DNA of 34,040 nt. Origin: Bacillota bacterium (GTDB lineage Bacteria > Bacillota > Dethiobacteria > Dethiobacterales > Dethiobacteraceae). The stretch lies in the NCBI GenBank assembly GCA_018725565.1, contig QLUR01000029.1, positions 1-34,040 of the forward strand, in the 5' to 3' direction. The position numbers and the translations under genes were made by a program. Positions 1 to 34,040 of this stretch are shown piece by piece. The first letter of the stretch is position 1, and each line of letters begins with the position of its first letter. A model generated the notes under the pieces. The model saw nothing but the letters and a program-made list of their open reading frames with translations. It was not told the DNA's origin and did no database searches.

Positions 1-62
1 CCACCGCTCTTGCCGATGGGAGTTCTGGCCGCACTTAAGATAACTATGTCCTGTTTTTCCAT
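1..62 (-). CDS. Thiolase (acetyl-CoA acetyltransferase), N-terminal fragment at window edge
   Basis: Only the first 20 complete codons are inside the window. They read MEKQDIVILSAARTPIGKSG, the classic beta-strand and RTPIG motif that opens thiolases. An AAGGAGG ribosome binding site sits 8 bases upstream of the ATG. The gene is the last visible member of the minus-strand operon that begins with the acyl-CoA dehydrogenase at 2772, about 136 bases after the decarboxylase beta subunit. Thiolases of this kind split acetoacetyl-CoA (or a longer 3-ketoacyl-CoA) into acetyl-CoA units, which would complete the crotonyl-CoA route suggested by the neighbours. The active-site Cys and the C-terminal His/Cys lie outside the window, so chain-length specificity cannot be judged. 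Confidence 0.85.
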   Translation of the reverse strand, partial: MEKQDIVILSAARTPIGKSG

Positions 63-172
63 ATCATTTTCCTCCTTCACACTTCTTGTGCTTCTTTTGA
101 AGACGGGCACCTCTCCGGGGTGCGTTTTTCTAGGGCAGTGCTCAGACCATCATTTGGCGGTTTAAAAGCAGC

Positions 173-196
173 TGCAACTTTAGGTGAGTAGTTGCA
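173..196 (-). other. Intercistronic hairpin after the decarboxylase beta subunit gene
   Basis: TGCAACT (173-179) and AGTTGCA (190-196) form a perfect 7-bp stem with a 10-base loop, directly after the stop codon of the beta-subunit gene on the minus strand. The following bases are only mildly T-rich, so it may be a weak terminator or an mRNA-processing element rather than a full stop before the thiolase gene. Confidence 0.4.
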
Positions 197-198
197 AA

Positions 199-1317
199 CT
201 AGGACAAAAATGACAGCAATACCCCCGCTACAATAGCAGAGCCAATCACTCCCGCGACATTCGGCCCCATGGCATGCATTAACAGATAATTCCCCCTGTT
301 TTCCTGCTGGCCGACAATATGGGAAACTCTGGCCGCCATTGGCACTGCAGATACACCTGCTGATCCGATCAAGGGATTTATCTTCCCTTTTGTAAGTATG
401 TACATCAGCTTACCAAGCAAGATTCCGCCGGCAGTCCCAAAAACAAAAGCAATCAACCCCAAAAGAATAATCATGAGCGTGTCTATTCTCAGGAAATTTT
501 CTGCGCTGGCTGTTGCTCCGACCGATATGGCGAGGAAAATAGTGACAATGTTGATTAAGTCATTTTGTGAGGTTTGGGACAGCCTTTCCGTAACGCCACT
601 CTCGCGCAGCAGGTTGCCCAACATCAACATTCCCAGCAAAGAAGCTGCAGGCGGAACAAATAAGGAGGTAAGCACTGTTACAATTATGGGGAAGAGGATC
701 TTTTCGGTTCGCGATACCGGCCTTAACTGCTCCATAACTACCTGGCGCTCTTTTTTCGTAGTTAAGGCCCTCATTATTGGCGGCTGAATAATCGGGACCA
801 GGGCCATGTAGGAATAGGCCGCTATGGCCACAGGACCAAGCAAATGAGGAGCTACTATACTTGTTACATAAAGTGCCGTTGGTCCATCTGCGCCTCCGAT
901 TATGGCAATGGCCGCCGCCTCATAGGGGTCAAAAAAAGGCAGGGCAATAGCTCCGAAAAATGCGACGAAAATGCCCAACTGGGCGGCGGCGCCTAAAAAG
1001 ATGGTGACCGGATTGGCTAGCAGCGGGCCAAAATCAGTCATTGCGCCAATTCCTAAGAAGATCAGCGGGGGATATATCCCCAGCTTCACTCCCTGGTATA
1101 ACCAGTGCAACAGCCCGCCTGGCTCCATTAATCCTGTTTGCGGCAGGTTGGCAAGCAGCATTCCGAAAGCTATAGGCAATAGAAGCAACGGCTCATATTT
1201 TTTGACTATAGCCAGGTAAATTAAACAGCAAGCCGCAGCCAACATCAATAGATGACCCCAGGTAAGCGCCTTAAAGCCCATGCCGTCAAAAAAATTTATA
1301 AAGCTTTCTAAAATCAC
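199..1317 (-). CDS. Na+-translocating decarboxylase beta subunit (OadB/GcdB/MmdB family)
   Basis: This 372-residue polytopic membrane protein is the Na+-pumping subunit of biotin-dependent decarboxylases (oxaloacetate, methylmalonyl-CoA, glutaconyl-CoA), which use decarboxylation of carboxybiotin to export Na+. The sequence has about ten hydrophobic segments. It also has the family signature [13 protein letters not shown] near residues 140-152, whose Asp is the known Na+/proton-coupling residue. The start is a GTG at 1317, with AGGAGG 8 bases upstream. The closely upstream gene is a tiny gamma-type subunit. The carboxyltransferase alpha subunit and biotin carrier are not in the window and must be encoded elsewhere or beyond base 1. 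With an acyl-CoA dehydrogenase and thiolase in the same operon, glutaconyl-CoA or a related enoyl-dicarboxyl-CoA is a reasonable substrate guess, but this is inference. Confidence 0.9.
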
Positions 1318-1384
1318 TATATGCCTCCTAATGAGCCCGATTGCTTTATCCGGGAAGATGCTTTGTATTTGTAAATGACTCTTT

Positions 1385-1504
1385 TCAACAGGGGAGGAAG
1401 CGTCTCAGCATAGTAATCACGGCAAACAGGAGAGACAAGATCAGGAAAACTATTGTTAAGCCCAATAACATCACGCTTAACCCAAGCATCCAAGTCTCTG
1501 TCAT
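1385..1504 (-). CDS. Minimal decarboxylase gamma/epsilon-type subunit (OadG-like), 39 residues
   Basis: This small reading frame starts [20 protein letters not shown], continues as one hydrophobic helix and ends MLRRFLPC. It has a weak AAGGATGTGA ribosome binding site upstream of the ATG. One N-terminal membrane helix with the G-L-x-V-x-L-x-G-L-x-I-V-F pattern is the hallmark of OadG/MmdD-type gamma subunits, which tether the carboxyltransferase and carrier to the beta subunit. Known gamma subunits are roughly 80-120 residues with a Pro/Ala-rich tail. This one stops just after the helix, closer in size to the small epsilon/delta accessory subunits. It lies between the acyl-CoA dehydrogenase and beta-subunit genes in the same direction, which supports the assignment. 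Confidence 0.7.
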
Positions 1505-1569
1505 CGCTATCACATCCTTATGAATTATTCACGATACACGGAATTTCTTGGCTGCCTGGCGACTGATTC

Positions 1570-2772
1570 TTACTCATCCGGCAGCCATTTCGGCAGTGTT
1601 TTGCGAACCGGATTATCGATCCGGTAGCCAAGGGCATAGTCGGCCTGGATTAATTTCTGGATTTCACGCGTTCCCTCATAGATGACTGCAGCCTTACAGT
1701 TTCTGTAATAGCGCTCCACCGGGTAGTCGCTTGAATACCCGTAAGCCCCGTGTATTTCCACAGCGTCTGCTGCCGCTTTTTCCGATGCGTCACAGGCATA
1801 CCACTTGGCCAAAGCAACTTCTCTTGTATGTCGCAGCCCTTCATTTTTCATCCAGCCGGCCTTCAGGTACAGCAAGCGGGAGACGTCATAGTCGCAGACC
1901 ATTTTCGCAATCATTTCTTTGATAAGCTGGTATTCCCCTATTGGCTTTCCGAAGGCTTGCCGCTCCTTGCAGTACTTCAGGCTGGATTCCAGGCAGGCCC
2001 GCACCAGCCCGGTAGCACCGGCTGCTACTGTATAGCGGCCGTTTTCCAGCGCGCTCATTGCAATCTTAAACCCTTCGCCCTCCTGCCCCAACATATTTTC
2101 GACAGGGACACGGACATCGTTCATAGCTATCCAACCGGTATTACCTGCCCGAATCCCGAGCTTGCCATGAATTGTGCCCGTCTGCAAGCCCATTTCCCTC
2201 TCCACGATAAAGCAGCTTATGCCGCTATGGTCTCGCCTTTTTTTCTTATCCAGGTCAGTCCAGGCATAAATCAGACACTGATCCGCCACGTCTGCCAGGG
2301 AAATCCACATTTTTTCCCCGTTTAAAATATAGCTGTCACCTTGTTTATCAGCCGTTGACAGAATTCCCACCACATCACTTCCGGCGTTCGGCTCTGTCAG
2401 TCCAAAGGCGGCTATCCGCTCTCCACGGGCCTGGGGAATAAGGTATTTTTGTTTCTGTTCTTCCGTAGCCCAAGTCAGCATCGTCATACTGCTCAGGCCG
2501 GTGTGGACGGAAAGAATAACCCGGAGCGAGGTATCAACTGCCTCCAGTTCTTCACAGACCAGTCCAAGGCTGACGTAATCCATGCCAGCCCCACCGTAGG
2601 CTTGGGGAATACATATCCCCAAAAACCCGAGCTGGGCCATTTTTTTAAGTATATCTCTGTCAAAATACTGCATTTCATCATTCTTCGCTATAACAGGAGC
2701 CACTTCCCTTTGCGCAAAACTCCGCACTGTGCCGGCAACCATTTCGTGCTCCTTGTTCAAGGCAAAATCCAT
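1570..2772 (-). CDS. Acyl-CoA dehydrogenase (short-chain/glutaryl-type family)
   Basis: This FAD-dependent dehydrogenase of 400 residues has the normal length of the soluble tetrameric family. Visible motifs are FGLTEPNAGSDVVG, the flavin-contacting MWIS segment, the C-terminal helix AVEIHGAYGYSSDYPVERYY, and YEGTREIQ, whose Glu366 is in the usual catalytic-base position. The start is ATG at 2772 with AGGAGG about 8 bases upstream. It is first in a minus-strand operon ahead of the decarboxylase gamma and beta subunits and a thiolase. This makes a glutaryl-CoA-like or butyryl-CoA-like substrate plausible; substrate cannot be fixed from sequence alone. No etfAB genes are in the window, so its electron acceptor is encoded elsewhere. 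A perfect sigma-54 promoter lies about 73 bases upstream of the start. Confidence 0.92.
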   Translation of the reverse strand: MDFALNKEHEMVAGTVRSFAQREVAPVIAKNDEMQYFDRDILKKMAQLGFLGICIPQAYGGAGMDYVSLGLVCEELEAVDTSLRVILSVHTGLSSMTMLTWATEEQKQKYLIPQARGERIAAFGLTEPNAGSDVVGILSTADKQGDSYILNGEKMWISLADVADQCLIYAWTDLDKKKRRDHSGISCFIVEREMGLQTGTIHGKLGIRAGNTGWIAMNDVRVPVENMLGQEGEGFKIAMSALENGRYTVAAGATGLVRACLESSLKYCKERQAFGKPIGEYQLIKEMIAKMVCDYDVSRLLYLKAGWMKNEGLRHTREVALAKWYACDASEKAAADAVEIHGAYGYSSDYPVERYYRNCKAAVIYEGTREIQKLIQADYALGYRIDNPVRKTLPKWLPDE

Positions 2773-2844
2773 TTACTGGCCTCCTAACCCTGTTTTTTAA
2801 TACCTCTGCCGTAAACCACAGCCTGGGCTCACTATTATTGCTTA

Positions 2845-2860
2845 TGCAATCAATGTGCCA
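2845..2860 (-). promoter_or_regulatory. Sigma-54 (-24/-12) promoter for the minus-strand acyl-CoA dehydrogenase operon
   Basis: On the minus strand the sequence reads TGGCAC-ATTGA-TTGCA, an exact match to the sigma-54 core consensus TGGCAC-N5-TTGC with GG and GC ten bases apart. Transcription would start near 2834, giving a leader of about 60 bases before the ATG at 2772. It is one of four such sites in the window, all in divergent gaps and all correctly oriented toward a catabolic operon. Confidence 0.88.
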
Positions 2861-2956
2861 TTCTCTGCTGTTCTTGAGATTATTTTTTTAAATACCAGTC
2901 GCTGTCTTAATAACGAACGTGGCTAATCCGCTTTTGGCAGAACCGGTCCGGGGATC

Positions 2957-2973
2957 TGTTTACATTTTAAACA
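2957..2973. promoter_or_regulatory. Candidate enhancer-binding-protein site (17-bp palindrome)
   Basis: TGTTTA-CATTT-TAAACA is a perfect 6-bp inverted repeat with a 5-base spacer, about 100 bases from the minus-strand and about 180 bases from the plus-strand sigma-54 promoter. That is the normal distance for an upstream activator site, and the shape resembles TyrR-class boxes (TGTAAA-N6-TTTACA), which fits the TyrR-like helix-turn-helix of the nearby activator. In the second divergent gap I found only a weaker related element (TTAAACA at 15432-15438), so this remains a candidate. Confidence 0.4.
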
Positions 2974-3154
2974 AGCGGTTCACTTATGGCACTAAAAGCA
3001 CTGCGCGGACACTTGCTCGGCAGCGAAAACAACGCCGCAACCATCATCCGCTAAAGTTCCGAACGCTATATTTGCAGGTACTAGAGATGCCAACAGCGAA
3101 AGAGGTAGACTGTTTCCCTCTCTTTTGCCGTGCCCCCGGCGTCAGCGACGCTCT

Positions 3155-3170
3155 TGGCACTATTATTGCA
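3155..3170 (+). promoter_or_regulatory. Sigma-54 promoter for the plus-strand acyl-CoA dehydrogenase/FrhB/IorAB operon
   Basis: TGGCAC-TATTA-TTGCA matches the sigma-54 -24/-12 consensus exactly, with GG-N10-GC spacing. The expected start point is near 3181, about 47 bases before the ATG at 3228. Confidence 0.88.
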
Positions 3171-3227
3171 GTAATAAATCAAATAAGACTTAAGACAAAC
3201 ATTTCTATATTGAAGGAGGCCTCTTAA

Positions 3228-5051
3228 ATGGCGAGCAACTTTTTGTATTCAACAAGGGACCACAAATTTATTTTTAATGAGTGGCTGGATTCCGGGAAGA
3301 TTTTTAGCTACCCTAAGTTTGGTGATGTCAGCGAAGACGAAGTTAGTATGTTGATTGATATGACCCTGGATATGGCGCTTAAAGTAGCGGAAACAGTTGT
3401 GGCCCCCAGCAATGATGACGGAGAAGCGAACGGCGTAAAATTGGAAAACGGCCAGGTAAAGCTGCCTCAGTCATACCACCATGCATACAAGTACTTAAAT
3501 GCCAACGGCTGGGGAATCGAAGACCCGGAAGATGCGGTTGTTCCTCAAATGGTTAAGGCGGCGTGCAAAGAGTATTTCGGCGCAGCTAATCCTTCCTTTA
3601 TCTCTTATGTTACTTTAACCGCGGGGGCGGCAAAACTGATTGCCAGTTTCGGGCGGCAGGAGGATAAAGATCTATTTCTTCCCAGGATGTATAGCGGAGA
3701 GTGGTCCGGCACCATGTGCCTGACTGAGCCGGACGCAGGCACCGATGTCGGCGATACCATTACCAAGGCTTTTCCCACCGGCACGCCGGGTATTTATAAA
3801 ATCAAAGGGACAAAGTGTTTCATAACAGCCGGTGACCACGATATGACGGGAAACATTATACATCTGCTGCTGGCAAGAATTGAGGGGGCAGCTCCCGGGA
3901 CAAAAGGCCTGTCCCTGTTTATAGCTCCAAAAAACAAGGTGAACAAAGACGGCTCGCTGGCGAACAAAAACGATGTTACCACCGTGTCTGTTGAACACAA
4001 ATTGGGGTTAAAAGGTTCAGCTACCTGTGTGCTGAGTTTTGGAGACAACGATGACTGCGAAGGAATTCTTCTGGGGAATCCTCCAGACGAGAAAGGCGCG
4101 GCCGAGGGCATGGCGCAAATGTTTCAGATGATGAACAGCGCCCGTCATGGCACCGGTCACTCCGCCCTCTATGTGGCGAGCGTTGCTTACCATAACTCCG
4201 TAAAATATGCCAAAGAGCGTATTCAGGGAAGGCCGCTCAGCGATCCGAAAGGAGCGCGTGTTCCCATCATCAAGCATGAGGACGTGCGCAGGATGCTGCT
4301 GAATCAAAAAGCTATTCTTGAAGCCATGCGGGCTTTGGTATTTGTTGTTTGGTACAATGTAGACATTATGACGTACAGCCCTGATGAAAAAGAAAGAAAA
4401 GAGGCCCAGAATCAGGTTGACATCCTTAACCCGCTGGCCAAGGCCTACTGCTCTGATGTAGCCTGGGAACTGGTGGCAGATGCCATTCAGGTGTACGGCG
4501 GTTCCGGCTACATCGAGGAATATCCGGTCGCAAAACAAGCCAGGGATGTTAAAATCTATTCGATTTGGGAAGGTACGAACTATATCCAGGCAATGGATTT
4601 AATCGGCCGCAAATGGCGGATGGAAAACGGTCAATTGTTCGCTGGCTGGCTGGCGGAGTTGGGCGCCAACATTGAGAAGTACCAGGGAACCCCAGGGTTG
4701 GAACAGGAATTTGCCGTCCTTCAGAAGGCCTTCGGCCAGGTTAAGGAAATTTATAAGACAATCATTAAATATGCCGGTAAGGAGTTCCGTCTTGTCACCA
4801 CATTTGCCACGCGGGTCCTGCATGCCGTATCTATGCTTTACTGCGGCTATTTGATGGCTGACCAGGCCAGAGTGGCTCTTGACAAGATCTCTGAACTTGG
4901 GGAAGCCAACAGTGAATCCACCTTCTATAAAGGGAAGGTAGTCAGCGCCAGATACTATATCAATAATGTAGTCCCATTTATCGAGACGCTGTCTGGCATT
5001 GTCAAGGGAGGGGACACTTCTGTCCTTGACATTCCGGAAGAGGCATTTTAA
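3228..5051 (+). CDS. Acyl-CoA dehydrogenase, long (about 600-residue) DmdC/FadE-type subfamily
   Basis: This 607-residue acyl-CoA dehydrogenase belongs to the longer subfamily with an extra C-terminal domain of about 130 residues, which includes 3-methylmercaptopropionyl-CoA dehydrogenases and relatives. Motifs seen are MCLTEPDAGTDVGD, the flavin-binding segment KGTKCFITAGDHD, GGSGYIEEYPVAKQARD, and IWEGTNYIQ, with Glu448 in the catalytic position. The ATG at 3228 follows AAGGAGG by about 8 bases. It is the first gene after a perfect sigma-54 promoter and is followed by FrhB, IorA-like and IorB-like genes. Substrate is unknown; aromatic, branched or substituted acyl-CoAs are all handled by this subfamily. 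Its pairing with iron-sulfur oxidoreductases instead of etfAB is the unusual feature. Confidence 0.9.
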   Translation: MASNFLYSTRDHKFIFNEWLDSGKIFSYPKFGDVSEDEVSMLIDMTLDMALKVAETVVAPSNDDGEANGVKLENGQVKLPQSYHHAYKYLNANGWGIEDPEDAVVPQMVKAACKEYFGAANPSFISYVTLTAGAAKLIASFGRQEDKDLFLPRMYSGEWSGTMCLTEPDAGTDVGDTITKAFPTGTPGIYKIKGTKCFITAGDHDMTGNIIHLLLARIEGAAPGTKGLSLFIAPKNKVNKDGSLANKNDVTTVSVEHKLGLKGSATCVLSFGDNDDCEGILLGNPPDEKGAAEGMAQMFQMMNSARHGTGHSALYVASVAYHNSVKYAKERIQGRPLSDPKGARVPIIKHEDVRRMLLNQKAILEAMRALVFVVWYNVDIMTYSPDEKERKEAQNQVDILNPLAKAYCSDVAWELVADAIQVYGGSGYIEEYPVAKQARDVKIYSIWEGTNYIQAMDLIGRKWRMENGQLFAGWLAELGANIEKYQGTPGLEQEFAVLQKAFGQVKEIYKTIIKYAGKEFRLVTTFATRVLHAVSMLYCGYLMADQARVALDKISELGEANSESTFYKGKVVSARYYINNVVPFIETLSGIVKGGDTSVLDIPEEAF

Positions 5052-5067
5052 TATTTTATTGAGCGGA

Positions 5068-5111
5068 ACAGAAGCGGTAAGGACCAGCCAGCCGGACTTT
5101 ACCGCTTCTGT
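5068..5111 (+). other. Strong intercistronic stem-loop
   Basis: ACAGAAGCGGTAA (5068-5080) pairs perfectly with TTACCGCTTCTGT (5099-5111), a 13-bp stem with an 18-base loop. It sits between the acyl-CoA dehydrogenase stop and the FrhB start. No T-tract follows, so it looks more like an mRNA stabiliser, processing site or partial attenuator than a terminator. It could let the dehydrogenase be made in excess over the downstream genes. Confidence 0.6.
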
Positions 5112-5134
5112 CGAATTAGCCGGGAGGGGCTCCA

Positions 5135-6244
5135 TTGACTGAAAATAGATTGCCTAAGGGTCCTGAACAGTTAATGAGTGAGGTTATCGGGCCTGGTTGG
5201 TGTGTCTCCTGCGGCGCGTGCGCTGACCTGTGCCCTTATATCAAAGCGGTGGGAGACCGTGTAGCGGTGATCCATCCTTGCGGTCTTGCCGACGGAAATT
5301 GTTACAGTATTTGCCCCCGCACAGCTACTGACTACGCTGCTTTGGCCACGGCAGGGGCAAACGGTAATCCTGACCCGGCACTGGGGGGCTGGCGCCGTAT
5401 TTACCATGCTAGGGCGGCCGATACGCAAGTAATTTGTGCCGGGCAATACGGGGGTGTGGTCAGCGCTCTGGCCATGTTTTTGCTTAAAAACAGAGAATGT
5501 GACGCTGCCGTTTTGACCGGGTCAGACGGCTTATACCCCCGTTGGAAGCTGGCGCGGTCTGAAGCAGAAGTGCTGGCGGCAGCGGGGTCAAAGTACGGAG
5601 TGTGTCCGAGTCTGGCCGGGGTAAACCGGGCATTGGGTCTGGCTCCGGAACGGCTGGCAGTGGTCGGCCGGCCCTGCCAGGTGGTAGCTCTGCGCAAAAT
5701 GCAATACTGCAGCTCCGTGATTAATCGCGACAAAATACAACTGGTTCTGGGACTGTTTTGTTTCTGGGGGCTGGATTACACGATCTACCGTTTCCTAGCA
5801 AAAGAGGGTGTAAACAAAATTATTAAGGCTGACGTCCCCAAAGATGAAGGTCTGTCCATGGAGACAGACCAAGGGAATTTAAAGCTCTCACAGGATGAAA
5901 CCCGCGCTTTTATCCGTACCGGCTGCTACTCTTGTATCGACCCCACCTCAGAATTGGCTGACCTGTCCATCGGTTCCACGGAAGCGGATTCGTCCTGGTG
6001 TGCTTTGATAGTGCGCACGGAAGCGGGAGAAGCATTGGTTCAAAGAGCGACTGCAAGCGGGGTCTTGCAACTCAGGGAGCCGACGGAAGGAACGGTGGAC
6101 TCTTTAAGAAATGCGGCACTGAGCAAGAAGCGCCGGGTACTGGCAGCTGAAGGCACCGAAAGCGGCCATTCCGTTAACACCGGTTACCTTCAGTTGGCGG
6201 AAGAGGACCGCCGCAGTATAATGGAGATGGCAGATCGTGTTTAA
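5135..6244 (+). CDS. FrhB-type iron-sulfur flavoprotein (coenzyme F420 hydrogenase/dehydrogenase beta subunit family)
   Basis: This 369-residue protein has an N-terminal ferredoxin-like part, with C23-x2-C26-x2-C29-x3-C33 and a second group C49, C56, C60. Two FrhB/FdhB-family domains follow. The C-terminal one carries the motif GCYSCID (C264, C267) and ELADLSIGS. Family members use FAD and FeS clusters to move electrons between a low-potential carrier (F420, NAD(P)H, ferredoxin) and a partner subunit; in bacteria without F420 the partner is usually a ferredoxin-linked enzyme. The start is TTG at 5135 after a GGGAGGGG site. The 3' end overlaps the IorA-like gene by 8 bases, which suggests translational coupling and a joint complex. 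The true electron partner is not known from sequence. Confidence 0.85.
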   Translation: MTENRLPKGPEQLMSEVIGPGWCVSCGACADLCPYIKAVGDRVAVIHPCGLADGNCYSICPRTATDYAALATAGANGNPDPALGGWRRIYHARAADTQVICAGQYGGVVSALAMFLLKNRECDAAVLTGSDGLYPRWKLARSEAEVLAAAGSKYGVCPSLAGVNRALGLAPERLAVVGRPCQVVALRKMQYCSSVINRDKIQLVLGLFCFWGLDYTIYRFLAKEGVNKIIKADVPKDEGLSMETDQGNLKLSQDETRAFIRTGCYSCIDPTSELADLSIGSTEADSSWCALIVRTEAGEALVQRATASGVLQLREPTEGTVDSLRNAALSKKRRVLAAEGTESGHSVNTGYLQLAEEDRRSIMEMADRV

Positions 6245-8147
6245 CGTCAATCAACCCGGAAAACGGGTAATCTTAACAGGAAACGAAGCTATGGCCCGGG
6301 GTGCCCTGGAAGCGGGTGTAGATTTTTGCACCTCATACCCAGGGTCACCTTGCGTTGAAGTGGCTGATTGCCTGTTTAAGGTGTCGGATTCCCACAATAT
6401 TTACGGAGAATGGTCCACCAACGAAATAGTGGCTCTGGAAGCCGCTGCCGCGGCATCTTTCGCCGGACTCAGAGCCCTGTGCGTCATGAAACAGAACGGA
6501 TTGGCAGTGACAGCCGATTTTTTGCTCACCCTGAACCACCCCGGGATCCGCGGCGGCTTGGTCATAGTCGTCGGAGACGATCCCGGAGCTCATTCCAGCA
6601 TAAACGAAATGGATTCCCGCCATTTTGCCAGGATGGCTGAAATTCCCTTATTGGAGCCGGCCACCGTGGAAGAGGCCAGGGATATGACGCGCTGGGCCTT
6701 TGAACTGTCGGAACAGATAAAGGCCTATGTGATTGTCCGGGTTACCACTCGTATCAGCCATGCCAGGGGCAACCTGGTTTTGGAAAAGTTCCCCGCAAAA
6801 GCGGAGCGCAAGGTGAAAGTAGAGCCGTGGGACCGTTTTTTATGTGTAGCCCCCATGCACGGGATGGTACACAGCCGCTTGGAGCAGGCCAGGCTAATTT
6901 TCGAAAAGTCCCCGTTCAATGTTTATACCGGTCCGGAAGACGCTAAAACTGTTGTGGCCGCCAGCGGGCCCGCCGCCCTGTATGCCAGAGAAGCGCTGGA
7001 GTTGACCGGTCTGGAGAAGAAAGTAGGATTGCTGAAATTGGCCGCAACCTGGCCGCTCCCCCGGGAAACGATCCTTGAAAAGCTGAAAAATGCAGAGCAG
7101 ATTATTTTCGCTGAGGAAACTGACCCTTTTCTGGAACAAAACCTGACTTCGCTGTTAGCCCTGTACGGGAGGAAAGTATATCGCTACTTCGGCCAATTTT
7201 CGGGACACATCAGCGGGCAGGCCGGGCCGGGACTGGGGGAACTGAACACCGACTTGCTGGCCTCAGGTCTGTCTAAGGTATTTGGGTTAGACAACCCTGT
7301 AAAGGTCCCCGCCACCGGTCATCTGCGGAGCATCTTAAAGATGAGCATTCCCGAGCGGGAGATGACGTTGTGCTCAGGCTGCCCGCACCGCGCTTCCTTC
7401 TGGGCGCTGAAGATTGCGCTGGAAATGGACGGACGTCAGGGCTTCGTGCTGGGGGATATAGGCTGCTATACTCTGGGAGCAGCCAAATCCGGATTTTGGC
7501 TGCTGCGCAGCATTATGTGCATGGGCAGCGGCATAGGTCTTGCCAACGGCTTCGGGCAGTTGCACCGCTTTGGTATGAATCAGCCGGTGTTCGCGGTTAT
7601 GGGAGACTCTACTTTCTTTCATGCATGTCTGCCGGCTCTGGTTAACGGATATTACAACAGCGCCGATTTTATCGCCGTGGTTCTGGACAATTCCCTTACC
7701 GCCATGACCGGCGGCCAGCCTCACCCCGGCGTGGGGCTGACCGCCACAGGGAGCAGTGTCAAGCCGCTTCACATTGAAGATGTGACCGCAGGATTGGGGC
7801 TGCGGACAGTCATTGCCGATCCTCATCGGATTGACGATACGGTAGAAAGCATTTTGGAGCTTCTACAAGAAAAAGGTCCGCGAGTAGTTGTGCTCCGCAA
7901 GGAATGTGCCCTGGCTGCGGCGAAAAGAGAGCGAAAGGTCTACCAAGTCAAAGCTCTTCAGTGCGCAGGCAGCGAGTGCGGTTGCAACAATTTTTGCGGG
8001 AGGGTCTTTGGCTGCCCTGCTATTTCCATGACCGCGGAATCCAAAGCACTGATCAGCGATATCCTCTGTACCGGCTGCGGTGTCTGCGCAGCTCTTTGTC
8101 CAAGAAGGGCTATTGTTGAAGCTGACCTTACGGAGGCAAAAAATTAA
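6237..8147 (+). CDS. iorA: Indolepyruvate ferredoxin oxidoreductase alpha subunit-like protein (IorA family)
   Basis: This 636-residue TPP-dependent 2-oxoacid:ferredoxin oxidoreductase subunit is in the usual IorA size range. The N-terminal pyrimidine-binding domain contains GNEAMARGALEAG and YGEWSTNEIVALEAA, with the expected Glu. The pyrophosphate-binding domain contains GDIGCYTLG (about residue 405) and MGDSTFFHA followed by LDNSLTAMTGGQPHPG (about 453-500). A C-terminal ferredoxin domain (about 575-625) ends in CTGCGVCAALCP. Classical members oxidise aryl pyruvates to aryl-acetyl-CoA, reducing ferredoxin. The first cluster motif is unusual: CGCNNFCGRVFGCP rather than the common C-x2-C-x2-C-x4-C. 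The start is GTG at 6237, inside the end of the FrhB gene. Substrate may differ from indolepyruvate given the acyl-CoA context. Confidence 0.88.
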   Translation: MFNVNQPGKRVILTGNEAMARGALEAGVDFCTSYPGSPCVEVADCLFKVSDSHNIYGEWSTNEIVALEAAAAASFAGLRALCVMKQNGLAVTADFLLTLNHPGIRGGLVIVVGDDPGAHSSINEMDSRHFARMAEIPLLEPATVEEARDMTRWAFELSEQIKAYVIVRVTTRISHARGNLVLEKFPAKAERKVKVEPWDRFLCVAPMHGMVHSRLEQARLIFEKSPFNVYTGPEDAKTVVAASGPAALYAREALELTGLEKKVGLLKLAATWPLPRETILEKLKNAEQIIFAEETDPFLEQNLTSLLALYGRKVYRYFGQFSGHISGQAGPGLGELNTDLLASGLSKVFGLDNPVKVPATGHLRSILKMSIPEREMTLCSGCPHRASFWALKIALEMDGRQGFVLGDIGCYTLGAAKSGFWLLRSIMCMGSGIGLANGFGQLHRFGMNQPVFAVMGDSTFFHACLPALVNGYYNSADFIAVVLDNSLTAMTGGQPHPGVGLTATGSSVKPLHIEDVTAGLGLRTVIADPHRIDDTVESILELLQEKGPRVVVLRKECALAAAKRERKVYQVKALQCAGSECGCNNFCGRVFGCPAISMTAESKALISDILCTGCGVCAALCPRRAIVEADLTEAKN

Positions 8148-8761
8148 TGGCGCAGTTCAGGGAACCATATAATCTGATAATCACCGGTGTCGGCGGACAA
8201 GGCAACATTATGGCTTCCGGCCTGGTCGCCCTGGCTGCCAGCGCAGCCGGTTTCAAGGTGGTGGTAGGAGAAACCTATGGTGCTTCCCAGCGCGGCGGTT
8301 CGGTGGCAAGCCATATCAGGCTGTCTCTGCGACAGTCATACGGCCCTTTGGTGCCATATGGACAAGCTGACGTTATCATCAGTTTTGAGCCGCTGGAAGC
8401 ATTGCGGACTGCAGCAAAATATGCTAATCTGGAAACGGTGGTCATAGTCAACACGGCTCCGGTTTACCCGGTATCTGTGATTCTGAAAGAAGCCGACTAT
8501 CCGCAAACAGAGGACATCATTGAGGGATTGAAAAGCCTGGCCGGACGGGTCTTCAGCCTGGATGCCACTGGCCTGGCCCGGGAAGCCGGTGACCCCAAGG
8601 CTCAGAATATTGTCATGATCAACGCTTTATCCAACTGTCCGGGCCTGCCGCTCCGGCGCTGTCATTTTGAGGAAGCGCTTGACGAATTCCTGGCCGGCGC
8701 CAGCAGCGAGCAATTTGCCATAAACCGCCAGGCTTTTGCATTAGCAGTCAATCTGGGCTAG
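8147..8761 (+). CDS. iorB: Indolepyruvate ferredoxin oxidoreductase beta subunit-like protein (IorB family)
   Basis: This 204-residue protein of the pyruvate-ferredoxin oxidoreductase gamma-type domain is the normal partner of IorA. The N-terminal GVGGQGNIMASGLVALAA and the segment GETYGASQRGGSVASHIRL are family signatures. The start ATG overlaps the IorA stop (TAATG), so the two are translationally coupled and likely form the catalytic heterodimer. It contributes no cluster motif of its own. The gene closes the electron-transfer part of the sigma-54-driven operon and is followed after 44 bases by a flavoprotein gene. Confidence 0.88.
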   Translation: MAQFREPYNLIITGVGGQGNIMASGLVALAASAAGFKVVVGETYGASQRGGSVASHIRLSLRQSYGPLVPYGQADVIISFEPLEALRTAAKYANLETVVIVNTAPVYPVSVILKEADYPQTEDIIEGLKSLAGRVFSLDATGLAREAGDPKAQNIVMINALSNCPGLPLRRCHFEEALDEFLAGASSEQFAINRQAFALAVNLG

Positions 8762-8805
8762 TTTGCTCTAAAAAAATAATGTCTGTCAGACAAGGAGAAT
8801 GAGCC

Positions 8806-9771
8806 ATGTTTCAAACAAGATTGACGAAGATGCTGGGAATTGAATATCCTATAATCCAGGGAGGCATGCTCTGGCTTTCGGGAGCGGAACTCACGGCTGC
8901 TGTTTCCAATGCCGGCGGGCTAGGCATTCTTTCTTCGGCCACTTTCCCGGAGAAAGAAACCTTGAGGGCGGAGATCAGGCGGACCAGGCAAATGACTGAC
9001 AAGCCGTTTGGGGTAAACATCCCTTTGCTCCCAGCCATCAAGCCGCTGGATGTATACGGGTTAATTGAGGCAATTGCTGAGGAAGGAGTCAGGGTGGTGG
9101 AAACAGCAGGCCGGAGCCCTGAGGAATATCTCCCATTGCTGAAAAAGAACGGTATTAAAGTTATGCATAAAGTCACTTCCGTGCGCTTTGCCCGTAAAGC
9201 AGAAGCTATCGGCTGTGATATGGTGGTTATTGACGGCTTTGAATGTGCCGGGCACCCCGGCGAGGAAGATGTATCTTCCCTGGTGCTTTTACCTGCAGCG
9301 GTGGACGCTGTTTCTATTCCGGTAATCGCCTCCGGCGGCTTCGCCGACGGCCGCGGCTTAATTGCCGCGCTGGCGCTGGGAGCAGAGGGTATTCTAATGG
9401 GCACCCGCTTTATGGTTTCCCGGGAAGCACCTATGCACATGAAAATCAAAGAGTATCTGACCGGGCTTCCGGAAACGGAAACCACCCTTGTTTTGCGTTC
9501 CTTACGCAACTCAGCCCGTGTCATCAAAAATAGTGTGTCCAGCCGTGTGCTGGAAATAGAAAAACAAGGGGCAACCATAGAAGAACTGCTGCCTCTTGTT
9601 TCCGGCAAAAAAGAAAAAGAACTTATGGATACCGGAGACCTGGAAATTGGTCTGCTGCACTGCGGGCAGGTTGTCGGACTGATCCGTGATATTCCAGCTG
9701 TAGCTGAAATAATCAACAACATTATCGCACAGGCGACGGAGGTCAGAAAAAGACTCCAGTTGCAGCATTAA
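8806..9771 (+). CDS. Nitronate monooxygenase / FabK-like FMN enzyme (2-nitropropane dioxygenase family)
   Basis: This 321-residue TIM-barrel flavoprotein opens with LGIEYPIIQGGMLWLSGAEL. It has NAGGLGILSSATF (residues about 33-45), the family motif GFECAGHPGEED (about 144-155), and the FMN-phosphate-binding stretches PVIASGGFADGRG and GAEGILMGTRFM. The ATG at 8806 follows AAGGAG. In strict anaerobes this family is poorly described; members act as nitronate monooxygenases or as FabK-type enoyl-ACP reductases. Its position at the end of an acyl-CoA dehydrogenase operon suggests an enoyl-thioester or related flavin reaction, but this is only inference. A 13-bp palindrome (TGTCTGTCAGACA, 8780-8792) lies just upstream. 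Confidence 0.82.
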   Translation: MFQTRLTKMLGIEYPIIQGGMLWLSGAELTAAVSNAGGLGILSSATFPEKETLRAEIRRTRQMTDKPFGVNIPLLPAIKPLDVYGLIEAIAEEGVRVVETAGRSPEEYLPLLKKNGIKVMHKVTSVRFARKAEAIGCDMVVIDGFECAGHPGEEDVSSLVLLPAAVDAVSIPVIASGGFADGRGLIAALALGAEGILMGTRFMVSREAPMHMKIKEYLTGLPETETTLVLRSLRNSARVIKNSVSSRVLEIEKQGATIEELLPLVSGKKEKELMDTGDLEIGLLHCGQVVGLIRDIPAVAEIINNIIAQATEVRKRLQLQH

Positions 9772-9836
9772 CCAATTACTTTTCTGCTGCTGACGCTTTC
9801 TGAATCAATAGTCAGCTTCGTATGAGCCGACTCACG

Positions 9837-9876
9837 TTCAGGCCTGCTCTCATCGGGCACAGTGCCTGAATTTTTT
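9837..9876 (+). terminator. Probable weak terminator of the plus-strand operon
   Basis: TTCAGGC (9837-9843) pairs with GCCTGAA (9864-9870), followed by TTTTTT (9871-9876). The loop is 20 bases long and contains a nested GGCAC-A-GTGCC. It lies 65 bases after the flavoprotein stop and overlaps the 3' end of the convergent regulator gene, a sensible place for termination. The stem is short, hence modest confidence. Confidence 0.5.
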
Positions 9877-11265
9877 CTGCTTCTTAACCAGCGTTGAATG
9901 GTCCACGCCCAACCTTTCCGCTGCCTTGCGCAATGAGCCGCAGCTCTCAACCGCTTCAGAAATCAGTCTATTTTCCAACCTGGCAACCGCCTCTTTCAAC
10001 GGTTTTATCTCCAACGGGCCTTTGCCGCTTAAGGTATACAGGATATAGTCCGGCAGGTTGCGGCTGCAGATCAGTCTCTCCTCGCTCATGATCACCAGCC
10101 GCTCAATAATATTTTCGAGTTCCCGGACATTACCAGGCCATCCATACTGCTCCAGCGCTTTGCATACTTCAGGAGACAGGGTGCGGTCATAGCTGTATTT
10201 TTGGTTGAACCTGTGCAAAAAGTGGTGGGCTAAGGGCAGGATATCTTCGCGGCGTTCACGCAGCGGAGGGATAAAGACCGGGATGACATTAATCCGGTAG
10301 AACAGGTCTTCCCGAAAAAGACCCCGCTTGACCATTTCTTCCAAATCTTTATTGGTGGCGCAGATAATACGAGTGTCCAGCTTTACCGGGCTGATGCCTC
10401 CAACCCGGTAAAATTCGCGATTCTGGATGGCCCTCAGCAACTTTACCTGCAGTGCTAATGGCAAATCGCCGATTTCATCCAAAAGTACGGTGCCTCTTTG
10501 CGCCGTTTCCAAAATGCCAGGTTTACCCATGGCGTTGGCACCGGTAAAGGCACCTTTCTCATAGCCGAACATCTCGGATTCCAGAAGGTTTTCCGGGATA
10601 GCCCCGCAGTTTATCTGTATAAACGGGCCGTCTTTGCGGTGACTCATTTTATGGATCAGCTTGGCCACCACTTCTTTGCCTACGCCGGACTCACCGTGCA
10701 TGTAGACATTAACATCGGCAGGTGATATTTTTAACAGCTTTTCCATGATGTTGCGCATAGTAGCACTGCGTGCAATAACCTGGTCCGCTTTTAACAGGCG
10801 GTTGCGCAATTCGGTAAGCTCTGAAAAAAAAGACTGGGTTTTGCTCTTGGTTTCCTGCAACTCTCTTTTCAGGTTGTCCAGGTCTGTGATCTCCCGAAAG
10901 TTGGCGATGTAACACAGCGGTTTTGTATCGCTGCCCGCCCGGTAAACCGGGACGCTGGTGATCAGGGCCTCTACCCCCGATTTAAGCTTATGAGTAAGCA
11001 GTATGGCACTCCGGTTGTTTTTGTACGAAATCACAGTTTTAGTTTCTTCAAGGATTATGCCCCGGTCTATCAGGTCCTGTGAAGTCAGGCCGATAATAGA
11101 ACCGGCGTTCATATTGGCCAGCCGCTGAATAGCTCTATCATTAGCGAAAAAGATGCGTCCGCTGTGATCGGAGAGGATGATCCCGTCGTAAGAGTGTTCC
11201 AGGATGGCAATCAAATCTTCGAGCGTTTCGATGCCATTTTCTTGCAGTTGCCTAAGCAGCTTCAC
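9850..11265 (-). CDS. Sigma-54-dependent transcriptional activator with PAS sensor domain (enhancer-binding protein)
   Basis: This bacterial enhancer-binding protein has about 471 residues when started at the GTG at 11265, which has GGGGGAAG at proper distance. The PAS domain spans about residues 20-130 (EHSYDGIILSDHSGRIFFAN), followed by a coiled linker at about 130-160. The AAA+ domain has Walker A GESGVGKE (191-198), the sigma-54-contacting loop GAFTGA (238-243) and Walker B VLLDEIGD (260-267). The C-terminal TyrR-like helix-turn-helix contains GSLRKAAERLGVDHSTL. An in-frame TTG at 11337 would add 24 residues, but it lies within a likely -35 box and lacks a ribosome binding site. The PAS domain probably senses a small molecule or acyl-CoA. 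It is the only sigma-54 activator in the window and sits between the two divergent gaps that hold four sigma-54 promoters. Confidence 0.93.
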   Translation of the reverse strand: MKLLRQLQENGIETLEDLIAILEHSYDGIILSDHSGRIFFANDRAIQRLANMNAGSIIGLTSQDLIDRGIILEETKTVISYKNNRSAILLTHKLKSGVEALITSVPVYRAGSDTKPLCYIANFREITDLDNLKRELQETKSKTQSFFSELTELRNRLLKADQVIARSATMRNIMEKLLKISPADVNVYMHGESGVGKEVVAKLIHKMSHRKDGPFIQINCGAIPENLLESEMFGYEKGAFTGANAMGKPGILETAQRGTVLLDEIGDLPLALQVKLLRAIQNREFYRVGGISPVKLDTRIICATNKDLEEMVKRGLFREDLFYRINVIPVFIPPLRERREDILPLAHHFLHRFNQKYSYDRTLSPEVCKALEQYGWPGNVRELENIIERLVIMSEERLICSRNLPDYILYTLSGKGPLEIKPLKEAVARLENRLISEAVESCGSLRKAAERLGVDHSTLVKKQKKFRHCAR

Positions 11266-11307
11266 GATAATCTTCCCCCGCGCGAAAAATTTGAGAGTCT
11301 TAACTAT

Positions 11308-11337
11308 ATTTGAACACGATAATAAACAGCTTGTCAA
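11308..11337 (-). promoter_or_regulatory. Candidate sigma-A promoter of the sigma-54 activator gene
   Basis: On the minus strand TTGACA (11337-11332) is followed after 18 bases by TCAAAT (11313-11308), about 43 bases before the GTG start at 11265. The -35 is perfect and the -10 is 4 of 6. It would give the activator its own housekeeping expression, separate from the sigma-54 operon upstream. Confidence 0.5.
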
Positions 11338-11353
11338 GAGCCATCAAAATTGA

Positions 11354-11383
11354 AGAAGCTACCGGAGAATTCCAATAGCTTCT
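11354..11383 (-). terminator. Candidate terminator between the DUF362 gene and the activator gene
   Basis: AGAAGCTA (11354-11361) and TAGCTTCT (11376-11383) form an 8-bp stem with a 14-base loop, about 40 bases after the DUF362 stop on the minus strand. It is followed by a loosely T-rich stretch (TCAATTTTGA). It would separate the sigma-54 operon from the activator gene. Confidence 0.45.
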
Positions 11384-11422
11384 GTGCTATGCCGCACCCA
11401 TTAATTGTGGTTCGCAGAATTT

Positions 11423-12715
11423 TTACAGCGAGTACAGTCCCGGATCAAAGCCGTTTTCTGGTTTATAGCGGTTATACAGATAGTGCCGGAAAGCAACATA
11501 TTGATTATAGTCGCAGTTGATGCCGACTTCACGCAAAGCCGCTATGAAATCGTCCTTGTCCGGCGGGCAGCTGTTGATGGCAATAGCCTGCCTGATATCA
11601 GGGTTATCCTTGTTCAGTGAACAGACACATTTCCCGAAGAGCAGTGTGTAATCGAAGCCCGGCGAGGCCTTTTGCCGCTTACCGGTAATTACTTCCACGC
11701 GGGGGAAGGGGGCTCCTTTAAAAGCTGACATCAAGAGGATCAGCATGGGGTTATACATTTTGGAACAGCCGGTACAAAGAGAACTGTCGTATTTCCTGAC
11801 GGCCAGTCCGGTGATACCCGCTTTCTGAAAGGCGACCGGCCCGGTGTCTTCAGTCGTCCAATCCCAGTCGTACTCAAGAGAAAAGCGGTGTTTTTCCAGG
11901 CTCTCTCCTCTGATTTCAAGCGCGGATAGACTGGTGTCTGCGCCGGTCAGGCCGGCGAAATAAGCCAGATGTTCAACTTCTCCGGCGCTGAAGCCCATCA
12001 GTTCAGCCCCGGCTATGTCGCAGGCCAGAATATTTTTTGAGGCCAGCAGAAGATTTTTTCTGTATGCCTCACCGATGTGTCCGGGTCCCCTGGCCAGCGC
12101 GAATACACCGTCGATTAATGTCAGGGCTACCGGGAGTTTGCCCGGGATGCGCGGAAAACTGTGGTCTAAATCGTGTTCCCTGCCGTGACAGTTTATTTTT
12201 GACTTCCGGTCAAGGCACCCCTTGAGGTTCTTAATGCCCAGTGAAACCAGGCACTGATTGTGGGTTTTCAGCACAGGGAGGTTGATGATTTTGTCGGCTT
12301 CCAGCACACTGCGGGCCAACGCAAGCTTTAATCCGTCAAAGTTCACTTTTTCGAACTTTTCTTCATTAAAGTCTACGAGGCGCACACCGTATTTTTCCTG
12401 CAGCTTGTTATAACCGAGGACAGTAAACATTGCTCTGCCGATAGTTTTGGGAATCATCAGCGGCCCTTCTCCGATGGTCAGACGGCGAAACCCTTCCTCG
12501 TACAGGATGCTGACCAGCGCGGACATTACAGCCGAGGTCGCTACCACGCCGTAAGGAGGGAAGGGCAGATCGAAATCCCAGGACACCAGATTTGGCTTAA
12601 TAAGAATCTTATCATTTTTATCAAGCCCGGCAAGCCCGTCACACAGTTCCAGTGCCTTACGCACAGATTCTCTCGGGTCGGTAAAGTTCACCAGGGAAAC
12701 AACGGGTTTTGACAT
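11423..12715 (-). CDS. DUF362 domain protein of unknown function
   Basis: This 430-residue protein matches the DUF362 pattern: an opening strand and helix (KPVVSLVNFTDPRESVRKAL), then KILIKPNLV, LTIGEGPLM, and the central KIINLPVLKTHNQCLVSLGIKNLKG. Several proteins of this family carry ferredoxin domains. Here no standard ferredoxin motif is present, but the C-terminal part has C314-x2-C317, C363-x-C365 and C383, which could bind a metal or cluster. The ATG at 12715 follows GGAGG. It is third in the minus-strand operon after the dehydratase-like and 3-hydroxybutyryl-CoA dehydrogenase genes. No enzymatic activity can be assigned; a role in cluster handling or electron transfer for the dehydratase is speculation. 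Confidence 0.8.
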   Translation of the reverse strand: MSKPVVSLVNFTDPRESVRKALELCDGLAGLDKNDKILIKPNLVSWDFDLPFPPYGVVATSAVMSALVSILYEEGFRRLTIGEGPLMIPKTIGRAMFTVLGYNKLQEKYGVRLVDFNEEKFEKVNFDGLKLALARSVLEADKIINLPVLKTHNQCLVSLGIKNLKGCLDRKSKINCHGREHDLDHSFPRIPGKLPVALTLIDGVFALARGPGHIGEAYRKNLLLASKNILACDIAGAELMGFSAGEVEHLAYFAGLTGADTSLSALEIRGESLEKHRFSLEYDWDWTTEDTGPVAFQKAGITGLAVRKYDSSLCTGCSKMYNPMLILLMSAFKGAPFPRVEVITGKRQKASPGFDYTLLFGKCVCSLNKDNPDIRQAIAINSCPPDKDDFIAALREVGINCDYNQYVAFRHYLYNRYKPENGFDPGLYSL

Positions 12716-12766
12716 AGACAGGCCTCCGCAATTTGTTAGTTAGTGGCCGGCGTGGCACTGAACACC

Positions 12767-13636
12767 CTACTTGCTGTAATCGTAAAACCCTTTGCCTGTC
12801 TTTTGGCCCCATTCTTTCTTAACAAATTTTTCTACAACGAGCGGGGACGGTTTATGAACAGCGTCTCCTGTTTCCTGGTAACGCTCCATACCAATATGAT
12901 AGGACAGATCTATCCCCGTAAGGTCCATTAAACGGAAGGGACCCAGCGGATGCCCCAGGGCAAGCGTTACCGCGGTATCAATGTCTTTATGCGAAGCTAT
13001 ACCCATATCATGAATGTATAACGCTTCGTGGTTTATGGCAGCCACTATGCGATTGACAAGAAAACCGTATATTTCTTTTTTAAGCATAATCGGAACCTTT
13101 CCGATGTCTTCGGTTAGAGCGAAAATTTTCTCCGCTGTTTCGTCGGAGGTGTGCGGACCTTGAACTACCTCTACCAGTTTCATGACCAACGCCGGGTTAA
13201 AAAAGTGCATGTTGCATACTTTGTCCGGGCGCTTGGTTGCCGGGGCGATTTTTGAGCTGACGATAAAGGAGCTGTTAGTCGCCAGAATGGCATGAGGGGG
13301 GCATAGTTCATCCAGCTTTGCAAAAAGCGTAAGCTTCAAATCCAACTTTTCCAGGATCGCCTCAATTACCACGTCGGCAGCAGAGGCAGCTGTTTTGAGG
13401 TCGCCGGTAAACTGAATATTTGCTTTGGCCTGCCGGGCGGTATCCTCAGACATTTTCCCCTTGGCTACCCTCTCCGGCAGATACTTGTCAACGAAACTTT
13501 CTGCCTTGCCTAAAATTTCAGGACTGACGTCAGTACACTTTACGCTGTAGCCGGCGATGGCAAAGCTCAGGGCAATTTGATGCCCCATGTTTCCTGCTCC
13601 TACCACACAGATGTTTTTAATCCCGGGTATAGTCAT
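12767..13636 (-). CDS. hbd: 3-hydroxybutyryl-CoA dehydrogenase
   Basis: This 289-residue short-chain 3-hydroxyacyl-CoA dehydrogenase has the typical length of clostridial Hbd. It starts with the Rossmann motif NICVVGAGNMGHQIALSFA. It then has ILATNSSFIVSSKIA and MHFFNPALVMKLVEVV with the catalytic His, KEIYGFLVNRIVAAINHEA, and LGHPLGPFRLMDLTGID, ending GQKTGKGFYDYSK. It oxidises (S)-3-hydroxybutyryl-CoA to acetoacetyl-CoA with NAD(P)+. The ATG at 13636 follows GGAGGC. It lies 45 bases downstream of the dehydratase-like gene and ahead of the DUF362 gene. With the crotonase and thiolase it supplies the lower part of the crotonyl-CoA route. Confidence 0.93.
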   Translation of the reverse strand: MTIPGIKNICVVGAGNMGHQIALSFAIAGYSVKCTDVSPEILGKAESFVDKYLPERVAKGKMSEDTARQAKANIQFTGDLKTAASAADVVIEAILEKLDLKLTLFAKLDELCPPHAILATNSSFIVSSKIAPATKRPDKVCNMHFFNPALVMKLVEVVQGPHTSDETAEKIFALTEDIGKVPIMLKKEIYGFLVNRIVAAINHEALYIHDMGIASHKDIDTAVTLALGHPLGPFRLMDLTGIDLSYHIGMERYQETGDAVHKPSPLVVEKFVKKEWGQKTGKGFYDYSK

Positions 13637-13681
13637 TTGAATTGCCTCCCAACAGTGTTTTTTAGTTTTATGGTAAGTGCC

Positions 13682-15109
13682 TTAGTCCCTGATTCCTGCC
13701 AACCTCTTGGCGACAGCTTTTTTAGACTTAATGTCATACATGCCCATAATAGCAATCTTTTCCATTATGGGAGAGCCCCCGCCGTGGATGCCTGCCACCT
13801 GTGATACTCCCGCATGGGCTGAGCAGAGCATGTCGCTGCAAAGCCTGAAGCAGCGATGCTGATTCTCGGCGCTGATGGCGGGATTGCGCATGATATACTT
13901 CTCAAGGAAAGGCTTGGTAACCGGATTCAGAAAATCTCCCTCCGGGGGCAGAGTGGCCGGAAGGCCGCCGGCGATATCAGCGAGGATTTCATGTTCATGA
14001 TACACATTTACGCCGGCATGGTAGCGGGCAACATTGGTATATACGAAATTCGGCACGCAGGTGCCGGAAGCAGCTTTGGAAGACTTTACTGCCGACGCAA
14101 TACCGGTTCCGTAGACCAACTCTGCCACAGCTACCAGATCAGCCAGCTTGTCACGCACATGGGGCGCTTTTTCGACACCGTTGTACTCTGCGGCCAGGGC
14201 GGTGGCGCCCATAATCACATCGGTCACGGCCGGTTTGCAGCCTGTATAGCTGTGGCGGTGATAGTTGGCAAACTGTATGGCCAGCTGTCCGGCAAAAAGG
14301 GTTTCCCCGCAAAGGAATACTCTTTCCCAAGGCACGAAGACATTATCAAACACAGTAAGCGAGTCGGCTGAACCGTAATTTTCAAGAGGCGCCTTAAGTT
14401 CTTTCCTGCTTCTGACACTGCTGGTACGGCAGATTAAATATACTCCTTCGGCGTCTGCGGGGATGGAAAATGCTACAGCCCAATCCGCGTCTTTTTCGGT
14501 CATGAACCTCGTTGGCACCACTATCAGTTCATCGGCGTACGGAGCAATAGTGTTGTGGGCTTTTGCTCCCCTTACGACGATACCGTCCTGCCGCTTTTCC
14601 ACGACTCGCAGGTAGAGGTCCGGGTCTGCCTGCTCAAAAGGTCTTTTGGAGCGGTCTCCTTTGGCGTCAGTTTGGGCGCAGTTGCCTACCAAGTCGTTTT
14701 TCTGATAAAACTCCAGATATTTGAGAAATCTGTCGTGGTAGCCGGTGTTCATGGCTACATCACAGTCCTTGGTCACCACCGATAAGCCATTCAGCGCATC
14801 AGCACCCATGCAGCGCTGTATGCAGCCCCCTACGTACTGGCATAAGAACCTGGTCATTTCCTGCTTTTTCATCAGGTCTTCCGCGCTCTGGTGAATATGT
14901 GTAAAACGGTTTATTGTCTCTCCTGATATGTGAGAGGAGGCAGTCATCAGGGAACTATATCTGCTGTCGGCCGCGAAATTGAATGTTTCAGCTATTACGT
15001 TCTGTCCTCCGATTAATCTCGGGTCATCTCTTCCCACTAGCTCTCCGTCTATATAGACGTTTTTGCGCATGGAGAGCAGTTTTTCTTTGTATTGCTCTGC
15101 TGTTCTCAT
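13682..15109 (-). CDS. 4-hydroxybutyryl-CoA dehydratase-like protein, divergent paralogue
   Basis: This 475-residue protein of the 4-hydroxybutyryl-CoA dehydratase/vinylacetyl-CoA isomerase family (FAD plus [4Fe-4S]) keeps all four cluster ligands of the Clostridium aminobutyricum enzyme: C96-IQR-C100, H284 and C291 (in YHRHSYTGC). The Lys after the last Cys and the Tyr in HRHSY are also kept. Other active-site positions differ: the equivalent of E257 is Asp249, of E455 is Ala439, and of A460 is Gly444. The frame is open further upstream to 15439, but the start is placed at ATG 15109, with GGGAGGAA upstream, because a perfect sigma-54 promoter lies at 15242-15257 inside the extension. It is the first gene of an operon with hbd and a DUF362 gene. 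A related 4-hydroxyacyl-CoA substrate is likely. Confidence 0.85.
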   Translation of the reverse strand: MRTAEQYKEKLLSMRKNVYIDGELVGRDDPRLIGGQNVIAETFNFAADSRYSSLMTASSHISGETINRFTHIHQSAEDLMKKQEMTRFLCQYVGGCIQRCMGADALNGLSVVTKDCDVAMNTGYHDRFLKYLEFYQKNDLVGNCAQTDAKGDRSKRPFEQADPDLYLRVVEKRQDGIVVRGAKAHNTIAPYADELIVVPTRFMTEKDADWAVAFSIPADAEGVYLICRTSSVRSRKELKAPLENYGSADSLTVFDNVFVPWERVFLCGETLFAGQLAIQFANYHRHSYTGCKPAVTDVIMGATALAAEYNGVEKAPHVRDKLADLVAVAELVYGTGIASAVKSSKAASGTCVPNFVYTNVARYHAGVNVYHEHEILADIAGGLPATLPPEGDFLNPVTKPFLEKYIMRNPAISAENQHRCFRLCSDMLCSAHAGVSQVAGIHGGGSPIMEKIAIMGMYDIKSKKAVAKRLAGIRD

Positions 15110-15241
15110 TTTCTGGCTATATTCCTCCCCCAAGTTATAATTTTTCCCGCCATAAAAACAAATTGTCTTAAAATTAGAGTACGGCAGCTTCACACCCTTC
15201 CCCGGAATATGCGTGTCGCGTGTATTTACCTTATAAAAGCC

Positions 15242-15257
15242 TGCAATTATTGTGCCA
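15242..15257 (-). promoter_or_regulatory. Sigma-54 promoter for the dehydratase-paralogue/hbd/DUF362 operon
   Basis: On the minus strand the sequence reads TGGCAC-AATAA-TTGCA, an exact core match with GG-N10-GC spacing. The expected start is near 15231, which fixes the translation start of the downstream gene at 15109 rather than at the upstream end of the open frame. Confidence 0.88.
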
Positions 15258-15572
15258 GAAAAACGGCTCTGTCCCCGGCAGGGCGGACAAGCAATAGCGA
15301 GAAGCCGCAGTGTTATTAAGGATGCAGAGGGTTGACGTTTTGCTTTTTTTGCGACAACGAAAATAGGAAGAACAGCACGGGTTAATAAGGTAGACAGGGT
15401 GCGTTCATTATTTAAACTAGGTGGACAATTGTTAAACATTTGAACTTGTGCCGGCCCAAATTGAGCACAGCACCTTCAGGTGGCTGCAAAAATAATTACG
15501 ATGCAAACTTGTCGCTGCCTTGTGAAAAGGTCTGTTCTCCGTCATGTTCCGGCGGCGGCCAGTCAGGTGCTC

Positions 15573-15588
15573 TGGCATGTTTCTTGCA
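15573..15588 (+). promoter_or_regulatory. Sigma-54 promoter for the crotonase/4-hydroxybutyryl-CoA dehydratase operon
   Basis: TGGCAT-GTTTC-TTGCA matches the sigma-54 consensus except the last base of the -24 box (T for C, common in functional promoters). GG and GC are ten bases apart. The start would be near 15599, about 53 bases before the ATG at 15652. Confidence 0.82.
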
Positions 15589-15651
15589 ACGTCTTTTGGT
15601 ATATCCGGCATCTTAGCTTCGTATTTATTATCAAGAAGGGAGATTGAAAAT

Positions 15652-16425
15652 ATGGAGACAAAAAAACTGCTGATTGAAAGAAAAGAAGGATTTGTCGTGG
15701 CCACTATCACCAATCCGCCGGTTAACGCCTTGGGTCCGGATGCCGTGCAGGAACTGAGCGAACTGCTGGAAAGTTCCAGGGAGGACAGCGGGGTAAGGGT
15801 CATCGTTATCACCGGTGCAGGGGATAAATTGTTTAGCGCCGGGGCGGACATCAAAGGGTTTGCCGCCATCCAGGAGGGCAAAGGGCCCCGTATTGACGGA
15901 AATACTGTTTTCTTAAATGTCGAAAACTTTCCAAAGCCGGTGATAGCCGCGCTGCAGGGCAGCGCCTTTGGCGGAGGTTGTGAACTGGCAATGTCCTGCC
16001 ATCTGAGAATCATATCGGCGTCTGCTAAAATAGGCTTGCCGGAGATTAAGCTGGGAATCATCCCGGGGTGGGGCGGCACCCAGAGGCTGCCCAGGCTTAT
16101 AGGCAAAACGAGGGCCCTGGAAATGATGCTGACCGGCAATCCCCTGACGGCGGCGGAGGCCTTGAATTATGGTTTGGTTAACAGGGTAGTGCCGGCGGCG
16201 GAAGTCTTGACCGAGGCTATGTCTTTGGCCGCTGAACTGGCTAAAGGTGCCCCGCTCGCGCAAACAGCGGTAATTACTGCCGTTAACCGGGGGCTTGATA
16301 CCACTACCGAAGAAGGTATAAATATTGAAAGGGCCGGTTCCGCGATTGTTTTTGCCAGCGAGGACGCTAAAGAGGGAGCTATAGCCTTTTTCCAGAAGAG
16401 GCCTGCCAATTTCTCCGGGAAATAG
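15652..16425 (+). CDS. Enoyl-CoA hydratase (crotonase)
   Basis: This 257-residue crotonase-fold protein has the typical length for short-chain enoyl-CoA hydratase. It has the oxyanion-hole segment FSAGADIKGF, then FGGGCELAMSCHLRI and GLPEIKLGIIPGWGGTQRL, which provide both catalytic Glu residues of the hydratase reaction. It would convert crotonyl-CoA to 3-hydroxybutyryl-CoA. The frame is open upstream into the promoter, but ATG 15652 has AAGGGAGA at good distance and lies downstream of the sigma-54 promoter. It is the first gene of the operon that also encodes the canonical-looking 4-hydroxybutyryl-CoA dehydratase, whose product is crotonyl-CoA. Confidence 0.93.
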   Translation: METKKLLIERKEGFVVATITNPPVNALGPDAVQELSELLESSREDSGVRVIVITGAGDKLFSAGADIKGFAAIQEGKGPRIDGNTVFLNVENFPKPVIAALQGSAFGGGCELAMSCHLRIISASAKIGLPEIKLGIIPGWGGTQRLPRLIGKTRALEMMLTGNPLTAAEALNYGLVNRVVPAAEVLTEAMSLAAELAKGAPLAQTAVITAVNRGLDTTTEEGINIERAGSAIVFASEDAKEGAIAFFQKRPANFSGK

Positions 16426-16488
16426 ACCAGATTGCCCGGTACCTCTCAGACATCAGGCAACGGCAATAACACGGGGGGAGGTTTTTTA

Positions 16489-17946
16489 TTGAAGACGGCG
16501 GCAGAGTACGTGGAAAGCTTAAGAAGACAGAAGATGACCGTCTATATGTTCGGAGAGCAGGTAGAAAACCCGGTCGATCACCCCATTATCCGTCCATCCC
16601 TTAATTCCGTGGCCAAAACTTATGAATTGGCCGGCGACCCTCGCTATGAGGAGCTGATGACGGCATCCTCCAGTCTGACAGGGAAAAAAATTAACCGCTT
16701 TACCCATTTGCATCAAAGTTGTGCCGACTTGGTGAACAAAGTAAAAATGCTTAGGCTGCTGGGGCAGAAAACCGGTTCCTGTTTCCAGCGCTGTGTGGGG
16801 TTCGATGCTTTCAATGCCGTGGACAGTACCACTGCGGAAATGGACGCGGCGCTAGGCACGGGCTACAATAAAGCATTCCGTACCTTCCTGCAGCATGTGC
16901 AAGATGCGGACCTGGTTTGTAACGGCGCCATGACCGATCCCAAAGGGGACCGCTCGCTGAGAAGTCCCAGCCAGCAGGCCGATCCTGACCTGTATCTGCG
17001 AATTGTTGCCAGAGAGGCGGACGGTATCGTCGTGCGCGGCGCCAAGTGCCATCAGACCGGGGCCCTGAATTCCCATGAGGTCCTGGTGATGCCAACAGCG
17101 GCTTTAAGCGGCGCCGAAGACAGGGATTATGCCGTTTGCTTCGCCATACCTAGTGACAGTAAGGGATTGCTATATGTTTACGGGCGGCAGGCCAGCGATA
17201 CGCGCAAGCTGGAAAGCGGCGGCATGGATGTGGGCAATTGCCGCTACGGCGGGCACGAAGCGCTGATCATCTTTGAGGATGTCTTCGTGCCTTGGGAGAG
17301 AGTGTTCATGTGCGGTGAGTACCAGTTCGCCGCGCAGTTGGTGGAACGCTTTGCCGGCTATCACCGGCAAAGTTATGGAGGCTGCAAGGTGGGAGTCGGG
17401 GATGTGCTGATAGGCGCGGCAGCCCAGGCCGCCGAGTTTCAGGGGACTGACAAGGCTTCGCATGTCAGGGACAAACTAATTGAAATGGTCCACCTTAACG
17501 AAACCTTGTACGCCTGTGGAATCGCCTGCTCGTCTCAGGGGTGCGCGACAGTTTCCGGCACTTATCTGATCGATATGCTGCTGGCCAACGTCTGCAAGCA
17601 GAACGTGACGCGCTTTCCCTATGAAATTGCCCGGCTGGCCGAGGATATTGCGGGCGGGCTGCTGGCTACCATGCCTGCGGAAGCCGATTTCCGGCACCCG
17701 CAGGTGGGCAGGTACCTGGAGAAATACCTGAAGGGCGTTGCTGCAGTGCCGACGGAACATCGCCTGCGTATGCTCCGCCTGATCGAAACCCTGACTATCG
17801 GCACGGCGGCGGTGGCCTACAGGACGGAGTCTATGCACGGAGCCGGCTCGCCTCAGGCGCAGCGGGTAATGATTGCCCGCCAGGCTGATATGGAGCACAA
17901 GAAACGACTGGCGCGGGTGCTGGCCGGGATTGAGACGGAAACGTGA
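16489..17946 (+). CDS. abfD: 4-hydroxybutyryl-CoA dehydratase/vinylacetyl-CoA delta-isomerase
   Basis: This 485-residue FAD and [4Fe-4S] enzyme is almost the exact length of C. aminobutyricum AbfD. Cluster ligands are C98-FQR-C102, H292 and C299 (YHRQSYGGC). Residues reported as important in AbfD fall at identical or shifted positions: T190 (KCHQTG), E257 (GHEALIIFED), Y296, K300, Glu447 (TESMHGAGSP, AbfD E455) and Ala452 (AbfD A460). It converts 4-hydroxybutyryl-CoA to crotonyl-CoA by a ketyl-radical mechanism and is oxygen-sensitive. The start is TTG at 16489, with GGGGGGAGG upstream; an earlier in-frame TTG at 16432 lacks such a site. The crotonase gene precedes it by 63 bases and the gamma-carbonic-anhydrase-like gene follows by 15. 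Confidence 0.92.
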   Translation: MKTAAEYVESLRRQKMTVYMFGEQVENPVDHPIIRPSLNSVAKTYELAGDPRYEELMTASSSLTGKKINRFTHLHQSCADLVNKVKMLRLLGQKTGSCFQRCVGFDAFNAVDSTTAEMDAALGTGYNKAFRTFLQHVQDADLVCNGAMTDPKGDRSLRSPSQQADPDLYLRIVAREADGIVVRGAKCHQTGALNSHEVLVMPTAALSGAEDRDYAVCFAIPSDSKGLLYVYGRQASDTRKLESGGMDVGNCRYGGHEALIIFEDVFVPWERVFMCGEYQFAAQLVERFAGYHRQSYGGCKVGVGDVLIGAAAQAAEFQGTDKASHVRDKLIEMVHLNETLYACGIACSSQGCATVSGTYLIDMLLANVCKQNVTRFPYEIARLAEDIAGGLLATMPAEADFRHPQVGRYLEKYLKGVAAVPTEHRLRMLRLIETLTIGTAAVAYRTESMHGAGSPQAQRVMIARQADMEHKKRLARVLAGIETET

Positions 17947-17961
17947 GATGGAGGCGCAGGC

Positions 17962-18519
17962 ATGCTGATTACTTATAACGGCAAGACACCAAGAGTTTCA
18001 GAGAAGGCCTTCCTGGCGCCTGACGCTACCTTGATTGGCGACGTGACAGTGGAGGAAGGAGCCAGTATCTGGTTTGGCGCCCGGTTGCGCGGGGATTTCG
18101 GCAAAATCGTGATCGGGGCCTGCAGCAGCATTCAGGACAACGCTGTAATCCATGTCCTGCCGGGCGGTGCTACAATCCTGGAGGAACATGTTACCGTGGC
18201 GCACGGCGCCGTGTTACACAACTGCACGCTTAAAAAGGGCTGCGTAGTTGGCATGAACGCTGTAGTTATGGATAACGCAGTCGTCGGTGAGCAGGCGATT
18301 GTCGCCGCCGGCAGCGTCGTCGCCGACGGAGCGGAAATACCTGCCCGCCATTTGGCGGCCGGAACGCCGGCTGTCACCAAAAAGGAGCTGTCCGGCAAGG
18401 CGCTGTGGTGGGTGGAGGCCAGTTCAGCCGCCTATGTTCAGCTGGCGGAAAACTACCTGGAGCAGGGGATCGGCCGGGTTAAAGCCGGCGAGAAGATTTG
18501 TGGAAAAAATTTTCCTTAA
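17962..18519 (+). CDS. Gamma-carbonic-anhydrase-like left-handed beta-helix protein (PaaY/CaiE/YrdA type)
   Basis: This 185-residue hexapeptide-repeat protein shows repeats such as ATLIGDVTVEEGASIWFGA and IGACSSIQDNAVIHV. Metal ligands are likely H64, H81 and H86, the last two with the 5-residue spacing of the gamma class. A C-terminal helix closes the trimer. Family members include Zn/Fe carbonic anhydrases, the thioesterase PaaY and carnitine-operon CaiE. In this acyl-CoA operon a PaaY-like CoA-thioester hydrolase that relieves CoA trapping is at least as likely as a carbonic anhydrase. The ATG at 17962 follows TGGAGGCGC. It is the last gene of the dehydratase operon, 150 bases before the transporter genes. 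Confidence 0.87.
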   Translation: MLITYNGKTPRVSEKAFLAPDATLIGDVTVEEGASIWFGARLRGDFGKIVIGACSSIQDNAVIHVLPGGATILEEHVTVAHGAVLHNCTLKKGCVVGMNAVVMDNAVVGEQAIVAAGSVVADGAEIPARHLAAGTPAVTKKELSGKALWWVEASSAAYVQLAENYLEQGIGRVKAGEKICGKNFP

Positions 18520-18669
18520 CGCCTAAAGAGGATAAATGTCTGATAAACAGAATATTTGTCAAGAGTCAGAAAATTGGCTTTGTGAATAAAGTGCCGTTGA
18601 AATGGGGGATGCTTATAGTCTTTTTTTGATTCTTCGGACTGTTTTAAAAAAACGGGAGGAGTGGATGAA

Positions 18670-20343
18670 ATGAAAAAAAGAGCAGCAACCAGGGTTAAGC
18701 GGCTGAGCCTGCTGATGGTCGCCACGCTTGTTCTGGCAGCCGTCGTGTCCAGTCTGGCGCAGGCCGCCCCGGCCCCGCAGCAGGGACCGATCCGTGTTTC
18801 CATCGACGAAGCGGCGCTGACCCTGGAAGTAGCACCACAAATGGTCGGCGGCCGTGTCATGGTTCCGTACCGGGCCATTGCCGAACGGTTGGGTGCGAGG
18901 GTGGGCTGGGACAGCCGCACCCGGGTTGTTACGGTAACTAAAGGCGCAGACGTCATGCGTCTGACCGTAGGGCAGACGACCGCCACCGTCAGAGGCAGGA
19001 ATGTCACCCTGGATACGGCGCCTATGGTAGTGGCCGGGCGCGTGATGGTTCCCTTGCGCTTCCTGGGTGAGGGGCTAGGTGCCCGGGTGGATTGGGATGG
19101 CTCCAGAAGGATAGTTTCAGTGAGAACACCGCGGCCAGCCGGGCAGGCCCAGCTGCCTCAGGGTCCTCCCATTCGCATCGGCGTTGCCGGACCGATGGCT
19201 TTTATCGCTGGGGAACACATGTGGCACGGGGCAGTGATGGCGCAAGAAGACATCAACAGGGCAGGCGGTATCACTGTAGGCAATGTCAGAAGGCCTATTC
19301 AACTAATCAGGGTGGACACCAACGAGATTTTAAGCGTGCCGGACGCGGCCAGTGCCGTGGAACGGGCTATTACCCGCGACAGGGTTGATTTCCTTCTCGG
19401 AGGGGTGCGCACCGAAGCCGTACAGGCTATCCAGGACGTAATTTCCGAGCACAAGCGGCTATTTCTCGGGGTAGGAGCAGCGCATCCCATTCTTACCCAG
19501 CGGGTTGCCGATAATTACGAGAAATACAAGTACTACTTCCGGGTCAGTCCGCTCTGTGCCACCCATCTTGGCACGCTGATCTTTATGCAGCTGCGCGATG
19601 TGGCGGCTGTCGTGCGGAGAGAACTGGGCGTAGCCAGGCCGCGCGTGGCGATTGTAGCAGAACGGGCTGCCTGGGTTGAGCCGATCGTGGCGGCGGCCGA
19701 GCGGGTACTTCCGGGAATGGGGATGGATGTCGCCGGTATCTGGCGCCCCTCAGCCACAGCTAGCGACACCACGGCTGAACTGGCGGCGATTCGTGCCGCC
19801 GGGGCCAATATCATTATTCAGGTGTTCATAGGTCCCGTAGGCACGGTTTTTGTCAGGCAGTGGGCGGAAATGCGGGTGCCGGCTGCGCTGGCGGGGATTA
19901 ACACGGACGTCCAGGGAGGCCGCTTCTGGCAGGCCACCGGCGGCACAGCCAACTACGCGGCGACGATGGCCACTTTGGGCAGAATACCGCTCTCCCCGCA
20001 TACCATCCCGTTCTTTGACAATTTTATGCGGCGCCACAATAACGAAGTTCCCCTGTTCACCGCCTCAGGCGCGCATAATGCCCTGAATGTATTGAGGGGG
20101 GCTATTGAGCGGGCGGGGACGATTTCCGTAAACGAAGTGATTGAAGAGATGAAAAAGACCGACTTCCAAGGGCTCAGCGGCCAGCTTGTCTTTAACGAAC
20201 GGCATGATCTCAAGTTTGGCCCGGGCTACGTGATGTCTGTCGGAATCCAGTGGCAAAATGGAAAAGTTGAAACTTTCTGGCCGATTGGCTATGGCGGAAC
20301 AGTGCCGTACCGTCTGCCTCCGTGGATGAGACCCAGCAGATAA
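18670..20343 (+). CDS. Liv-type ABC transporter substrate-binding protein with N-terminal stalk (copper amine oxidase N-like) domain
   Basis: This secreted protein of 557 residues is longer than usual binding proteins (about 370-400). A signal peptide covers residues 1-32/33 (KKR start, hydrophobic core, AQA-A cleavage) with no lipobox Cys. Residues about 40-155 hold two repeats of the copper-amine-oxidase N-like stalk domain, each with a GRVMVP(Y/L)R motif followed by a GARV-W/D segment. The type-1 periplasmic binding fold (Peripla_BP_6) runs from PIRIGVAGPMAF (about 165) to the end. The start is ATG 18670, 8 bases after GGGAGGA; the GTG at 18661 is too close to that site. Ligands of the family include branched-chain amino acids, amides and aromatic or short acids; the ligase and catabolic neighbours favour an organic acid. 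Confidence 0.9.
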   Translation: MKKRAATRVKRLSLLMVATLVLAAVVSSLAQAAPAPQQGPIRVSIDEAALTLEVAPQMVGGRVMVPYRAIAERLGARVGWDSRTRVVTVTKGADVMRLTVGQTTATVRGRNVTLDTAPMVVAGRVMVPLRFLGEGLGARVDWDGSRRIVSVRTPRPAGQAQLPQGPPIRIGVAGPMAFIAGEHMWHGAVMAQEDINRAGGITVGNVRRPIQLIRVDTNEILSVPDAASAVERAITRDRVDFLLGGVRTEAVQAIQDVISEHKRLFLGVGAAHPILTQRVADNYEKYKYYFRVSPLCATHLGTLIFMQLRDVAAVVRRELGVARPRVAIVAERAAWVEPIVAAAERVLPGMGMDVAGIWRPSATASDTTAELAAIRAAGANIIIQVFIGPVGTVFVRQWAEMRVPAALAGINTDVQGGRFWQATGGTANYAATMATLGRIPLSPHTIPFFDNFMRRHNNEVPLFTASGAHNALNVLRGAIERAGTISVNEVIEEMKKTDFQGLSGQLVFNERHDLKFGPGYVMSVGIQWQNGKVETFWPIGYGGTVPYRLPPWMRPSR

Positions 20344-20352
20344 TGGCTCCCG

Positions 20353-20413
20353 GGGCGGTGAAAGGAGCCGCAAGTGCCTGCGCGAGTGCCGGCCGGAGTT
20401 ATTTTCACCGCCC
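20353..20413 (+). other. Intercistronic stem-loop between binding-protein and permease genes
   Basis: GGGCGGTGAAA (20353-20363) pairs perfectly with TTTCACCGCCC (20403-20413), an 11-bp stem. It is located 10 bases after the binding-protein stop. Such structures commonly protect the binding-protein mRNA and reduce read-through to permease genes. The bases after it (TGTTGATTTTA) are only moderately T-rich. Confidence 0.55.
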
Positions 20414-20458
20414 TGTTGATTTTACGGCATGATTGTTTTGCAGAAAGGTGTGAGGAAG

Positions 20459-21328
20459 TTGTGGGAGCTAATCCTGATTAACGGTTTGATTATCGGCGGC
20501 CAGTATGCCTTGCTGGCCCTGGGGTTTTCGCTTATTTTGGGCGTGGCCCGGGTGCTGAACTTGGCCCACCCTGCTTTTTATATGCTGAGCGCCTTTACTA
20601 TTTATACCTTTAGCCAGGTGCTGGATTTTAATCTGACGGTGACTTATATCCTCTCCCTGGTGTTTATGATCGGTCTGGGCGTTGTTATTTATCAGGTAAT
20701 ACTTGCTCCGGTCCGGGCGCAGACTTCCACCGTCCTGATTCTAGGATTGGTGCTGGGAATTGCGGCCCAGGAGCTGATGCTGATTTTTTACGGCGGGCAA
20801 TTCCGCTCTCTGACCAGGCTTGCTTCGGGGACTATGCAGCTGGGCGATGCCGTTATCAGCAACCAGCATATTCTGGCGCTAAGCGCTGTGATGTTGTCCC
20901 TGCTCGGCGTTTGGTTCCTTTTGTTTAAAAGCAGGTTCGGCATTCCTATCAGGGCGGTGGCTCAGGACCGGGAAGTGGCTAACCTGATGGGGATACCGGA
21001 GAGCCGGATTGCTATCTTAACAATGGCGGTTTCCGTTGCCCTGGCGGTGATAGCCGCGGCAATGGTAGCTCCTATTGGCGTCATCGATCCTCTGATGTGG
21101 CTGCACCCGCTGGTTATAGTGCTGACCGCCGTCATCCTGGGAGGCCTTGGCAGCATCAAAGGCAGCATTATGGCAGCTTTCATCCTGGCTTTTGTAGAGG
21201 TAAGCCTTGTTTTCCTTGCTCCCGGAGCTGCTTTTTTGCGCGGTGCCGTTTCCATGTTCGTGATGCTGACGGTGCTGATGTTCAAACCGGAGGGGCTTTA
21301 CGGTGTATTCATGGAAGGGGAAAGGTAG
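20459..21328 (+). CDS. livH: Branched-chain amino acid/amide-type ABC transporter permease (LivH family)
   Basis: This integral membrane permease has 289 residues from the TTG at 20459, which has AAAGGTG 8 bases upstream. An ATG at 20429 in the same frame has no ribosome binding site and would add 10 residues. The N-terminal pattern ILINGLIIGGQYALLALGFS is typical of LivH. About eight membrane segments follow, and the cytoplasmic ATPase-contact loop reads GIPIRAVAQDREVANLMGIP. The C-terminal part has VIDPLMWLHPLVIVLTAVIL and GGLGSIKGSIMAAFILAF. It is followed after 9 bases by livM. Confidence 0.9.
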   Translation: MWELILINGLIIGGQYALLALGFSLILGVARVLNLAHPAFYMLSAFTIYTFSQVLDFNLTVTYILSLVFMIGLGVVIYQVILAPVRAQTSTVLILGLVLGIAAQELMLIFYGGQFRSLTRLASGTMQLGDAVISNQHILALSAVMLSLLGVWFLLFKSRFGIPIRAVAQDREVANLMGIPESRIAILTMAVSVALAVIAAAMVAPIGVIDPLMWLHPLVIVLTAVILGGLGSIKGSIMAAFILAFVEVSLVFLAPGAAFLRGAVSMFVMLTVLMFKPEGLYGVFMEGER

Positions 21329-21337
21329 GCGAAATAA

Positions 21338-22390
21338 GTGTTTGCATATTTGGCTCGCAAAATTTGGCGTGATTTTCAAGGAGAAATCCTTGCTTTGCCG
21401 ACCAGGACCATTTTGTTTGCGGCAGCTGTGGCGCTGCTGCTGCTGCCGCTGGTTACGGACGACGCCTACCTGTTGCGCATCGTTGCTACGGCTTCAATTT
21501 TTGCCGTTTACGCGGCAAGCTGGGACTTGCTGGTAGGATTTTCCGGGCAGACTACCCTGGGTCACTCCCTGTTTTTTGGAATTGCTGCTTACACGGCTGC
21601 TTTGTTGAACCTGCGCTTTGGCCTTCCCGCGTTTCTGACGATACCGGCAGGAGCCCTGGCGGCTGTGCTGGCAGGCTTGCTCCTTTCCCTGCCGGCATTG
21701 AGGGTAAGGGGTCCGTATTTTAGTTTGGCAAGCTTAGCAATGCCGATTATCCTGATGGGCCTAATCTTCAGCTTTCCTGGGCTAACCGGCGGTGAAATGG
21801 GTCTTTCCGGTATCAGCCGCCTGGCTGGCACGCGCACGGGAGAATATTATTTTCTTTTAATATCAATGTTTGTACTGACGCTGCTGATGTGGAAAATTGC
21901 CACTTCCAGAACCGCGCTGATTTTCCATGCCATCCGGGAAGACGAAATTGTGGTGCGTGTTTCCGGGATAAATACCACGTATTATAAAATACTGGTTTTT
22001 TGTTGCAGCGGCTTTTTTGCCGGCATGGCCGGCAGCCTGTATGCTCATTTCTTACGGGTTGTTGGTCCCTCAACCCTGGATATCATGATGTCTTTGCAGG
22101 TTATCATCTGGGGGATCTTTGGAGGTGTGGTCACAATTTACGGTCCGGTTGTCGGGGTATTCATTCTTTACCCTTTGCTGGAATATCTGCGCATTATTCC
22201 TGATTGGCGGATGCTGATTTTTGCCGGCATTGTCGTTGTCACTCTGCGCTTTATGCCGGAAGGAATTTCTAACAAATTCCAGGACCTTTTGGAGCGTCAG
22301 TGTCCACGCTGCAAGGAGCGCAATATTTTTATGCGGAAAGAGTGCCGGATCTGCTGCACCGACATCGGGACGTGCAGCCGGGTAGGTTAG
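21338..22390 (+). CDS. livM: Liv-type ABC transporter permease (LivM family) with C-terminal zinc-ribbon-like tail
   Basis: This 350-residue permease has about nine hydrophobic segments, the LivM signature LLVGFSGQTTLGHSLFFGIA, and the coupling-loop region FHAIREDEIVVRVSGINTTY. It differs from common LivM proteins by a cytoplasmic C-terminal tail with C322-x2-C325-x10-C336-x2-C339, plus C340 and C346, a pattern able to bind zinc. The start is GTG at 21338 with AAAGG upstream. It precedes the acyl-CoA ligase gene by 31 bases. The tail could mediate assembly with the ATPases or with the ligase, but no function is established. Confidence 0.88.
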   Translation: MFAYLARKIWRDFQGEILALPTRTILFAAAVALLLLPLVTDDAYLLRIVATASIFAVYAASWDLLVGFSGQTTLGHSLFFGIAAYTAALLNLRFGLPAFLTIPAGALAAVLAGLLLSLPALRVRGPYFSLASLAMPIILMGLIFSFPGLTGGEMGLSGISRLAGTRTGEYYFLLISMFVLTLLMWKIATSRTALIFHAIREDEIVVRVSGINTTYYKILVFCCSGFFAGMAGSLYAHFLRVVGPSTLDIMMSLQVIIWGIFGGVVTIYGPVVGVFILYPLLEYLRIIPDWRMLIFAGIVVVTLRFMPEGISNKFQDLLERQCPRCKERNIFMRKECRICCTDIGTCSRVG

Positions 22391-22421
22391 ACATTACTTT
22401 AATTAATGAGGTGAACTAAAA

Positions 22422-24122
22422 GTGGAAGCATATCTGAGCAAACCCTGGCTGGCCAGTTACGACCCTGGCGTGCCGGCAACAGTGGATGTTCCGGAAGAGT
22501 CTATCCCGCAGGCTTTCAAAAAAGTTGTCGATCAGTTCCCTGATAAACTTGCCATTGTTTTTTACGGCAAGCAGCTTACTTACCGTGAGTTGCTGCAGCA
22601 GGTGGAAATGATGGCCTCCTCCCTGTCCGCCATGGGAATCGGCAAGGGAGATGTGGTCGCCCTCTATGTGCTGAACAGCCCGCAATACGTCATCACTTAT
22701 CTGGCGGCGCTGGCCGCCGGTGCGGCGGTGACGCCGGTCAGCCCGGTGTTTACCAGTCATGAACTGAAGTATCAGCTGCAGGACAGCGGGGCAAAGGCCA
22801 TTCTTTGCCAGGACATCCTGTACGACAACCTGGATAAGACCGGACTTAAACTGGACAAGGTCATCGTTACCGGCGTTGAAGAGTATCTGCCCGCGGTCCG
22901 TAAGCTGCTTGGCAGGTCGATGTTGAAGAAATTTGCCTTGGAGATGAACTTGCCCGCGCCATCCATCCCCAAGGAGAAAAATATATACTGGTTTCAGGAC
23001 TTGCTAAAGCCGGCAAAGGCAGCCGTTGCACCTGTCCAGATTGACCACCAGCGCGACCTGGCTTCCATTTCTTACTCCGGCGGCACCACAGGCCCGCCGA
23101 AAGGCGTAATGCTGAGTCATGCCCAACTCCGGGCCACCGCCGCGATGATTCATGCTTATTACCCTAATTCTGTCAAGGGTCAGGAGGTTTACCCGGCTTT
23201 CCTGCCTTTGTACCATGCCTATGGACAGATGGCCGTGATGGTTGGCGGGCTGTTGCATGCAGCCACTTTGATTGTTTTCACCACACCGGCTATCGATGAA
23301 ATCCTGGAGGCTCTCGAACGTTACCAGGCGACAGTTTTCTTCGGGGTTCCCACCATGTACGAATATCTTAAGGAATACGACAAGACAAGCAGGGTCAACT
23401 GGCGGCGGTTCAGGCTAATCCTGTGCGGCGCCGATACCTTGCATGAACGGACGGTTACTGACTGGGAGAGACGCACCGGTTCGCATATCACGGAAGGGTA
23501 CGGGCAGACGGAAGGCGGCGGCGTTTCCTTGGGGCACCCGCAGAACAAGCCGAAGAAGGGCAGTATCGGCGTGCCATTGCCCGGTCTTACGGCGGCCGTT
23601 GCTGATCCGGACGATCCTACCATTTTCCTGCCGGTTGGTGAGGTGGGGGAGATTATCATCCGCGGTCCGAACGTGATGCTTGGCTATTGGAACAAGCCGG
23701 AGGCCACGGCTGATGTGTTAGTGGAAATAAACGGGGAGCGCTGGCTGCGGACAGGTGACCTGGGCAGGATGGATGAAGAGGGTTATTTCCATTTTGTGGA
23801 TCGCAAACGTGATTTGATTAAATTCAAAGGGTATTCCGTCTTTGCCCGCGATGTTGAGGATGTTTTATACCAGCACCCGCAGGTTAAAGCGGCCGGAGTG
23901 ATTGGCGTTCCGGACCCCCGTGTGGGACAGCTCATTAAGGCAAATATAGTGTTGCAGCCGGAGGCGCGCGGCAAGGTTTCCGAAGAGGCAATTATCCAGT
24001 TTTGCACGGAAAGGCTAGCTTTCTACAAAGTGCCCAAAATTGTGGAATTCAGAGGGGAGCTGCCTAAAACGGACGTAGGCAAAGTGTCGCGCCGCGAGTT
24101 GCGGGAAGAGGAGGAGGCCTAA
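22422..24122 (+). CDS. Acyl-CoA ligase (AMP-forming, ANL superfamily)
   Basis: This 566-residue adenylate-forming CoA ligase carries the P-loop-like motif YSGGTTGPPKGVMLSH (about 209-224) and ITEGYGQTEGGGVS (A5). It also has RTGDLGRMDEEGYFHFVDR (A7/A8), the hinge-region KFKGYSVFARDVE, and PKTDVGKVSRREL with the catalytic Lys near the C terminus. It would activate the imported acid with ATP and CoA. Chain length cannot be deduced; it resembles medium/long-chain and aryl acid ligases. The start is GTG 22422 after GAGGTGA. Its location between livM and livG, inside a transporter operon, suggests activation coupled to uptake. Confidence 0.92.
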   Translation: MEAYLSKPWLASYDPGVPATVDVPEESIPQAFKKVVDQFPDKLAIVFYGKQLTYRELLQQVEMMASSLSAMGIGKGDVVALYVLNSPQYVITYLAALAAGAAVTPVSPVFTSHELKYQLQDSGAKAILCQDILYDNLDKTGLKLDKVIVTGVEEYLPAVRKLLGRSMLKKFALEMNLPAPSIPKEKNIYWFQDLLKPAKAAVAPVQIDHQRDLASISYSGGTTGPPKGVMLSHAQLRATAAMIHAYYPNSVKGQEVYPAFLPLYHAYGQMAVMVGGLLHAATLIVFTTPAIDEILEALERYQATVFFGVPTMYEYLKEYDKTSRVNWRRFRLILCGADTLHERTVTDWERRTGSHITEGYGQTEGGGVSLGHPQNKPKKGSIGVPLPGLTAAVADPDDPTIFLPVGEVGEIIIRGPNVMLGYWNKPEATADVLVEINGERWLRTGDLGRMDEEGYFHFVDRKRDLIKFKGYSVFARDVEDVLYQHPQVKAAGVIGVPDPRVGQLIKANIVLQPEARGKVSEEAIIQFCTERLAFYKVPKIVEFRGELPKTDVGKVSRRELREEEEA

Positions 24123-24126
24123 GAAT

Positions 24127-24894
24127 ATGGCTGAGGACTTTTTGCAGGTAGAGCGCCTGTGCAAACGCTTCGGCGGCCTGCACGCCGTCCGTGACGTCAG
24201 TTTTAGCGTCGGGCGGCACGAAATGGTTGGCTTGATCGGCCCCAACGGTGCCGGGAAAACTACCTTGGTGCGGCTGTTGCTTGGTATCCTCCGGGCTGAC
24301 TCGGGGCGTGTGCTCTTCAGGGGGCAAAATCTGCTCGGTAAAAAACCCTGGGAAATAGTCAGCCAGGGCTTGGCTCTTACTTTTCAGAATGCCCGCCCCT
24401 TTGCCCGTCTGCCGGTTATTGCCAACGTAATGGTCTCCTGCCTATCTCCTCGCGCTTCCAAGCGCGGGGAGTGGGTGAAAAAGATTGAATCGCGGGCCAT
24501 GGACGCCTTGGAATTTGCCGGTATTGCCGATATGGCGAGAGAGCCTGCCTCCTGTCTTTCCCAGGGCGACCTGAAGCGGCTGGAGGTAGCCCGGGCCATT
24601 GCCTGTGAACCGGATCTCTTGATTCTTGACGAGCCTTTCGGCGGCTTAAGCCCTACCGAGACGGGTCTGATGGCCAAATCATTGCGCAGACTTCATAAAG
24701 GAGGCCGGTTTGGACGGTTGCACAGTGAGGGGCCTGCTATGATCATTATTGAACATAAGCTGTCCGAGTTGATGAAAATTGTGGACAGAGTGATTGTGAT
24801 TAACTTTGGAGAACTGTTGGCTGTCGGCACACCGGAGGAGATTGTCGCCAATCCTCAGGTAATTGAGGCGTACATCGGCAAGGAGGTCGACTGA
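24127..24894 (+). CDS. livG: Liv-type ABC transporter ATPase (LivG family)
   Basis: This 255-residue ATPase has Walker A GPNGAGKTTL (about 39-48), the Q-loop in LALTFQNARPF, the signature region LSQGDLKRLEVARAIA (usual LSGGQ replaced by LSQGD), Walker B LLILDEPFGGLSP, and the H-loop IIEHKL. A short Gly/Arg-rich insertion (KGGRFGRLHSEG) lies between Walker B and the H-loop, longer than in most LivG proteins. The ATG at 24127 is 4 bases after the ligase stop, with GGAGG in the ligase end. Confidence 0.9.
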   Translation: MAEDFLQVERLCKRFGGLHAVRDVSFSVGRHEMVGLIGPNGAGKTTLVRLLLGILRADSGRVLFRGQNLLGKKPWEIVSQGLALTFQNARPFARLPVIANVMVSCLSPRASKRGEWVKKIESRAMDALEFAGIADMAREPASCLSQGDLKRLEVARAIACEPDLLILDEPFGGLSPTETGLMAKSLRRLHKGGRFGRLHSEGPAMIIIEHKLSELMKIVDRVIVINFGELLAVGTPEEIVANPQVIEAYIGKEVD

Positions 24895-24895
24895 A

Positions 24896-25648
24896 ATGCT
24901 GCTGGAAGTAAAGGATTTGTCGGTCAGCTATGACATGGCGACCATCTTGAGCGGTATCAGTATTAATGTACAGGATGGCGAGCTTGTTGGTTTGGTCGGT
25001 CCTAACGGGGCCGGCAAGACGACTTTGCTGCGGGCGATTACCGGCTTGGTCAAATGGGAAAAGGACAACAGGCGCGGCCAGCGGATGGGAAAAATCACCC
25101 TGGAAGGGCAAGTCAGCTTTATGGGAGAGCAGATCAGCAACCTTTCCGCTGATCAAATAGCCCGCCGCGGCTTGGTGCACTGCCCTGAGCGCCGCAGACC
25201 CTTTAAGGAAATGTCGGTTTACGAGAACATCCTGGCCGGCGCCTATCTCCTGAAAAAGAACAGTCCGGAGTTTAAACGGCTGCTGGAGGAGGTATATTCC
25301 CTGTTCCCCATCCTGAAAGACAGGGGAAGGCAGATCTCAGCCACGCTTTCCGGCGGCGAACAGCAGATGCTGGCCATTGCCAGGTCACTGATGGGCAAGC
25401 CCAAACTGCTGTGTATCGACGAGCCGTCTGTGGGGCTGGCGCCGATTGTCAAGCGCGAACTGTTTGAGCGCATCGCGGCGGTGGCACGTTCAGGTATAAC
25501 TGTTTTGCTGGTGGAGCAGGATGTGGCCATGACCTTTGCTATGTCCAACCGTAACTATGTGTTGTCACACGGCAGGCTCGTCAGTGAAGGGACGAGCGAG
25601 GTACTGCTGCAGGATGAAGATCTCCGCAAGTCTTACCTGGGGCTGTAA
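24896..25648 (+). CDS. livF: Liv-type ABC transporter ATPase (LivF family)
   Basis: This 250-residue ATPase has LVGPNGAGKTTLLRAITGLV (Walker A), the LivF-type segment GLVHCPERRRPFKEMSVYEN, LSGGEQQMLAIARSL (signature), LLCIDEPSVGLAPIV (Walker B) and LLVEQDVAMTF (H-loop region, with Gln-Asp instead of His as usual in LivF). The ATG at 24896 follows AAGGAGG at the end of livG; the frame open farther upstream overlaps livG and is not used. It is the last gene of the transporter operon, directly before a strong terminator. A small insertion (about 58-75, VKWEKDNRRGQRMGK) is seen after Walker A. Confidence 0.92.
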   Translation: MLLEVKDLSVSYDMATILSGISINVQDGELVGLVGPNGAGKTTLLRAITGLVKWEKDNRRGQRMGKITLEGQVSFMGEQISNLSADQIARRGLVHCPERRRPFKEMSVYENILAGAYLLKKNSPEFKRLLEEVYSLFPILKDRGRQISATLSGGEQQMLAIARSLMGKPKLLCIDEPSVGLAPIVKRELFERIAAVARSGITVLLVEQDVAMTFAMSNRNYVLSHGRLVSEGTSEVLLQDEDLRKSYLGL

Positions 25649-25649
25649 A

Positions 25650-25681
25650 GCGAAAAGACCGCATGCGTGCGGTCTTTTCGC
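25650..25681. terminator. Strong bidirectional terminator
   Basis: GCGAAAAGACCGCA (25650-25663) and TGCGGTCTTTTCGC (25668-25681) make a perfect 14-bp stem with a 4-base TGCG loop. The A/T tracts inside the stem make it work for both the end of livF and the convergent MarR gene. This closes the transporter operon. Confidence 0.9.
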
Positions 25682-25703
25682 CATTTTAAAAGTATGGGAA
25701 AAA

Positions 25704-26204
25704 TCAGTCTTTTGTTTTCTTGCTCTTGTTGTTGTTCGGCTCTTTTTTTTCGTAGTGTTCAAACACTCGCAGAACCGCCTTAACTGAAGTAATCAGCATA
25801 TCCCGTTCTTCCAACGACATTTGCTCCGCCATATTGGTAAAGCGCCGGGAGCGTCGCTGGAAAACGAGGCTGGCCAGCTGCCGGCCGTAAGAAGTCAGAT
25901 AGACACGGACAATGCGGCGGTCTTTGTCATCACCCTTGCGCTTGACTAGGTTCAGCTTCACCAACCGGTCAACCAGGCGGGTGGCAGCACTTTCCGCCAG
26001 GTAAATCTCGGCACTGAGCTCGCCCATAGTCAGGTCGTCATGCATAAAGAGAATCAGGAGGGCGTTAACCTGGCCTGGAGTAATACCCAGACCGGTCAGT
26101 TCACGCGTTTCCTCCATTTCAAGGTAATGCATCAGCCGCGGGAATAATTCCTGAAAAACTCTGGTAAATATATCGGGGTTTTGAAAGCCGGATTTATCGA
26201 TCAT
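25704..26204 (-). CDS. MarR family transcriptional regulator
   Basis: This 166-residue winged-helix regulator shows the recognition region LTMGELSAEIYLAESAATRL, the wing region VKRKGDDKDRRIVRVYLTSYG, and flanking dimerisation helices. The C-terminal tail is highly charged (KKEPNNNKSKKTKD). The ATG at 26204 has GGGGG upstream. It is divergent from the thioesterase/nitroreductase/fad genes, so it probably controls them and itself. MarR proteins usually repress and are released by small ligands such as phenolics or acyl-CoAs. Such a role fits a fatty-acid-degradation locus but is inferred from position. Confidence 0.9.
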   Translation of the reverse strand: MIDKSGFQNPDIFTRVFQELFPRLMHYLEMEETRELTGLGITPGQVNALLILFMHDDLTMGELSAEIYLAESAATRLVDRLVKLNLVKRKGDDKDRRIVRVYLTSYGRQLASLVFQRRSRRFTNMAEQMSLEERDMLITSVKAVLRVFEHYEKKEPNNNKSKKTKD

Positions 26205-26248
26205 CTAATCCCCCGTTTCATCGGATGGCGCTGCGGTGTTACTTCACC

Positions 26249-26254
26249 ATTATA
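26249..26254 (-). promoter_or_regulatory. Likely -10 box of the MarR gene
   Basis: The minus strand has a perfect TATAAT about 45 bases before the MarR start codon. No good -35 box is seen at 16-18 bases, so activator help or a weak promoter is possible. Confidence 0.4.
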
Positions 26255-26304
26255 ACACTTAACTGAGAAAAAAAACAGAATAATCAATTTTATCTCAGGA
26301 CAAT

Positions 26305-26323
26305 TCAATTTATTAAATGTTGA
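26305..26323. promoter_or_regulatory. Candidate MarR operator in the divergent gap
   Basis: TCAATTTATTAAATGTTGA is a 19-bp imperfect inverted repeat (6 of 9 pairs, outer TCAA/TTGA perfect), AT-rich as many MarR sites are. It lies 17 bases upstream of the thioesterase start. It is a candidate only. Confidence 0.3.
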
Positions 26324-26340
26324 CCTGTGGAGGTGGCGAG

Positions 26341-26775
26341 ATGTCAGAAGTCAGGTGGCAGATTTTTGAGGATTGTCCGTACTGGCAGTTGCTTGGTATG
26401 AAGATTGAGCGCGCCGCGGCTGGGTCCGCCCGGCTTTTTATGTTATGCGGCAATAAGTTGCTCCAACTTTTTGGGCAGATGCACGGCGGCGCCCTTGCCT
26501 CACTGATTGATTCCTCAGTGGCGGTAGCGCTTTCCCTGACCCTTTCCCCGGAGGAACGGGCTACAACAGTCGAGTTGAAAGTCAATTACCTGGAGCCGGT
26601 ACGGGCAGGAAAAATCTATGCGGAGAGCAAAATAGTAAAACGAGGGAAAAGTATCATTGTCGGCACAACCGAGGTCACGGACCAGGATGGCCGCTTGGTG
26701 GCCATCGGCACTGTAACTTATATGGTGCTTAACATAAGACAGGCTGCTTTTGTTCAGCGGGAGACGAACAGCTGA
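26341..26775 (+). CDS. PaaI-type hotdog thioesterase
   Basis: This 144-residue single hotdog-domain protein has the PaaI/YbgC-like motif FGQMHGGALASLIDSSVAVAL (helix with HGG and Asp), followed by TTVELKVNYLEPVRAGKIYA and the closing strands. It likely hydrolyses acyl-CoA or aryl-CoA thioesters and may relieve CoA depletion. The start is ATG 26341, with GGAGGTGGCGAG upstream; an in-frame ATG at 26317 overlaps the probable operator. It is divergent from MarR and followed by the nitroreductase gene. Confidence 0.88.
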   Translation: MSEVRWQIFEDCPYWQLLGMKIERAAAGSARLFMLCGNKLLQLFGQMHGGALASLIDSSVAVALSLTLSPEERATTVELKVNYLEPVRAGKIYAESKIVKRGKSIIVGTTEVTDQDGRLVAIGTVTYMVLNIRQAAFVQRETNS

Positions 26776-26834
26776 CTGCCTTAAGTTTGACGTAAGGACT
26801 AAAAAAACAGGAAAAAACAGGAGGAGTGGTTTCA

Positions 26835-27446
26835 ATGGAATTGAAAGCAGTGTTGGAACAGCGTCGCAGTATCCGTGCTTTTCGGCCGGAACCGCTGCAA
26901 CCGGGGATTATTGGGGAACTGCTGGAGGCAGCCCGACTGGCGCCCTCTGGGACAAACCTGCAACCTTGGCGTTTTCTGGCCGTGACCGGCGAGGAGAAGC
27001 GTAAGGCGCTGGCGGCGTGTACCTTTAACCTGAATTTTATATCTCAGGCACCGCTTACGATGGTTTGCTGCACGGACCGCACCGCAACGGCCACGCGGCC
27101 GGAGCGGATGCAGGAACTCAGCAGCGCAGGTGCGTTTGCCGGAACCGGCCTGGAAAATTTAGATTTTAGTGAGTATCGGAGCTTGGCGCCGCGTGATGAG
27201 GCGGCAGAGTTAGCTTATCTGAATATCAACGTGGCTATTGCTGTCCAGCAGATGATTCTGCGAGGGGTGGACCTAGGGCTGGGCAGCTGCTGGGTGATGA
27301 TGTTCAGTCAGTCAAAGGTGAAAAATTTGTTCGCTCTGCCGGATAATTTGTCTGTCATGGCATTGGTCCCGTTTGGCTATCCTGCTCAGGCGCCGCCGCT
27401 GCGGCCGAGGCTTGCTGCTCAGGAAATATTTTTGGGTGAAGTCTAA
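26835..27446 (+). CDS. Nitroreductase family FMN protein
   Basis: This 203-residue protein has the family opening LKAVLEQRRSIRAFRPEPL (FMN-phosphate Arg residues), LEAARLAPSGTNLQPWRFLA, and the later segment AIAVQQMILRGVDLGLGSCW. It lacks the long insertions of NfsA-type enzymes. Such proteins reduce nitro, quinone or enoate compounds with NAD(P)H. The start is ATG 26835 after GGAGTGG. It follows the thioesterase by 59 bases and likely shares its promoter. Substrate unknown. Confidence 0.85.
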   Translation: MELKAVLEQRRSIRAFRPEPLQPGIIGELLEAARLAPSGTNLQPWRFLAVTGEEKRKALAACTFNLNFISQAPLTMVCCTDRTATATRPERMQELSSAGAFAGTGLENLDFSEYRSLAPRDEAAELAYLNINVAIAVQQMILRGVDLGLGSCWVMMFSQSKVKNLFALPDNLSVMALVPFGYPAQAPPLRPRLAAQEIFLGEV

Positions 27447-27507
27447 ATTAAACAGCTGAGCAGTTATAAAAATATAATAATATTTTTAAATTTTCAGCAG
27501 GAATATT

Positions 27508-27536
27508 TTGCGTAACAACGAACTTACCTGTATAAA
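27508..27536 (+). promoter_or_regulatory. Sigma-A promoter for the fadN/fadA/fadE-like operon
   Basis: TTGCGT (27508-27513), 17 bases, TATAAA (27531-27536), set in an AT-rich stretch (27465-27560) that contrasts with the GC-rich surroundings. It lies about 94 bases before the start of the fadN-like gene. Confidence 0.6.
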
Positions 27537-27573
27537 TATTTAACAGATGAAAATATATCCGGGGAGGAATTTT

Positions 27574-27579
27574 ATGTAG
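27574..27579 (+). other. Start-stop element (ATG-TAG) with strong ribosome binding site in the fadN leader
   Basis: GGGGAGG (27561-27567) is followed after 6 bases by ATG immediately joined to TAG. It lies in the leader between the promoter and the fadN-like start at 27630. A second mini-frame (ATG-CCG-GTT-AGC-TGA, 27585-27599) follows. Either a remnant of a lost gene or a small translational control element; function is not known. Confidence 0.4.
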
Positions 27580-27629
27580 CGGAGATGCCGGTTAGCTGAA
27601 ACAGGATTTTGGAGAGGGAGGAACGAGAA

Positions 27630-30011
27630 ATGAGAAAAATACGCCGTGCGGCTGTGCTTGGCGCCGGAACAATGGGCGCCGGCATAGCTGCGCATTTGGC
27701 GAACGTAGGTATTCCCTGCCTGCTGCTTGACATTTTGCCGCCGGATTTACCGGAGGGCAGTAGGGAAAGCAGCGCTCGCAATAAGCTGGCTATACAAGGC
27801 ATAGAAAATTTGAAAAAAGCAAAGCCGTCACCGCTCTACCTGGCGGAAGACACAGCCTTGCTTACTCCCGGCAATCTGGTCGATGACCTGGAAAAGATAT
27901 CCGCGGTTGATTGGATAATCGAAGTCGTGGCTGAAAATATGGCCATCAAAAAAGAACTTTACGCCAAAGTGGAAAAATTCTGGCGTCCGGGAACGATTGT
28001 TTCGACTAATACCTCCGGATTGTCTGTCAACGAAATGGTGGGCGAACGTTCGCCGGAGTTCCGTAAATATTTCCTGGGCACCCACTTTTTCAATCCCCCC
28101 CGTTACATGAAGTTGCTGGAAATTATTCCCGGCAGCGGTACAGACCCGGCGATAGTGGAGTTTATACGCGACTTTGCCGAGCAAACCCTGGGTAAAGGAG
28201 TGGTCTTGGCAAAAGACACACCGAACTTTATCGGCAACCGCATCGGCGTCTACGGATTGCTTTCCACACTGGCCGCGATGAGTGCGGAAGGTTTGACGGT
28301 TGAAGAAGTAGACGCGGTTACCGGTCCGGCACTGGGTCGCCCCAAAAGCGCCACTTTCCGGACCCTTGACCTGGTAGGGCTGGATGTCTTTATCCATGTG
28401 GCCCGCAACGTGGGGGAAAAGGCGACAGAGCCCTGGGAAAAAGAAGCTTTCAATATCCCGGCCGCGCTGACTTCCATGATGGAGAAGCGCTGGCTCGGCG
28501 AGAAAACGGGCCGCGGTTTTTATATGAAGCAGAAGGGCAACGGTCAGAAGCAGATTCTTTCCCTTGACCTGAGCAGCATGGATTACCGTGAGCAAAAGAA
28601 GGCACGCTTTGGCAGCCTGGAAGCCTCTAAGGCCGCAACCACCGTTCCTGACCGCATTAAGGCGCTGTTGAAGGCCGGTGACAAAGGCAGTCAGTTTGCC
28701 TGGAAGACGCTGAGCAGCATGCTAGTTTACGCTGCGCTCAAGGCGGGGGAGATTGCCGATGACATTATATCAGTTGATAAGGCCATGCGCTGGGGATTTA
28801 ACTGGGAACTTGGCCCGTTTGAAACCTGGGACGCTATCGGTGTTCCGGAAGTGGCCGCCCGCCTGGAGCAGGAGGGTCGGGAGGTGCCGCCGTTGGTGCG
28901 GGAAGCCCTCGCTGCCGGTTGTACGTCTTTTTATAAAAAAGAAGCCGGCCGCACGCTTTATTACGACTTCAACAGCAAGTCGTACCGGGAGGGAGAAAAA
29001 CAGTTCGCCCATATATATCTCCCTGAACTTAAGGAACGGGGGCGCGTCGTCAAGGCTAACTCCGGCGCCAGCCTGGTAGATATCGGTGACGGTGTCGCCT
29101 GTCTGGAATTTCACTCGCCCCGCCAGGCGATAGGCCCGGAAGTGTTGTCCATGATTTACAAGGCGGCCGACGAAGTGGAAAAGAATTTTACCGGGATGGT
29201 TATTGCCAATCATGCCCGCAACTTTTGTGTCGGCGCCAACCTGATGATGATACTGATGGAAGCGCAGGCAGGCGAAACTGACGAGCTTGAGATGGTTGTC
29301 CGCCAGTTTCAGCAGACACTGATGCGCCTCAAATACTGCGAGAAGCCGGTCGTAGGGGCCCCGCACGGCATGGCGCTCGGCGGCGGCTATGAAGTGGTGG
29401 CGCACTGTGACCGCATTTTGGCGGCGGCAGAAACCTACATGGGCTTGGTTGAACTGGGCGTCGGGCTGATTCCTGCCGGCGGCGGCACCAAGGAAATGAC
29501 GCTGCGTGCCGTGGAAGCGGTGATGGACAATGAAGCGCTAGACCTGCTGCAATTGCTGATTGCCAACTTTATGACAGTGGCACAGGCCAAAGTATCAACC
29601 AGCGCCAAAGAAGCCAGGAAAATGGGTTTTATGAGAGCGACCGATTCTTTTGTCGTCAATCAGGATCGTCTGATCCACGAGGCAAAACAGGCCGTCCTGG
29701 CTTTGGCTGAAACTAACTACCAGGCTCCGCAGCCCCGCAAGGTTCGCGTAGTAGGCGAGGCAGGCCTGGCCGCCATTCAGGCCGGTCTTTACAACATGAA
29801 AGAAGGCAGGCAGATTTCTGAATACGATGCTTACCTGGCGGAAAAACTCGCTTACATTATGTGCGGCGGCCGGGTGCCTGCCAATACCTGGGTAACTGAA
29901 CAGTACCTGCTGGACTTGGAGCGGGAGGTGTTTGTGCACCTGTGCCTGCAGCCCAAGAGCCAGGAACGCATGGCTTACCTGCTCAAAACTGGCAAACCGT
30001 TGCGTAACTAG
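27630..30011 (+). CDS. fadN: 3-hydroxyacyl-CoA dehydrogenase/enoyl-CoA hydratase fusion (FadN type)
   Basis: This 793-residue protein is close to Bacillus subtilis FadN (about 789). The N-terminal Rossmann part has AAVLGAGTMGAGIAAHLANV (residues about 8-27) and GTHFFNPPRYMKLLEII, with the catalytic His. A second dehydrogenase C-terminal domain follows at about 350-450. A C-terminal crotonase-like domain (about 480-700) contains NFCVGANLMMI, MALGGGYEVVAHCDRI and LVELGVGLIPAGGGTKEM. It would hydrate and oxidise enoyl-CoAs in fatty acid beta-oxidation. The start is ATG 27630 after GGGAGGA; the TTG at 27609 lacks a site. It is first in the fadN-fadA-fadE order. Confidence 0.92.
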   Translation: MRKIRRAAVLGAGTMGAGIAAHLANVGIPCLLLDILPPDLPEGSRESSARNKLAIQGIENLKKAKPSPLYLAEDTALLTPGNLVDDLEKISAVDWIIEVVAENMAIKKELYAKVEKFWRPGTIVSTNTSGLSVNEMVGERSPEFRKYFLGTHFFNPPRYMKLLEIIPGSGTDPAIVEFIRDFAEQTLGKGVVLAKDTPNFIGNRIGVYGLLSTLAAMSAEGLTVEEVDAVTGPALGRPKSATFRTLDLVGLDVFIHVARNVGEKATEPWEKEAFNIPAALTSMMEKRWLGEKTGRGFYMKQKGNGQKQILSLDLSSMDYREQKKARFGSLEASKAATTVPDRIKALLKAGDKGSQFAWKTLSSMLVYAALKAGEIADDIISVDKAMRWGFNWELGPFETWDAIGVPEVAARLEQEGREVPPLVREALAAGCTSFYKKEAGRTLYYDFNSKSYREGEKQFAHIYLPELKERGRVVKANSGASLVDIGDGVACLEFHSPRQAIGPEVLSMIYKAADEVEKNFTGMVIANHARNFCVGANLMMILMEAQAGETDELEMVVRQFQQTLMRLKYCEKPVVGAPHGMALGGGYEVVAHCDRILAAAETYMGLVELGVGLIPAGGGTKEMTLRAVEAVMDNEALDLLQLLIANFMTVAQAKVSTSAKEARKMGFMRATDSFVVNQDRLIHEAKQAVLALAETNYQAPQPRKVRVVGEAGLAAIQAGLYNMKEGRQISEYDAYLAEKLAYIMCGGRVPANTWVTEQYLLDLEREVFVHLCLQPKSQERMAYLLKTGKPLRN

Positions 30012-30051
30012 TGGTGTGTTACAGACTTTTGTTGTTTAGGAGGGATTGATC

Positions 30052-31236
30052 ATGAGAGAGGCGGTAATTGTTGCCGCGGTCCGGACGCCGATAGGCAGAG
30101 CCAAACGGGGCGGACTGAAAGATGCCCGACCGGATGACCTGGCCGCGCTGGTCCTTGGCGAGGTTGTCCGACGGGCTGCTGTACCGGCCGACGTAGTTGA
30201 TGACATTATTTTAGGGTGTGCCTTCCCGGAGGCGGAACAAGGGATGAATGTGGCGCGCATCGCCGCGCAGCGAGCTAAATTTCCTCCTTCTGTAACGGGC
30301 GTGACGGTCAACCGGTTCTGCTCCTCGGGCCTGGAAGCTATCGCTTTGGGTGCGGCCCGTATTCAGACCGGCATCAACGACTGTGTGCTGGCCGGCGGAG
30401 TGGAGAGTATGAGTCTTGTGCCGATGGGCGGCAATAAGCTGGCTGCCAACCCGACACTGATGCAGGTGTACCCGCAGGCCTATATCTCAATGGGATTGAC
30501 GGCCGAGCGCGTTGCGGCGCGCTATAATATCAGCCGCGAGGACCAGGATCGTTTTGCGGAGCGCAGCAACCGCCTGGCGGCAGCGGCCATTGCCGCCGGC
30601 AAGTTTGACGGGGAAATTGTCCCTGTTCCGGTGAAGAAATTTGCCTTTGACAGCAAAGGACGTCCTGTTTTTAAAGATGACCTGTTTAAAATGGACGACG
30701 GCGTACGGGCTGACACTACGGCGGAAAAGCTCGCGCAGCTCAAACCGGCCTTTATGCAGGGCGGTACAGTGACAGCCGGCAATTCTTCACAGACCAGCGA
30801 TGGTGCCGCCGCCGTGCTGCTCATGTCGCGGGAAAAGGCCGCGGAACTGGGGCTGACACCGCTGGCTGTCTTTCGCGGCTACGCAGTTGGCGGAGTGGAG
30901 GCTGATGTGATGGGGATCGGGCCGGTGGTTGCCATTCCCAAAGTGTTGGCCCAGGCTAAAATTAGCAAAGACCAGGTGGATTTGTTTGAGTTAAACGAGG
31001 CATTTGCCGCCCAGGCGCTGGCAGTGGTCCGCACTCTCGGCCTTGACGAGGGGAAAGTAAACGTTAATGGCGGTGCGATTGCCCTAGGTCATCCGCTGGG
31101 CTGCACCGGCGCCAAATTAACTGCCACCCTGCTGGCTGAACTGGCACGTCGCGGCGGCCGGTATGGAGTTGTCAGCATGTGCATCGGAGGCGGCATGGGC
31201 GCGGCAGGCCTGTTTGAAATGGAGAGCAACAGTTAA
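30052..31236 (+). CDS. fadA: Acetyl-CoA acyltransferase (3-ketoacyl-CoA thiolase)
   Basis: This 394-residue thiolase opens with [19 protein letters not shown]. It has the acylated Cys90 in [15 protein letters not shown] and the C-terminal motifs [17 protein letters not shown] and [14 protein letters not shown], which carry the His and second Cys. Full length for the family. It cleaves 3-ketoacyl-CoA with CoA. ATG 30052 follows AGGAGG by 8 bases; the TTG two codons earlier is too close. It lies between fadN-like and fadE-like genes. Confidence 0.94.
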
Positions 31237-31258
31237 TAGCTTTTAGGAGGCATGAACG

Positions 31259-33037
31259 ATGAGTGAATTGATCAAAGGCGGCGCTTTCCTGATTTCGAAG
31301 GCTACGCCGGAACGGGTGTTTACTCCGGAAGATTTTGACGACCTGCACCGGATGGTTTCTGAAACGGTGTCATCCTTTGTAAAGGAAAAAGTGCTCCCGG
31401 TTTCGGCTGCCATTGAAAAGATGGAGGACGGGGTGGCTGTCGGACTGATGCGCCAGATGGGCGAACTTGACTTTCTGGGCAGCGATATCCCGGAGAAATA
31501 TGGCGGTTCCGAAGCTGACAAAATCACTACTCTGGTAATCACCGAGCAACTTTCCCGCAGCGGTTCCCTGTCTGTCGCCTATGGTGCCCATACCGGCATC
31601 GGAACGCTGCCCATTCTGTTCTTCGGCACCGAGGAACAAAAGCAAAAGTACCTGCCGGATTTGGCTTCAGGGAGGAAGATCGCCGCCTACGCCCTGACCG
31701 AAGCGGAAGCCGGCTCTGATGCCATGAACTCCAAAACCAGGGCGGTCCGGTCCGCGGACGGCAAGCATTATATTTTAAACGGCTCCAAGCAGTTCATCAC
31801 CAACGCCTCCTGGGCCGATGTGATAGTCACTTACGCCAAGATAGACGGTGAACATTTCACCGCTTTCATCGTAGAGCGTAATACGCCCGGCGTTTCCATC
31901 GGACCGGAAGAGCATAAAATGGGGATCAAAGGTTCTTCTACCTGCTCCGTTATTTTTGAAGACGCCCTGGTTCCGGTCGAGAACCTGCTCCACAAAGAGG
32001 GCAAAGGTCATCAGGTCGCCTTTAACATCCTGAATATCGGCCGCTATAAGCTTGGCGCGGGCTGTGTGGGCGCCTGCAAGCTGGCGCTGGAGTTGTCGGC
32101 AAAGTACGCCCAGGAGCGGCAGCAGTTTAATATGCCGATCGCCAAGTTCGGCCTGATCAAGAGCAAGATTGCCGACATGAACATCCGTACCTATGTCTCG
32201 GAAAGTCTCTGCTACCGCATCGGCGGATTGATTCAGGAGATGGTCGAAACTCTGGATTTGGAAAGCGAAGACGCCGGGCAAAAAGTAGGGGACGGCATCC
32301 AGGAGTACGCCATAGAATGCTCGATAGCCAAAATCCACGGCTCGGAAATGCTTGACTTTGTCGTAGACGAGGGCGTCCAGATATTCGGCGGCTATGGATA
32401 CAGCCAGGAGTACCCGATTGAACAGGCTTACCGCGACAGCCGCATCAACCGCATCTTTGAGGGGACCAATGAAATCAACCGGCTGATTATTCCGGCTACT
32501 CTGATGCGCAAGGCGCAAAAGGGCGAAATACCGCTGATCCAGGCGGCTATGAAGCTGCAGGAGGAGCTGCTGATGCCGATGATGCCGGAAGAATCGGACG
32601 CGCCGCTGGCTCGCGAAGAACAGATGATTGAAAATCTGAAGAAAGTTTTCCTGATGGTTTCCGGCACGGCGGCGCAAAAGTTCGGGGAGAAACTTGCCCG
32701 CGAGCAGGAAATTTTGGGACGGATGGCTGACATGGTGTGTGAGGTATTTGCCGCCGAGAGCGCTTTGTTGAGGGCCAGAAAGATTATGGCCTCCAAAGGG
32801 GCGGAAGCCGCTGCGCTTGCTGAAAAAATGACCGTTTGCTATGTCAGCGACCTGACTCCCAGGTTTGATGCGTGGGCCAGGGAAACAATCGCCGCCATGG
32901 AGGAAGGCGACACCAAACGCACTCTGTTTGCCGCACTGCGCAAGCTGACCCGCTTTGAGCCGGAGAACGTCTTTAAACTCAAGCGGGAAATTGCCGACGC
33001 TGTTTACGCAGTCAACAAATATGTCGTTATGAGTTAA
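31259..33037 (+). CDS. fadE: Acyl-CoA dehydrogenase, long subfamily (FadE type)
   Basis: This 592-residue dehydrogenase is close in length to Bacillus FadE (about 594). Motifs are YALTEAEAGSDAMNSK, LNGSKQFITNASWADV, IKGSSTCSVIFEDALVPVEN, QIFGGYGYSQEYPIEQAYRD, and RIFEGTNEINRL with catalytic Glu401. A C-terminal helical domain of about 160 residues follows. The ATG at 31259 follows AGGAGG. It is the last gene of the fadNAE-type operon and is followed by two hairpins. It would oxidise saturated acyl-CoAs, passing electrons to an ETF not encoded here. Confidence 0.93.
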   Translation: MSELIKGGAFLISKATPERVFTPEDFDDLHRMVSETVSSFVKEKVLPVSAAIEKMEDGVAVGLMRQMGELDFLGSDIPEKYGGSEADKITTLVITEQLSRSGSLSVAYGAHTGIGTLPILFFGTEEQKQKYLPDLASGRKIAAYALTEAEAGSDAMNSKTRAVRSADGKHYILNGSKQFITNASWADVIVTYAKIDGEHFTAFIVERNTPGVSIGPEEHKMGIKGSSTCSVIFEDALVPVENLLHKEGKGHQVAFNILNIGRYKLGAGCVGACKLALELSAKYAQERQQFNMPIAKFGLIKSKIADMNIRTYVSESLCYRIGGLIQEMVETLDLESEDAGQKVGDGIQEYAIECSIAKIHGSEMLDFVVDEGVQIFGGYGYSQEYPIEQAYRDSRINRIFEGTNEINRLIIPATLMRKAQKGEIPLIQAAMKLQEELLMPMMPEESDAPLAREEQMIENLKKVFLMVSGTAAQKFGEKLAREQEILGRMADMVCEVFAAESALLRARKIMASKGAEAAALAEKMTVCYVSDLTPRFDAWARETIAAMEEGDTKRTLFAALRKLTRFEPENVFKLKREIADAVYAVNKYVVMS

Positions 33038-33056
33038 ACAGCGGACAAAAACTTAC

Positions 33057-33105
33057 CGGCCGGGCGCAAGCCCGGCCGCGTGCTTGTTCGGCGGAACGCC
33101 GTTTT
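33057..33105 (+). terminator. Tandem hairpins terminating the fad operon
   Basis: CGGCCGGGC-GCAA-GCCCGGCCG (33057-33078) is a very stable 9-bp stem with a tetraloop. It is followed closely by CGGCG-GAA-CGCCG (33089-33101) and TTTT (33102-33105). The second fits a rho-independent terminator. Confidence 0.7.
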
Positions 33106-33152
33106 CAGCAATTATAACCTCATTATTTTTTTAGGCGCCGGCGGCGCTTTTC

Positions 33153-33161
33153 TGGTATAAT
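33153..33161 (+). promoter_or_regulatory. Extended -10 promoter upstream of coaE
   Basis: TGG-TATAAT carries a perfect -10 with the TGn extension, about 54 bases before the coaE start. No -35 box is visible; instead a GC-rich hairpin (GCGCC-GGC-GGCGC, 33135-33147) lies there. Confidence 0.55.
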
Positions 33162-33214
33162 ATACTTGCTTGTGTCCGCCCGGCCTGTTTGGCGGCGGGC
33201 AGAAGGAGGGGCGC

Positions 33215-33826
33215 GTGCTGATTTTGGGGTTGACCGGTGGGATTGCCACCGGCAAATCAACGGTGGCAAAGATGCTTGTGGAGTTAGGAGCCGCTCATGT
33301 GGATGCCGACGGCTTGGCCCGCGAAGTAGTCGCTGTGGGCGAGCCGGCCTGGCAGGCGATCGTGGAACGTTTCGGCAGTGAAATCCAGCTGCAGGACGGC
33401 AGCCTGGACCGGAAAGCGCTGGCCAGTCTGGTTTTCCGGGACATTCAGGCGCGGCATCTCTTGAACACGATTACCCACCCGCCGATTATCGCCCTGGCGC
33501 GCGAGCGGCTGGCGGCGGCGCGTGCCGGCGGCGCCCTGGTGTGTGTGCTGGAGGCGCCGCTGCTGTATGAAACGGGCTTGGACCGCGTGGTGGACCGGGT
33601 AGTGGTGGTGGCCGTGTCGGAGGCCGCACAACTGTCCAGGTTGCAGGCGCGCGAGCGGCTGACGGAGGCGGAGGCACTGCTGCGCATCCGTGCGCAACTG
33701 CCGCTGCAGGAGAAAGTCAGGCGCTCCGACTACTGCATTGATAACGACGGACCGCTGCCGGCCACCAGAAGGCAAGTACAGGACCTGTGGACTAAACTGA
33801 CCGGGGAGGCTGCCTGTTGCTCATAG
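33215..33826 (+). CDS. coaE: Dephospho-CoA kinase
   Basis: This 203-residue P-loop kinase phosphorylates the 3' hydroxyl of dephospho-CoA in the last step of CoA synthesis. The opening strand and P-loop read ILGLTGGIATGKSTVAKML. It also has VDADGLAREVVAVGEPAW, ITHPPIIALARERL, and VLEAPLLYETGLDRVVDRVVVV, where the CoaE-specific Glu/Ala-Pro-Leu-Leu-(F/Y)E motif is clear. The start is GTG 33215 with AAGGAGG upstream; the frame is open 15 codons further but without a site. The 3' end overlaps the next gene by 10 bases. Confidence 0.94.
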   Translation: MLILGLTGGIATGKSTVAKMLVELGAAHVDADGLAREVVAVGEPAWQAIVERFGSEIQLQDGSLDRKALASLVFRDIQARHLLNTITHPPIIALARERLAAARAGGALVCVLEAPLLYETGLDRVVDRVVVVAVSEAAQLSRLQARERLTEAEALLRIRAQLPLQEKVRRSDYCIDNDGPLPATRRQVQDLWTKLTGEAACCS

Positions 33827-33966
33827 TCCTGAAAAAGTTGCTGCCGGTCGTCGTCTTGCTGGTTTTGACCATGATCCTTTTGTTGCGGACGCCATACTTT
33901 GCCAGGTTGTACTACCCCTTACCTTATCGTGAGATTATCGAAACCAATGCCGCTGCTTTCGGCTGA
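33817..33966 (+). pseudogene. Lytic transglycosylase N-terminal fragment, interrupted
   Basis: This 49-codon frame starts at TTG 33817 (GGGGAGG 7 bases upstream). It encodes a membrane helix (VVVLLVLTMILLL) and then YYPLPYREIIETNAAAFG, the segment that in Firmicute Slt-type lytic transglycosylases sits just before the catalytic domain. In those proteins a stretch beginning with Asp-Pro and a catalytic Glu would follow. Here the reading ends at TGA (33964-33966), exactly where a 22-bp repeat region begins. The order coaE then slt-like gene, with overlap, is a known arrangement in clostridia. The gene is probably cut by an insertion. Confidence 0.7.
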
Positions 33967-34040
33967 GTATTCCTGCGGCATCCGGCCAGCAATCCTGTGA
34001 CATCCGGCCAGAGTTCTTGTCACATCCGGCCACAGTTCTT
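33964..34040. repeat. 22-bp tandem repeats, probable transposon end
   Basis: Two full units, 33979-34000 and 34001-34022, and a third cut by the window end (34023-34040) share the core CATCCGGCCA followed by a variable AG/CA-x-TTCTTGT-like part. A partial, degenerate unit precedes them (33964-33978). Multiple short repeats of about 20-22 bp near an end that starts with TG are known for Tn7-like and IS21-like elements, where they bind the transposase. The transposase would lie beyond the window, so the element type is unproven. Confidence 0.6.

Follow-up and report, generated by a model that had tools for sequence, protein, structure and literature searches.

A divergent pair of predicted sigma-54 promoters with a shared candidate enhancer dyad between two operons of probable anaerobic acyl-CoA metabolism

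The window, meaning the whole 34,040-nucleotide stretch analysed here, is the complete contig C35 of a 2.67 Mb draft genome in 112 contigs, a metagenome bin that is 98% complete with 4.7% contamination. It contains two divergent intergenic gaps. From the second of these (gap 2), an operon runs leftward on the minus strand in the order HpaB1, 3-hydroxyacyl-CoA dehydrogenase, DUF362 protein and a transcriptional activator, called the window activator below, while a second operon, with an enoyl-CoA hydratase gene at its head and HpaB2 behind it, runs rightward on the plus strand (Table 1). A gap of about 140 bases separates this operon from a block of transporter and ligase genes, and read-through from the plus promoter into that block is possible. 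The substrate-binding protein of the transporter (18661-20343) carries a copper amine oxidase N-terminal domain in front of its branched-chain-type part. The first gap is flanked on the minus side by an acyl-CoA dehydrogenase gene, and on the plus side by a five-gene operon in which an acyl-CoA dehydrogenase, an FrhB-like protein, IorA and IorB are encoded together (3228-8761).

Table 1. Coordinates of genes and predicted regulatory features; positions are those of the window unless a contig is named
Feature	Position	Strand	Remark
Na+-translocating decarboxylase beta subunit	199-1317	-	probably same operon as 1570-2772
Acyl-CoA dehydrogenase	1570-2772	-	first gene of first-gap minus operon
Sigma-54 box, first gap	2845-2860	-	TGGCACATTGATTGCA; pattern match
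First-gap enhancer dyad (predicted)	2958-2972	.	inside a longer perfect dyad
Sigma-54 box, first gap	3155-3170	+	TGGCACTATTATTGCA; pattern match
First-gap plus operon	3228-9771	+	five genes
Acyl-CoA dehydrogenase	3228-5051	+	first-gap plus operon
FrhB/FdhB-like	5135-6244	+	first-gap plus operon
IorA	6237-8147	+	first-gap plus operon
IorB	8147-8761	+	first-gap plus operon
FabK/NMO-like	8806-9771	+	first-gap plus operon
Window activator	9850-11337	-	PAS, AAA+ with GAFTGA, HTH_50; last gene of minus operon
DUF362 protein	11423-12715	-	
3-Hydroxyacyl-CoA dehydrogenase	12767-13636	-	Pfam, NCBIfam
HpaB1, 4-hydroxybutyryl-CoA-dehydratase-family paralogue	13682-15109	-	475 aa; four cluster ligands kept
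Sigma-54 -24/-12 box, gap 2	15242-15257	-	TGGCACAATAATTGCA; exact match (TGGCAC-AATAA-TTGCA, 15257 to 15242); predicted target HpaB1 operon
Enhancer dyad a (predicted)	15403-15417	.	GTTTAAATAATGAAC read on the minus strand
Enhancer dyad b (predicted)	15431-15445	.	GTTCAAATGTTTAAC on the minus strand
Sigma-54 -24/-12 box, gap 2	15573-15588	+	TGGCATGTTTCTTGCA; exact match (TGGCAT-GTTTC-TTGCA); predicted target ECH-HpaB2 operon
Enoyl-CoA hydratase family	15652-16425	+	
HpaB2, canonical-looking 4-hydroxybutyryl-CoA dehydratase	16432-17946	+	all ligands and catalytic residues checked are present
Hexapeptide protein	17962-18519	+	gamma-carbonic-anhydrase/PaaY/CaiE-like
Branched-chain-type ABC transporter genes and AMP-forming acyl-CoA ligase	18661-25648	+	
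Sigma-54 gene	C1:184254-184727		Sigma54_DBD, E=3e-58; single sigma-54 gene in genome
C2 activator	C2:4017-6071		PrpR_N-PAS-AAA-HTH, 684 aa, variant motif GAFSGA

Gap 2 holds two sigma-54 boxes, 315 bases apart (15258-15572), each with GG-N10-GC spacing and each facing outward. The minus box faces HpaB1, whose ATG at 15109 is preceded by GGGGGAGG, and the plus box faces the enoyl-CoA hydratase gene, whose ATG at 15652 is preceded by GAAGGGAG. A preliminary description of this DNA had reported both boxes at this distance, as a repeat of the layout of the first gap; exact sequence, spacing and orientation bear it out, and the pairs at 2845/3155 and 15242/15573 are the only perfect boxes of the window. 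The same description held four promoters to be far beyond chance, and the counts agree: all four exact matches to TGGCAY-N5-TTGCW in the window lie inside the two divergent gaps, whereas 1000 order-2 Markov simulations averaged 0.089 matches per window and did not exceed 2. Across the genome there are 20 exact matches versus 2 for a reversed control (all genome-wide counts given here come from pattern searches only), and the few that lie inside long open frames are probably due to chance. The features by which the gap-2 sites are predicted to be sigma-54 promoters are present in the sequence: the pattern with its spacing, a sigma-54 gene, and an upstream dyad linked to the relatives of an activator that the genome encodes.

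Comparison of the two gaps gives a perfect dyad, TGTTTACATTTTAAACA (2957-2973), in the first and a related one in the second, with no long common sequence between them beyond the dyad. The common form, GTTNAA-N4-TNAAC, occurs at exactly three places in the window: one in the first gap and two in gap 2. The search for a common enhancer motif between 2861-3154 and 15258-15572 that the preliminary description had proposed therefore yields a candidate in both gaps. Dyad centres lie 105 to 190 bases from the window boxes, those of gap 2 being 135-181 bases from either box. These distances fall in the range given for Clostridiales enhancer sites, which are mostly 100-250 bases upstream and often several (Nie et al. 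2019, PMC6615313). In its unrefined form, taken from the window gaps only, the dyad matches 2 of the 16 other sigma-54 loci of the same genome, both times just upstream of the box. It is not enriched genome-wide (24 strand matches vs 20 in the control); information comes only from where it lies with respect to sigma-54 boxes. The refined dyad, GTTYAAANNNTNAAC, is found five times in the whole genome of 2.67 Mb: at the three window sites, at C2:1804 and at C2:7521. Each of the five has a perfect sigma-54 box no more than about 200 bases downstream. On contig C2 the two sites each stand upstream of another perfect box and are predicted to serve an acyl-CoA ligase and a thiolase; between them lie genes for an acyl-CoA dehydrogenase, a second HBD and an activator. 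The presence of the refined dyad at these boxes points to a regulon larger than the four operons within 20 kb that had been proposed: the shared dyad supports the idea of one regulon, but at least two more promoters on C2 would belong to it.

When every position of the window is scored with a matrix whose training sites all come from other genomes, 2957, 15430 and 15402 take the first, second and fourth ranks; the test is partly circular, because those training sites had been found with the window-derived pattern. The scan also gives extra weak dyads in gap 2 at 15380 and 15422. Two good matrix matches elsewhere in the genome, on C39 and C34, fall within coding frames and were discounted as chance. 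One further dyad, TGTATAAATATTTAACA (27529-27545), scores as high as the gap-2 sites and lies just upstream of a FadB-thiolase-FadE operon; no sigma-54 box stands beside it, and it may be the operator of another regulator or a chance match.

Two activators come into question as readers of the dyad, the window activator and the protein encoded on C2, and their HTH regions are only 24% identical. At 12 loci in related genomes around relatives of the PrpR_N-type C2 activator, with identities to it from about 42% upward, exact dyads within 300 bases upstream of a sigma-54 box (up to one mismatch in the box) occur 7 times vs 1.3 expected (P=1.5e-4), spread over 6 of the 12 loci. At 29 loci around PAS-type relatives of the window activator this dyad is absent near the boxes; a further collection of 80 loci yields one such match. 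The recognition helix of the C2 group is near-invariant (ISRTTLWKKLK), and the targets of its members elsewhere, judged from translated sequences, include thiolase and acyl-CoA dehydrogenase. Beside the boxes of the window activator's nearest relatives stands a different dyad, GGTG-N8-CACC (7 near vs 0.96 expected, P=2e-5, at 8 loci picked after their dyads had been seen). Examples are L048, with two such dyads (6858 and 6936) and a recognition helix the same as that of the window activator, L168 (9333), L170 (11993) and L171 (5336 and 8263). GGTG-N8-CACC is thus a second candidate enhancer motif, predicted for the PAS-type activator clade. It is missing from both window gaps, even with one mismatch, and the genome yielded no target for the window activator. 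The short contig of L047, an 84% activator relative, has neither a sigma-54 box nor a dyad. Since the shared dyad follows the relatives of the C2 protein and not those of the window activator, and since GGTG-N8-CACC is absent from the gaps, the C2 activator probably controls both gaps in trans. The window activator is probably one of its targets and not a reader of the shared dyad; control by the window activator, as implied in the preliminary description, is probably wrong. A weak point is that C2 is a putative member of this genome, assigned to it through the same draft bin; its GC content is similar (52.1% vs 53.2%).

The obvious neighbour has arguments of its own. The window activator could read the shared dyads, control all four operons and so regulate itself positively: its gene is the last in one of the four, activator genes usually adjoin their targets (PMC6615313), the protein has GAFTGA and a complete activator architecture, and the dyad fits the general TGT-N10-12-ACA class that the same source gives for PrdR, its best NCBIfam match. 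Its score against the PrdR model (NF041552) is below the curated cut-off, at 409.7 vs 795 bits. In L048, C102, G004 and G009, whose relatives have a recognition helix identical or similar to that of the window activator, GGTG-N8-CACC accompanies the boxes instead, and both window gaps are without that motif while their shared dyad follows the relatives of the C2 activator, which makes sole control by the neighbour unlikely. An arrangement in which both proteins act on the gaps, the C2 activator through the GTT/AAC dyads and the window activator through other sites, would accommodate the feedback suggested by an activator embedded in the regulon, and the weak additional dyads of gap 2 might be counted in its favour; neither gap yielded a site of the second type, and the arrangement is distinctly improbable.

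The boxes themselves might be chance matches or relics, with the operons transcribed from sigma-70-type promoters. A sigma-70-like match (10/12) does lie in gap 2, at 15435-15407 on the minus strand, but it overlies the dyads, and such matches are common in shuffles. Against this stand a box count far above chance, intergenic position, correct orientation, a common enhancer and the presence of a sigma-54 gene, and sigma-70 control of this kind is hardly credible. The window activator gene itself is preceded by a terminator-like hairpin (11383-11354) and a weak sigma-70-like match (11347-11319), and part of its expression may therefore be independent of the operon promoter.

Both operons that leave gap 2 hold a gene of the 4-hydroxybutyryl-CoA dehydratase family, as the preliminary description had it when it spoke of two dehydratase operons; for HpaB1 the name is provisional. 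Over its full length HpaB2 matches the Clostridium aminobutyricum 4-hydroxybutyryl-CoA dehydratase (PDB 1u8v; E=1e-208), and it has C99, C103, H292 and C299 as well as Y296, K300, E257 and E455. HpaB1 keeps the first four, together with Tyr296 and Lys300, and differs in having aspartate for Glu257 and alanine for Glu455. Its relatives form a subfamily with the iron-sulfur ligands intact; wherever they cover these sites, Glu257 is replaced by D (by H in one) and Glu455 by G, A or S. In the dehydratase, C99, C103, H292 and C299 bind the cluster, and Glu257 and Glu455 are catalytic. The residues present in HpaB2 and missing in HpaB1 therefore make it very likely that one flanking operon encodes 4-hydroxybutyryl-CoA dehydratase and the other a divergent paralogue, which lacks two catalytic residues despite its iron-sulfur ligands and is only a putative dehydratase. 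The gamma-butyrobetaine lyase BbuA offered a possible lead for HpaB1 but was rejected: it is of the acyl-CoA-dehydrogenase type, with about 10% identity to 4-hydroxybutyryl-CoA dehydratase (PMC8364193).

Conservation of the divergent arrangement is patchy rather than wide. The 700 bases upstream of HpaB1 are free of sigma-54 boxes (up to one mismatch) in the other genomes examined; in G011, a member of the same family, a box stands ahead of a ligase-HpaB1 operon. There, a 70% identical orthologue of the C2 activator belongs to a locus with IorB, IorA, FrhB, DUF362, an HBD (66%), thiolase and acyl-CoA dehydrogenase, divergent from an acyl-CoA ligase and HpaB1 (66%), which are followed by a transporter. 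The divergent gap there contains sigma-54 boxes facing outward, one of them with one mismatch, together with three dyads at intervals of about 20 bases. The set of genes divided here between C35 and C2 therefore stands together in G011 with a C2-type activator. FrhB-IorA(B) recurs near HpaB1 in G011 (L189/L177) and in G046 (L191), which suggests an electron-transfer unit tied to the pathway of HpaB1.

The reading that is judged probable as a whole combines the divergent sigma-54 pair, a shared enhancer, a C2 activator acting in trans and acyl-CoA catabolism. RNA polymerase with sigma-54 would wait as a closed complex at both boxes of 15242-15588, and a hexameric activator bound to the two gap-2 dyads would open both through looping of the DNA. 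The same protein, most likely the PrpR_N-PAS-AAA-HTH activator of C2 supplied in trans, would act on the first gap through its single dyad and on at least the two C2 promoters, those of the acyl-CoA ligase and the thiolase. The pathway thereby switched on would be an anaerobic catabolism of short-chain acyl-CoA, with a ligase, members of the 4-hydroxybutyryl-CoA-dehydratase family, a hydratase, dehydrogenases and a thiolase, and with FrhB/IorAB as probable electron partners. As a likely target, the window activator, the last gene of one controlled operon, would form a second tier. A fuller version, a two-tier cascade that includes this second activator and in which HpaB1 performs a different reaction linked to the acyl-CoA dehydrogenase/FrhB/IorAB unit, is a tentative and rather doubtful extension. 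Binding, looping, activation, signal, operon extents and pathway are all predictions from sequence; the boxes, the dyads, their distribution in the genome, their association with PrpR_N-type loci and the gene content are observed.

Such a regulon appears to be essentially of a familiar kind in anaerobic acyl-CoA metabolism. Sigma-54 control of abfD and crotonyl-CoA-type operons in clostridia has already been predicted by comparative work in two studies (PMC6615313, PMC12316311). In the first, CrbR sites are described as TGT-N10-12-ACA dyads, often several and mostly 100-250 bases upstream (Nie et al. 2019). Set beside the XanR/CrbR regulons of Clostridium, the present system has two divergent abfD-family paralogues, FrhB/IorAB, DUF362 and a transporter, and its targets are spread over two contigs. 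The second study (PLoS One 2025) predicts sigma-54 dependence for COG2368 and beta-oxidation-type genes in Clostridia, the same gene families as here; it is a survey of family enrichment and, in the part consulted, does not include this locus, its enhancer or its activator. The C2 activator shares its PrpR_N sensor domain with PrpR, the activator of propionate catabolism, and has TIGR02329 as its best NCBIfam match, but its score is below the curated cut-off (405.9 vs 499.2 bits), and no prp genes are among the targets seen.

From four boxes a regulon emerges that can be tested, its enhancer and its activator both predicted and the latter not the obvious neighbour, a case in which the nearest activator gene can be a misleading choice for sigma-54 promoters. 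HpaB1, an unassigned dehydratase paralogue, and the FrhB-IorAB unit are also linked in this way to a single acyl-CoA pathway of little-studied anaerobes. The same genome (G000) has a third abfD-family gene in the locus C1:862-7266 (L001), with a perfect sigma-54 box at C1:3026 and then two CoA-transferase genes upstream, and this locus has its own GAF-PAS sigma-54 activator alongside.
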